Made by a program: the position numbers and the translations under genes
Shown: in pieces, positions 1-48,879 of the stretch
Position numbering within the stretch: position 1 is the first letter of the stretch
Layout: every line of letters starts with the position of its first letter
NCBI RefSeq assembly: GCF_021372645.1
Contig: NZ_JAJFUC010000075.1
Coordinates: 1-48,879, forward strand
Origin: Clostridium sp.
Lineage (GTDB): Bacteria; Bacillota; Clostridia; Clostridiales; Clostridiaceae
Direction of reading: 5' to 3'
DNA: 48,879 nucleotides
The notes under the pieces: generated by a model
Told to the model about the DNA's origin: nothing
The model's database searches: none
What the model saw: only the letters and a program-made list of their open reading frames with translations

Positions 1-1
1 C

Positions 2-199
2 AGAAGAAGTTATAACTTAAAAGAAAAAGTACCAAAGATATTAAAAGACAGATTAGTAATAAATTCAGATAAATTTAATAAGAAAAATGAATGGTCAAGA
101 TGGAACGAAATTAATAAAAATATAAAAAGAAAGGTAGGTGAGAATCCTGGTTTATGGTTAGTTAACAGGAAGAAAATACTTGGAATAGTAAGTTTATAA
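2..199 (+). CDS. C-terminal end of an unidentified protein (5' cut by window edge)
   Basis: An open frame enters from the left edge and stops at TAA 197-199, giving 65 residues ending in KKILGIVSL. It is rich in Lys, Asn and Arg with two Trp in a WSRWNEI segment. I do not recognise the family and no domain can be assigned from this tail. The codon pattern is ordinary AT-rich coding sequence, so it is probably the end of a real gene, but it could be a remnant, because the next 4 kb contains several broken genes. Confidence 0.5.
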   Translation, partial: RRSYNLKEKVPKILKDRLVINSDKFNKKNEWSRWNEINKNIKRKVGENPGLWLVNRKKILGIVSL

Positions 200-468
200 T
201 AGCTTTAATGTAAGATAAACTGCCAAAGTACACCTAGTAGGAAAGGCTTTGGTGGATAATCATATTAGGGGCTGAGTAACACTCGCAATTCTGTTGTACT
301 TTATAAGAATATTGAATTATAAAGGCTATATGGAATTTTAGTATAACAGTACTAACCTAAGTAGTTGAATCCTGTGATACTACCGTCTTATTTAATGGAT
401 AAGATGAAAAATTGTAATAGATAGTATATGTTATTATTTGTTACGGTTTTAGAAACCAGGTAATATTA
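200..468. other. Non-coding stretch with a series of hairpins
   Basis: There is no gene here. Four inverted repeats follow one another on the plus strand: CCAAAG 224-229 with CTTTGG 247-252; CTGTTGTACT 291-300 with AGTATAACAG 340-349 (one G-U pair); GTAGT 361-365 with ACTAC 379-383; TCTTAT 386-391 with ATAAGA 399-404. This is more structure than nearby AT-rich spacers show, so a structured RNA or the leader of the following methyltransferase gene is possible. I could not match it to a riboswitch class. Confidence 0.35.
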
Positions 469-1140
469 TTGGGAAATAATAATATATCAAAGAAGAAGGT
501 ATTTACAGTTCCAATTGTACTTATGATTATTATATGGATTACTTTATTTCTTCTAGCAGGAACAACAAAATTTTGGCAAGCATGGATTTTTTGGTTAGGT
601 TTCTCAATAATAACTTTTTTTATTGCGGGTTATTTTATAAAAAGGAATCCTGAATTTCTAGTAAGGCGAACAAAGATGAAGCAAGCGAAACAAAATAAAA
701 AAACTCCAGCATTTTTAAAAGCATATTATATTGGTTTTATTTTACCTGGTATTGATTTTAGATTTCATTGGTCAAATGAACCATTATGGATTGTAATTTT
801 ATCAAACATTATTGTTTTTGCAGCATATATTTTTATATTTTATGTTTTCAAGGAAAATAGTTATGCATCCACTGTTATACAAGTAGAAAATGAACAACAT
901 GTTATTTCATCTGGTCCATACTCAATAGTTCGCCATCCTATGTATTTAGGAATGATAATAATGGCATTATTTATGCCACTTGCACTTGGGTCTTATTTTT
1001 CCATAATACCTATGTTTCTGATAATACCTATAACTATAATTAGGATAAAAAATGAAGAAGAAACACTTTTAAGAGAACTTAAGGGATATAAAGATTATTG
1101 CTTAAAAACACATTATCGTTTAATTCCTTTAATTTGGTAA
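469..1140 (+). CDS. Isoprenylcysteine carboxyl methyltransferase (ICMT/PEMT)-family membrane protein
   Basis: This 223-residue membrane protein has about five hydrophobic segments (near residues 11-30, 37-55, 105-128 and 155-190). The C-terminal signature of the ICMT/PEMT methyltransferase superfamily is clear: SGPYSIVRHPMYLGM at about 147-161, followed by an NEEETLLRELKGYKDYC helix and a final HYRLIPLIW. In this family the RHP and EE motifs bind S-adenosylmethionine at the membrane face. Bacterial members methylate small or lipid-linked substrates; the substrate here cannot be read from sequence. The start is TTG at 469 with only a weak AGG about 8 nt upstream. The gene stands alone, with long non-coding stretches on both sides. 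Confidence 0.8.
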   Translation: MGNNNISKKKVFTVPIVLMIIIWITLFLLAGTTKFWQAWIFWLGFSIITFFIAGYFIKRNPEFLVRRTKMKQAKQNKKTPAFLKAYYIGFILPGIDFRFHWSNEPLWIVILSNIIVFAAYIFIFYVFKENSYASTVIQVENEQHVISSGPYSIVRHPMYLGMIIMALFMPLALGSYFSIIPMFLIIPITIIRIKNEEETLLRELKGYKDYCLKTHYRLIPLIW

Positions 1141-1434
1141 GTATAAAATAAAATTCTATTTATAAAGATAATTATATGACTCAATATTCTTAATTTGAGA
1201 ATTATAAACAATGTTGTTGATGGCTTATACTAAAATGGTTAAGCCATTTATTATTAAATAGCAAAAACCTCCTATAGGGATGTAACGGAGAACCATACCA
1301 TAAGTACCAGCATTCTGCTAAATGTATATCTGGCTTAACTACTATAGTAAATGAATAGTGTAAAGCAATCTATGAAAAAATAGAATCAAAATATATCTAC
1401 AGTATAGAGAAAAATTTAGTGAGGGTAAATATTT
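1141..1434. other. Intergenic spacer with one clear hairpin
   Basis: No gene is seen. A perfect 7-bp inverted repeat TGGCTTA 1221-1227 / TAAGCCA 1240-1246 lies 80 nt after the methyltransferase gene but lacks a T-tract, so it is a poor terminator. Further on, CCAG and CTGG flank an AGCA-TTC-TGCT mini-hairpin near 1300-1340. The ribosome binding site of the next gene (GAGGG) sits just before ATG 1435. Confidence 0.3.
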
Positions 1435-2295
1435 ATGAGAAAATTTATATGTATAGTCCTTGGAATGCTACTAGCCTGCATTTTCATATTACCAGTTTCT
1501 TATTGTAATGCAGAAACTACTACTACAAGTGAAGCTAGTAATAGTAAAGTGTATGATTTACAGCAGAATGCTTTTAAATATTATCAAGTTAAGCATAAAG
1601 GAGCTTTAGGAATTCCAATTTCATGTTCATGCGCAGAATCTGAGGCAGGAGATATTAGAAAATATACAGTAGAGCCCAAGTATTCTGAATCCATTAATGG
1701 TAATAAGGTTGAAATAACTATTTCACAAGTTAATGTTACTGGTTCAGCTGATAACTTTAGTTCAATTTTGAAAGACAATAAGTATATAAAGAGCATAAAG
1801 CTAGATAAACTTAATAGTAATACAGTAAAAGTTGATATTGAGACTTCTGGAAAAATAGATATTAAAATCAATCTAGTAAAAAGAAGATATTCTCCATTAG
1901 GAGACAATAAATATGAATTTAAAACTTTTATAGATGTTACTTTTAAAGAAAAAGTTAAAGATAATTCTAAAATAATAATTATTGATCCTGGTCATGGGGG
2001 TTCAGAGCTTGGAACGACAGCTAATTTTACTTATGAAAAGCAATTAAATTTAGATATATCTAAAAGAGTAAAAGAAAATCTTGAAAAAGCAGGATATCGT
2101 ATATATATAACCAGAGATGATGATAGTAATGTAGGATTATTGGATAGAACAGATCCCGCAAATCTTTTAAATGCAGATTTATTTTTCTGTATACACAATA
2201 ATTCACTTCCACTAGATGTAAATATGCAATGTGTTTATATGTTTAGAGGAACTACGGTACTATATAATTCAACTGCACCAAAACCAGGAAGATAA
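1435..2295 (+). pseudogene. Truncated secreted N-acetylmuramoyl-L-alanine amidase (Amidase_3)
   Basis: A signal peptide (MRKF, hydrophobic core, cleavage near residue 26) leads into an AMIN-like beta-rich region (about 85-165) and then an Amidase_3 catalytic domain. That domain shows the zinc-site motifs IDPGHGG (about 183-189) and IHNNS (about 252-256). The family normally continues another 80-100 residues to a catalytic Glu. Here the frame ends soon after APKPGR at a TAA, at the point where a second coding sequence takes over in another frame. The enzyme therefore lacks its last catalytic element and is probably inactive. It would have cut the amide bond between MurNAc and the stem peptide outside the cell. 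The break could be a deletion scar or a one-base sequencing error. Confidence 0.75.
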
Positions 2296-3316
2296 TCAGC
2301 CACTAACTGAAGGTAATTACAAAGTTATGATTTTTGTAAAGAAATCTTCAACTAATGGAATAGATCAAAACTCATATGGTACTTATGACAAAATATATAA
2401 TTTTAATTTTACCTGCTATAACAGTTCAAATGCTCCTAAAAATGATGATTCAAAGGTTTCTAATTCATCAGGTAACATTGTAAACGATGTGATGGCTGTA
2501 GAAGATGATGATTATATATATTATATAAACAGAGTTGGAGATATTTATGGAGCAGCCCCTGATTATTTATATAAAATGAAAAAAAATGATCCGCCTAGGA
2601 AGGATTTGTGTGACTTAAGCTATAATACACAAGTAATTACAAATAGAGTATGGAATCTTAATCTTGTAGATGACTGGATTTATTATAGTAATTGGAAGGA
2701 TCCTTTTCATCATAGTATAAATAAAGTTAAAAAAGATGGAACAGAAAACACATGTATAGCAAATGAGGTAACAGGTAATATGTTTTTAGAGGGAAATTGG
2801 ATATATTATGTTAAAAGAACTAACTCCCATTCAATTGATTTAAATAATATATACAAGATATCCTTAGATGGTACTTGTAGAATAAAGCTTAATTCTAGTG
2901 CTGCAGAAGATATGACTGTAAGTAATGAATGGATTTATTACACCAATATATCTGATGGATATAAAATCTACAGAATGAAATTAGATGGCAGTGAGAATAC
3001 AAAAATTTGTGATGATGAAACGTTATTTATGACTGTATGCGAAGATACTGTATTCTATAGTAATAAGTCAGATGATAATAAGTTATATAAAATAAATGGA
3101 GATGGGACTGGAAAAGCGAAATTATCTAATAACAAATCTACATTTATAAATGCAAGTCATGATTATGTTTATTATGTAAATTATTCAGACAATGAAAATC
3201 TTTATAAAATTCCAGTTAGTGGAGGAAAATCTGAAAAAATCACTAATGAGTATGGAACTAATATAACAATTCTAAAGGATAAAATATTTTTTGATAACAT
3301 GTTTTACAGAAAATGA
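2231..3316 (+). pseudogene. Beta-propeller (DUF5050-like) repeat protein, 5' end missing, fused out of frame to the amidase
   Basis: The frame begins at a GTG with no ribosome binding site inside the amidase gene, so the natural start is lost. From about 2300 the protein has a short Y_Y_Y-like strand segment (GNYKVMIFVKK) and then at least five repeats of a WIYYxN...IYKxxxDG type: DDWIYYSN, GNWIYYVK, NEWIYYTN, DTVFYSN and HDYVYYVN. This is the pattern of clostridial DUF5050 cell-surface propellers, where the repeats form blades of an extracellular binding domain. A one-base shift near 2270-2295 would join it to the signal peptide and amidase domain. I read the pair as a deletion fusion of two surface-protein genes. 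Confidence 0.65.
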
Positions 3317-3321
3317 TAAAG

Positions 3322-3411
3322 CCCCTTCTCATTCTGAACAGGAAAGTTAAGGTCTATAGCACCAGATAGTATTGCATAGGGGACTGTGTGGCAGAGTAGG
3401 ACGTTGCGAGG
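3322..3411 (+). rRNA. Degenerate, 5'-truncated 5S rRNA fragment
   Basis: About 90 nt read as the 3' three-quarters of clostridial 5S rRNA: the CTCATTC-GAACAGGAAAGTTAAG block of helix II/loop B, the ATAGTATTGCAT segment, and the GTGTGG-AGAGTAGGACGTTGC 3' arm. Against the usual sequence I see several substitutions (for example AAGGTC for AAGCTC and CATAGGGGAC for CATGGGAGAC) and one inserted base. The 5' strand that should pair with the 3' end is absent, replaced by the end of the propeller gene. No 16S, 23S or tRNA is nearby. It is most likely a non-functional remnant left by recombination at an rrn locus. Confidence 0.75.
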
Positions 3412-3514
3412 TAATTGTAGAAAGCACGCCTAAGGAGTGCAAATACCTCTGAAGTCTAAAAATTACCAGGTACAAGTTGTGTAATTTAATAGCTATGGAA
3501 ATGTCAAAAATTTT

Positions 3515-3555
3515 AGCCTAAAGTAGAAAGATATTTTCTACTTTAGGCTTTTTAT
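3515..3555 (+). terminator. Intrinsic terminator
   Basis: A perfect 15-bp stem, AGCCTAAAGTAGAAA 3515-3529 with its complement 3535-3549, has a 5-nt loop and a following TTTT. It looks like a normal rho-independent terminator, possibly once belonging to the rRNA operon whose 5S remnant lies just upstream. Confidence 0.85.
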
Positions 3556-3720
3556 ATTGTTTTAACTTTTCATAAAAGGCAGAAAATCCAAAGGAAACTA
3601 ACTAAAAAGCTCTGCTGATATGTTTGGATTTTTGTGTTTATATGCATCTACTATTTACAATTCTTGTTTATTCAAAAATCTAAGTATGTATAAAAACTAT
3701 ATAAATATATTAAAATAAAT

Positions 3721-4101
3721 TTAATTGCATTTATGGCACTCAGTTAATTTACCACTTTCATTTATCGAACCGCAATTAATTACTTTGCTTCTTAGTAAAG
3801 TTCTACAATTCTGCATCTTATGGTAGTGTTGCCCTTGTGGCGTCCAATATACAATCTCTTCATCTGGTATATTAGTGCATTCTATTAGCTTATTTTCATC
3901 ACTTTTAGAATTTTCTTGGATAGATGTCTTTACTGTTTCCTCTTGGACTTGTACATTATTTTCTTTGAATATGCCTAGTGGCAAGTTCTCAATTGTTGTT
4001 ATTACTATTTTACGTCTTAAAATACCTGTTGCATAAAGTAAAAATATAACTCCAAGTATTACTGTGAGTAAAAGTAATACTGTTAAAGAATCTCTTATCA
4101 T
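3721..4101 (-). CDS. Small membrane-anchored protein with a C-terminal Cys/His metal-binding-like domain
   Basis: The protein has 126 residues: one N-terminal transmembrane helix (about 6-26, no signal cleavage site), a polar linker (about 45-82), and a compact C-terminal domain. That domain has the pattern VYWTPQGQHYHKMQNCRTL then ECHKCN at the C-terminus. The YWT-G--YH---NC-TL ... C--C arrangement is common at the ends of Gram-positive surface or membrane proteins and resembles an Ada-type or ComEC-linked small zinc-binding fold. The Cys/His set suggests a metal or disulfide-stabilised domain; the role is unknown. A good AAGGAG lies upstream of the ATG. The gene stands alone. Confidence 0.6.
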   Translation of the reverse strand: MIRDSLTVLLLLTVILGVIFLLYATGILRRKIVITTIENLPLGIFKENNVQVQEETVKTSIQENSKSDENKLIECTNIPDEEIVYWTPQGQHYHKMQNCRTLLRSKVINCGSINESGKLTECHKCN

Positions 4102-4351
4102 TTGATTTTCTCCTTGTTAAAACACTGTTTCTTAATTAATTAAATATAATACAAAATTATATAACTATCTCCAATTTTATATTATATTTCATTTATATGA
4201 AATTGGATATAGTTATTTTTAAAATACTTTTTTTATGAAATTCTTAGTTGAACTTATACCCTCAAGAGGCACAATGTCCAGGAGCGTTCAGCCGTTATCT
4301 GCATTTATTTATAAATTTAACTAAAATTTATATTTCGCGTCAGAAAATTAG

Positions 4352-4482
4352 ACTTAAGAATGAATAGTATATTGAGAGTATAACACTCCTAACATACTAT
4401 ACCCATTTAAATAAAATACCCTGTAAAGTTGAATTCTTAAGTTTATACTTGAGATATATGTAGACTATACGGGGTATTTTTA
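4352..4482 (+). promoter_or_regulatory. Candidate RNA switch: alternative hairpins ending in a terminator
   Basis: ACTTAAGAAT 4352-4361 pairs perfectly with ATTCTTAAGT 4433-4442, enclosing a second stem ATAGTAT 4364-4370 / ATACTAT 4394-4400. A terminator-like stem AAAATACCC 4413-4421 / GGGTATTTT 4472-4480, running into TTTTTATT, cannot form together with the long outer stem without a knot, because its 5' arm is inside that stem and its 3' arm is outside. Mutually exclusive folds before a T-tract are how riboswitches and attenuators work. It could equally be a structured small RNA. I do not recognise an aptamer. The first genes downstream are the decayed gene at 4610 and the operon at 4994. 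Confidence 0.4.
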
Positions 4483-4609
4483 TTATGCTTATAAGCCAGT
4501 AGAAACAAAAAATATATATAATATCTAGTGGTATATTGCATATTTATTTGAAATATTTGGAAAGAACTTACCTACTTTGGTATAATTAATATATAAAGGG
4601 GATGAGAAT

Positions 4610-4813
4610 ATGAACTAAGATGTAAAAATAATATTGGAATTAATGAAAAACATGATAAGCTATAAATTTGAAGGCGTTGTTATCCCCAAATTATTAGATT
4701 AGAGACAAATAGGAATGAGCATTGAGGAATTTGATGAAGCAATTAGGTATATACAAGATAATGGGCTACTTGAAAATGTAGTTCCTATAAATGAAAGAGA
4801 CGTAGAAAAATAG
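4610..4813 (+). pseudogene. Decayed small gene with two in-frame stops
   Basis: A ribosome binding site (AAAGGGGATGAG) precedes ATG 4610. The frame then runs 67 codons to TAG 4811, interrupted by TAA at 4616 and TAG at 4700. Ignoring these, the product reads coherently: ILELMKNMISYKFEGVVIPKLL, a break, then RQIGMSIEEFDEAIRYIQDN, GLLEN and further residues. The helix-turn-helix-like flow and length recall small YjcQ-type winged-helix proteins, but that is only a resemblance. The two stops in otherwise protein-like sequence mark a dead gene. Confidence 0.55.
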
Positions 4814-4993
4814 GATTCTTTTTTAATTCAAGTTAGTTTAATAATTAAATATAAATGTTTAAAAGTATATTATTGGTATCAATTCAATATAATTGTAAAG
4901 TAATGGTAATAATTAGAGTTTACTAGAAACAATAAAAAAGTTAAGAATCAAACACAAAGAATATTAAAAAAGAAAAGATGGAGGAATTAATTG

Positions 4994-6262
4994 ATGATAG
5001 AAAATGAATTAAGTAACGAAGGTAAGTTTCCTTTTAAATATGATTATTTAGTTTGGTGTCTTATGAACCAGATTCTTATATTAGAAGCAGTTTTAAATGA
5101 AGAAAAGCAAACTTTAGAAACTAAAGTTAGAAGCAATTGGAGTAAATACATTTCTACTGAAAAATATTCTTTAGAGAATATAGAAAAAGAATGTAAAAAC
5201 AATATTAATTCAGAAATTAAAAATTTAAAGTATGATTTTTTAAATAATGAGGGATACCTTGAAATAAAGAATATAAAAAAAGAAGAACTCTATATATTAT
5301 CAAGTTATTTAAGAATAATGATTTTAATAAATGAAAATAAATTTGAAGGTAATAGATCTAATGATATAAAACTTAAATTTGATTGTATATTAAGTGAATG
5401 TAATTTAAAAAATCATTTAAATATACTACAACTAGAGAAACTTGGTAACATAATAAATTTATGTTATAAAAAAGAGTTTAATTATAGGATTATAAACGAA
5501 TTATTTAAAGGGAGAATAGATTTAATAAAACAAAAATTAGCAGAGATTGAGACATTTATTCCAACAGAAAAATTAAAAGGTTCTATAGAAGCAACTATAG
5601 TTGCTGTTGAAAAAGTGGACAATGAGAAAACAGTTGATGATTTATTAGAGCATATTTTAGAAAGTAGTAAGATACTTAAGGAGAAATTAAAAGAACAAAG
5701 TAAGCAGGGCACAGAAAGTAAGAATATTAATTCTAAATATAATGAATTAAAAAATGAATATGAAAGAGTTAAATATGAGAAAAATATTTTGTCAATGAAA
5801 ATTGCAGATTATGTGAAAAAACTTAGTGAAGAGGGACGAAAATATTATCAATTATCTAAGGAAAGTAAGATTAACGAAGAAAATGCCTATTTAAAAGGTA
5901 TAAGGGATATGTTTAAATGTTTAAATGATCCTGAAAATCTTTTCATTGATAAGATAAATGCTTGTATTAAAGAACAGGAAGATTTAAATCTAAATGATAT
6001 GAAAAGGTTATCAACAAATCTTATTTATAATCTTGAAAATTTGGGGATATTACAAAATCCAGAATTTGATTTTAATAGTAAATTAACAGTTAGTGAAAAG
6101 GAGATTGAAATCTATAGATGTAATAAAGCTTTAGCTGATGAAATAATTGAGAATAAAGAAAATCAGGTTAAAATAAAATATCCTTCATGGATATATATTA
6201 ATACTGCTTTTTCAAATAAGAAGACAGTCTTATTAAACCCAATGATAACAAAGGGGGAGTGA
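4994..6262 (+). CDS. Coiled-coil protein with a GrpE-like C-terminal region; first gene of chaperone/nuclease operon
   Basis: The protein has 422 residues and is largely alpha-helical, with a long charged coiled coil (about 225-300: KILKEKLKEQSKQ, NELKNEYERVKYEKN). The C-terminal 130 residues recall GrpE: a helix pair (YLKGIRDMFKCL; LSTNLIYNLENLGI), an FDFNSKL segment where GrpE has its FDP-HEA turn, and a final beta part ending TVLLNPMITKGE where GrpE ends in L-PA-V. In known systems GrpE is the nucleotide-exchange factor of Hsp70, and the next gene, 2 nt away, encodes an Hsp70. The GrpE assignment is my inference. ATG 4994 has GGAGG 9 nt upstream; TTG 4991 is an alternative start. The N-terminal 200 residues have no recognised domain. 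Confidence 0.55.
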   Translation: MIENELSNEGKFPFKYDYLVWCLMNQILILEAVLNEEKQTLETKVRSNWSKYISTEKYSLENIEKECKNNINSEIKNLKYDFLNNEGYLEIKNIKKEELYILSSYLRIMILINENKFEGNRSNDIKLKFDCILSECNLKNHLNILQLEKLGNIINLCYKKEFNYRIINELFKGRIDLIKQKLAEIETFIPTEKLKGSIEATIVAVEKVDNEKTVDDLLEHILESSKILKEKLKEQSKQGTESKNINSKYNELKNEYERVKYEKNILSMKIADYVKKLSEEGRKYYQLSKESKINEENAYLKGIRDMFKCLNDPENLFIDKINACIKEQEDLNLNDMKRLSTNLIYNLENLGILQNPEFDFNSKLTVSEKEIEIYRCNKALADEIIENKENQVKIKYPSWIYINTAFSNKKTVLLNPMITKGE

Positions 6263-6264
6263 AA

Positions 6265-7977
6265 ATGACCAGAGAAAAAGGAAATATAATAGGCATTGAT
6301 TTAGGTACCACTAATACAGTTGTTGCTAAGGGCCAAAAGCATATTTATGGTTTTGGAGCAACTACAATAGAGATTCCACAACGTGATGAAACAGGTAACA
6401 ACGTAGTTTTCAGTAAAGGTTTTGCCTCTGTATTATATAAAAGAAAAGGTGAAAAAATAGTAGAATCTGGATTATTTGCAAAGGCACAAAAGATAAATCA
6501 ACCATTGAGAACCATATATAATACTAAACGATATATGGGACTTGAGCATACGTGGAAAATTGATGATATGGAGTTTAAGGCTAGAGATGTTGCTGCTGAA
6601 ATCATTAGAGTATGTAAGTTGCAATCTGAAAAAACATTTGCAAATAGACAAATAGATGGAGTGACAATATCAGTACCAGCTTCATTTACCAATGACCAAA
6701 TAAGAGATACAAAAATTGCAGCACAAAAAGCGGGCTTTAAAGAAGAACAAATAAATATAGTTACGGAACCAACAGCAGCATTAATATCTTATATAAATGA
6801 ATTATCTCTTCAAGATGAAAGTGATAGGGAAATAGATTTTTCTATTATTAAGAGAATTCTTGTATTTGATATAGGTGGTGGTACATGTGATGTATGTATT
6901 GTAGATGTTGAGCAAAATGGAATTAATATTTCTTTGAAGCAAAAGGGTGTTGGAAGATATGAAGAACTTGGTGGTATTGATTTTGATGAAAGAGCAGCTG
7001 AATTTCTATTTAATAAATACCTAAATGAAAACTCAATTAATCCAAAAATTTTAAGTATGAAAGAAAGAGCTGTTATAGAAAATAAATTAGTTGCATTTTG
7101 CGAAAGAGCTAAGGAAAAATTTTCAAGAGATATAGAACTATTTGGAGATATTCTGAATGATGAAAAATTGAAATATGAATATATTTTTGAACGCTTTTAT
7201 GATGAAAAGGATGAAAAGTTCTCCATTACCAAAAAAGAATTTGATACAGCAACAGCATCACTTTATTTTAAACCTAAGGTGAAGATAAAAGACTCAACTC
7301 AGATATCAAGATATAAAAACATAGAAGAGCCAATAATAAAAACATTAAAAGATTACAATATTGATGTAAATTCAATTGATTATGTTTTTTTAACTGGAGG
7401 AATGTCTCAATATAAAAACATAAAAGAACGAGTTTTAGAAATAATGAAATTAAATGAAAATAGAATAATTGTCGCACCTAATCCTATGGATGCTTGTGCT
7501 ATAGGAGCTGCAATATATCATTATTATTCTATAGATATAGATAAAGTTAATGAAAAAATAATAATAGATCCTGAACCTACTGAGTTAAATCAAGAAGGTA
7601 CAAGTATAATCGATAATCCAATAACATCAGAAGCGATAATGATTGATTTGGTGAAAGGTTTACCTAAAATTGTAATTCCCAAAGGTACTCAAGTACCCTG
7701 TGAGGGAAAGATAATAGGAGAGTTTAGAACAGCAAGTCCTTCGGGAATAAAGATTAATTTATATGCTGGAGATAATGAATTGGATTCAAAGATGAGAATT
7801 CAAAGAGCTTGGAGAGGAAGTTTCGATCCTCCAGTAAAAATAGGAACTCCTGCTGATATTTATTATAAGATAGATAAATTTAAAGATTTGACATTTAAAA
7901 TTGTTGTTAATGATGGATTATGTGATCAAGAATTTGAGTTATCATCAGAAACTGATATTAAATTTGAGAATGAATAG
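6265..7977 (+). CDS. Hsp70/DnaK-like ATPase without lid domain
   Basis: The protein has 570 residues. The actin-fold ATPase domain has the phosphate-1 motif GIDLGTTNT (10-18), phosphate-2 VFDIGGGTCDV (about 203-213) and the adenosine motif VFLTGGMS (about 375-382). All key ATP-site residues look intact. The C-terminal part (about 455-570) resembles only a beta-sandwich substrate-binding domain (IPKGTQVPCEGK, FDPPVKIGTPADIYYKI). The helical lid and the EEVD or disordered tail of housekeeping DnaK are missing, and there is no dnaJ next to it. This is therefore a specialised, probably partner-dedicated Hsp70 and not the cell's general chaperone. ATG 6265 is chosen because AAGGGGGA lies 7 nt upstream; GTG 6259 is too close to that site. 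It sits 2 nt after the GrpE-like gene. Confidence 0.85.
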   Translation: MTREKGNIIGIDLGTTNTVVAKGQKHIYGFGATTIEIPQRDETGNNVVFSKGFASVLYKRKGEKIVESGLFAKAQKINQPLRTIYNTKRYMGLEHTWKIDDMEFKARDVAAEIIRVCKLQSEKTFANRQIDGVTISVPASFTNDQIRDTKIAAQKAGFKEEQINIVTEPTAALISYINELSLQDESDREIDFSIIKRILVFDIGGGTCDVCIVDVEQNGINISLKQKGVGRYEELGGIDFDERAAEFLFNKYLNENSINPKILSMKERAVIENKLVAFCERAKEKFSRDIELFGDILNDEKLKYEYIFERFYDEKDEKFSITKKEFDTATASLYFKPKVKIKDSTQISRYKNIEEPIIKTLKDYNIDVNSIDYVFLTGGMSQYKNIKERVLEIMKLNENRIIVAPNPMDACAIGAAIYHYYSIDIDKVNEKIIIDPEPTELNQEGTSIIDNPITSEAIMIDLVKGLPKIVIPKGTQVPCEGKIIGEFRTASPSGIKINLYAGDNELDSKMRIQRAWRGSFDPPVKIGTPADIYYKIDKFKDLTFKIVVNDGLCDQEFELSSETDIKFENE

Positions 7978-7990
7978 GAGAATTAAGGGT

Positions 7991-9595
7991 ATGAGTATAA
8001 TGGAAGATAAATTTAGAGAAGCTTTAGCAACAAGTAATAATTTTAGGCTTTCTGCTAACGAGGAAATTTCTCCTTCTACAGGAGCACCTCCTACAAATGA
8101 AAGTGAAAATAGATTATTTATATGGCAATTTGATGTTACTGATATAAGATCTTTGGTTTCTTATTTTAATGAAATTAGTCATGCAGAATTTAATAACTCT
8201 AAATTTAGAAAGATAAAAGAAGACTTAAAATCAATTGGAAAAGATATAGAAAAGAATAATGTTTATCCAGTAGAAGCAATATTGTATGCATCAAAATTAA
8301 TTAATAATAGATTAACAGATTTAAGTTTAAGAGTGTGCTTAGCTGAGGTTATAGAATATTTCCTTGTAAGAAATGAAGTTAAAGGAGAAAAGGTAATAAG
8401 ACATATATGTAAAAATTGGACGTGGAGTAACCAACAAAAAATATCAATTTTAGCAGCAAAAGCATTAAATAATATGGACATACTATCTTTAATTTATAAT
8501 GAGTTCCACGATAGGAGTGAAGTTAAATTAGAATGTTTTACAACTCTTCTTATGTCAGGAAATGAAGAAGCATTAGATATGATATTAAATATGGTTTGTA
8601 ATTTGAATAGTGATTATGAGGTAGACATTCAAATCGGAAACTTATTTTCAAATAAGTTTGAAGAAAAATTTTTAATAAAAGGAGTTAAGGCTATACAGGA
8701 TGTAAAAAGTTCAAGACCTGGAATAACTCGTTTTGGAAGAAGGGTTCTTGATAGAATTGCTGTAGAATTATCAGGCACAGATATGAAACCAGAGGGTAGC
8801 AATCTGTCAGAACTTATACAAATAGCAAGAAGTGGTATAAAAAATAATGAAGATTACTTTTCAAAAAATTTTATTGCAACCAAAAACAAAAGAAAAAGTG
8901 CTTTGCTTGCTCTTAGATATTCAACTGATAAAGATTATGCTTCTAAATTTTTATATGAATTATATAATAAAAATAAGACTAAAATTGATAGTGATGATAT
9001 AAAAGATACTGCATTATCATTGGCTTTATTGGGAAGTGATAAAAGTATAGAAATTTGTAGAACTAATAAAAATATTACTGATATTAAACCTTATGAATGG
9101 GGAGCTAGAATAATATTAGGTGATGATTCTGTATCTGATTTTTTGGCTAAAGATTATTTTGAAGAAAAAATTGGGAATATAAGTGATTATAAAAAAATAA
9201 TTAGAGGTTGTATAAATAGAAATAAAGCTTTAACAGGAAAAATAGAGAAGAGATTTAAAGAATTAATAGTTCAAGCTAATGAAAGTGATTTTTGCAAATA
9301 TTTAAAGATAATTAAGACTTTCATAAGGGAATATAATAATATAGCCTCAAGACAAATTATTTTAAACATGATAAATGATAAGGAATCAAGTTTATATAAA
9401 AGGATTATTAAATCAAGTTTAATGCAAAATGCTATAATTAATACATTGGGTGATTTGGTTAATGAAGATACTATAAAGCTTTATCAAAATACATTATTCC
9501 TTATAGCAAAAAATCCAGACTTTAATATTAAGATAAAAACAAAGGCAAATAGCATTTTAAAGGATTATATTCCACCATCAGAGTTGGAAGCTTAA
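7991..9595 (+). CDS. Alpha-helical repeat (HEAT-like) protein of the Hsp70/beta-CASP operon
   Basis: The protein has 534 residues. A polar, Ser/Pro-rich N-terminus (about 1-45) is followed by a run of paired amphipathic helices through to the end, of the kind found in HEAT/ARM scaffolds: KISILAAKALNNMDILSLIY, KLECFTTLLMSGNEEALDMI, DTALSLALLGSDKSIEIC. I see no catalytic motif, so a scaffold or substrate-adaptor role between the Hsp70 upstream and the nuclease-fold enzyme downstream is likely. It starts at ATG 7991, 13 nt after the hsp70-like stop, using GGAG 7977-7980 (ATG 8000 is possible). Its TAA abuts the next ATG directly, which implies translational coupling. I do not recognise a named family. 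Confidence 0.6.
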   Translation: MSIMEDKFREALATSNNFRLSANEEISPSTGAPPTNESENRLFIWQFDVTDIRSLVSYFNEISHAEFNNSKFRKIKEDLKSIGKDIEKNNVYPVEAILYASKLINNRLTDLSLRVCLAEVIEYFLVRNEVKGEKVIRHICKNWTWSNQQKISILAAKALNNMDILSLIYNEFHDRSEVKLECFTTLLMSGNEEALDMILNMVCNLNSDYEVDIQIGNLFSNKFEEKFLIKGVKAIQDVKSSRPGITRFGRRVLDRIAVELSGTDMKPEGSNLSELIQIARSGIKNNEDYFSKNFIATKNKRKSALLALRYSTDKDYASKFLYELYNKNKTKIDSDDIKDTALSLALLGSDKSIEICRTNKNITDIKPYEWGARIILGDDSVSDFLAKDYFEEKIGNISDYKKIIRGCINRNKALTGKIEKRFKELIVQANESDFCKYLKIIKTFIREYNNIASRQIILNMINDKESSLYKRIIKSSLMQNAIINTLGDLVNEDTIKLYQNTLFLIAKNPDFNIKIKTKANSILKDYIPPSELEA

Positions 9596-11347
9596 ATGAA
9601 TATTAATGATGTTATAAAGGATGATAAAAAATATAATCCTTGTAATTTTGAAAAGGAATTTTATCTTAATTCTAATGATTCTATTTTGCCAATTTTAGTT
9701 TTTTATAGTTATCTTAATAAAGAGTATTTAAAGTGCATATGTTATAGTGAAAAATGCAAACATCAGTCAATTTCAATAATATACCATATATTATCTTTGT
9801 TTAAATTAGGCTATAAACATGAAAGTTATAGAATGTTTATTAACTATAAAGAAAGTATTAATGATTTTGTTTATAATCCAATAATAAAAAATCATATATT
9901 ACAATGTTTCTTATTATTTAAAGATGATGGATTAAAAAGTGTAATTAGAAGTTTTAATGAAAGTGTTTATAAGGAAATATATATATTTTTTATTAGTATA
10001 GTTAATAATATTAATATTGAAGAAAACATAAGGTCTTTAGAAAATATGTTATATGAAAGTGAAAAACTAGATATAAGATATATTATTAGTAGTATTTTAG
10101 GCAAATTTAAAGATGATAAATATTCTTTAATAGCCCAAAAATTAATTGATAAAAAACCAAAGGAATATGAAAAAGAAGATTTTAAATTAAATAAAGAATG
10201 TAGAATATATAGTTCTTTTGATTATGAAGATGATAATTATACTATATTATCATATAAATCTCAGCATATGATGAACATGCATTTAATAGAATACAAAAAT
10301 AATGTACTTATTATAGACTGTGGAGCTTCTATAGAGAGAGAGTGTTATATTAATAAAATTAATGTAAAAGAGTTTTTTGAAAAAAATAATATAAGTATAA
10401 ATTGTATTCAAGGAGTTCTTATAACCCACGCACATTTTGATCACTATGGTAGTTTAAATGAGCTTACTAAATACAATATCAAATGCTATATGACTTTAGA
10501 GACAGAACAATTAATAAGAAGAACTAATAAAGATTTTGTATTTAATAATGTTACAATAATAGATGATAATGAGAACTTTACTTTAGGGAGATTTAAAATA
10601 AAAGCATTTAAGAATGGGCATATATTAGGATCTGTTGGATATATAATTGAGGGAAATGAAAAAAGAATTATGATTACTGGTGATTTTTGTCTAAATAATC
10701 AGAGTTCTGTATTAGGAATGAACCTTAAAGATAAAGGTAAAATAGATTATTTAATTATAGAAACCACTTATGGAGATAAAAAATTTAGTTTAAGTTATTT
10801 AGATAGAATGAAAAGTATAAAAGAAATAGTAAAGTCATCTTTAAAATATGGAATACAAGTTCTGATACCATCTTTTGCGATTGGACGAGCTCAAGAAGTA
10901 GCAAAGATATTAGAAGATTTAAGTAAAGAATATAAAATTTTAATCGATGGTAATGCTACAGAGATAACAAAATATTACTTGAAAAATTCATTCCTAAAAA
11001 TTAATAAAAATATAGATATTAATTCTTGTTATGGTATTCGGGATAATTTGAATATATATGATATTATAATATGTAGTTCTGGAATGCTAAATAAAGGAAG
11101 TAAATCTGAACAATATTTAAATTATATTCAAAATGATAATATTCATAGTAATTATACTGTAATTAAAGTTGGATATATACCTGAGCATAATCAAGAATAT
11201 AAAGATTTAATGTTTTATGATTCAATAAATGTAAACTTATTTGATATAGGATTATCAGCACATGGAACTTATAATCAGTTAATAAAAACTATAGATTTAT
11301 TAAATCCTTCAGTAGTTATACAAGTTCACGGAAATGGTATAAAATAA
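9596..11347 (+). CDS. Beta-CASP metallo-beta-lactamase (predicted RNase/nuclease) with helical N-terminal extension
   Basis: The protein has 583 residues. The first 200 or so are helical with no known domain and two Cys-containing segments (KCICYSEKCKHQ). A metallo-beta-lactamase domain follows: motif 2 THAHFDHYG (H278, H280, D282, H283), GHILGSVGYII, and motif 4 ITGDF. Then comes the beta-CASP part with LIETTYGD, IPSFAIGRAQEVAKIL, a CSSGML segment, LSAHGTYNQL and the terminal VVIQVHG. This order matches the CPSF73/Ysh1 and archaeal/bacterial beta-CASP nucleases, which cut RNA (or DNA) using two zinc ions. All metal ligands appear present, so it should be catalytically active. It is the last gene of the operon, starts at the base after the preceding stop, and is followed by a terminator. 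Target RNA or DNA is unknown. Confidence 0.85.
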   Translation: MNINDVIKDDKKYNPCNFEKEFYLNSNDSILPILVFYSYLNKEYLKCICYSEKCKHQSISIIYHILSLFKLGYKHESYRMFINYKESINDFVYNPIIKNHILQCFLLFKDDGLKSVIRSFNESVYKEIYIFFISIVNNINIEENIRSLENMLYESEKLDIRYIISSILGKFKDDKYSLIAQKLIDKKPKEYEKEDFKLNKECRIYSSFDYEDDNYTILSYKSQHMMNMHLIEYKNNVLIIDCGASIERECYINKINVKEFFEKNNISINCIQGVLITHAHFDHYGSLNELTKYNIKCYMTLETEQLIRRTNKDFVFNNVTIIDDNENFTLGRFKIKAFKNGHILGSVGYIIEGNEKRIMITGDFCLNNQSSVLGMNLKDKGKIDYLIIETTYGDKKFSLSYLDRMKSIKEIVKSSLKYGIQVLIPSFAIGRAQEVAKILEDLSKEYKILIDGNATEITKYYLKNSFLKINKNIDINSCYGIRDNLNIYDIIICSSGMLNKGSKSEQYLNYIQNDNIHSNYTVIKVGYIPEHNQEYKDLMFYDSINVNLFDIGLSAHGTYNQLIKTIDLLNPSVVIQVHGNGIK

Positions 11348-11398
11348 ATTGATTTTTAGAATTTTAAGTGTTTAGTTTAGAATGTTGAAAGTACTGAG

Positions 11399-11434
11399 AA
11401 AAGTAGGAGTCTATTAAAGATTCCTACTTTTTTA
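11399..11434 (+). terminator. Terminator of the Hsp70/beta-CASP operon
   Basis: The stem AAGTAGGA 11401-11408 / TCCTACTT 11422-11429 is followed by a run of T (11428-11433). It lies 54 nt after the beta-CASP stop codon and closes the four-gene operon. Confidence 0.8.
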
Positions 11435-11465
11435 ATCTTTAAAATTGTAATAGTTAACAAAATAT

Positions 11466-11494
11466 TTCATATTATGATAAGCTTGTGATATAAT
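11466..11494 (+). promoter_or_regulatory. Possible sigma-A promoter of the sensory operon
   Basis: TTCATA 11466-11471 and a consensus TATAAT 11489-11494 are separated by 17 nt, about 100 nt before the first kinase gene. The -10 is perfect and the -35 matches TTGACA at only four positions. This is the only good -10 in the spacer after the terminator. Confidence 0.5.
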
Positions 11495-11597
11495 TAATCG
11501 GTAAAAGTAAAAAAATAGATAAATAGGATATGATTATTAATTAGTTTGATAAAAATATAGTTAGATATTATTAAACGTGTAAGAGAGGTATTCAAAT

Positions 11598-12860
11598 ATG
11601 GTATCAGATAATTTATATACAATTTTAGTTGTCGATGATAATCAAAACAATTTATTCACTGCAAGAGCCCTTATAGGAGAATATATAAGTGCACAGGTGA
11701 TCCTAGCAGACACTTCAACAAAGGCATTACATGAACTCATGAAACATTCAGTAGATTTGATTATCTTAGATGTACATATGAAGAGTGGGATGGATGGATT
11801 TGAACTGGCAAAAATAATAAAAAGTAGAAAAAAAACAGAACATATTCCCATCGTGTTTTTAACAGCAGCTTATATAACTGAGGAGTTTAAGAAAAAAGGT
11901 TTTGAAATAGGGGCAGTAGATTATCTTACTAAACCTATCAATGACTTTTTATTCATAAACAGAATAAATGTATATTTGAAACTTATTGAAAAAGAAAGAA
12001 AAATGAATATGCGTCTGCAAGAGCAAGCTGAGGAATTAAAAAGAGCAAAAAATATAGCAGAAGCAGCTAATGAGGCCAAAGATATGTTTCTCGCAAATAT
12101 ATCTCATGAACTGAGAACTCCTTTAAATATTCTGCTTGGAACAACCCAACTAACGAAATATCATCTTGAAAATGATAAAGTTATTGATAAAGAAAAAATA
12201 TACATAAAATTAAATTCTCAGATTCAAAATTGTTATAGGCTTATAAGAATAGTTAATAATCTGATAGATATTACAAAAATAGATTCTAGTAATTTTCCTC
12301 TTAATTTATCAAACTGTAATATTGTTGAGGTTGTAGAAGCTATTGTAACATCAGTAGTGGAATATGCAGGATTAAAAAATATTAAAATAACATTTGATAC
12401 GGATGTTGAAGAGGTAATTCTTGCTTGTGATTTGGATTCTATTGAAAGAATTATTTTAAATCTTTTATCTAATGCTATAAAATTTACACCTAAAGATGGA
12501 AATATTTTTGTAAGTATTAGTAATGTTAATGATTCAGTTCAAATTAGAACCAAAGATTCAGGCATTGGAATTCCTAAAGATGAAATAAATATGATTTTTG
12601 ACAGATTCAAGCAAGTGGACAACCTTCTTACAAGGAGCAATGAGGGCAGCGGTATTGGACTTAATCTCGTGAAGTCTCTTGTTGAAATGCATAACGGAAC
12701 TATACGAGTTAATAGTGAATATAAAAAGGGAAGTGAATTCATTGTTGAAATTCCTATTAGAAAAATGAATAATGATCAAATTCCTGAAAATGTCGCTAAT
12801 AATATTTTCAATAATGTAATTTCAAAAATTGATGTAGAATTTTCTGATATATATTTTTAG
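11598..12860 (+). CDS. Receiver-histidine kinase hybrid (soluble, REC-HisKA-HATPase)
   Basis: The protein has 420 residues and no membrane segment. An N-terminal receiver domain carries the phospho-acceptor D58 in LIILDVHM and K112 in YLTKPIN. A coiled-coil linker (about 127-160) follows, then HisKA with H170 in FLANISHELRTPLN. The catalytic ATPase domain has its N-box (LNLLSNAIKFTP), G1 (DSGIGIP) and G2 (GSGIGLNLVKSL). Input comes through the receiver, so it probably relays phosphate from or to another kinase, most likely the large hybrid kinase two genes downstream. GAGAGG sits 8 nt before ATG 11598. The binding-protein gene begins 16 nt downstream with its ribosome site overlapping this stop codon. 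No DNA-binding output domain is present in this protein or in the operon. Confidence 0.9.
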   Translation: MVSDNLYTILVVDDNQNNLFTARALIGEYISAQVILADTSTKALHELMKHSVDLIILDVHMKSGMDGFELAKIIKSRKKTEHIPIVFLTAAYITEEFKKKGFEIGAVDYLTKPINDFLFINRINVYLKLIEKERKMNMRLQEQAEELKRAKNIAEAANEAKDMFLANISHELRTPLNILLGTTQLTKYHLENDKVIDKEKIYIKLNSQIQNCYRLIRIVNNLIDITKIDSSNFPLNLSNCNIVEVVEAIVTSVVEYAGLKNIKITFDTDVEEVILACDLDSIERIILNLLSNAIKFTPKDGNIFVSISNVNDSVQIRTKDSGIGIPKDEINMIFDRFKQVDNLLTRSNEGSGIGLNLVKSLVEMHNGTIRVNSEYKKGSEFIVEIPIRKMNNDQIPENVANNIFNNVISKIDVEFSDIYF

Positions 12861-12876
12861 GGAGGCAGAGCAAATA

Positions 12877-13836
12877 ATGAAAAAAATTTTATCAATGATA
12901 CTTGTTATTGTTATAGTCACATATTTGTTTACTGGTTGTGCAGCGAAAACAAATTACATTACAAAATATAATGGAAAGATTAAGATTGGCGTTTGTATCT
13001 ACGATTATAATGACGCATTCATGTCTTATATGATTAAGGAAATGAAGGATTACTCCCAGTCCTTAAATAATGTTGAAATTGAATATGCTGATTCCCAAAG
13101 GGATTCCAATAGAGAATTGGAACAGGCTGAAAATTTTATATCAAAGGGAGTAGATGTTCTAGTTGTTAATCCAGTTGATACAGATTCAACTGATCCCATA
13201 AGCGACAAAGCTAATGCAGCTGGGGTTCCAATAATAAGCGTTAACAATAAATTTAATAACGAAAATGATCCAGTATGCTTTATAGATTCAAACAAAAAAC
13301 AGTCTGCCATATTGGAGATGGAATATCTAGCTAAAAAAGTCAATTATAAAGGAAATGTTGCAATTATCATGGGGATTATGGGTCAGGATGGGCAGAGACT
13401 TAGAACTCAAGGTTTCCATGAAGTAATAGCAAAGTATCCTGACATGAAGATTGTTGCGGAACAAGCAGCGGACTGGAATAGATCTAAAGGTAGGGCTCTA
13501 ATGGAAATTTGGCTTCAATCTGCCAAAGATATAAATGTTGTAGCTTGCGAAAACGATGAATTAGCAATAGGCGCATTAACGGCTATAGAAAAAGCAGGAA
13601 AACTTGGAAAGATAAATGTAGGAGGTATAAATGCTAGTCCTGATGCTCTAGATTACTTACAGAGTGGTAAATTAGCTGTTACAGTATTCCCAAATTTAAT
13701 TGGTCAAAGTCACGCTGTTTTAGATAATGCAGTTAAAGCAGCTAAGGGTGAAAAAGTAGAGAAAACAATAATTTTCGAAGATGAATTAGTTACTCCAAAA
13801 GATGCAGACAAATATATAGCAAAATGGAAAAATTAA
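12877..13836 (+). CDS. Sugar-type periplasmic-binding-protein-like lipoprotein (Peripla_BP_4), likely sensor subunit
   Basis: The protein has 319 residues. A lipoprotein signal peptide ends in the lipobox LFTGC (Cys about 21), so the mature protein is anchored outside the membrane. The body is a ribose/galactose-type binding protein: KIGVCIYDYNDAFMSYM at the start, the QAENFISKGVDVLVVNPVD block, GQDGQRLRTQGFHEV, ACENDELAIGALTAIEKAG and VGGINASPDALDYLQSGKL. Such proteins normally feed an ABC importer, but no permease or ATPase gene is here; it lies between two histidine kinases. By analogy with the xylose sensor XylFII of C. beijerinckii, which works with a kinase, I infer that it presents a ligand to the membrane hybrid kinase encoded 25 nt downstream. 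AGGGAGG overlaps the preceding stop. Confidence 0.85.
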   Translation: MKKILSMILVIVIVTYLFTGCAAKTNYITKYNGKIKIGVCIYDYNDAFMSYMIKEMKDYSQSLNNVEIEYADSQRDSNRELEQAENFISKGVDVLVVNPVDTDSTDPISDKANAAGVPIISVNNKFNNENDPVCFIDSNKKQSAILEMEYLAKKVNYKGNVAIIMGIMGQDGQRLRTQGFHEVIAKYPDMKIVAEQAADWNRSKGRALMEIWLQSAKDINVVACENDELAIGALTAIEKAGKLGKINVGGINASPDALDYLQSGKLAVTVFPNLIGQSHAVLDNAVKAAKGEKVEKTIIFEDELVTPKDADKYIAKWKN

Positions 13837-13861
13837 AGAAACCACTTTAAAGGAGAAATTT

Positions 13862-16800
13862 ATGGATATTTTTAAAAACTTTAGCATAAAGAAAAAATTT
13901 TTTATATTATTTTTTATTTGCATTACAACATTTATTGGATTTGGTACCTTTGCTTTAATGGAGCTTTCTAACTTGGCACAAGTAACGCAAAAGTTATATA
14001 CTCAATCATCAAAGGTTTCCGATGCTACTGTGAAAGCAAAATTCGATTTGGTTGAGATTAGCAGTTCAATTAAGGATGTAATTTTATTATCAAATAGTGA
14101 CGAGATTCAAAATCAAATAGAAAAAGTTTCGCAATATGAAGTCGATTTGCAAAGAAACTTAGATATTATAGATGAAAATTCTGTTGATTCTAATACTAAA
14201 AGAAATTTAAAAGACGCGAGTGACCTTCTTTCAAAGTGGTGGAAGCCAGAACGGGAGAAAATCATTGCAGATGTGCAAACAGGTAAAAAAGATGAGTCTT
14301 TAGAGATATCGAGAGGAATAAGTTCAGATTTTGCTGAACAGCTTGAGCTTTATCTTAATAATATATATTTAACTTCTAAAACTAATCAAGTTAACTTAAT
14401 AAAACAATCAGATAACCTGCAAAATTCAGCAAGAATAGGCATAATTATAACTTTAGTAATTCTAGTTAGTGCACTAACATTATCATTTATAATGATGATA
14501 AGAGGTATAATAACTCCGATTAATAAATTAAAAGAGCATATGGCTTACATATCTGAGTCAGGGAAATTACACTTATATGAAATAATGCAAAACAATGAAA
14601 TTTCAGAAATGGCTAGAAACTATAATATGCTGATAAATAAATTAAAGAATGAATTTTGGATTAATAATATTCAAAATTCTTTGAATAAGCAAATTGCTGG
14701 AAACATTTCGGTAAGAGAATTGGCTCAAAGGGTAATAAATTTCTTATCTAGGTCATTAGATGTTGGAAGTGGAACATTTTATATATATAATAATAAAGAA
14801 AACAAACTTATTTTAAATTCTTCATTTGCTTTTACAGAAAGAGATAGATTATCTAATACATATGAGCTTGGTGAAGGAATAGTTGGACAAGTAGCCTTAG
14901 AGAAAAAGCCAATACTTCTTAAAAATGTAAGAAAATCAGAAGGCACAATTTGTACTGGAACTATAAATGAAGCTCCACTTAATATTTATGCTTTTCCATT
15001 AATTTATGATAATGAGCTTTGTGGAGTTATTGAGTTATCATCCTTTGATACTTTTAATGAATTAAAGCAGGATCTTATAGACGCAGCAAGTCATATAATT
15101 GCTACAAATCTATACTCTGCAATTCAAAATGAACAAATTAAACACCTACTGGAAATAAGTAAAAACGCAACAAAAGAAGCACAAGAAGTGTCAATTCAGT
15201 TAGCAGATGCAAATGAAGTGCTAGAAGAGCAGCAAAGGCAGCTTCAGGTTCAAACAGAAGAATTACAGCAAACTAATGCCCAATTTGAAGAGCATCAACA
15301 AATACTTCAACAGCAAAGTGAAGAGATGCAGAAAACTAATGCTCAGCTTGAGGAAAATCAATTGCTTATGGAGGAGCAAGCAAAACTCCTAATAATTAAA
15401 AATGAAGAATTAGAAAAATCCAAAATAGAGATTTTGGCAAAATCAAAAGATTATGAAATGGCAAATAAATATAAAACTCAGTTTTTGGCGAATATTTCTC
15501 ATGAGCTTAGGACACCACTTAATTCTATTCTATTATTATCAAAACTTTTAATAAAGGGCAATAAAGATATTACAAATCAAGATGCTCAAGAAAAAATACA
15601 AGTAATATTTAAAGCTGGACAGGATCTATTAAGTTTAATAAGTGATATTTTAGACTTATCAAAAATTGAAGCAGGAAAAGTAGAATTAAACTATGAATAT
15701 TTTAATTCCAGTGAGATTATTGAAGAGCTTAGTGATTTGTTTAATGAAATCGCAATTGGAAAAGAAATCGAATTTATATGCGAAGATGAGTTTGGAGATA
15801 GTATCTATGGGGATAGGGAAAAAATTTCTCAAGTGTTAAAAAATTTCTTATCTAATGCATTTAAATTTACACATGAAGGTTATGTAAAACTAAAAATTGC
15901 AAGGGATGCCCAATTGGATAATAACCTGGTATTTTCTGTAATGGACACAGGGATTGGTATATCTAAAGATAATTTAGATATTATTTTTGATGAGTTTCAT
16001 CAAGGAGATGGATCTATCTCAAGAAAATATGGTGGCACAGGACTAGGACTATCCATAAGCAACAAGCTTAGTGAGCTTATGAAGGGAAAAATAAAACTAA
16101 TCAGTGAGCTTGGCATGGGAAGCACCTTCTCATTGTATTTGCCTCTTACAGTTCAAGGACAAGCTATCTATAAAGAGGAAGAGGCAGCAGCTACTAGAAG
16201 TGAACAAAAGAGTATAGTAAATTATGTATCTGAAGAGATAAAAGATGAAAAGTACAAAAGATTGCTTATCGTTGAAGATAATATAAGTTTACTTCAATCC
16301 ATTATAGATATATCTGAAGGGATAGGCTTTAGTGTATTAACATCTAATAATGGAACTGAATGCCTTAAGTTTATAGAAGAAAATAAAATTGATGGTATTG
16401 TGTTGGATTTAGGCTTGCCAGGCATACAAGGTATTGATTTATTAAAAAAGATTAATATGTCACTAAAACAAAAGAATTTAAGTATACCTGTCATTATTTA
16501 TACAGATATGGATATAAGTAGCGAGCAGGAAAAAGAGATGATGTTATATTCAGACAGCATAATTATTAAGACTACAAATTCTTTTGAAAGGCTGTTAGAT
16601 GAATTAACTTTAATACTTCAAAAGGTTAATAGCGAAAAAGAATATAATAATATTATTAGTACTAAGATTAGTAAAGATAGTGCATTGAATCTGGAGAATA
16701 AAAAAATACTGATTGTAGATGATGATGCAAGAAATATATTTGTTCTTGCAGCTGCCTTAGAAGAGTATGGTGCAGAAATAATTGAAGCTGAAAATGGAAA

Positions 16801-17065
16801 AGTTGCTCTGGAAAGGCTAGAAAATGAAGTTTGTGATTTAATTTTAATGGATATTATGATGCCTGTTATGAATGGATATGAAGCAATTAAAGCTATACGA
16901 AGTAATAATGTAATAAAACATATACCAATTATAGCTACCACAGCAAAAGCTTTAAAAGACGATAGAGAAAAGTGCATGGAAGCTGGAGCAAATGATTATA
17001 TTTCTAAGCCAATTGATTACGATGTGCTTATAACCTTAGTAAAGGCTTGGATAAATAAAGCTTAA
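13862..17065 (+). CDS. Large membrane hybrid histidine kinase (4HB-TM-HAMP-GAF-HisKA-HATPase-REC-REC)
   Basis: The protein has 1067 residues. TM1 is at about 13-33, with an extracellular four-helix-bundle-type sensor to about 190 and TM2 at about 195-217. HAMP follows (ITPINKLKEHM), then a GAF domain (about 280-420) and a Gln-rich coiled coil (about 430-535; repeated EELQQTNAQ/EEMQKTNAQ). HisKA has H547 in FLANISHELRTPLN, with the ATPase N-box FLSNAFKFTHEG, DTGIGIS and GGTGLGLSI. Two C-terminal receivers have D849 (GIVLDLGLPG) and D997 (LILMDIMMP; Lys in YISKPID). The first receiver has a degenerate tail around its Lys. The external bundle is the natural docking partner for the lipoprotein encoded upstream. 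AAGGAG precedes ATG 13862. Confidence 0.9.
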   Translation: MDIFKNFSIKKKFFILFFICITTFIGFGTFALMELSNLAQVTQKLYTQSSKVSDATVKAKFDLVEISSSIKDVILLSNSDEIQNQIEKVSQYEVDLQRNLDIIDENSVDSNTKRNLKDASDLLSKWWKPEREKIIADVQTGKKDESLEISRGISSDFAEQLELYLNNIYLTSKTNQVNLIKQSDNLQNSARIGIIITLVILVSALTLSFIMMIRGIITPINKLKEHMAYISESGKLHLYEIMQNNEISEMARNYNMLINKLKNEFWINNIQNSLNKQIAGNISVRELAQRVINFLSRSLDVGSGTFYIYNNKENKLILNSSFAFTERDRLSNTYELGEGIVGQVALEKKPILLKNVRKSEGTICTGTINEAPLNIYAFPLIYDNELCGVIELSSFDTFNELKQDLIDAASHIIATNLYSAIQNEQIKHLLEISKNATKEAQEVSIQLADANEVLEEQQRQLQVQTEELQQTNAQFEEHQQILQQQSEEMQKTNAQLEENQLLMEEQAKLLIIKNEELEKSKIEILAKSKDYEMANKYKTQFLANISHELRTPLNSILLLSKLLIKGNKDITNQDAQEKIQVIFKAGQDLLSLISDILDLSKIEAGKVELNYEYFNSSEIIEELSDLFNEIAIGKEIEFICEDEFGDSIYGDREKISQVLKNFLSNAFKFTHEGYVKLKIARDAQLDNNLVFSVMDTGIGISKDNLDIIFDEFHQGDGSISRKYGGTGLGLSISNKLSELMKGKIKLISELGMGSTFSLYLPLTVQGQAIYKEEEAAATRSEQKSIVNYVSEEIKDEKYKRLLIVEDNISLLQSIIDISEGIGFSVLTSNNGTECLKFIEENKIDGIVLDLGLPGIQGIDLLKKINMSLKQKNLSIPVIIYTDMDISSEQEKEMMLYSDSIIIKTTNSFERLLDELTLILQKVNSEKEYNNIISTKISKDSALNLENKKILIVDDDARNIFVLAAALEEYGAEIIEAENGKVALERLENEVCDLILMDIMMPVMNGYEAIKAIRSNNVIKHIPIIATTAKALKDDREKCMEAGANDYISKPIDYDVLITLVKAWINKA

Positions 17066-17084
17066 GAAACAATGGAGGAAGATT

Positions 17085-18239
17085 TTGGACTTTAAAATAA
17101 TTTATAAACAAGTAGAAGCAGAAATAGTTGTTCTGGGAGAATTTGAAGAACATGAGCATGAAGTAGAACTAATAAAGCTGTTAAGCTTATCAGAAAATAA
17201 AAATATTAATATAACTTTTTTACAAGCTAATATAATTCCTGGAATTATTGTGCAAATACTTTTTGATTTACAAGAACTCCAGAAGTGTACAGTTTTCGTT
17301 GCACAGAAGTATTTATATTCATATCTTCAAAAATTAGGTATAAGATGTAAAGAGGATAATAAAAGTTGGTCTTACAACAAAATAACTGATAATTCATCTG
17401 ATAAAATACAAATTATAAATAAAGAAGAAGTTCAAAGCTTCTTAAATGAACTAAGCATTGTATATGGCTATGATTATACCGAATATCAAATAGATAGTAT
17501 AATGAGACGTATAAACGTAACTATGATAAAAGAGGGCATCCGGAATTTTAATTTATTTAAAGATGTGGTTTTAAACAACCAAAAAGTTTTTCATAACCTT
17601 TTTCTTGATTTTTCAATAAATACTACGGAGTTTTTTAGGGATCCTGAGGTGTTTGCTTTAATTAAAACCAAGATATTGCCATATTTGAATTCATATAATC
17701 ATATTAAAATTTGGTGTGCAGGTTGTTCCATTGGAAAAGAAGTTTATTCCTTGGCTATAATGTTAGAAGAAGCAGGAATGTTAAGTAAAACCCAAATTTA
17801 TGCTACAGACCTTAATCCTTATGTCATAGAAGAGGCAAAAAATGGAATATATTCTACAGCTACATTAGATAAAGACATAAGTAATTATAGAAATGCATTA
17901 GGAGAAAAAAGTTTTATTCAATATTTTGACATTAATAAAGAGTATATAAAGGTTAAACCAGAGTTTATGAAAAACATATTGTTTTTCCACCATAGCCTGC
18001 TTAGCAATGGAACTTTAAACGAATTTAATTTAATACTTTGCAGAAATGTATTTATTTATTTTAATGATAGTCTGCAGGAGAAAATACTAAAAAATTTCCA
18101 TAATTCTTTGGATAACAATGGATTCTTAGTCCTCGGAAAGAGTGAAGGAATTCAAAGAAACAACGGAGAAAAATATTTTTGTAGTTATGATCAAAAATCA
18201 AAAATTTATAATAAGAAATATCCTAATATAGTAGACTAG
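17085..18239 (+). CDS. CheR-type protein glutamate methyltransferase with extra N-terminal domain
   Basis: The protein has 384 residues. The first 110 or so form a small alpha/beta domain (EIVVLGEFEEHEHEVELIKL) reminiscent of STAS but not certain. Then comes a complete CheR: the helical N-domain (YGYDYTEYQIDSIMRRI), the INTTEFFRDPEVF motif, the AdoMet motif KIWCAGCSIGKEVYSLA, ATDLN, and the late FNLILCRNVFIYF. CheR methylates glutamates on chemoreceptors, but here no CheB, CheA, CheW or receptor is encoded, so the target may be the hybrid kinase's own coiled coil. TTG 17085 has GGAGG 7 nt upstream and follows the kinase by 19 nt. It is the last gene of the operon, before a shared terminator. 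Confidence 0.85.
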   Translation: MDFKIIYKQVEAEIVVLGEFEEHEHEVELIKLLSLSENKNINITFLQANIIPGIIVQILFDLQELQKCTVFVAQKYLYSYLQKLGIRCKEDNKSWSYNKITDNSSDKIQIINKEEVQSFLNELSIVYGYDYTEYQIDSIMRRINVTMIKEGIRNFNLFKDVVLNNQKVFHNLFLDFSINTTEFFRDPEVFALIKTKILPYLNSYNHIKIWCAGCSIGKEVYSLAIMLEEAGMLSKTQIYATDLNPYVIEEAKNGIYSTATLDKDISNYRNALGEKSFIQYFDINKEYIKVKPEFMKNILFFHHSLLSNGTLNEFNLILCRNVFIYFNDSLQEKILKNFHNSLDNNGFLVLGKSEGIQRNNGEKYFCSYDQKSKIYNKKYPNIVD

Positions 18240-18348
18240 CATATTGACTTGTTATTTTTTGGATTATGCCTAAAGCTTGATTTGACTTCAATGATAAATA
18301 GATACAATAAACTACACGAAGTTAAAATTTAATAAAACAATTCAAAAG

Positions 18349-18390
18349 ACCCCTTATGTTGAAACTCGTATCCAACATGAGGGGTGTTTT
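18349..18390. terminator. Bidirectional terminator between cheR and cotJC
   Basis: Thirteen-base arms ACCCCTTATGTTG 18349-18361 and CAACATGAGGGGT 18373-18385 pair with one wobble. GTTTT follows on the plus strand, and CTTTTGAATTGTTTT lies beyond the hairpin when read on the minus strand. It lies between convergent genes and starts only 20 nt past the cotJC stop. Confidence 0.8.
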
Positions 18391-18409
18391 GTAATATTTC
18401 TTAAAGCAT

Positions 18410-18784
18410 TTAACTAATTCCCCAATATCGTAGTTTCATAGGGCAAGGGTTCCCGGTTGCATCTGTATAAAAAATTGCTTTTCTATGATCAGCATAATTT
18501 CCACCAAGACCTGCCTTCTTAAGTTCATCAACAGTAGCATTTTCCATAAGTTGGTGTACCATAGTTGCAATCATTTCAACATGGCCCATCTCTTCTGTCC
18601 CAATATCTGTCAAGAGTGCTTTGGATTTACCAGTTGGCATTGTATAGCGTTGATCTAAATATCTAAGAGCAGCACCTAATTCGCCATCAGGACCACCATA
18701 TTGAGTTATTAGATATTTTGCCATATTAAGATCTTTACATTTTAGATTTATTGGATATTCTAGTGTTTTTACATAATACCACAT
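18410..18784 (-). CDS. cotJC: Spore coat protein CotJC, C-terminally truncated manganese-catalase-like
   Basis: The 124 residues match the N-terminal two-thirds of CotJC/manganese catalase (about 190 residues normally): MWYYVKTLEYPI, QYGGPDGELGAALRYLDQRY and DIGTEEMGHVEMIATMV. The first-half metal ligands are present (E35, E65, H68). The match stops at FYTDATGNP. The usual continuation with the second Glu and His ligands is replaced by CPMKLRYWGIS and a stop, 25 nt from the operon terminator. The dimanganese site should therefore be incomplete, and the gene looks 3'-truncated by a deletion. It may still act as a structural coat or germination-related protein. It is the last gene of cotJABC, with GGAGGAA before the ATG. 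Confidence 0.8.
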   Translation of the reverse strand: MWYYVKTLEYPINLKCKDLNMAKYLITQYGGPDGELGAALRYLDQRYTMPTGKSKALLTDIGTEEMGHVEMIATMVHQLMENATVDELKKAGLGGNYADHRKAIFYTDATGNPCPMKLRYWGIS

Positions 18785-18799
18785 AAGTTTTTATTCCTC

Positions 18800-19054
18800 C
18801 TATTCATAATTTTCCCAAGGCCATGGTTGATCGACCCAAGCTTTTGGTTCCTCTACAAAAGCAGAACCAAAGTTTGTTAATGGACCATGAGTTTTCTCAT
18901 ACTCGTGGACTAAGCTAGTTAATTTACAAGATACTTTCTCGTAATCTTCTCTAGCATTTTTATCATCAGGAAAATTATCAAGGTATAGGTTAAGGTCTAT
19001 AGCACAAAACTGATACATCATTATATTTTTTAAGATATCATTACACGGACACAT
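18800..19054 (-). CDS. cotJB: Spore coat protein CotJB
   Basis: The 84-residue protein is a full-length match to the small CotJB family: an N-terminal helix region (MMYQFCAIDLNLYLDNFPDD), a middle YEKVSCKLTSLVHEYEKTHGPLT, and the aromatic tail WVDQPWPWENYE. CotJ proteins are made in the mother cell and assembled into the spore coat. AGAGGTGA precedes the ATG. It follows cotJA by 6 nt and precedes cotJC by 15 nt. Confidence 0.9.
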   Translation of the reverse strand: MCPCNDILKNIMMYQFCAIDLNLYLDNFPDDKNAREDYEKVSCKLTSLVHEYEKTHGPLTNFGSAFVEEPKAWVDQPWPWENYE

Positions 19055-19060
19055 AATAAA

Positions 19061-19354
19061 TCACCTCTCACATTTATTTTTTTTACATTCATGATATGGT
19101 CTATAAAGATCTTTAAAGATTGTACCCATTAAAAATCCTTCTCTGCATGAAAATAAATTTTCATATTTTTGAGGTATAATATATGCACGCGCATATTCTT
19201 TTGATTTACCCATATGGTCATAATGTGTTTTACACATACACCCATCTTTTGATTTAATCATATAATCCTCATGTGATTTATCCATATGGTCATCTTTTGA
19301 TTTAATCATATAATCCTCGTGTTCTTTACACATACAGTCATCGTGTCTGTACAT
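19061..19354 (-). CDS. cotJA: Spore coat-associated protein CotJA with 16-residue tandem repeats
   Basis: The protein has 97 residues. The C-terminal half is CotJA (YARAYIIPQKYENLFSCREG, GTIFKDLYRPYH). The N-terminal half is made of 16-residue units of the type D-x-x-M-x-K-x-H-x-D-x-M-x-K-S-K, rich in His, Asp, Lys, Met and Cys, encoded by three 48-bp DNA repeats. Such a segment could bind metal or cross-link in the coat. The start is ATG 19354, with AAAGGAG 9 nt upstream; the longer frame from 19414 would begin inside the predicted promoter and is rejected. It is the first gene of cotJABC. Confidence 0.85.
   Translation of the reverse strand: MYRHDDCMCKEHEDYMIKSKDDHMDKSHEDYMIKSKDGCMCKTHYDHMGKSKEYARAYIIPQKYENLFSCREGFLMGTIFKDLYRPYHECKKNKCER
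19198..19341 (-). repeat. Three tandem 48-bp repeats inside cotJA
   Basis: Units begin at 19198, 19246 and 19294 (plus-strand CTTTTGATTTA) with an exact 48-bp period. The two units nearest the start codon share their first 25 bases; the third has diverged more. A whole number of codons (16) is kept, so copy number can change without breaking the frame. Confidence 0.85.
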
Positions 19355-19392
19355 AAGTTTTTGCTCCTTTATTTGTTTGTCACTTAATAAAT

Positions 19393-19421
19393 AGACTATG
19401 CGATTTTTCAACAAAATGTGA
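19393..19421 (-). promoter_or_regulatory. Sigma-E-like promoter of cotJABC
   Basis: Read on the minus strand, TCACATT (19421-19415) and CATAGTCT (19400-19393) are 14 nt apart. The mother-cell sigma-E consensus is KMATATT-N14/15-CATACAMT, giving 6 of 7 and 6 of 8 matches. The start codon is 38 nt past the -10 element. CotJ operons are sigma-E controlled in Bacillus, which supports the reading. Confidence 0.65.
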
Positions 19422-19573
19422 TAAAAAATTAAAATTAAGGGTATAATTTAACATATTATATTCAATAATTATAATGGATATAACAGAAGGAATGACAGTT
19501 TTTACATTAAAACTGTATAAGGACTAAAGGCTTCGTGTAAAAATTGCGCGAAGTTTTTTATTTTAATAATACC

Positions 19574-19602
19574 TTGACAGAAAATAGTTATGATATTACA
19601 AT
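19574..19602 (+). promoter_or_regulatory. Consensus sigma-A promoter of the marR-ABC exporter operon
   Basis: A perfect TTGACA at 19574-19579 and TACAAT at 19597-19602 are 17 nt apart, 70 nt upstream of the MarR start. The initiation region falls directly in the repeat block at 19607-19652. Confidence 0.8.
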
Positions 19603-19606
19603 TTAC

Positions 19607-19652
19607 TTCGTAAACGAAATATTCGCAGTCGAAATATTCGAGAACGAAATAT
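19607..19652 (+). promoter_or_regulatory. Candidate MarR operator: palindromes and 15-bp direct repeats
   Basis: CGAAATAT recurs at 19615, 19630 and 19645, an exact 15-bp period; the first two copies extend to CGAAATATTCG. Palindromes overlap: TTCGT-AA-ACGAA (19607-19618) and TCGAAATATTCGA (19629-19641). The block starts 5 nt after the -10 box and ends 19 nt before the MarR start codon, the usual place for autorepression by a MarR dimer. Confidence 0.7.
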
Positions 19653-19671
19653 ATTTTAAGGTGGAGATAAA

Positions 19672-20112
19672 ATGGACACAATAAATGAGAGTATAGAAGT
19701 TGCAAGACTTTTCCAAGAGGTAATGCATTTAATTAAATACAGTATGAAAAAGTTGCATGGTGATTTAGGAATATCTGCACCACAAGGTATGGTTATAGCG
19801 CTTTTGAGTAAGAATAAGAAAATGAAGATAACAGATCTTAGTAATCAACTTTGTTTATCAAATAGTACTGTATCTGGCATTATTGATAGACTTGAAGCGC
19901 AAGAAATAGTGGTAAGAGAACGAAGCATAGAGGACAAGAGAGTAGTTTATGTAAGTATATCTACGAATTTTGAAGATATGCATAAAGCTTTTCATAAGAA
20001 AATTGAAAAGAATTTGGAAAAAATAATGGGTCAAGGAAGCCCAGAAGAACTTCATAAAATTTCTGAAGGCTTAGATGCACTAAAAAAGCTTTTAAGTTCT
20101 CAGCAAGACTAA
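19672..20112 (+). CDS. MarR-family transcriptional regulator
   Basis: The protein has 146 residues with the standard MarR winged-helix order: an N-terminal dimer helix, the recognition segment MKITDLSNQLCLSNSTVSGIIDRLE (about 50-74), and the wing VVRERSIEDKRVVYVSIS with the conserved D-KR. The C-terminal helices complete the dimer domain. It most likely represses its own promoter and the two ABC exporter genes that follow 40 nt downstream, and is released by a toxic compound that the pump exports. AGGTGGAG precedes ATG 19672. Confidence 0.9.
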   Translation: MDTINESIEVARLFQEVMHLIKYSMKKLHGDLGISAPQGMVIALLSKNKKMKITDLSNQLCLSNSTVSGIIDRLEAQEIVVRERSIEDKRVVYVSISTNFEDMHKAFHKKIEKNLEKIMGQGSPEELHKISEGLDALKKLLSSQQD

Positions 20113-20152
20113 GATATATCAAAAAAATTACAATGACTGGAGATGATATAAA

Positions 20153-21928
20153 ATGTTTAAATTGTTTAGGTTTTTAAAACAATACTCATTACAAATAGTT
20201 TTAATAGTTCTATTAATTTTTACGCAAGTCCTTGCAAATTTATATTTACCAACTTTGATGGCTGATATAGTTGACAAAGGCATAGTACAAAAGGATGTAG
20301 TTCAAACTATTTCATTTTTAGGCTTTAGTGGTTCTTATCAAGGTGTGGATTACATTATGAGAACAGGTGGAATCATGTTACTTATTTCAGCAGGTGGTGC
20401 TATATGCTCAGTTATAGCTACATTCCTATCTTCAAGAACTGCTGTAGGTTTTGGTAGGATTATTCGTAATAAATTATTTACTAAAGTTGAAGGATTTTCC
20501 CTACATGAGTTCGATAAAATTGGTACTGCTACCCTTATAACTAGAACTACAAATGATGTTACTCAAATTCAAGCTGTAACTGTAATGATTTTTTCTATTA
20601 TGCTTTTTGCACCGTTAACTGGCCTTGGTGGTATTTTTATGGCTTTAAGAGAGGATGCACCTTTAACTTGGATTTTTGCAATAGTAATTCCCCTCCTTGG
20701 AATTATTATTGGATTAACATTAAAATCTGCTATGCCGTTATTTAAATTAATGCAAGTAAAAATAGATAAATTGAATCTTGTATTACGGGAAGGACTTACA
20801 GGTATTAGAGTAATACGTGCTTTTAACCGCATAGATACCGAAAAAGTTAGATTTGATGATGCAAACACTGATCTTATGGATAATGCTATAAAAGTAAATA
20901 AGATTATGGCATTTTTAATGCCAATCATGATGTTAATTATGAATGTTACAACTGTTGCTATTATCTGGTTTGGTGGCATACGAATAGATGAAGGCAAAAT
21001 GCAAATTGGTTCTTTAATAGCATTTATTCAATATGGAATGCAAATTTTATTTGGTTTCTTAATGCTTGCTATGGTATTTATAATGATACCAAGAGCTCAA
21101 GCTTCTGCCATAAGAATAAATGAAGTATTAGAAATGGAACCAGAAATCCTAGATCCACAAAAGACTATGCTTGCTGATAAAGAAAGTGGGTATGTTGAAT
21201 TTAAGGATGTAAGTTTTAGCTACCCTGGTGCAGATCAGCCAGCTATTAATAACATAACCTTTAGTGCGAGGCCTGGTGAAATAACTGCTATTATTGGTGG
21301 TACAGGTTCAGGGAAATCTACTTTAGTAAATTTAATACCACGTTTTTATGATGCAACTAGTGGCTCGGTACTTGTGGATGGTGTAGATGTAAGAGAATTA
21401 AGCCAGGAAAGTCTTAGAGCAAAAATAGGTTTTGTTCCTCAAAAGACTGTACTTTTCTCTGGAAGTATTGCTGAAAATATTAAATATGGTAAGGATAATG
21501 CCACTATTGAAGAAATTCAGCATGCCGCTGATGTAGCACAGGCTACAGATTTTATTAGTGGAATGACAGAAGGTTATGAACATGTTATTGCTCAAGGAGG
21601 AACAAATGTTTCTGGAGGACAAAAACAACGTCTATCTATAGCACGTGCTTTAGTCAGAAAGCCTGAAATATATATTTTTGATGATAGTTTTTCAGCACTT
21701 GATTTTAAAACTGATGCAAAACTTCGTGCAGCACTTAAAAATGAAACTGCAAAATCTACAGTGCTTATTATTGCTCAAAGAGTAGCAACAGTTATGGATG
21801 CAGATAGAATCATAGTTTTAGATGATGGCTGCATTGCAGGCATGGGAACTCATAAAGAACTTTTAAATAGCTGCACAGTATATAATGAAATTGTATCTTC
21901 ACAGCTTTCAGAGGAGGAATTAGCATGA
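20153..21928 (+). CDS. Heterodimeric ABC exporter, subunit with degenerate ATP site
   Basis: The 591-residue protein is a half-transporter: six membrane helices (about 1-310), then an ATPase domain with Walker A GGTGSGKST (about 381-389), signature VSGGQKQRLSIARA and Walker B IYIFDDSFSALD. The catalytic Glu after Walker B is Asp, and the switch His is Gln (IIAQRVATV). This is the pattern of the non-hydrolysing partner in heterodimeric pumps such as BmrCD and TmrAB. It pairs with the next gene, whose start overlaps this stop by 4 nt. Such pumps move drugs, lipids or peptides out of the cell; the MarR neighbour suggests toxic-compound efflux. Confidence 0.9.
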   Translation: MFKLFRFLKQYSLQIVLIVLLIFTQVLANLYLPTLMADIVDKGIVQKDVVQTISFLGFSGSYQGVDYIMRTGGIMLLISAGGAICSVIATFLSSRTAVGFGRIIRNKLFTKVEGFSLHEFDKIGTATLITRTTNDVTQIQAVTVMIFSIMLFAPLTGLGGIFMALREDAPLTWIFAIVIPLLGIIIGLTLKSAMPLFKLMQVKIDKLNLVLREGLTGIRVIRAFNRIDTEKVRFDDANTDLMDNAIKVNKIMAFLMPIMMLIMNVTTVAIIWFGGIRIDEGKMQIGSLIAFIQYGMQILFGFLMLAMVFIMIPRAQASAIRINEVLEMEPEILDPQKTMLADKESGYVEFKDVSFSYPGADQPAINNITFSARPGEITAIIGGTGSGKSTLVNLIPRFYDATSGSVLVDGVDVRELSQESLRAKIGFVPQKTVLFSGSIAENIKYGKDNATIEEIQHAADVAQATDFISGMTEGYEHVIAQGGTNVSGGQKQRLSIARALVRKPEIYIFDDSFSALDFKTDAKLRAALKNETAKSTVLIIAQRVATVMDADRIIVLDDGCIAGMGTHKELLNSCTVYNEIVSSQLSEEELA

Positions 21929-23859
21929 GTGAAAATAGAAATGTAAATAAATCAAAGGGTGGCATGGGCGGTCCAGGTGGTGGACCGATGGGTTCCTTTG
22001 CACGTGGTCCTGTCATAAAAGCAAAGGACTTTAAAGGAACTTTAAAAAGGCTTTTAAGTTATTTAAAGCCACAAAGAATTAGTTTTATTTTAGTGTTTAT
22101 ATTTGCAATATTCAGCACTATTTTTACTATAGTAGGACCTAAGATTTCTGGTTGGGCAATAACTAGATTAGTTGAAGGCTTGATAGCAAAATTTACAGCT
22201 ATAAACCAAAATGCTGCTTTGGTTAAAACAGGTAAGGCTGCTAGCATTATAGTGCCTAACATAGACTTTCCATATATAAGAAATGTTATTTTATTGTTGC
22301 TTGGATTATATTTAATAAGTTCACTTTTTGGATTTCTTCAACAATATATTATGGCTGGAGTTGCACAAAAGACTGTTTATAATATTCGTAAAGATGTTGA
22401 AGATAAACTTTCACGTTTACCCCTTAAATTTTTTGATGCAAGAACTCATGGTGAAATTTTAAGTCGTGTAACAAATGATGTTGATAATATTGCAACAACA
22501 TTGCAACAAAGTCTTACACAGCTTATTACGTCTATTGTTACTATCATTGGTATTATAATAATGATGTTAACAATAAGTCCATTAATGACATTGGTTGTTA
22601 TTTTAACTTTACCACTTTATATTTTGGTAACAGCTCTTGTTGCAAAACGCTCTCAAAAGTATTTTGCAGCTCAACAGAAAGAAATTGGAGCTCTCAATGG
22701 GCATGTTGAAGAAATGTATACAGGTCACAAAATTGTTAAAGCTTTTGGACATGAACATGATTCTATTGAAGAATTTAAGAATATTAATGATAGATTATAC
22801 AATTCAGGTTGGAAAGCTCAGTTTATATCTGGAATAATAATGCCTATGATGAGATTTGTTAGTAATATAGGATATGTAATAGTTTGTGTTGTTGGTGGTT
22901 ATTTAGCAATCCAAGGTAAAATTACTATTGGTGATATTCAAGCTTTTATTCAATATTCAAATCAGTTTACTCAACCAATAGTCCAAACTGCTAATATTGC
23001 TAATATAATTCAATCTACAGTAGCTTCAGCTGAACGTATATTTGAATTATTAGATGAAGTTGAAGAGATTCCAGATGCTTCTGATGCTAAACTTATAGAA
23101 TTTCCTAAGGGAGAAGTTAAATTTGAAAATGTTAACTTCAGCTATAAAACAGAAGAACCTCTTATTAAAAACATGAATATAGGTGTAAAACAAGGTAATA
23201 CAATTGCAATTGTTGGACCAACTGGTGCTGGTAAAACTACCCTTGTTAACTTGCTTATGCGTTTTTATGAGATAGGTGCTGGCAGAATTACAATTGATGG
23301 AGTAGATATAAGAGATATCAAACGTGGAGAGCTACATAACATGTTTGGTATGGTACTTCAAGATACTTGGTTATTTAATGGTACTATAATGGATAATATC
23401 GCTTATGGAAAAAAAGGAGCAACAGAAGAGGAAGTTATGCAAGCAGCAAGAGCAGCTCATGCACATCACTTTATTAAAACTCTTCCAGATGGATATAATA
23501 CAATACTAAATGAAGAAGCTTCAAATATATCTCAAGGCCAAAAACAACTTCTTACTATAGCTAGAGCAATACTTGCAAATCCAACTATTATGATACTTGA
23601 TGAAGCTACAAGTAGCGTTGATTCGAGAACAGAAGTCTACATACAAAGGGCTATGACAGAGCTTATGCAAAATAGAACAAGTTTTGTAATTGCACATAGA
23701 CTTTCTACAATTAGAGATGCAGAGTTAATACTAGTTATGAATAAAGGAAGTATCATTGAGATGGGAAATCATAATGAACTTCTTGCTAAGAATGGTTTCT
23801 ATGCAGATCTTTACAATAGCCAATTTACTGGAGCAAATTTAGATAATGAAGTAGTATAA
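21925..23859 (+). CDS. Heterodimeric ABC exporter, catalytic subunit
   Basis: The protein has 644 residues. A disordered Gly-rich N-terminus (MGGPGGGPMGSF at about 13-24) precedes six membrane helices (about 50-365). The ATPase domain has Walker A GPTGAGKTT (about 431), the divergent signature ISQGQKQ in place of LSGGQ, an intact Walker B with Glu (IMILDEATSSVD), and the switch His (IAHRLST). The canonical Glu and His here, with the odd signature, complement the degenerate partner: one active and one dead ATP site. It starts with ATGA overlap and AGGAGGAA upstream. It is the last gene of the marR operon. Confidence 0.9.
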   Translation: MSENRNVNKSKGGMGGPGGGPMGSFARGPVIKAKDFKGTLKRLLSYLKPQRISFILVFIFAIFSTIFTIVGPKISGWAITRLVEGLIAKFTAINQNAALVKTGKAASIIVPNIDFPYIRNVILLLLGLYLISSLFGFLQQYIMAGVAQKTVYNIRKDVEDKLSRLPLKFFDARTHGEILSRVTNDVDNIATTLQQSLTQLITSIVTIIGIIIMMLTISPLMTLVVILTLPLYILVTALVAKRSQKYFAAQQKEIGALNGHVEEMYTGHKIVKAFGHEHDSIEEFKNINDRLYNSGWKAQFISGIIMPMMRFVSNIGYVIVCVVGGYLAIQGKITIGDIQAFIQYSNQFTQPIVQTANIANIIQSTVASAERIFELLDEVEEIPDASDAKLIEFPKGEVKFENVNFSYKTEEPLIKNMNIGVKQGNTIAIVGPTGAGKTTLVNLLMRFYEIGAGRITIDGVDIRDIKRGELHNMFGMVLQDTWLFNGTIMDNIAYGKKGATEEEVMQAARAAHAHHFIKTLPDGYNTILNEEASNISQGQKQLLTIARAILANPTIMILDEATSSVDSRTEVYIQRAMTELMQNRTSFVIAHRLSTIRDAELILVMNKGSIIEMGNHNELLAKNGFYADLYNSQFTGANLDNEVV

Positions 23860-23867
23860 GATAAGTG

Positions 23868-23966
23868 TAGATACCCACAGTGGAAATCATACTTATTCGG
23901 ATATCCTACCGAAATAAGGGGCATGCATTTGTAATGTATAAGTATAACTTGCGCTGTGTTTATCTA
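23868..23966 (+). other. Long imperfect palindrome after the exporter operon
   Basis: Nested arms pair in order: TAGATA 23868-23873 / TATCTA 23961-23966, CACAG 23876-23880 / CTGTG 23954-23958, and ATACTTAT 23889-23896 / ATAAGTAT 23938-23945. Two symmetric 8-nt internal loops separate the last two, and smaller hairpins lie in the centre. It lies between the exporter stop and the terminator, so it would be transcribed as part of that mRNA's 3' end. It could be a structured RNA or a short intergenic repeat. Confidence 0.4.
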
Positions 23967-23970
23967 TATA

Positions 23971-24006
23971 AGAGTCCCTGTTCAACTAGATTTGAACAGG
24001 GACTCT
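23971..24006. terminator. Bidirectional terminator between exporter and SIR2-STAND gene
   Basis: A perfect 15-bp stem, AGAGTCCCTGTTCAA 23971-23985 with its complement 23992-24006, has a 6-nt loop. A TTTTTT run follows after 7 nt on the plus strand. It lies between convergent genes. Confidence 0.8.
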
Positions 24007-24067
24007 TCAAAGTTTTTTCCATAAAATTAGATTTTACCTAAATATGTATTAATTTTATAGTAAAGAA

Positions 24068-27000
24068 CTATTTTAGATTTAGTTGTTTTTTCATGAACGT
24101 GATGTATTCAGAAAAATTCAATTCTTCTGGTAAAGGGTAATTGTCTTCATTATATTCACCATCAGTTTTACCAAGTAAACACTCAAATTGATATATTAAA
24201 AAACCATAGTAATGCTCTTTGGCTAAAGAATATCCTGTATTTACCCACTGATTATAGCTGGTGTGATTGATATATTTTAAGAATTTTGAAAAATAGTATA
24301 TACATTCTACGTAGTAATATTTAATATGTGCAAGGTTTTTTAGTGCATTCATATAATATTCTATTGCCTTCTCGTCATCCTTCTCGATAGATGCATACAT
24401 CGTGTTTTGTAGTCCTAATGTATAAGGGTTTGTTACAACTAAATTAGTAATAGTTTCTCTATCTAATGATTTTATTTTTGATTTTAAATAGTGGATTTGC
24501 ATTTTTTCCAAATGATCCTTTGGGTATATATTATCAATGTAAATTAGAAGTTCTTCTTCATTTATTTTACCTTCATTAAGATATTTTTCAAAATCAAAAA
24601 AGTCTTTTTTAGTTTTAAGTGTAGGAATTTTTGCGTATTTACCCAGTTCAAATACTGAAGCATTGTAAAGCCCTGTAACTTGAAGTTTATTATTAATTAT
24701 CCATTTGCAAAATTTAAAGGCTTCGCCCTCAAGGAAATAAAGCTCAAAAGCGGTTGCAATAATATTTTTGAATATTTCATCTTTGTTAATGATATTATTG
24801 AAGTCATTAAACGATATTATTTTCTTTAGGTTTTTAAAAGAAATATTAAAGTTTCCTAAGTAATATGATGCGCGGAGGTTACTAATTCTAATCAATAGAT
24901 GTCCATCTTCAATATCATCAAAATAACTTTCAAGTTGCGATGTCTCATTTAAGAGTATATCTAAGCACTGTGTGCGAGTACTGATTGATAGAATAAAATT
25001 TATATAGTCTAATTTTTCTAGCTTACTTAGTTTTAAATCTTCAAACTTGTTTAAATAATTAATGCTTTTTATAAAATTATTATTTTGACTGTCAAATAAT
25101 TCATAAGCAAGTATGGAATTATTTTTCAAAATAGAGGATATTTTTGATGATAAAAAACTATTATAATTATAAGCTTCTTTGTAAAATATTACTTTATTTT
25201 CTTCTAATTTCTCATTAAATTGATAATCCGCAAATCTTCTTATTATGGATTGTAATTTAATATTTCCATTGACTAAATCTACTAAAGATTTATTATCAAG
25301 AGACTTTAATTCAGCATCTTTTATTGGATTTAAAGATAAATTTTGGGAACAACTTTTAAAAAACTGCTTAAAATTTTCCATGTTAATTCCGTCAGGGAAT
25401 AAAGAAAGTAATTGAAAAGCAAGCTTTTCTTTATCATTCAATTTTTTATAAGAATAATTTATAGACTGATATAAAGATTTTGATTTTTCAATGTTTTCAT
25501 CACACTCATTAATATAAATATTGTCTTTATATTCAATTAGCGTATTAAAAAAGTCATCTTCTAATTCATGTTTTAAGACCTCGATATTTTTTCCGGGTGG
25601 TAAATTGGAAGCAACAATTCTAATAGCTAGTGGATTCTTATTAAGCAAGTTTTCTATAATATCAGATTTTAAACACTGCATTTCATCTTTTTCAATATGA
25701 TAAGGATAATGTTTCGAAAATAATTCCACTGCTTCATCTGTAGTGAAATCTCTTAAAGTATAGGCATCTTCAAACTGTGAATTAGGAAATACAATTTCTC
25801 GTGAAGTAATAACTACTGTCGCATAATCACTGATAAACTTTAAAAGTTCTTGTATTTCTAAGGAATCGTCAAGATATAATAATGTTTCAAAGTTATCCAA
25901 AATAATTAAACTATTTACATCAAGATTATTTAATTTTACATGTTCCTTAAAATTTATTGTATTATCTAATTGAAAACATTGGGCAATTTTAAGTTCAAAT
26001 TGATTATAGTTTTCTATATGTTCTAAATCGATAAAATATATACCTTGGTTAAAAAATCCTCTTTTTGAAAATTCGTAGGCACATTTTTTAGCAATTGTAG
26101 TTTTGCCAATTCCACCAGACCCCTTTATTGTAAGGATTTGACCTTTGGAATGTAAATTAAAGATTTTTCTTATTATGGTTTCTAAATCTGAATTTCTGCC
26201 AACAAAGTCTGATAGCGATTTAGTATCAATTGAATTAGGCATAGTTGTTTCAGGCTTTCCTATGTTTGCTTTACCAGGTGAAATTAAAATTGAATCTATT
26301 TTTTCTAGGTTTATATATTCAAAATTAGAAAAAACAAATTTTTCATCGTATCTTCTAAATAACTTGAAAATAACATCTTTTATATTACTCTTTTCTTGCT
26401 TATAAATGAAAAATGGATGTGAAACAGTATCTTCGATTTCTATAACATCATTTGTAAAGCAAAATATTGCTTTTAAAGCCTCACAACAAATGTTCTCTTC
26501 TAACTCTTTCAAACTTACAAAATCACTTTTGAAATATTCATCTTCTATGCATATTTTATTTTTGAAAGTTTGAGAAAATAGAATAAAATAATCATATTCA
26601 GCTAATTCTCTTAATATGTCTAAAGAAAGATGATGACAGTCTATAGATACATCTAATTTGTCAAAGTTTTTTGTAAGCTCGTTAAAACTAAATTCATATG
26701 GCTTATCAATAGGGGATGCTAGTAATAACGCAATTTTGACTTTGGGAACTTCTTGTATAGCCTTATCTAATACTTTTTCTTCTATTGTTACAGCGGTTTC
26801 TTTTATCACTGCATTTTTAGACTTTTTGACATTTACCATTGCATCCAATATTTCGTCTAAAGCCTCTCCCCAATTATCAATTTTAAGCACATCAGTGCTA
26901 TAACGACTAAAATTATCATCAGTTGTAGAGATAATAAAGTGTTTATTTATAAAACCATCAAAAACTTTAGTCATATTTTCAAAAATATTGCATACATATG

Positions 27001-27604
27001 GATCTTGCAAGCTAAAGCCTAAAAATACAATGGTGTAATCAGTGAATATCTTCATTAACTGAAAAAGTACCGATTTATCTTTAGCAGCATATAATTTTTT
27101 ATAATCTTCTTCGAATAAAATACATTTTGCCATATCCTCTAGACTGCCATGCATTTTAAGTAAATATTCATTCTTCTTAGTTAATTGTGATATTTCAAAT
27201 GATTGCGTATAAACTGTAGGTGTAATTTTAGGATTTGCAGATTCTAATGCTATATCATAATTAGTAGTTATAATTTTACTTGTTATCTCCCAGAGTTTTT
27301 TATGTCTATTTAAATTTTCATCTTTAATGGGAACTGAAAAATTTTTCTTTATAGTTTTGTATATTTCTGTTTTATCACTTTTAATTCTTTCCAATATTTC
27401 TATGGCCGTAAAAGTTTTATCTTGTAAAACAGGTATAAGATTCTTACGAGAGGGATTATCCTTTGATAGCTCATCTAGAATATTAACAACCAAATTATCC
27501 CAGTTTGGAAATCCCAAAGGTATAGAGGTTCCAGAACCTATAAAAAATACTAAAGTATCATTTTCAATTGCTTCTTTTATTTTACTATGTAATGTAATGC
27601 TCAT
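24068..27604 (-). CDS. SIR2-STAND (NB-ARC) protein with helical repeats, predicted anti-phage effector
   Basis: The protein has 1178 residues. An N-terminal SIR2-type domain (about 10-255) has FFIGSGTSIPLGFPNWDNL, N115 in TTNYD and H152 in KMHGS, the residues needed for NAD cleavage in defence SIR2 enzymes. A second alpha/beta domain follows (about 285-420). The NB-ARC/STAND ATPase has DFVGRNSDLE, Walker A GSGGIGKTT (494-502), Walker B LIILDNFE (566-573), a TSRE sensor and an NPLAIRI (GLPL-like) motif. The last 450 residues are TPR-like helices that would sense the trigger. Related bacterial NLR-like proteins detect a phage product, oligomerise and deplete NAD+. It is a single gene on the opposite strand to its neighbours, as expected for a defence cargo gene. 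A GGATGGTGA lies before the ATG. Confidence 0.85.
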   Translation of the reverse strand: MSITLHSKIKEAIENDTLVFFIGSGTSIPLGFPNWDNLVVNILDELSKDNPSRKNLIPVLQDKTFTAIEILERIKSDKTEIYKTIKKNFSVPIKDENLNRHKKLWEITSKIITTNYDIALESANPKITPTVYTQSFEISQLTKKNEYLLKMHGSLEDMAKCILFEEDYKKLYAAKDKSVLFQLMKIFTDYTIVFLGFSLQDPYVCNIFENMTKVFDGFINKHFIISTTDDNFSRYSTDVLKIDNWGEALDEILDAMVNVKKSKNAVIKETAVTIEEKVLDKAIQEVPKVKIALLLASPIDKPYEFSFNELTKNFDKLDVSIDCHHLSLDILRELAEYDYFILFSQTFKNKICIEDEYFKSDFVSLKELEENICCEALKAIFCFTNDVIEIEDTVSHPFFIYKQEKSNIKDVIFKLFRRYDEKFVFSNFEYINLEKIDSILISPGKANIGKPETTMPNSIDTKSLSDFVGRNSDLETIIRKIFNLHSKGQILTIKGSGGIGKTTIAKKCAYEFSKRGFFNQGIYFIDLEHIENYNQFELKIAQCFQLDNTINFKEHVKLNNLDVNSLIILDNFETLLYLDDSLEIQELLKFISDYATVVITSREIVFPNSQFEDAYTLRDFTTDEAVELFSKHYPYHIEKDEMQCLKSDIIENLLNKNPLAIRIVASNLPPGKNIEVLKHELEDDFFNTLIEYKDNIYINECDENIEKSKSLYQSINYSYKKLNDKEKLAFQLLSLFPDGINMENFKQFFKSCSQNLSLNPIKDAELKSLDNKSLVDLVNGNIKLQSIIRRFADYQFNEKLEENKVIFYKEAYNYNSFLSSKISSILKNNSILAYELFDSQNNNFIKSINYLNKFEDLKLSKLEKLDYINFILSISTRTQCLDILLNETSQLESYFDDIEDGHLLIRISNLRASYYLGNFNISFKNLKKIISFNDFNNIINKDEIFKNIIATAFELYFLEGEAFKFCKWIINNKLQVTGLYNASVFELGKYAKIPTLKTKKDFFDFEKYLNEGKINEEELLIYIDNIYPKDHLEKMQIHYLKSKIKSLDRETITNLVVTNPYTLGLQNTMYASIEKDDEKAIEYYMNALKNLAHIKYYYVECIYYFSKFLKYINHTSYNQWVNTGYSLAKEHYYGFLIYQFECLLGKTDGEYNEDNYPLPEELNFSEYITFMKKQLNLK

Positions 27605-27933
27605 TTTGTCACCATCCTTAAGTTAATATAAATAGAATTCGACAGATTTATATGAAATCCTTCTAAAAGTGTAATATATTAACATAATAGAGAAGAATGC
27701 TATGAAGTGAGTTGCATAGCATTTTGTGATTTTTTGTATATTATGCATCTTGTTTTAGTTTAAGTGAATAAGCAATAGCATAATAGATAATGTAAGAAGC
27801 AAATTACATTTATAATGAATACTGTATTATTCAGAAAATGAATTGCGGTGATTTTATATTAATAAATAAAAATACTATATAATATAAACGTTAAATGATA
27901 AAATATACGTAATAAATCACATGGAGGAAACAA
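27605..27933. other. Divergent spacer between SIR2-STAND gene and GNAT gene
   Basis: There is no gene. AATGCTATG 27696-27704 and CATAGCATT 27715-27723 form a 9-bp hairpin followed by TTGTGATTTTTT on the plus strand, a possible orphan terminator. A TATAAT at 27878-27883 could be the -10 of the downstream acetyltransferase gene, but no matching -35 is obvious. The rest is AT-rich. Confidence 0.4.
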
Positions 27934-28422
27934 ATGAATACTACCAATAATTATGAAAATGAAAGTTTAGAAGAAATAAGAAAAGCAAAAATAGAAGATT
28001 TAGAAACTATAGTTAAATTTAATTATAACTTAGCAAAGGAAACTGAAGACAAAGAACTAGATTTAGAAATTCTTACTAAAGGGGTTAAAGCAATATTAAA
28101 TGATTCTACAAAGGGACAATATTATGTATATGTAATAGATAATAAAGTAGTAGGGCAAATAATGTATACATATGAATGGAGTGATTGGAGAAATGGAATG
28201 TTTCTTTGGGTCCAAAGTGTTTATGTAGATTCAGAGTATAGAAGAAAAGGTATATTTAAAGAATTATATAATTATGTAAAGAAAATTTGTGATGATCAGG
28301 AAGGTACTACAGGAGTAAGATTATATGTAGAAAAAGAAAATTTCAATGCAAAAGCTACATATAAATCATTAGGGATGCAAGAATGTAATTATCATATATA
28401 TGAATATGAGGTAAATAGATAA
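27934..28422 (+). CDS. GNAT-family N-acetyltransferase
   Basis: The protein has 162 residues with the GNAT fold: beta strands 2-4 around YYVYVIDNKVVGQIMYTYEWS, motif A VQSVYVDSEYRRKGIFKELYNYV (the R-R-x-G-I/x acetyl-CoA loop) and a C-terminal RLYVEKENFNAKATYKSLGM. It transfers an acetyl group from acetyl-CoA to an amine; the substrate cannot be told. The N-terminal 15 residues are polar. GGAGG lies 8 nt before ATG 27934. The next gene is 73 nt downstream on the same strand. Confidence 0.9.
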   Translation: MNTTNNYENESLEEIRKAKIEDLETIVKFNYNLAKETEDKELDLEILTKGVKAILNDSTKGQYYVYVIDNKVVGQIMYTYEWSDWRNGMFLWVQSVYVDSEYRRKGIFKELYNYVKKICDDQEGTTGVRLYVEKENFNAKATYKSLGMQECNYHIYEYEVNR

Positions 28423-28449
28423 TAGGTAGATAGAAAGGAAGTGAACTTT

Positions 28450-28484
28450 TATAGAGATAAGTACATTAAAATATTATCTCTATA
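28450..28484 (+). promoter_or_regulatory. Hairpin between a Shine-Dalgarno-like site and the histidinol-phosphatase start
   Basis: TATAGAGATAA 28450-28460 and TTATCTCTATA 28474-28484 form a perfect 11-bp stem. The only good ribosome site, AAAGGA (28434-28439), is 57 nt before ATG 28496 and on the far side of the stem. A 14-codon frame GTG 28441 to TAA 28483 spans the hairpin and could be a coupled leader peptide. Confidence 0.45.
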
Positions 28485-28495
28485 ATAAGTAGATT

Positions 28496-29296
28496 ATGGA
28501 AAATAAAAAAATATTAAGAGATGGGCATATTCATTCTCCATATTGTCCACATGGAACTAAAGATACTTTTGAAATGTATATAGAAAAGGCAATTATGGAA
28601 GGCTTAGAAGAAATGACATTTACTGAACATATGCCATTTCCAGCTTATTTTATGGATGATACAAAGTTTTTAGATGAATGTGCTCCATCAAAGGAAATGA
28701 TAGATAAGTATTTTGAAGATGTAGAAAAAATAAAGATAAAATTTAAGGATAAAATAAAGATAAATAGCGGTCTTGAAGTTGATTTTCTTGATGGATATGA
28801 AGACAAGACAACAGAAATGTTAAGTATATATGGTCCTAAGTTAGAAGATGGTTTATTGTCAGTACATTTCATAAAAGTAGGAAATGAATTTACTTATATT
28901 GATGGGAAAGAAGGCTTTGAAAAAGCTATAAAAGCTTTAGGGAATACTGAAAAAGTGTATGATAAATATTATGAAACTTTATTAATAGCAATAAAAGCTG
29001 ATTTGGGAGAATTTAAACCCAAACGTATTGGACATCCTAATTTAATTAGAATTTTTAATAAGTTACATCCTTTGGAATATAAAAATAGAGAGCTTTTAGA
29101 AGAAATAGTAAAAGAAATAAAGAAGAGAGATTATGAAGTAGATATTAATACTGCAGGACTTAGAAAACCATATTGCGGTGAAATTTATGTGTCTGATATA
29201 TTTAAAGAATTGGTAGAAAAATATGAAGTTAAAAAAGTATATGGTTCAGATTCACATACATCAAGTGATATTGGAAGAGATTTTGATAAAGAATAA
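28496..29296 (+). CDS. PHP-family histidinol-phosphatase (HisK type)
   Basis: The protein has 266 residues, the full length of HisK/HisJ-type enzymes. PHP metal-site motifs are in order: DGHIHSPYCPHG (about 9-20), TEHMPFP (about 44-50), GLEVDFLDGYE, RIGHPNLIRIF and GSDSHTSSDIG near the end. The reaction is L-histidinol phosphate to histidinol in histidine synthesis; related PHP proteins act on other phosphoesters, so the substrate is likely but not proven. No his genes are nearby. An in-frame TAG at 28490-28492 fixes ATG 28496 as the first usable start, although no ribosome site is close. Confidence 0.85.
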   Translation: MENKKILRDGHIHSPYCPHGTKDTFEMYIEKAIMEGLEEMTFTEHMPFPAYFMDDTKFLDECAPSKEMIDKYFEDVEKIKIKFKDKIKINSGLEVDFLDGYEDKTTEMLSIYGPKLEDGLLSVHFIKVGNEFTYIDGKEGFEKAIKALGNTEKVYDKYYETLLIAIKADLGEFKPKRIGHPNLIRIFNKLHPLEYKNRELLEEIVKEIKKRDYEVDINTAGLRKPYCGEIYVSDIFKELVEKYEVKKVYGSDSHTSSDIGRDFDKE

Positions 29297-29344
29297 TGTA
29301 ATCAAGCAATAAAACTAATGCTTTTAAATTTTGAGGGGAGAACT

Positions 29345-29584
29345 ATGGAATTAGAGGGTATGAACTTTATAAGGGAAATTACAACATTTATTTTTGTTGA
29401 AGATAAGCTTGAAAAAGTTGACATTATTTTTGTACCTGGCGGTTCATGGCCAGATCCAACAGAAAAAGCAGCTAAGCTTTGGTTAGAGGGATATGCACCG
29501 TATGTTTTACCTTCAGGGAAATATAGTATGAGCAAAGGTTATTTTCCGGAAGCAATGACCAAAGGTGACAAAATAGTTAATTAG
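29345..29584 (+). pseudogene. 3'-truncated YdcF/DUF218-family gene
   Basis: The 79 residues match only the N-terminal part of DUF218 (YdcF, ElyC/SanA-type) proteins: ITTFIFVEDKLEKVDIIFVPGG then EKAAKLWLEGYAPYVLPSGK. The family is usually about 180-200 residues. Here the frame ends at KGDKIVN and the promoter of the IMP dehydrogenase gene follows at once, so the rest has been deleted. ATG 29345 has a strong GAGGGGAG site; the upstream ATG 29318 does not. It probably makes no functional protein. Confidence 0.7.
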
Positions 29585-29594
29585 GATTTTTATG

Positions 29595-29624
29595 TTGACA
29601 ATAATATTAAAAAGGTATTATCAT
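29595..29624 (+). promoter_or_regulatory. Sigma-A promoter of the IMP dehydrogenase gene
   Basis: A perfect TTGACA 29595-29600 and TATCAT 29619-29624 have an 18-nt spacer, 46 nt before the start codon. The leader is short, so there is no room for a purine riboswitch. Confidence 0.75.
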
Positions 29625-29669
29625 ATAGAATAAAATAGTTATAATGTAAAAATAAAGGAGTGAGATATA

Positions 29670-31178
29670 ATGGCATATTATTTTAATGAACCATCCCATA
29701 CTTTTGGAGAATATTTATTGGTACCAGGGTATTCTTCAACAAAATGCATTCCACAAAATGTAAGCTTAAGAACACCACTTGTAAAATTTAAAAAGGGTGA
29801 AGAGTCATCATTAATGATTAATATTCCAATGACTTCAGCAATTATGCAATCAGTGTCAGATGATAAAATGGCAGTGGCTTTAGCAAAAGAAGGTGGAATT
29901 TCATTTATATTTGGTTCCCAATCAATTGAAAATGAAGCAGCTATGGTTGCAAAAGTTAAAAATTATAAGTCAGGATTTGTTACAAGTGTTGCAAATGTTA
30001 AGCCAGACACAACACTCGGGGAAGTGGTAGAATTAAAAGAAAAAACAGGTTATTCTACTATGGCAGTTACAGATGATGGAACCGCTAATGGGAAGCTTCT
30101 TGGTATAGTAACAAGTAGAGATTATAGAGTTACTAGAATGGATTTTAAAACTCAAGTTTCAGAATTTATGACTCCTTTTAATAAACTTACCTATGCTGAT
30201 GCTGACATTACATTAAAAGAAGCAAATAATATTATTTGGGAACATAAATTAAATATGCTACCATTAGTTGATAAAGATCAAAAGCTAAAATATATGGTAT
30301 TCCGTAAAGATTATTCAGCTAACAAAGAAAATCAAAATGAACTTATTGATTCTCAAAAAAGATATATAGTAGGAGCAGGGATTAATACTAGAGACTATGC
30401 AGAAAGAGTTCCAGCATTAATTGAAGCTGGAGCAGACGTACTATGTATTGATTCTTCAGAAGGTTTTTCAGAATGGCAAAAAATAACGATTGAATATATA
30501 CATAAAAACTTTGGAGAAAATATTAAAGTTGGAGCTGGAAACGTTGTTGATAAAGACGGATTTTTATTTTTAGCAGAAGCGGGAGCGGATTTTGTAAAGG
30601 TTGGAATCGGTGGAGGATCTATTTGCATAACTCGTGAACAAAAGGGCATAGGTCGCGGTCAAGCAACAGCAATTAATGATGTAGTTAAAGCTAGAGACGA
30701 ATATTTTGAGAAAACAGGAACGTATATACCAGTATGTTCTGATGGTGGTATTGTACATGATTATCATGTAACTTTAGCTCTTGCTATGGGAGCAGATTTC
30801 ATAATGCTAGGCAGATATTTCTCTAGATTTGATGAAAGTCCAACTAATAAAGTAAATATAAATGGAAATTACATGAAGGAATATTGGGGTGAGGGCTCTA
30901 ATAGAGCAAGAAATTGGCAAAGATATGATCTTGGAGGAGATAAGAAGTTATCTTTCGAAGAAGGTGTTGATTCATATGTGCCATATGCAGGAAGTTTAAA
31001 AGATAATGTTACAATAACATTAAACAAAGTACGTTCAACAATGTGTAATTGTGGAGCTCTTACAATTCCAGAGTTACAAAAAAATGCGAAAATAACATTA
31101 GTTTCTGCAACAAGTATTGTTGAGGGAGGTTCACATGATGTTATATTAAAAGATAACCATTATACTACTCAACAATAA
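29670..31178 (+). CDS. guaB: IMP dehydrogenase
   Basis: The protein has 502 residues, a full-length IMPDH. The (beta/alpha)8 barrel is interrupted by a CBS-pair module (about 110-235; [24 protein letters not shown]). The catalytic Cys is in [20 protein letters not shown], followed by the mobile flap region and the C-terminal VEGGSHDVI. It oxidises IMP to XMP with NAD+, the committed step to GMP. The sequence is closer in style to the branch with [12 protein letters not shown] than to the common GIGPGSICTTR form, so it may be a second IMPDH in this genome. GGAGTGAG precedes ATG 29670. The gene stands alone, with its own promoter and terminator. Confidence 0.85.
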
Positions 31179-31226
31179 AAATTTACGGAAAGAGTTTAAA
31201 TAAGTTTTTATTGACTGTGAATTTTT

Positions 31227-31255
31227 AGCCGTGGAAGTATCCACGGCTTTTTTTT
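31227..31255 (+). terminator. Terminator of guaB
   Basis: The stem AGCCGTGGA 31227-31235 / TCCACGGCT 31240-31248 has a 4-nt loop and then eight T. It is a textbook intrinsic terminator, 49 nt after the stop codon. Confidence 0.95.
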
Positions 31256-31526
31256 ATGCGTTTATTGTAATATAAGAACATATAATAAAGGTATAATAAT
31301 TGTTATTTTGAGACTACATAAGTGTTCATATGTTTTTTATAGAAAACAATGGTGATATAATATAATAAATCATTTAATGAGAGTATTATAATTAAAAAAC
31401 AATATTTATATGAGATAAAATTAATAAATATTATTTGATTAAAATATAGATAATAAATAAACAAAATAATATTTTATAAATCTAGCCATATAATTATTAG
31501 GATAGGAAAGTTATAGGAGAAAATTA
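31256..31526. other. AT-rich spacer before the HD-domain gene
   Basis: About 270 nt of almost pure A/T. I see no gene, repeat or convincing promoter. AGGAGAAAA just before ATG 31527 is the ribosome site. Confidence 0.4.
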
Positions 31527-32780
31527 ATGAAAGAAAATTTTGAAGTTACTTTAAAACAAATGATACTTGTTATTCATAGAACTATTAATTCAGTAGATAA
31601 AAGACTTTTAAATCATGGAGAACAAGTTGGGTACATTATGCTGAATTTATTAAAAGCAGAAGGAAGTTACAGTGATGAAGAAATACTTGAAATTTGTACA
31701 ATATCTATTTTTCATGATATAGGAGCATATAAAGTTACAGAGAGGGATAAACTTGTAGAGATTGATGTTACAGCTCCAATTGAGCATGCTGTTTATGGTT
31801 CTTTATTCATAAAATATTTTTCACCACTTTCAGATTTATATGATATAGTGTTAACTCACCATTTTACAATTAAATATTTTAAGGACAAGCACATGGAAGT
31901 GTTATCTAAAGAAGGATTGTTATTAAATTTTGCTGACTATATAGATAGGGTATGCTTAAATAAAAACACCTCGACGAAAAATTATATTAAAGAAAATAAG
32001 AATTACTCAAAAGAACATATAGATTTATTTGTAGAAGCAGATAAAAAATATGATTTTTTGAATAAATTATTAAATGGATCTTATGTAGATGAATTATATA
32101 GTTTTTTAGAAACTAAAATTCTTTCTAGAGAAGATGTAATTGCTTATAGTAAAATGTTAGCATATTCTATTGATTTTAGAAGTGAAGCAACGGTTAAACA
32201 TACAATATTAGTTGAATTTATAAGTTATCAAATAGCAAAACTTTATGGGTTGGATGAGAAAATTTTAACAAAAATTAAAGTGGCAGCGGCGCTTCATGAC
32301 ATAGGAAAAATAGGAATTCCAGTAGAAATTTTAGAGAAACCAGGAAAACTTACTGATGATGAATTCGAAATCATGAAAAGCCACGCTATAATTGGATATG
32401 ATATTCTAAGTAATTTAAATATAGATGATATTAGAGATATAGGAACACTTCACCATGAAAAATTAGATGGAACTGGTTATCCTTTTGGACTTAAAGGAGA
32501 AGAAATAACAGTAGAAATGCGAATAGTAGCAATAGGAGATATTATTAGTGCATTACTCGGGTCAAGAAGTTACAAAGAAGAATTCAATAAGGATAAAATA
32601 ATTAAAATATTAGAAAGCATGGCAGATATGAATAAAATAGATTCGAAAATAGTAAATTTATTTATAAATAATTATGATTATATTATTAATGAAGCTCAAA
32701 ATCAAAGTAGCGATTTGATGAACACATATTTAAATTTGAATAATGAATATAATATTGAAATGTTTTGCCTAAGTATATAG
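31527..32780 (+). CDS. Dual HD-domain phosphohydrolase (N-terminal HD plus HD-GYP)
   Basis: The protein has 417 residues with two HD domains and no membrane or receiver part. The N-terminal HD (about 15-130) has FHDIGAYK and LTHHFTIKYF. The C-terminal domain (about 215-350) is HD-GYP-like: ALHDIGKIGIPVEILEKPGKL and LHHEKLDGTGYP, with the GYP signature intact. HD-GYP proteins hydrolyse cyclic di-GMP or related cyclic dinucleotides; the N-terminal domain looks metal-competent too, so two activities or an internal dimer are possible. The gene is monocistronic, with its own terminator. No cyclic-di-GMP riboswitch motif is visible upstream. Confidence 0.85.
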   Translation: MKENFEVTLKQMILVIHRTINSVDKRLLNHGEQVGYIMLNLLKAEGSYSDEEILEICTISIFHDIGAYKVTERDKLVEIDVTAPIEHAVYGSLFIKYFSPLSDLYDIVLTHHFTIKYFKDKHMEVLSKEGLLLNFADYIDRVCLNKNTSTKNYIKENKNYSKEHIDLFVEADKKYDFLNKLLNGSYVDELYSFLETKILSREDVIAYSKMLAYSIDFRSEATVKHTILVEFISYQIAKLYGLDEKILTKIKVAAALHDIGKIGIPVEILEKPGKLTDDEFEIMKSHAIIGYDILSNLNIDDIRDIGTLHHEKLDGTGYPFGLKGEEITVEMRIVAIGDIISALLGSRSYKEEFNKDKIIKILESMADMNKIDSKIVNLFINNYDYIINEAQNQSSDLMNTYLNLNNEYNIEMFCLSI

Positions 32781-32794
32781 AGCAGTATAAAGAA

Positions 32795-32845
32795 GAGGTT
32801 GTCTTAGAATAAAAAGAAAATTTTACTCTAAGACAATCTCTTTAT
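32795..32845 (+). terminator. Terminator of the HD-domain gene
   Basis: GAGGTTGTCTTAGA 32795-32808 pairs with TCTAAGACAATCTC 32827-32840 (one wobble). The inner AAAA/TTTT extends the stem, and TTTATTT follows. Confidence 0.85.
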
Positions 32846-32996
32846 TTAAATATGCCTAATTATTTGAAATATACAAGAAAGTTAGTAATATATCACATAA
32901 TATTATATAATTAACATCGATGTAGTAATATGTTAATATATTATTACATCAAAGATACTAGGAAAAATCCAAAATATTTAAAGGTGGTATGGGGAG

Positions 32997-34235
32997 TTGG
33001 ATAGAAAATTGAAAGACAATAAAGAGGAAATAGAAGAATTTCATGATAATGATAGAAATAATAATGAGACTAATAGTAATGTTAATAAGCAGTATAAAAA
33101 GCCTTATCTTGTAAATATAATAGCATTTTTAATAATTATCGCATTTTCAGTTGGAATATTAAGTATATATCCTACAATAAAGGAAAAGGCAAAGGCAAAT
33201 ATTTCGTCGCCTTATGAAAATTATGAGATTCTAAAAAGAATTAATCAAACTAACTATATATTATATAAAAACATATTAGATAAGGAAGAGAGTAAGGAAT
33301 TAACTTATGATGAGACTTATGTTAAATCATATAAAGAGTCAAAAAATTATAATCAATTTAAACATAATCTAAATAATGAAATAGAAGGCTGGAATGAAAA
33401 TTTAAATAGAAGATTGAAAAATTTAGATTATTTTGCATATGTTAATAACGATTTTACAAAAAATAAAACTAATATAGGTAATTCTTTAAGTAGATTAGTA
33501 ACAAATTCTAAAAATGAAGAATTAAATGATAAATATGATTTTTTTATGGTTGTCCATTATGATAAAAATGGTGGAGTAGAAGTATCTAATATACATGGTG
33601 CAAACGAATATAATGTAAGAAATATATTTTCAGAATTTAGTTTTAAAAGGTCATTTGATAATAATTTAGTAGAGGTAAATGAGATTAAGTTTAATGAAAT
33701 TAAAAATGCAACTTTTATATACGCAATTCCTAAGGAATTAAAATATGAAGATAATATAAGCGTAATTTTAAATAGGTCACTAAATAATGTTAATATTGAA
33801 GTTTTAATTACAATCGTAATGATGATATTATGCAGTATATTACTATTGGGGTTAATGGTTCCATATAAAAAAGGAAAAGATGTATTTGGAATTAAAATGT
33901 TCATAAAGATTCCGCTTGAAATTAATTGTATTATATTTGCATTTGGAGTTATATTTTCTGGAATTGGATCTTTTTATTCTGTTTGTGCAACCATAAAAGG
34001 ATCATTTGGAAAGGGGTGGATTGGGTTTGGCATAAATCCTGAACTGGATATGTGGCTAAGAAGTATACTAAATGTAACTATGTGGTTTATTGTATTTTAC
34101 TTAATATTCGCTGGTGATATGCTTTTGAAGCATATATTTAAAACAGGAATAGTTAAATATCTTAAAGAAAAGTTATTGATTATTAAGATTTTTAAAGTAG
34201 TAAAGAAGTGGATGGAGATTTATTTAAAGCCATAA
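32997..34235 (+). CDS. Orphan sensor-like integral membrane protein (possible kinase N-terminus without kinase)
   Basis: The protein has 412 residues. A polar, Asn-rich cytoplasmic N-terminus (about 1-35) leads to TM1 (about 37-58), a large extracytoplasmic domain (about 60-265), then three or four TM helices (about 267-375) ending in a basic stretch KYLKEKLLIIKIFKVVKKWM. The layout and the final KHIFKTGIVKYLKE resemble the membrane half of a group of clostridial sensor histidine kinases in which a kinase domain follows this point. Here the frame ends and no kinase lies downstream, so it may be a truncated kinase or a stand-alone sensor. The start is TTG 32997 with AAAGGTGG 9 nt upstream; a nearby ATG at 32989 is out of frame. 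Confidence 0.55.
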   Translation: MDRKLKDNKEEIEEFHDNDRNNNETNSNVNKQYKKPYLVNIIAFLIIIAFSVGILSIYPTIKEKAKANISSPYENYEILKRINQTNYILYKNILDKEESKELTYDETYVKSYKESKNYNQFKHNLNNEIEGWNENLNRRLKNLDYFAYVNNDFTKNKTNIGNSLSRLVTNSKNEELNDKYDFFMVVHYDKNGGVEVSNIHGANEYNVRNIFSEFSFKRSFDNNLVEVNEIKFNEIKNATFIYAIPKELKYEDNISVILNRSLNNVNIEVLITIVMMILCSILLLGLMVPYKKGKDVFGIKMFIKIPLEINCIIFAFGVIFSGIGSFYSVCATIKGSFGKGWIGFGINPELDMWLRSILNVTMWFIVFYLIFAGDMLLKHIFKTGIVKYLKEKLLIIKIFKVVKKWMEIYLKP

Positions 34236-34382
34236 TCTCATTTAACAAATAGTGATTTTGCCAGTATATTGGTTATAATATATAATTGATAAAAGAACAT
34301 TTACATATTATAATGATTAATGTGTGGATGTTTTTTTTATCCATATAAGGCACATACAAATAAGTATAGAATGGAGAATAAT

Positions 34383-34724
34383 ATGAATAAATTATTTCAA
34401 GTTAAGGATTTAGAATTTTATGAAGAGGATTTTGTGGATGATATTAAAGATTATGAAGATATAATAGATATTATACAAGAATTAAGTGCCAATTTAGATT
34501 ATGAAACAATAGAAATTGCAGGATCTAATGGCTGTTGTGATAAGACTAAGAAAAATCATTTAGTAGAGATAATTGGATATATTGATGAAAATGATGAATT
34601 CATAACAAAAGAAGAAAGAGATGCTATGGGAATAATGGCAAATAACAAGAAATTTGATTTATTTGTTATAACAGTGCATAAGTGTACTTCATGCAATAAA
34701 TGGGTAATATCTATATTAGAATAA
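34383..34724 (+). CDS. Small acidic Cys-containing protein of unknown function
   Basis: The protein has 113 residues, acidic in the first half (YEEDFVDDIKDYEDIIDII) and carrying a GSNGCCDKT segment and a C-terminal VHKCTSCNKWVISILE. The CC and CxxC pairs could bind a metal or form a thiol switch. I do not recognise a family. ATG 34383 has GGAG 6 nt upstream and is preferred over the longer frame from 34320, whose first 21 residues look like non-coding translation. It lies between the orphan sensor gene and the hydrolase gene, both on the same strand. Confidence 0.6.
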   Translation: MNKLFQVKDLEFYEEDFVDDIKDYEDIIDIIQELSANLDYETIEIAGSNGCCDKTKKNHLVEIIGYIDENDEFITKEERDAMGIMANNKKFDLFVITVHKCTSCNKWVISILE

Positions 34725-34806
34725 GCATAAGATAATAGCTGTGAGTATAGATTTTTCTTTCTAGAAACAATTTAATGTTAGTACAAAAAGGAGTGATGTA
34801 CAAAGA

Positions 34807-35928
34807 ATGGAAAAGCGATGTAGAAATATGAATATTAGATCCAAGTTAATATGTATTATGCTTCTATTAACCGTACAATTATTTTCAAGTATAAATTATC
34901 CTAATATAATTGCAAATGCATCAGAAATGGAAAACAAAGTAGATGAAATATATATATCAGAAGATAATTATGATGAAGATATGAAAAACATTGTTGAACC
35001 TTATATAAATAGCAAGCTTGAATCAGGATATGTGGACGGTGATGAAGGCGTTAAGCTATACTACGAAAAATACAAGGTGGAAGATGCAAAAGGTAATATT
35101 GTAATATCTCATGGATATACGGAGAGTTTAGAAAGATATCATGAAATTATTTATTATTTTATGCAAAATGGATATAACGTTTTTGGCGTTGAACATAGAG
35201 GTCACGGAAGATCAGGAACACTTGGAATAGCCGATAAAACCCAAATAAACGTGAAAGATTTCAATCAATATGTTACTGATTTTAAGGTTTTTATGGATCA
35301 GGTTGTTATGAAAAATAACGATGATAAAACTGTATTATTATTTGCTCACTCAATGGGTGGAGCAATTGGAACAAAGTTTTTAGAAGATTATCCGGATTAT
35401 TTTGATGGAGCTATATTAAATGCTCCAATGCTTCAAGTTGATACTGGAGATATACCAGAATTGTTAGCGAATATAATAGTGAGCTTTGAAGTTGCAATAG
35501 GTAATGGTGGAGAATATGTATTAGGAAAAGGACCGTATACGCCAGAGTATGACGTAGACAAAATAGGTACAAGCTCTATTAATCGTTATGAATATAGTAA
35601 TAATATTACAGTTGAAAATGAAGAGTTTCAAAGAGGTGGAGCTAGTTACAATTGGACAAGCGAAGCTTTTAAAGTAACTGAAGAAATTGTTAAAGAAAAG
35701 AATGCATCGAAAGTTGAAGTGCCAGTATTATTATTTCAGGCTGGACAAGATACTTATGTAAAACCAGGTGGACAAAATAAATTTGCAGAAGGTGCAAAAA
35801 ATTGCCAAATCAAAAAAATAGAAAATTCTAGACATCAAATATTTTTGGAAAGAGATGAAATTCAAAAACCATATTTAGAACAAGTATTAGATTTTTATAA
35901 TGCACTTTGCTATAAAAATAATTATTAA
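34807..35928 (+). CDS. Secreted alpha/beta hydrolase (lysophospholipase/monoacylglycerol lipase type)
   Basis: The protein has 373 residues. A signal peptide (hydrophobic about 13-30, cleavage near NASEM at about 39) is followed by a Hydrolase_4/PldB-type fold. It shows VISHGYTESLERYHEI (oxyanion loop), the GVEHRGHGRSG motif, the nucleophile elbow FAHSMGGAIG (Ser in AHSMG), an acid Asp in FQAGQDTYV, and the catalytic His in SRHQIFLE. The predicted substrates are lysophospholipids or monoglycerides outside the cell. AAGGAGTGATG lies upstream of ATG 34807. The spacer after the gene has been entered by an IS1182-type element, 58 nt past the stop. Confidence 0.85.
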   Translation: MEKRCRNMNIRSKLICIMLLLTVQLFSSINYPNIIANASEMENKVDEIYISEDNYDEDMKNIVEPYINSKLESGYVDGDEGVKLYYEKYKVEDAKGNIVISHGYTESLERYHEIIYYFMQNGYNVFGVEHRGHGRSGTLGIADKTQINVKDFNQYVTDFKVFMDQVVMKNNDDKTVLLFAHSMGGAIGTKFLEDYPDYFDGAILNAPMLQVDTGDIPELLANIIVSFEVAIGNGGEYVLGKGPYTPEYDVDKIGTSSINRYEYSNNITVENEEFQRGGASYNWTSEAFKVTEEIVKEKNASKVEVPVLLFQAGQDTYVKPGGQNKFAEGAKNCQIKKIENSRHQIFLERDEIQKPYLEQVLDFYNALCYKNNY

Positions 35929-36112
35929 TATGGGTTAGTGAATTATCAATTTTTTAGGCTTAAAAAATATATACTTTATGTTAAAAGGGGCTGTATCAGA
36001 TTGATGTATAAAATCAATCATGATGCAGCTCACTTTTTTATAGTTTTTAATTTTATACATATAGTTTAAATGTAATTATTAGTAATTACATTATTTAATT
36101 GCATGACAATAA

Positions 36113-36130
36113 GAAGGTAAGAATACCTTC
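36113..36130 (-). terminator. Hairpin after the IS1182 transposase
   Basis: GAAGGTA / TACCTTC with a 4-nt loop lies 27 nt past the transposase stop on the minus strand, with a weak T-tract (TTATTGT). It probably limits readthrough out of the element. Confidence 0.5.
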
Positions 36131-36156
36131 TCCATAATTTTACTGTATTTCTTTAA

Positions 36157-37743
36157 TTACGAAGCTTGCTGCTTATGAAGCAGCTCACCGTTACGATTAT
36201 TTATAGTTTTACTATGAAGTTTGTTAACATTATATCCAAATGACATTAATAAAAATTCGATTTTTACATTCTTATTTCCGCGCATAAGAAATCTTCTAAA
36301 CCCATAATCTTCTTTTACTACACCAAATGCCCCCTCGACCTGAATAGATCTATTCATTCTTAAAATTATCCCTTTTGGAGTAGTAATATTTAGTAACGAC
36401 TTTTCTCTTAATCTCAAAAAATCCTTTGCTACATGCAATTGTTTATTTCCTTTGGCTTTAGTACATTTACTTTTATATTTACATTCTAAACAGCTTTCGC
36501 ATTCGTAAATTGTAATTTTAGATTCAAATCCAGATTTAGATTTTCTTATCCTAATTCCTTTTAATAATAATTTTTTTCCAGCTGCACAAACATAGTAGTC
36601 ATCATCTTTGTTATATTGCATATTTTCTCTTTTGCTAATATCATTCTTAAATTTTTTAGTCTTCGACCTTTCATATGTTTGTGGCTTAATGTATGATTGC
36701 TGTTCATTCTTCTCAAGATATGTATAATTTTCATCACTTTCATATCCTGCGTCAGCAGTTACCGCTTCATATTTTTTGTTTAGATTAGTTTGTAGTTTTT
36801 CTAGAAATGGTATAAATGTAAGTTGGTCAGATCTTTCACTTGAAATATCTACTCCAACTATATATTCACCTTCTACCCCTATTTGTACATTGTAGCCTGG
36901 TTTTAATTGACCATTTCTCATATGATCCTCTTTCATATGCATGAAAGTAGCGTCATGGTCAGTTTTTGAAAAGCTATTTCGACCATTGAAAATGCTATTG
37001 TATTCATCATATTTACTTTGTTTTTCTACAAAGTTTTCTAGAGATTCAGTGTATTTTTGAAGCTTACTTTTTCTTTTACCTTTTCCATAAACAAATTTTA
37101 TATTTTCATTTTCTTTTATTATTTTAAGCTTATTTTTTAAGATTATATCTATATCCGATGCTAAGATTTTATTATCAGAAATATCAATGTTTAAGTTGAG
37201 TTCTGAGTTCATATTCTCTAGAATCATTCTTATTTTTTCTTGTAACTTAGTTTCAAATTTCTCAATAGCTTTCTTCCAAACAAATGTATATCTATTAGCA
37301 TTCGCTTCGATTTTTGTTCCATCTATAAATATATTTTTGAATTCTATTTCATCAAGTTCGCCTAGTTTAATTATTAGTTGGCTAAATAAATCTTTGATAC
37401 AACTAGCTAGTCTTTCACTTCTAAATCGTGCTATTGTATTATGGGTTGGTGCTTTTTGACCTTGCATAAGCCATTTGAAATTGATGTCTCTATTACAAGC
37501 TTTTTCAAGTTTTCTGCTTGAATAAATTCCTTCCATATAGCCATAAATTAGTATTCTAAATAGACTTTCAGGTAAGATTGCAGGATTTCTACCTATTGTA
37601 GAGTATGCTTCATATAGTTTTGAATAATTTAGTCCCTCCGTTATTTCATAAAGCAATCTTACAGAATCGTCTTCTGGTATAATAATTTCTAAATCAATTG
37701 GGAAACCTATTTGATGCATAGGTATAATATTTTTGTTTTTCAT
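36157..37743 (-). CDS. IS1182-family transposase
   Basis: The protein has 528 residues and is full length. The N-terminal DUF772-type helical DNA-binding part is at about 20-130 (LEIIIPEDDSVRLLYEI, FRILIYGYMEGIYSSRKLE). A DDE catalytic core follows with D in IFIDGTKIEANANRYTF, D in AVTADAGYESDENY and E in MNRSIQVEGAFGVVKED. A Cys cluster (CESCLECKYKSKC) lies before the last catalytic residue. It cuts and joins the element's ends. No ribosome site precedes the ATG; a CATAAT sits 8 nt upstream of it, so expression may be leaderless or very low. The gene fills the IS and shows no frameshift. Confidence 0.95.
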   Translation of the reverse strand: MKNKNIIPMHQIGFPIDLEIIIPEDDSVRLLYEITEGLNYSKLYEAYSTIGRNPAILPESLFRILIYGYMEGIYSSRKLEKACNRDINFKWLMQGQKAPTHNTIARFRSERLASCIKDLFSQLIIKLGELDEIEFKNIFIDGTKIEANANRYTFVWKKAIEKFETKLQEKIRMILENMNSELNLNIDISDNKILASDIDIILKNKLKIIKENENIKFVYGKGKRKSKLQKYTESLENFVEKQSKYDEYNSIFNGRNSFSKTDHDATFMHMKEDHMRNGQLKPGYNVQIGVEGEYIVGVDISSERSDQLTFIPFLEKLQTNLNKKYEAVTADAGYESDENYTYLEKNEQQSYIKPQTYERSKTKKFKNDISKRENMQYNKDDDYYVCAAGKKLLLKGIRIRKSKSGFESKITIYECESCLECKYKSKCTKAKGNKQLHVAKDFLRLREKSLLNITTPKGIILRMNRSIQVEGAFGVVKEDYGFRRFLMRGNKNVKIEFLLMSFGYNVNKLHSKTINNRNGELLHKQQAS

Positions 37744-37917
37744 ATAAATATTATGCGCAAAAAAATGGATTCAAATTAATGAATCCATTTTTTTATCGGC
37801 TAGTATCAAATTTATTTTGATACAGCCCCTTTTTTTGATTAAAAAAAAAGAATAGTACATAGTATTTTAATTCTTGGGACAGTATATATTTATAGGTTTT
37901 AAAAGGTGGTGCATGAA

Positions 37918-38829
37918 ATGATAAAGAAATTAAATGTTTTTATAATATGTTTATTAATTATTTTTAATATACCTATTGTATCAAAAGCATCAGAGGATAA
38001 AGACTATAAAAGTGAGATGAAGCAAGATATTTTAATACTTATGTTAGCATATCCAGAGTATATAGTAGGCGTAGAAAAAAAGAATGATGATGAAGTTTAT
38101 TTGATTATGAAGTCTGGTAAGAAAATTATTTATGATGATAAAAAACAGAAAAGTCATGAAGAAAAGTTAGCTAATCCAGATCTTCAGGATATGTTAGAAC
38201 AAGATTATCCTCTTGAAAAAGGAACAGAAATCATGGATAAAACTTTTGATCCAGGAAGAGCTAGACATTATGAACTTCTTAATGAAGTTTATGGAAACTC
38301 TAAAACAGCTATAGAAAAAAACTTAATTAGTTTAAAATACGGATATACTAATTACCAATTTAACAGTAAAAATAAAGCTAATACATCTTTAGAAGAAGCA
38401 TTAAAAGAAGTAATGCCACTCTCAAAAACTAGAGGTGATATAGGAAGCATTCTTTACCCTGCTAGTGGAACGTATAATTATAGAGTTATATCAGGCACTG
38501 GAAGATTAAGTCCTCATTCTTATGGAATAGCAATTGATTTAAAAAGTGATAAAAGAGATTATTGGAAATGGAGTTCAGAGAAACAAGGTAAGGAAAGATT
38601 GAAAGATTATCCTAAAGAATTAGTAGAAGCCTTTGAAAAGAACAATTTTGTTTGGGGAGGAAAATGGGGACATTTTGATATTCTACATTTTGAGTATAGA
38701 CCAGAAATAATATTAAAGGCTAAATATTTTGGTAAATTTAATAGTAATAACGATTGGTATGAAGGAGTACCTTTAGAGGAAGAAGCTACTAAAAAATGCA
38801 TTGAAATCATTGATAATTTACTTAAGTAG
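37918..38829 (+). CDS. Secreted M15 (VanY/Ply-type) D-Ala-D-Ala or L-Ala-D-Glu peptidase
   Basis: The protein has 303 residues. A signal peptide (about 1-24, cleaved near SKASE) leads to a clostridial N-terminal region and then an M15 domain (about 185-265). Zinc ligands are visible in SPHSYGIAIDL (His and Asp) and in WGHFDILHFEYRPE (His), with the catalytic Asp in the same motif. It trims peptide stems in peptidoglycan outside the cell. ATG 37918 has AAAGGTGG 8 nt upstream; the GTG at 37906 overlaps that site and is rejected. It is followed 31 nt later by another cell-wall-type hydrolase gene, and together they look like a small wall-remodelling operon. Confidence 0.85.
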   Translation: MIKKLNVFIICLLIIFNIPIVSKASEDKDYKSEMKQDILILMLAYPEYIVGVEKKNDDEVYLIMKSGKKIIYDDKKQKSHEEKLANPDLQDMLEQDYPLEKGTEIMDKTFDPGRARHYELLNEVYGNSKTAIEKNLISLKYGYTNYQFNSKNKANTSLEEALKEVMPLSKTRGDIGSILYPASGTYNYRVISGTGRLSPHSYGIAIDLKSDKRDYWKWSSEKQGKERLKDYPKELVEAFEKNNFVWGGKWGHFDILHFEYRPEIILKAKYFGKFNSNNDWYEGVPLEEEATKKCIEIIDNLLK

Positions 38830-38860
38830 AATAATATTTATTTAGAAAGGGGTATAAAAT

Positions 38861-39979
38861 ATGCGACTCTCTAAAATTAAAAAGAATTCATCAATAATTA
38901 TTAATATTATTATAATTACTTTAGTATTTTCATTAGTTAATATTAATAGGGAACAAACAGTTTTAGGAAATATTAATACTGATGAAGAAGCAGTAAACTT
39001 TGTAGAAAACATATTTAAAGTAAAAAGCAAATCAGTATTAAGTAAGGACTTAGACTCTATAGAATCACTATATGCTACAGATACAAAATATGGTCAGTGG
39101 GCTTATGAATATGAACAAAAGAAAGTAAAATACATAAATAATTGGGCAGAAAAGCAAGGTGTTGAATTTATAGATATAATACCTAAAGTAGTAATTAAAA
39201 AATCGAAAATAAAAAAAGATAAATGTTCTTTTAATATATTATGTAATACAGAGTATAAATACATATATCCAGATCAACCAGAGCAAATTAATAATTCGAA
39301 AATCGGGACTTATCATTCGTTGCAGTTAACTAAAAGAAATGGAGAATGGATAATAACAAAGGAATGGTATACAGATCCTTTTGCAGATTCTTTAAGTTTA
39401 GAATCTATTAAATTTGATGAAATTAGAGAATACATAAAATCACAACCATCTAGGGATCTTTCTGATATTAATGAAAGAAGAAAAGGTGTAATAGAATATG
39501 CACAAAAATTCTGTGGAGCTGCAACTGTTGAAGAATATAATTATAAATATAATAATAAATATAGAAATTTTAATTCAGAAGGCGGAGATTGTGCAAATTT
39601 TGCTTCACAGGTATTACATGAGGGAGGAAAATTCAAGGAAACTTCTGGATGGAATTATGATAAAGGAAGTGTTACAGGTCCTTGGGTAAACGCAGGAAAG
39701 TTTACTTACTATATGATAAATAGTGGAAGAGCTTCAGTAATAGCTAAGGGAAGTTATGAAAAAGTATATAAGGCTTCTTATAAACTGCTTCCAGGGGATT
39801 TTGTAGCTTACGAAAAGAAAGGTGACATAACTCATGTGTCTGTTGTTACTGGAGTAGATTCAAAAGGATATTCTTTAGTAACTTGCCATAATACAGATAG
39901 AAATAATGTACCTTGGGATTTAGGCTGGAGTGATAAAAAAATGCAGTTTTGGTTAATTAGAGTGCATTATTCAAATTAA
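38861..39979 (+). CDS. Secreted Amidase_6-domain protein
   Basis: The protein has 372 residues. A signal anchor is at about 13-30, followed by a DUF-like alpha/beta region (about 45-185; GTYHSLQLTKRNGEWIITKE) and a C-terminal Amidase_6 (PF12671-type) domain. That domain carries the NlpC/CHAP-like catalytic pattern Cys in GGDCANFASQVLHEGG and His in DITHVSVVTGV, with a third polar residue in CHNTD. Proteins of this kind are sporulation- or wall-associated amidases or peptidases. AAAGGGG precedes ATG 38861. It is probably co-transcribed with the M15 peptidase gene, 31 nt upstream. Confidence 0.8.
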   Translation: MRLSKIKKNSSIIINIIIITLVFSLVNINREQTVLGNINTDEEAVNFVENIFKVKSKSVLSKDLDSIESLYATDTKYGQWAYEYEQKKVKYINNWAEKQGVEFIDIIPKVVIKKSKIKKDKCSFNILCNTEYKYIYPDQPEQINNSKIGTYHSLQLTKRNGEWIITKEWYTDPFADSLSLESIKFDEIREYIKSQPSRDLSDINERRKGVIEYAQKFCGAATVEEYNYKYNNKYRNFNSEGGDCANFASQVLHEGGKFKETSGWNYDKGSVTGPWVNAGKFTYYMINSGRASVIAKGSYEKVYKASYKLLPGDFVAYEKKGDITHVSVVTGVDSKGYSLVTCHNTDRNNVPWDLGWSDKKMQFWLIRVHYSN

Positions 39980-40059
39980 TATAGAAAGTTTTCAAAATTA
40001 ATGTATAATAGTTAATTATAAGGTTTAAATAATAACGTATATTAGCTATAAATTAGATT

Positions 40060-40113
40060 GGAGGCTAGCAAGAATTATTTAATAACGTTAGTATTCTTGT
40101 TAAAGATAAAATG
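40060..40113 (+). promoter_or_regulatory. Ribosome site separated from the start codon by a hairpin
   Basis: GGAGG 40060-40064 is 46 nt before ATG 40111. CAAGAAT 40069-40075 and ATTCTTG 40093-40099 pair between them, enclosing an AACGTT centre. The frame is open upstream only to a TAG at 40066-40068, with no standard start codon near GGAGG. The same arrangement is seen before the histidinol-phosphatase gene at 28496. Confidence 0.4.
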
Positions 40114-40665
40114 AAGAAGATAATTTTAAAGAAAAAAGATGGAAGTAATATAGAAGCCGAATTAAAACTATTAGATTTAACCTATATGGATAAAATAATG
40201 GAGATTCAATGCAAAATTTACGATGGATTAGAAAATAAGGATTTTTATTCATGTTCAGAGAAAGAAGAGTTTGAAAATACTATAAAAGATAAAGGTAAAG
40301 TTCTAGGGTGTGTTTCTTTAGAAAATAATAAATTAATAGCTATAGGAGTTTATATTGAATATGGTTATGAAGAACATAATTATGGATATGATATAGAAAT
40401 TAAAGGTGAGGAACTTTTAAAAGTTGGACAGATTGAATCAACATTAGTTTTAGAGGAATATAGAGGAAATAAACTTCAAAAAATAATATGTGAAATTCTT
40501 GAACAAATTGGTAAAGAGGCAGGAATGAAGTATATGTGTGCAACAGCAGCACCAGATAATAAGTTTAGTGTAAATACTTTTAAGAATCTCGGCTATAGTG
40601 TTATTGCAGATAAATTAAAGTATGGTGGATTAAGAAGATATATGTTGATGAAGAGACTAAATTAA
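40111..40665 (+). CDS. GNAT-family N-acetyltransferase
   Basis: The protein has 184 residues. The GNAT core is recognisable: LGCVSLENNKLIAIGVYIEYG, the acetyl-CoA segment IESTLVLEEYRGNKLQKIICEILEQ (with R-G-N-K in place of R-G-x-G) and the C-terminal AAPDNKFSVNTFKNLGYS. The change in the pyrophosphate loop may weaken cofactor binding. The substrate is unknown. The ATG has no close ribosome site; a hairpin lies between it and GGAGG. The next feature downstream is the aspS2 T-box leader. Confidence 0.8.
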   Translation: MKKIILKKKDGSNIEAELKLLDLTYMDKIMEIQCKIYDGLENKDFYSCSEKEEFENTIKDKGKVLGCVSLENNKLIAIGVYIEYGYEEHNYGYDIEIKGEELLKVGQIESTLVLEEYRGNKLQKIICEILEQIGKEAGMKYMCATAAPDNKFSVNTFKNLGYSVIADKLKYGGLRRYMLMKRLN

Positions 40666-40819
40666 CAAACTTTTTCAAAAAAAGTATTGATTTATACATA
40701 ATTATGAAATATAATGAAACACGTAGGTAATATACCTATAAATTATATTATAGAAAAATTAATGTTTTGAAATAGAAATTTATATATGCTATGATGAAGA
40801 AAAGTAAATTCAAATGAGT

Positions 40820-41079
40820 GATTTTAAGAGAGCAGATGATGGTGGAATATCTGCATGAGTTCTGAATTGAAAGAACACTTCGGAGCAGTTAACTGAAATT
40901 TTCTGGAATATGACTAGATAAAGAGTAGGCTTAACCGGATCCATACTGTTAAAAATGGAGGGTATAAGACATTTAGGTTTTGTGCTTGTTTGAGGTGGAT
41001 TTTAATATAAAATCAACTAGGGTGGTACCGCGAAATTAATCTCGTCCCTATGCAATATGCATAAGGATGAGTTTTTTTT
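40820..41079 (+). promoter_or_regulatory. T-box leader (riboswitch) of the aspS2-gatCAB operon
   Basis: Hallmarks appear in order: the stem I start AAGAGAGCAGATGATGGTGGAA (split here as AAGAGAGC and GATGGTGGAA, 40836-40856), a specifier region with GAAC at 40873-40876 followed by ACTTCGGAG, the T-box AGGGTGGTACCGCG at 41019-41032, and the terminator 41041-41079. Uncharged tRNA pairing to the specifier and to TGGT would favour the antiterminator and let aspS2-gatCAB be transcribed. GAAC contains an Asn codon (AAC) and, overlapping it, a Glu codon (GAA). A C. acetobutylicum T-box for the same operon was described as responding to two tRNAs, Asn and Glu, so this overlap is notable. Confidence 0.9.
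41041..41079 (+). terminator. T-box conditional terminator
   Basis: CTCGTCCCTATGCA 41041-41054 pairs imperfectly with TGCATAAGGATGAG 41058-41071, then eight T. Its 5' arm overlaps the 3' side of the antiterminator (GTCCCTA pairs with TAGGGTGG), so the two are exclusive. Confidence 0.9.
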
Positions 41080-41169
41080 ATAAATTTATATGGAAAAACA
41101 TCAAAATATGAAATTTTTATAAAAAGTAATTGTAAAAATAAGCAATAAATGGAAAAAGGAGTAATAATA

Positions 41170-42459
41170 ATGGAAAGAATTTATATTAAAGATTTAGCAG
41201 TTAATGGTGAAGAAACAGTATTACTTAAAGGGTGGGTTCATAAGATTCGTGATCTTTCACATGTTTCTTTCATTATGCTTAGAGATAAATCTGGAATAAT
41301 TCAAATTGTATGTACTAAAGAACAAATAAAAGGATTAAGACTTGAAAATGCAATTGAAGTAACAGGAATAGTTCGTGGAAATGAAAAAGCACCAAAAGGA
41401 ATTGAAGTTGAAGTAACAAATATTGAAGTTGCAGGTAAAGTTTTTTATGATAAGCTTCCATTTGAAATTCAAAGCTATAAAGAAAAAGCAGCACTTGAAA
41501 CTCAATTAGATTACAGAACAATAAGTCTTAGAATTCCTAAGAAAAAAGCAATTTTCAAAGTTCAAAATGAAATTGAAACAGCATTTAGAGCATTTTTCAA
41601 GAGTAATTATTTTGAAGAAATACATACTCCAAAACTAACTCACTCAGGAACAGAAGGTGGATCAGAAGTATTTACTGTAAACTATTTTAATAGAAGAGCC
41701 TTCCTTTCACAAAGTCCACAATTTTGGAAGCAAATGATGGTTGGAGCAGGCTTTGAAAGAGTTTTTGAAGTAGGTTATGCATATAGAGCAGAACTTCATA
41801 ATACATGGAGACATTTAAATGAATATGTGAGTTTAGACGTTGAAATGGGCTTTATTAAAGATGAAACAGATCTTATGAATATTGAAGAAAAATTCTTAAA
41901 TTATTTATATAAATATTTAAAAGAAACATGCAGTGAAGAATTAAAGATATTTAATGTAGAACTTCCAGATGAGCTAAATATTCCAAGAATACCATTAGCT
42001 GAAGCACAAGAAATTTTATTAAAGGAATTTAATAAAAAGTCACCAGTTGGAAATATTGATAATGAGGGAGAAGCTCTTTTCCACAAATATATTAAAGAAA
42101 AATACAATACTGATTTTGTATTCTTAACAGATTATCCATCAGCAAAAAGACCAATGTATGCAATGGAAAGAGAAGATAATTCAGAAATTACAAAGAGCTT
42201 TGATTTGATTTTCAAAGGTGTTGAAATAACAACAGGTGGACAAAGAATTCACGATTATGAAATGTTAAAAGCTAAAATGGAAAGACTAGGAATAAAGGTT
42301 GAAGATTTTGATTTCTATTTAGATACATTTAAATATGGAATGCCACCACATGGAGGATTTGCTATAGGACTTGAAAGAATAACAATGCAAATCTTAAATC
42401 TTGGAAATATAAGAGAAGCATCTCTATTCCCAAGAGATATTAAGAGATTAACACCATAA
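41170..42459 (+). CDS. aspS2: Archaeal-type (probably non-discriminating) aspartyl-tRNA synthetase, AspRS2
   Basis: The protein has 429 residues. The short length and lack of the bacterial GAD insertion show the archaeal/AspRS2 type. An N-terminal OB-fold anticodon domain (GWVHKIRDLSHVSFIMLRD) is followed by the class II core: motif 2 VGYAYRAELHNTWRHLNEY and motif 3 GGFAIGLERITM. As I recall, His in GWVH and Pro in the KAPKG loop are features of non-discriminating enzymes that also charge tRNA-Asn with Asp. That fits the following gatCAB genes, which amidate Asp-tRNA-Asn to Asn-tRNA-Asn. ATG 41170 has AAAAGGAG upstream; the ATG at 41149 lacks one and is rejected. Confidence 0.9.
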   Translation: MERIYIKDLAVNGEETVLLKGWVHKIRDLSHVSFIMLRDKSGIIQIVCTKEQIKGLRLENAIEVTGIVRGNEKAPKGIEVEVTNIEVAGKVFYDKLPFEIQSYKEKAALETQLDYRTISLRIPKKKAIFKVQNEIETAFRAFFKSNYFEEIHTPKLTHSGTEGGSEVFTVNYFNRRAFLSQSPQFWKQMMVGAGFERVFEVGYAYRAELHNTWRHLNEYVSLDVEMGFIKDETDLMNIEEKFLNYLYKYLKETCSEELKIFNVELPDELNIPRIPLAEAQEILLKEFNKKSPVGNIDNEGEALFHKYIKEKYNTDFVFLTDYPSAKRPMYAMEREDNSEITKSFDLIFKGVEITTGGQRIHDYEMLKAKMERLGIKVEDFDFYLDTFKYGMPPHGGFAIGLERITMQILNLGNIREASLFPRDIKRLTP

Positions 42460-42678
42460 GTAGAGAACCCAAATCTATAATTTGGTGTGAATCACTTACC
42501 CAGCGAGCGCATGCGAGTCGGGTTTCTTTAAACAATTTACAAATAACAATTGACAATTAAGGAAAAAAATTTAAAAGAATTTTAAAATATATTATAAAAA
42601 GATATTCCTACGGAATATCATCAATCATTGTTAATTGGAATATATATATAATTTAAAAAAATTAACGAGGTGAAAATA
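42460..42678. other. Spacer in the aspS2-gatC operon with a MITE-like repeat
   Basis: A long gap for an otherwise tight operon. ACCC/GGG arms (42498-42523) make a weak hairpin with TTTCTTT, a possible attenuator. Next is a possible small inverted-repeat insertion (42544-42640). Confidence 0.4.
42544..42640. repeat. MITE-like inverted-repeat insertion
   Basis: AATTGACAATT (about 42549-42559) and its near-complement CATTGTTAATT (42626-42636) border an AT-rich centre with a perfect GATATTCC-TAC-GGAATATC hairpin at 42601-42619. Small elements with AACAATT-type ends are frequent in clostridial spacers. The boundaries are approximate. Confidence 0.4.
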
Positions 42679-42960
42679 ATGAAAGTAAGTATAGATGAAG
42701 TAAAATATATAGCAAAGCTTTCTAAATTAAAGTTTTCTGATGAAGAAGCAGCTAAATTTGCACATGAATTCGAAAGTATTTTAGATAATTTTGAATATTT
42801 AAATGAACTTGATTTAGAAATTAAAGAAGATATAGATAAGGTAGAATTAAAGCCAATAGTTAGAAAAGATGAAGTTAAAACTTTTGAATGCAAAGATTTA
42901 TTTAGAAATGTTAAAGATATGCAAGAAACTTATATTAAAGTACCAAAGATTATTGAATAG
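42679..42960 (+). CDS. gatC: Asp/Glu-tRNA amidotransferase subunit C
   Basis: The 93-residue protein is full length for GatC: an N-terminal helical hairpin (VSIDEVKYIAKLSKLKFSDEE) then the extended tail with LKPIVRKDEVK and the AETYIKVPKII-like end (here QETYIKVPKIIE). GatC wraps around GatA and stabilises the GatCAB trimer. ATG 42679 has GAGGTGA 6 nt upstream; GTG 42670 overlaps that site. gatA starts 15 nt downstream. Confidence 0.95.
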   Translation: MKVSIDEVKYIAKLSKLKFSDEEAAKFAHEFESILDNFEYLNELDLEIKEDIDKVELKPIVRKDEVKTFECKDLFRNVKDMQETYIKVPKIIE

Positions 42961-42975
42961 GGTGGTGAGAATACA

Positions 42976-44415
42976 ATGAAGATGAATATAGAAGAAATGG
43001 TAAGTAAAATTAAAACTGGAGAATTAACTAGTGAAGCATTAGTTCAATCATATATTGAAGAAGTTTCAAAAACTGAGTCAACAGTAAATGCATTTTTAAC
43101 TCTTACTTGTGATGAAGCATTAGCTAAAGCAAAAGAAATAGATGAAAAAATTAAAGCTGGAGAAACTCTTGGAAAGCTTGCAGGTATTCCAATAGCTATA
43201 AAAGATAATATTTGCACACAAGGTATTAATACTACTTGTGCATCAAAAATGCTTGAAGATTTTATTCCGCCTTATGATGCAACAGTAATAAAAAAATTAT
43301 TAGCTGAAGATGCAATCATAATTGGAAAGACTAATATGGATGAATTTGCAATGGGATCTTCTAATGAAAATTCAGCATTTAAAAAGACTTTAAATCCAAG
43401 AGACTTAACTAGAGTTCCAGGTGGATCTTCTGGTGGATCAGCAGCAGCAGTTGCAGGTAAAATGGTACCAGTATCCCTAGGATCAGATACTGGTGGATCA
43501 ATTAGACAACCAGCAGCTTTTTGTGGAGTTGTAGGTCTTAAGCCTACTTATGGATTAGTTTCTAGATTTGGACTTATTGCTTTTGGATCATCTTTAGATC
43601 AAATAGGACCTTTTTCAAATTCAGTAGAGGATAGTGCGTATATATTAAATATAATATCAGGGACTGATGAATTAGATTCTACTAGTATAAGAGACTTAAA
43701 GGAAATAGATTATACAGCTTCTCTTAAAGATGGAATTAAGGGAATGAAAATTGGTGTTCCAGAAGAATTCCTTGGTGAAGGATTAGATGAAGAAATTAAA
43801 GCTTCAGTTAAAAATAGTTTAGAAGTATTAAAAGAGCTTGGAGCTGAAGTAGAAAAATTTTCTCTTCCAATTATAAAAGATGGTTTGGCAGCTTATTATA
43901 TAATGTCATCTGCTGAAGCAAGTACTAATTTAGCTAGATATGATGGAATAAGATATGGATATAAGACTCCAAACTATACTAATTTAGAAGAATTAATGGA
44001 AAACAGTAGAACAGAAGGTTTTGGTACAGAAGTTAAAAGAAGAATAATGATGGGAACATATGCTTTATCATCTGGATATTATGATGCTTACTATAATAAG
44101 GCAGATAAGTTTAGAACAAAGCTCAGATATGACCTTAAAAAGACATTTGAAAAATATGACTTAATAGTAGGACCAGTTTCTCCAGTATTACCTTTTAAAG
44201 TAGGCGAGAAAAATGCTGACCCACTAGCTATGTATTTAGCAGATATCTACACTATTAACGTTAACTTAGCTGGAAATCCAGCAATTTCAATTCCATCAGG
44301 AACCAGTAAAGATGGATTACCAATTGGAATTCAATTAATGGGTGATATGTTATGTGAAGAAAAAATATTCAAGGCTGCATATAGCTTAGAGCAAGCTTTA
44401 GCACTTGAGTTATAG
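42976..44415 (+). CDS. gatA: Asp/Glu-tRNA amidotransferase subunit A
   Basis: The protein has 479 residues. It is an amidase-signature enzyme with its triad in place: K76 in IAIKDNICT, cis-Ser S151 in VPGGSSGGSAAA, and nucleophile S175 in DTGGSIRQPA. It hydrolyses glutamine to ammonia, which is channelled to GatB. GGTGGTGAG precedes ATG 42976. It sits between gatC and gatB, with 12 nt to gatB. Confidence 0.97.
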   Translation: MKMNIEEMVSKIKTGELTSEALVQSYIEEVSKTESTVNAFLTLTCDEALAKAKEIDEKIKAGETLGKLAGIPIAIKDNICTQGINTTCASKMLEDFIPPYDATVIKKLLAEDAIIIGKTNMDEFAMGSSNENSAFKKTLNPRDLTRVPGGSSGGSAAAVAGKMVPVSLGSDTGGSIRQPAAFCGVVGLKPTYGLVSRFGLIAFGSSLDQIGPFSNSVEDSAYILNIISGTDELDSTSIRDLKEIDYTASLKDGIKGMKIGVPEEFLGEGLDEEIKASVKNSLEVLKELGAEVEKFSLPIIKDGLAAYYIMSSAEASTNLARYDGIRYGYKTPNYTNLEELMENSRTEGFGTEVKRRIMMGTYALSSGYYDAYYNKADKFRTKLRYDLKKTFEKYDLIVGPVSPVLPFKVGEKNADPLAMYLADIYTINVNLAGNPAISIPSGTSKDGLPIGIQLMGDMLCEEKIFKAAYSLEQALALEL

Positions 44416-44427
44416 GAGGGTACAATA

Positions 44428-45867
44428 ATGAATTTTGAAACAGTAATAGGCCTTGAAATACATGCAGAGCTTAAATCAAAAACTAAGATATTTTGCTCTT
44501 GTCCAACTAAATTTGGAGCAGAACCTAATGCAAACACATGTCCAATATGTACAGGAGTACCAGGAACACTTCCAGTACTTAATGAAGAAGTTGTAAATTT
44601 AGCAATTAAAGCAGGTATTGCACTTGGATGTACAATAAATAAATACAACAAAATGGATAGAAAAAATTACTTTTACCCTGACCTTCCAAAAGCATATCAA
44701 ACTTCACAATTTGATAAACCAATATGTTCTGGTGGAATTGTTGAATACGAATATGAAGGAAAGCAAGTAAAGGTTAGATTAAATAGAATTCATATTGAAG
44801 AAGATGCAGGTAAGTTAATTCATGTAGAAGGAGAACCAATTTCTTTAATAGACTATAACAGAGTTGGTGTTCCACTGGCAGAAATTGTTACAGAACCAGA
44901 TATGAGAAGTGTTGGGGAAGCTGTAGCCTTTGTGAGAAAACTTAAAGGTATTTTAGAATACGGTGAAATTTCTGATTGCCGTATGGAACAAGGTTCACTT
45001 AGATGTGATGCTAATATTTCACTAAGACCAGTAGGACAACAAGAATATGGTACTAAGGTTGAAATCAAAAATATTAACTCATTTAGAGAACTTCAAAAAG
45101 CGTTAGAAAAAGAAGAAAAAAGACAAATTGAACTTTATAGTTATAATGAAGGTCATAAAGTTATTCAAGAAACTAGAAGATGGGATGCTGCAAAAGGTAA
45201 AACAATTTCAATGAGATCTAAAGAGCAAGCACATGATTATAGATATGTTGTAGAACCTGATTTAGCGCCAATTATAATATATGATGAGCAAATACAAGGA
45301 ATAAAAAATTCACTACCAGAAATGCCAGATAAAAAGAGAGAAAGATTCTTAAATGAATATGATCTTACAGAAAAAGAAGTAGATATTCTAATATCTGATA
45401 TGGGCTTATCTATTTTCTTTGAAGCTGTGGTAAAAGAAGGAGTAACTCCTAAAACAGCTGCGAACTGGATACTTGGAGATATTTTAAGAATATTGAAAGA
45501 TAGAAAAATAGAGTCGTTAGATATGACGTTAAGTGTAGAAAATTTTGCAAAGCTTCTTAAGGTTGTACAAGACGGAAAGATAAGTAACAATATAGGTAGG
45601 GAAGTCCTTGAAGATATCTTCGATGAAAATAAAGATCCTATGAAAGTAATTGAAGAAAAAGGACTTATGCAAATAAGCTCATCAGATGAACTTGAAAAAT
45701 TAGTTGAAGATGTAATTGCTAAAAACCCTCAATCAGTAGAAGATTATAAAGCCGGAAAAACGCAAAGTGCTGGATTCTTAATGGGTCAAGTAATGAAGCT
45801 TTCAAATGGAAAAGCAAATCCAAAGATAGCTAAAGAACTTGTAGATAAGAAACTTAGTGAACTATAG
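44428..45867 (+). CDS. gatB: Asp/Glu-tRNA amidotransferase subunit B
   Basis: The protein has 479 residues. The N-terminal kinase-like cradle shows IGLEIHAEL, the four Cys C23, C25, C38 and C41 of the zinc site (FCSCPTKFG, NTCPICTG), and RKNYFYPDLPKAYQTSQ. The C-terminal YqeY-like tail (about 330-479) binds tRNA. It phosphorylates Asp- or Glu-tRNA and transfers ammonia to it. AGGAGGG lies upstream of ATG 44428. It is the last gene of the T-box-controlled operon. Confidence 0.97.
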   Translation: MNFETVIGLEIHAELKSKTKIFCSCPTKFGAEPNANTCPICTGVPGTLPVLNEEVVNLAIKAGIALGCTINKYNKMDRKNYFYPDLPKAYQTSQFDKPICSGGIVEYEYEGKQVKVRLNRIHIEEDAGKLIHVEGEPISLIDYNRVGVPLAEIVTEPDMRSVGEAVAFVRKLKGILEYGEISDCRMEQGSLRCDANISLRPVGQQEYGTKVEIKNINSFRELQKALEKEEKRQIELYSYNEGHKVIQETRRWDAAKGKTISMRSKEQAHDYRYVVEPDLAPIIIYDEQIQGIKNSLPEMPDKKRERFLNEYDLTEKEVDILISDMGLSIFFEAVVKEGVTPKTAANWILGDILRILKDRKIESLDMTLSVENFAKLLKVVQDGKISNNIGREVLEDIFDENKDPMKVIEEKGLMQISSSDELEKLVEDVIAKNPQSVEDYKAGKTQSAGFLMGQVMKLSNGKANPKIAKELVDKKLSEL

Positions 45868-45881
45868 GATACTATAAAAAA

Positions 45882-45932
45882 TAAAAATAGAGATCATGCA
45901 TTTTATAATAAAATGCATGATCTCTATTTTTA
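45882..45932 (+). terminator. Terminator of the aspS2-gatCAB operon
   Basis: An almost perfect stem of 24 bp, TAAAAATAGAGATCATGCA... (45882-45905) with its complement 45909-45932, has a 3-nt loop 15 nt after the gatB stop. The A/T runs at both sides allow action in either direction. Confidence 0.9.
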
Positions 45933-46142
45933 ATAATACTACTTAATTTCTTTACAAAATAACATTAAGGTCAGTTACCTTTTTATTTATTTTAATAATT
46001 AATGGAATTATTATCAAGTAAAGATAATATTAATAATAATATATTAGACATTAACACATATTATAAATTCAGAAAAGACTATAGATAAATTTTAAGTATA
46101 AAAAATTCCTGCAAAAGTTTCACTTTATAAAAGGAGAGTATC

Positions 46143-48122
46143 ATGAGAAATATAAAAAAGAAATTTGAAAATGAAACTAAAACAAGAATAAACATTATTG
46201 GTTCTGATAATTCAAGAAATTTTAATTTACAAAAAATGCTGGTAAAACAAGGGGTTTTTGAAGGAACAAGTTTTGTTAATGATAATGGATATAATGTTTT
46301 TCCAACAGAAATACTATGTTCATCACCAAAGAATAATAGTATTATAGTATATTTAAGTATAAAGAATGAAGAAGAGATACTTAAGGAACTTAAGGAAAAT
46401 ATTTTAAGATCTATTAATGAAGCATATCTTATCTTTGTAAATGAAAATATTAGTGAATCTATCAAAGATAATGAGGAAAGAAAAAAAGAGGACGTTAAAA
46501 AAGCATTTAATAATATAATGCAACAATTTGGAGAATTATCTTTAAATAAGTTTTATGAAATAGATAATATAGAAATGGTATTTGAAGAAGTTAAATTTGA
46601 TGAACTATTTGATGAATTGAAAAAAATAAATTATACTAATGATTATGAAACATTAGTGCATAAAGATAATCTTATATGGAAAAATTATTTTGATGATTTT
46701 CAAGTGAATTTTAAGAAACAATATCATAAATGGATGAAAAGGATTTCAAAATATTATGTAGATAATGAATATGGATATGGATATATAAATCAAGAGCAAG
46801 AATTTGACAATAAATATTTAAATATAAATTTTTATAGTTTATGCAATATATTATATGGAATAAAAAGTTCTTGTGCTCTTATGATTGAAAGAGCATATAT
46901 TGAAGCTCCTTCAAGTAACGGACAATATTCAGGAAGTGTTTATATTGATTATACTGAATATCCTCAATATAGAAGTATTGCTAAAACTATAGAGAGCCGA
47001 ATTGGTGAAGATTATAAAGAATTATTTATAATTGTAGCTAAGTCTAGTGAGGAAGTGGAATATTTTTCAAAGTTCAAAGAAAATGTTAATAAGGTAACTT
47101 TAGATAAAAGAATATTTTGCATTTTAAATGAATTTGATTTTTATAGAGATAAATTATTAAAAGATAAGAACATAATAAAGTCTTTTTTATCTAATAAAGA
47201 AGACTATGAAAAAAAGCTTAATCATAGTACATTTAACTTAGAAGATAATAAGAAAATTAAACAAACATATTTAAATGATCAAAGTAACTTAGTTGATGCA
47301 TTAAAATTTAATGTATCTAAAACGATGGGAATTTCACAAGATAAAATTATTGTAACTGAACAATTTAAAGACATTGATAAGAATTCATTAAATTGTTTAG
47401 ATACTAATGATGATTTTTTAAAATTATTAAGATTAATAAAATTAGAAAGTGAAAATGTTGGAAAAGTAATAAAGATTAAACCTTCCAGTAAAGAAACAAT
47501 AATAAGCATTTCATTAAATCAAGAAAGAATGAGTGTACAAGCTTTGATGGGAATGTTTTATGAAAGGTATCATGGATATTTAGTTAACTTATGGAACAAG
47601 ATTATTGAAAATGAAGAAAGTAGCAAAGTTCATAAAAAATATTACTACAGTGCAATCCGTACTATAATTCGAAATCGAAAAGATAATTACAAAGAATATA
47701 AAGATGCATCTTGTTCAAGTCTTTATTCTAATAGCAAAAGAACAATTGATTTTAGTTTAAGAAGTGGAGATTATAATGACAGCAAAAAGATATTAAAAAT
47801 GTTAGTTAATTATGGCTATCATACTGTTGGATTTGATTCTAATGAAAATAAAATTTTAGTAAATGTTAATGGAGAAATATCAGAAGAAGATAAAGATAAT
47901 TTAATCAAATCAATTAAAGGAAGACTTGAAGAATGTGCTATAAATTATTTTGAAAATGCTTTTTTAATGGATGTCTCAAGGAAAAAAATTATTACAAATA
48001 GTTTATATAAAGCTTTAGAAAGTGAAAAAAATATAACTATTGATGATTTCTATAGTGCCTTTAAGGAAATGTTCAAAAAGATGAGTGAGAATATAATTAG
48101 ATATGAAGTTTATCTTCAATAA
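46143..48122 (+). CDS. Large protein of unknown function, possibly a degenerate dynamin-like protein
   Basis: The protein has 659 residues, highly charged and Asn/Lys-rich, with no signal peptide or membrane segment. The first 70 residues (INIIGSDNSRNFNLQKML then VFPTEILCSSPKNNSIIVYL) have the spacing of the start of bacterial dynamin-like GTPases (an INIxGxxxxGKSxLxNxLL P-loop followed by an LPTTE switch), but the P-loop Lys-Ser is absent, so GTP binding is unlikely. The rest is mostly helical with a Tyr-rich section (about 180-260). I do not recognise a family, and the dynamin comparison is speculative. AAAGGAGAG precedes ATG 46143. It is a single gene between two terminators. Confidence 0.5.
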   Translation: MRNIKKKFENETKTRINIIGSDNSRNFNLQKMLVKQGVFEGTSFVNDNGYNVFPTEILCSSPKNNSIIVYLSIKNEEEILKELKENILRSINEAYLIFVNENISESIKDNEERKKEDVKKAFNNIMQQFGELSLNKFYEIDNIEMVFEEVKFDELFDELKKINYTNDYETLVHKDNLIWKNYFDDFQVNFKKQYHKWMKRISKYYVDNEYGYGYINQEQEFDNKYLNINFYSLCNILYGIKSSCALMIERAYIEAPSSNGQYSGSVYIDYTEYPQYRSIAKTIESRIGEDYKELFIIVAKSSEEVEYFSKFKENVNKVTLDKRIFCILNEFDFYRDKLLKDKNIIKSFLSNKEDYEKKLNHSTFNLEDNKKIKQTYLNDQSNLVDALKFNVSKTMGISQDKIIVTEQFKDIDKNSLNCLDTNDDFLKLLRLIKLESENVGKVIKIKPSSKETIISISLNQERMSVQALMGMFYERYHGYLVNLWNKIIENEESSKVHKKYYYSAIRTIIRNRKDNYKEYKDASCSSLYSNSKRTIDFSLRSGDYNDSKKILKMLVNYGYHTVGFDSNENKILVNVNGEISEEDKDNLIKSIKGRLEECAINYFENAFLMDVSRKKIITNSLYKALESEKNITIDDFYSAFKEMFKKMSENIIRYEVYLQ

Positions 48123-48446
48123 AAGTGTTCTAAATATTAATATAAGTACAAAAAAGTTTCTATATAAATATAAATAGACTATGATCATTAATTTAAAAGT
48201 AACTATATTTCTTAAATAAAAAACTTCAGTAATAGCAAAAGAGCTAATACTGAAGTTTTTTTATATATTAGGCATTATCATATATATTCATGGTAAGATA
48301 GATGGTCTACATAACACTGTCTCAGAATCAAGCAAATCTAATGAAGTTTCAAATAATTTAGAAACAACACTTTTGAATTAAGAGTAGCCTTTAAGGTTAT
48401 TCATTCATATTATGTATTATAAAAATAAGGGGAGGTGGAATACAAG
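48123..48446. other. Spacer with terminator and possible gene remnant
   Basis: A terminator lies at 48222-48264. From 48281 to 48381 one frame reads HGKIDGLHNTVSESSKSNEVSNNLETTLLN before TAA 48379-48381, partly quoted here as KIDGLHNTVSES and NNLETTLLN. It looks like the last 30 or so residues of a coiled-coil protein with no start, so perhaps a remnant. GGGGAGGTGG at 48429-48438 is the ribosome site of the holin gene. Confidence 0.35.
48222..48264 (+). terminator. Terminator after the 659-residue protein
   Basis: AACTTCAGTA 48222-48231 pairs with TACTGAAGTT 48248-48257, with an inner TAGC/GCTA pair and an AAAAGA loop, followed by seven T. Confidence 0.85.
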
Positions 48447-48713
48447 ATGTTAAATTTAGATTTAAAAGCAAGATTAAAAAATAAAGCCTTTTGGGTTGCA
48501 ATGGTTAGTGCTATAGCACTATTAGTACAACAATTGGGATTAAATATAATTCCATCCGATTATACAGAGATAGTTAATACAATTTTAACGATTCTAACAA
48601 TGTTAGGAATAGTGATTGATCCAAGCACTATTGGTATAAGTGACCAAGTAACAACTACTACAACAGAAACTGTTCAAGCCATAAATTCTACAGAAAATGA
48701 AACAATAGAATAA
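48447..48713 (+). CDS. Phage holin, phi LC3 family, stand-alone
   Basis: The protein has 88 residues: a basic start (LDLKARLKNKAFWVAM), two hydrophobic helices (about 14-33 and 44-62) and the family signature LGIVIDPSTIGISDQ. The C-terminus is a Thr/Glu-rich tail (TTTTTETVQ). Holins of this family make membrane holes that release endolysin. No endolysin or other phage gene is nearby, so it may be a prophage relic or serve wall lysis or protein release. ATG 48447 has GGGGAGGTGG 8 nt upstream; the GTG inside that site is rejected. Confidence 0.85.
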   Translation: MLNLDLKARLKNKAFWVAMVSAIALLVQQLGLNIIPSDYTEIVNTILTILTMLGIVIDPSTIGISDQVTTTTTETVQAINSTENETIE

Positions 48714-48741
48714 ACAGTACAAGCTTAGAAAAAATATTAAA

Positions 48742-48879
48742 GGGGCTGTTGCAAAATAGAAATATAATTTCTATTTTGGACAGCTCACTTTTTTACAAAA
48801 AAGTTAAGAGCGGACTCCTAAAAATCCGCTCTTTGTTGTATAATTTATTCATGTTAACTAACAAATTAATACAAAAGAA
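48742..48879 (+). mobile_element. Left end of a second IS1182-like element, cut by window edge
   Basis: GGGGCTGTTGC at 48742-48752 resembles the inverted repeat of the IS at 35987 (GGGGCTGTATC). It is followed by an AAATAGAAAT/ATTTCTATTTT hairpin, ACAGCTCACTTTTTTA (also present just inside the other IS end), a GAGCGGA/TCCGCTC hairpin (48807-48834), a TATAAT, and an ATG. The order IR, hairpin, hairpin, -10, ATG is the same as at the transposase-start end of the first IS. Confidence 0.7.
48851..48879 (+). CDS. Start of a probable IS1182-type transposase (partial)
   Basis: ATG 48851 opens a frame reading MLTNKLIQK to the window edge. There is no ribosome site; TATAAT lies 7 nt upstream, as in the other IS1182 element. 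The identity rests on the element architecture, not on these nine residues. Confidence 0.45.

Follow-up and report, generated by a model that had tools for sequence, protein, structure and literature searches.

A conserved four-gene cassette linking a lidless Hsp70 and a putative GrpE-like protein to an MBL/beta-CASP nuclease

The four genes and their products

The stretch of DNA analyzed here (the window; positions 1 to 48,879 of contig NZ_JAJFUC010000075.1 from Clostridium sp., 48,879 nucleotides) contains a cassette of four head-to-tail ORFs on the forward strand, at 4991-11347 in the ORF list. Gene A (4991-6262, 423 residues) starts at TTG 4991 or ATG 4994, gene B (6259-7977, 572 residues) at GTG 6259 or ATG 6265, and gene C (7991-9595) at ATG 7991; gene D (583 residues) occupies 9596-11347. 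When the ATG starts are counted, the A/B, B/C, and C/D gaps read from the sequence are 2, 13, and 0 nt, in agreement with the four-gene operon of the initial annotation. A terminator-like hairpin (14 bp, 5-nt loop, ca. -17 kcal/mol) is located 3' of D on the same strand at 11399-11433; it features six T's, four of them within the stem. A consensus terminator scan of 4000-12200 listed no terminator-like site, and a promoter scan returned 69 sites, compared to 65.4 ± 7.8 in shuffled sequences.

The cassette (22-30% GC) is AT-rich to the same degree as its surroundings. Its composition thus offers no evidence of recent import, and foreign composition was discarded as a sign of such an event. The initial annotation had placed the operon in an accessory region with broken genes. 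An amidase ORF at 1435-2295 does look truncated, but the only IS transposase found among the 28 of 40 window ORFs of at least 100 residues that were scanned lies 25 kb from the cassette, and this description was therefore retained only in part. Of the genes flanking the cassette most closely (3721-4101 and 11598 onward), neither matched McrB-type GTPase or DUF2357/McrC; their matches were to different families or absent.

The product of gene B was matched by Pfam HSP70 (6.5e-36) over the NBD only. Its last ca. 120 residues matched a DnaK SBD profile (probability 94, E = 1.3e-7), which places an SBD-beta at ca. residues 454-572 (nt 7618-7974, forward strand); an NBD with ATPase residues and an SBD-beta are features of the Hsp70 superfamily. 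The helical lid (SBD-alpha) is missing. Because the protein stops where the DnaK lid would start, the term "lidless" is correct. The NBD residues D14, K90, E170, D204, and T209 do not vary among the 14 genomes compared. The claimed Hsp70 with intact ATP motifs and no lid was borne out. B is 24-28% identical to the host genome's own DnaKs, which are encoded elsewhere with their own grpE.

Gene D encodes an N-terminal region of ca. 220 residues followed by an MBL/beta-CASP/RMMBL nuclease. Pfam matches were obtained to Lactamase_B_2 (1.7e-12), RMMBL (2e-4), and Beta-Casp (0.015); in a set of 14 members, RMMBL was matched by all and Beta-Casp by eight. The protein carries MBL motifs 1-4 and beta-CASP motifs A-C. 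Ten catalytic or metal positions were checked, and none of them varies among the 14 genomes compared, as expected from the initial description of a beta-CASP metallo-hydrolase with all of its metal ligands. They comprise (all on the forward strand) D241 of MBL motif 1 (10316-10318); H278, H280, D282, and H283 of the motif 2 sequence HAHFDH (residues 278-283, 10427-10444); H342 of motif 3 (10619-10621); D363 of motif 4 (10682-10684); and E389 (10760-10762), H556 (11261-11263), and H578 (11327-11329), which we take to be beta-CASP motifs A, B, and C, respectively. In a PDB search with D, the highest-scoring relatives were Cas14 (2e-49), archaeal CPSF/FttA, INTS11, and CPSF73, with RNase J behind them. 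D also matched beta-CASP proteins of mostly ca. 800-920 residues. These were treated as another family because neither B nor C was found beside the D-like gene in eight of the 14 places examined; near these longer proteins, A, B, and C were absent from 11 loci with flanks (L041-L051) and from 18 short loci with 1.5-kb flanks (L067-L084).

The positions of an N-terminal LF...F pattern in the product of gene C are invariant in seven sequences. HEAT profiles did not match the window copy, and a PDB search with C returned no convincing match; one of seven members matched HEAT_2, at 0.25. A more distant homologue at locus L235, which the C profile detected with E = 4e-29, matched HEAT_2 at 5e-15. 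In line with the earlier label, C is described here as a putative helical (HEAT-like) repeat protein.

Gene A encodes a fast-evolving N-terminal region, a coiled coil, and a C-terminal part (ca. residues 267-422, nt 5789-6256, forward strand) that appears GrpE-like in profile comparison. Profile-profile alignment paired this part with GrpE over the latter's C-terminal half, and the alignment extends to the C-terminus of each. With 15 sequences, the score was 31.8 (E = 6e-4), at an hhalign probability of just 28.6%; this score exceeded those of all 449 shuffled controls (highest 31.4). A first version with 13 sequences had scored 27.4, a value reached by two of 150 coarse block shuffles (highest 30.8), by none of 149 column shuffles, and by none of 150 fine block shuffles. 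When a Ureibacillus gene (L178:7804-9405) was included on account of its position and GrpE-looking end, the values became E = 8e-5 and 60.6%. The A profile did not match that gene at E = 1, and a comparison of the gene alone with the GrpE profile was likewise negative (score 12.8, probability 0.2); the test was redone without it, giving the E of 6e-4 instead of 8e-5. Pfam GrpE matched neither the window copy nor any of seven members of A, and GrpE was absent from the 27 sequences reached at E values up to 10 in a PDB search with the A profile. We regard the GrpE likeness of A as moderate: supported, but not settled. Of the claimed GrpE-like coiled-coil protein, the C-terminal resemblance thus stands above its controls, and a match to GrpE itself in Pfam or the PDB was not obtained. 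Overall, the sequences support a structural reading of the four products as GrpE-like protein, lidless Hsp70, helical scaffold, and beta-CASP nuclease, with the GrpE assignment being the weakest part.

Distribution, inheritance, and genomic context

Two of the genome searches scored at most three candidates per genome, so members may be missed. One of these two matched 32 of 398 genomes. Those examined were 14 places in 13 genomes (G909 twice), the window, and G757, the match in G757 being equated with locus L169 by coordinates; 17 matching genomes, G949 among them, were left outside the locus counts.

Genes A-B-C-D were found in the same order and on the same strand in 17 genomes, including that of the window. 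The hosts include Clostridium, Caloramator, Thermosyntropha, Romboutsia, Faecalimicrobium, and others, and the conserved order, which the initial annotation had proposed as a check, reaches far beyond one species. The intergenic gaps range from -23 to +35 nt at the 11 loci measured. Between the Thermosyntropha and window copies, identity is ca. 20% in C and ca. 27% in D. The layout is accordingly that of one transcription unit whose order has remained fixed over deep divergence, and this conserved order rules out a mere clustering of unrelated genes. A D-B-C variant occurs in four additional genomes. The A profile had no match at these four loci, and the GrpE-type partner is therefore not present everywhere. 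A rearranged variant in Ureibacillus (L178) was defined by gene order, B, D, and HEAT_2; its C-like gene had no match to the C profile.

The cassette is sparse, being present in seven of the 225 genomes of the host's order. B, C, and D are inherited jointly: their pairwise identities intercorrelate strongly (Pearson 0.92-0.96, Spearman 0.65-0.88) and correlate less with those of DnaK (Pearson 0.68-0.80, Spearman 0.21-0.44). A, C, and D diverge fast compared to DnaK. With the D data, monophyly of the host family was rejected (AU p = 0.009); the B tree gave no such rejection (AU p = 0.158).

The neighbors of the cassette differ among lineages, and the defence-like ones constitute a list, not a statistic. 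In two genomes, the cassette lies within a CRISPR region with arrays at most 10 kb away on both sides, and cas8b and cas5b are present in one of them; because their cassette copies are almost the same (97-98% identity in B, C, and D), these two genomes were counted as one event. Genes for BrxC/D-like ATPases are directly upstream in Thermosyntropha, and TPR-CSD and a PDC-M16A-like helicase are upstream in Ureibacillus. Upstream of the cassette at locus L166 are a gene with a macro domain and a sequence that resembles vWA weakly (E = 0.003, below the cut-off). PADLOC matched neighbors at L178, L169, and L231 and neither of the two at L166; it had no match to A-D at E = 0.1. The flanks are common to the seven Peptostreptococcaceae-type loci, and in the four D-B-C genomes (two in single contigs) the cassette comes after putative metabolic genes, which we take to be those of glycerol/dihydroxyacetone metabolism. 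The Peptostreptococcaceae-type and D-B-C sites are stable, unlike typical defence islands. With defence-like neighbors in some lineages and a metabolic chromosomal site in others, a defence role is only suggested.

Carriage as phage or plasmid cargo was also considered and rejected; a plasmid search with C had no match, and pattern-based scans did not detect D relatives in viral contigs. Thirty-eight phage records matched D, and the 20 listed are 22-32% identical to it, none over 80% of its length. Of at least 555 relatives of B in viral contigs, the best 80 were searched by tblastn, and neither A nor C nor D was detected beside them.

Comparison with known systems

Searches of the literature, PADLOC, and NCBIfam turned up neither a description of the A-B-C-D cassette nor a characterized operon that combines these four families. 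Hsp70 and GrpE are classical housekeeping proteins. The hrcA-grpE-dnaK-dnaJ operon resembles the cassette in the adjacency of GrpE-type and Hsp70-type genes, but the cassette has neither hrcA nor dnaJ. A-D are devoid of an HPD motif, a YH..HPD[KR]-type pattern had no match in any of the six frames of the window, and the NCBIfam DnaK equivalog model scored B at 128.5 bits, below its cut-off of 648. The view that this is not a dnaK operon was thus sustained, and a standard heat-shock operon was eliminated, the genome having its own grpE-dnaK loci.

Type III CoCoNuT systems (CnuD/CnuCD, related to McrBC type IV restriction; PMC11090510) likewise place an Hsp70-like NBD/SBD and HEAT-like repeats beside an RNA-directed nuclease. 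In contrast to them, A-D have no Pfam match to McrB GTPase, McrC/DUF2357, or HEPN; the ATPase residues are kept in B, the nuclease is of the MBL/beta-CASP type, and a GrpE-like gene is present. The GAP1-N2 GTPase-centric conflict systems (PMC7159879) likewise pair Hsp70 with GrpE within a predicted conflict operon, with Firmicutes among the hosts. A-D instead have HEAT-like and beta-CASP genes and lack a GTPase or FNIII-DnaJ gene; no GTPase match was found in A-D or in the window ORFs scanned. Type VII CRISPR-Cas and the cassette both have a beta-CASP enzyme. That of type VII, Cas14, scored highest among the solved relatives of D; it acts on RNA in a multi-protein machine (PMC11786720). However, no Cas5 or Cas7 was found in the cassette or in the window ORFs scanned, and the NCBIfam Cas14 equivalog model scored D at 94.6 bits, below its cut-off of 800. 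D also differs from Cas14 in having an N-terminal extension and in ending soon after the RMMBL motif; judging from the PDB match ranges, it probably has no counterpart of the ca. 200-residue C-terminal part of Cas14. Each of the four known kinds of system compared has a defining feature that is missing here. The novelty of the cassette would be one of architecture: its parts belong to known families, but the putative machine is not a known one.

A possible mechanism and its alternatives

From the linkage of the genes, we infer a chaperone-gated nuclease. With slightly less than even confidence, we propose that the four genes form one machine, a CPSF/Cas14-like ribonuclease that is gated by a chaperone and serves in defence or stress. 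In this model, D would be a CPSF/Cas14-like beta-CASP endoribonuclease held on the helical-repeat scaffold C, the ATP cycle of the lidless Hsp70 B would set the active or bound state of D, and A would be a dedicated GrpE-type exchange factor for B. As the most likely course of the cycle, we envisage that B would be open when ATP is bound; its SBD-beta would capture a peptide, which probably belongs to C or to the N-terminal region of D, and this capture together with hydrolysis would lock the complex. The variable N-terminal part of A is the best candidate for a sensor. On meeting its trigger, A would accelerate ADP release from B, the nuclease would be freed or re-armed, and RNA would be cut; the use to the cell would probably be anti-phage or stress-triggered RNA degradation. 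The physical complex, the gating by the ATP cycle, the sensor function of A, the RNA substrate, and the defence role are all predictions from sequence. More doubtful is the wider proposal of a new class of bacterial immune or stress machine in which a private Hsp70/GrpE-type chaperone cycle would replace the nucleotide second messenger or guide RNA as the trigger for releasing a CPSF-like ribonuclease, GrpE having been recruited as the infection sensor.

If the model is true, chaperone cycling can act as a switch for RNA destruction by way of a portable Hsp70/GrpE linked to a CPSF/Cas14-type nuclease. It would also add another trigger mechanism to bacterial immunity and provide a bacterial parallel to eukaryotic scaffold-plus-beta-CASP cleavage modules. 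With two active sites, four genes, and thermophilic homologues, the cassette is a directly testable case.

Symplekin and INTS4 are HEAT proteins. The CPSF73-symplekin and Integrator INTS11-INTS4 modules each join a beta-CASP endonuclease to a scaffold protein (PMC10688271, PMC9525679); they are eukaryotic and have no Hsp70 or GrpE, and the likeness is one of layout only. This layout, the top scores of D (Cas14, CPSF/FttA, INTS11, CPSF73), and the stable sites at the Peptostreptococcaceae-type loci and in the D-B-C genomes would suit a non-essential RNA processing or quality-control function with no role in defence, in which D and C act in this manner on cellular transcripts or RNPs and A and B load, remodel, or recycle the complex of D and C. 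We consider this explanation rather unlikely, given the very patchy distribution (7/225), the signs of transfer, the fast divergence of A, C, and D relative to DnaK, and the defence-like neighbors in several lineages.

Less probable still is that B does not work as a chaperone and instead serves, as proposed for CnuD, as an ATP-switched RNA- or ribosome-binding platform that, with C, recruits D to an RNA target. The missing lid and the absence of a J-domain motif from A-D favor it, as does the recurrence of Hsp70 with HEAT-like repeats in CnuD, for which RNA binding is proposed (PMC11090510). The same source describes degenerate Walker-A-like motifs in CnuD and considers it hardly able to hydrolyze ATP, whereas the ATPase residues of B are kept in 14 of 14 genomes and a partner with a GrpE-like end is found at most loci, which suits an ATPase that turns over. 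Our preferred reading, the chaperone-gated ribonuclease, also takes D to cut RNA. That D is instead a DNA nuclease or other hydrolase, and that the cassette serves DNA repair or metabolic stress, appears very improbable. Some beta-CASP enzymes do act on DNA, of which DCLRE1A, Apollo, and Artemis occur far down D's PDB list, and DRMBL was matched by five of the 14 D members (best 0.0018). RMMBL, however, was matched by all 14, and the E-values at the top of the PDB list (Cas14, CPSF/FttA, INTS11, CPSF73) are ca. 40 orders of magnitude better than that of the first enzyme of DNA repair.

Layout and distribution of the cassette

ORF calling placed genes A (coiled-coil protein with a putatively GrpE-like end), B (lidless Hsp70), C (HEAT-like helical-repeat protein) and D (MBL/beta-CASP nuclease) head to tail on the forward strand at 4991-11347. 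The intergenic distances read from the sequence were 2 (A/B), 13 (B/C) and 0 nt (C/D), as in the initial annotation. D is followed by a hairpin (14-bp stem with a T run, 11399-11433) that was not among the sites from a consensus scan. The window is one entire contig of a draft genome (3.12 Mb, 105 contigs, 93.5% complete), and the base composition of the cassette, compared to its surroundings, gave no sign of recent import.

The C profile matched 7 of 225 genomes of the host order, and all seven (the window and loci L039, L040, L061, L062, L063 and L064) had the full A-B-C-D order; A of L040 was assigned from its place and its similarity to other A genes. One scan of an 84,980-genome collection with a 70-residue segment of B yielded 26 loci. 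Thirteen were complete, including those of Caloramator australicus, Clostridium bornimense, Thermosyntropha lipolytica, Faecalimicrobium dakarense and Romboutsia species. Of these 13, five appear to be in genomes already among the order's seven. Eleven loci had other Hsp70-like genes only, one (L176) was cut before A, and that of Ureibacillus acetophenoni (L178) had the order D-A'-B-C', with A' and C' assigned by place.

D was also searched for in the phylum, where 32 of 398 genomes matched at E 1e-45. Fourteen places in 13 of these 32 were inspected: two were A-B-C-D (L231, L232), four were D-B-C (L233-L236), and eight were without B or C. The match in one more genome (G757) corresponded, judged by its coordinates, to the Thermosyntropha locus. 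The four D-B-C loci had similar flanks and no match to the A profile; in each, three more genes followed, encoding a coiled-coil protein of ~320 aa, a protein of ~500 aa and a membrane-protein-like product of ~230 aa. Across 391 genomes of the class, an earlier version of the D model led to the system in the window's genome only; at the 18 places that it matched in 16 other genomes, no A, B or C was found within 1.5 kb. Co-occurrence had been proposed as a check in the initial annotation, and the full order was present in 17 distinct genomes (window, L063, 13 of the B scan, L231 and L232), well beyond one species. A-B-C-D is one conserved unit.

The four gene products

Comparison of 14 genomes bore out the claims of an Hsp70 with intact ATP motifs and of a beta-CASP nuclease with all metal ligands; that the Hsp70 is lidless was borne out by a profile comparison. 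B was an Hsp70 by Pfam (6.5e-36) that scored far below the DnaK, HscA and PRK11678 cut-offs; D14, T17, T18, K90, E170, D204 and T209 were kept in 14/14 genomes. Its C-terminal ~120 residues matched the substrate-binding beta domain of DnaK in a profile comparison (probability 94, E 1.3e-7; the DnaK-side profile used 30 of the 81 DnaK-like sequences found), and the lid is absent because B ends right after this domain. The B signature also picked up Hsp70-like proteins at L180-L190, mostly of 327-350 aa (the L184 ORF has 1172 aa); A, C and D were not matched in a search within these loci.

D was an MBL/beta-CASP/RMMBL enzyme by Pfam, with no Pfam match in its N-terminal ~220 residues, and its ten catalytic positions were unchanged in all 14 genomes. 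The top-scoring solved relatives in the PDB were Cas14 of type VII CRISPR (2e-49), archaeal CPSF/FttA, INTS11 and CPSF73, with RNase J (2e-19) well behind. From the nature of these relatives, the substrate would be RNA rather than DNA. A separate beta-CASP family (L041-L051, L067-L084, L243 and L244; mostly ~800-920 aa) was found in Clostridia and relatives; no Hsp70 adjoined the members examined.

C had no Pfam match above the curated cut-off and no convincing match in the PDB, and its profile reached (E 4e-29) a distant homologue that is a clear HEAT_2 protein (5e-15).

A was the most variable of the four (13-38% identity between the window copy and 12 relatives). Pfam did not detect GrpE in seven A members, nor was GrpE among the 27 PDB sequences that the A profile reached with an E limit of 10. 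The final 215 residues of A in 15 sequences (the window copy plus 14 relatives) were then made into a profile and compared with a GrpE profile of 218 columns, built from 30 genomes. The two aligned over GrpE columns 111-217, the C-terminal half of GrpE through its end, with a score of 31.8 (E 6e-4, hhalign probability 28.6%). The maximum control scores against GrpE were 24.0 (149 column shuffles), 25.9 (150 seven-column block shuffles) and 31.4 (150 twenty-one-column block shuffles). Addition of a sixteenth member, the Ureibacillus gene of L178, which was picked partly for its GrpE-like look, gave 37.2 against a top control of 33.7; tested singly, this member did not match the GrpE profile. 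The GrpE likeness of A is probable, not settled.

Co-inheritance and probable transfer

Across 14 genomes, the identities measured pairwise for B, C and D correlated at 0.92-0.96 (Spearman 0.65-0.88), compared to 0.68-0.80 (Spearman 0.21-0.44) between these proteins and the housekeeping DnaK of the same genomes; for A and B the value was 0.87 (Spearman 0.51; 10 genomes). Caloramator B was 58% identical to that of Thermosyntropha and 47% to that of the window, whereas its DnaK had no matching preference (70% and 73%, respectively). The host family formed a single clade in the DnaK tree (support 100/99); this clade was rejected by the D data (AU p 0.009) and not by the B data (AU p 0.158). Caloramator and Thermosyntropha were paired in the B and D trees with modest support (70/98 and 80/80), and the program warned of long branches. 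The identity correlations, the Caloramator-Thermosyntropha affinity and the AU results make horizontal transfer of the cassette as a unit likely, but do not prove it. The host genome also has two grpE-dnaK loci (L052 and L053), which we take to be hrcA-grpE-dnaK and grpE-dnaK-dnaJ with a winged-helix-like gene.

Proposed mechanism and genomic neighbors

That a chaperone with an intact ATPase has stayed linked, over deep divergence, to a protein resembling an exchange factor, a scaffold and a nuclease that is also intact argues for one machine. Judged from sequence, A-B-C-D appears to be a real, conserved four-gene machine that is apparently undescribed so far; no description was recognized in the available parts of the literature searched, a scope mostly outside subscription journals. 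The ATP cycle of B would set the state of C-D. Both a J protein and the lid are missing, which argues that B would serve a single dedicated client instead of general folding. Specialized HscA and HscC no longer need an exchange factor, according to a review (PMC8215388); a dedicated GrpE-type partner here would therefore suggest that nucleotide exchange itself is the regulated step, with A, the fastest-evolving subunit, as the best candidate for a sensor.

Among known systems, CnuD of CoCoNuT joins an Hsp70 to HEAT-like repeats, but its ATPase motifs are degenerate and its partners are McrBC and HEPN (PMC11090510), whereas B keeps its ATPase residues. GAP1-N2 GTPase systems resemble A-B in having Hsp70 and GrpE (PMC7159879), and the Cas14 system shares its nuclease type with D (PMC11786720). 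All three were ruled out as the identity of A-D on their defining genes. DnaJ mediates phage sensing for bNACHT25, a precedent for chaperone-mediated sensing of phage (PMC12169576).

Our best reading, offered tentatively, is that the cassette may carry out chaperone-gated RNA cleavage with a defense or stress role. The main rival, a housekeeping RNA-processing role, seems less likely. The neighboring genes bear on this choice as a list of cases, not as an enrichment statistic. In two near-identical genomes (L231, L232), the cassette lies within a CRISPR region: arrays start ~0.3 kb or less from D, more arrays are located within 10 kb on the other side, and cas8b and cas5b adjoin the cassette in one of the two. 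The two genomes contain 77 and 154 repeat copies, respectively (up to 2 mismatches). BrxC/D-like ATPase genes are directly upstream in Thermosyntropha (Pfam 2e-24 and 5e-20; PADLOC BrxD 1e-18 and 2e-16). In the extended Ureibacillus cluster (L178:583-14293), PADLOC matched two genes upstream of D, one as a TPR-cold-shock protein (5e-51) and the other as a PDC-M16A-like helicase (2e-153); D is followed by a 533-aa protein with a GrpE-like end by eye, B, a HEAT protein and a coiled-coil protein. At L166, two genes upstream of A encode a macro-domain protein (6e-29) and a protein whose vWA match is weak and below cut-off (0.003); neither has a PADLOC match. Weighing against the defense-neighbor picture are seven Peptostreptococcaceae-type loci with common flanks on one side or both, presumably amino-acid and selenium metabolism genes; the D-B-C loci, which we take to follow dihydroxyacetone-kinase-like genes; and the C. 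bornimense and Caloramator cassettes, whose neighbors are presumably ordinary. In the window, a 1178-aa SIR2_2 and NB-ARC (STAND) protein of defense-like architecture is encoded 12.7 kb downstream of the cassette (24068-27604, reverse strand). Elsewhere in the window are an IS-type DDE transposase (36157-37743, reverse strand) and a disrupted-looking gene (1435-3316), in which an Amidase_3 match ends at position 91 of 174 and DUF5050 lies in an overlapping second frame.
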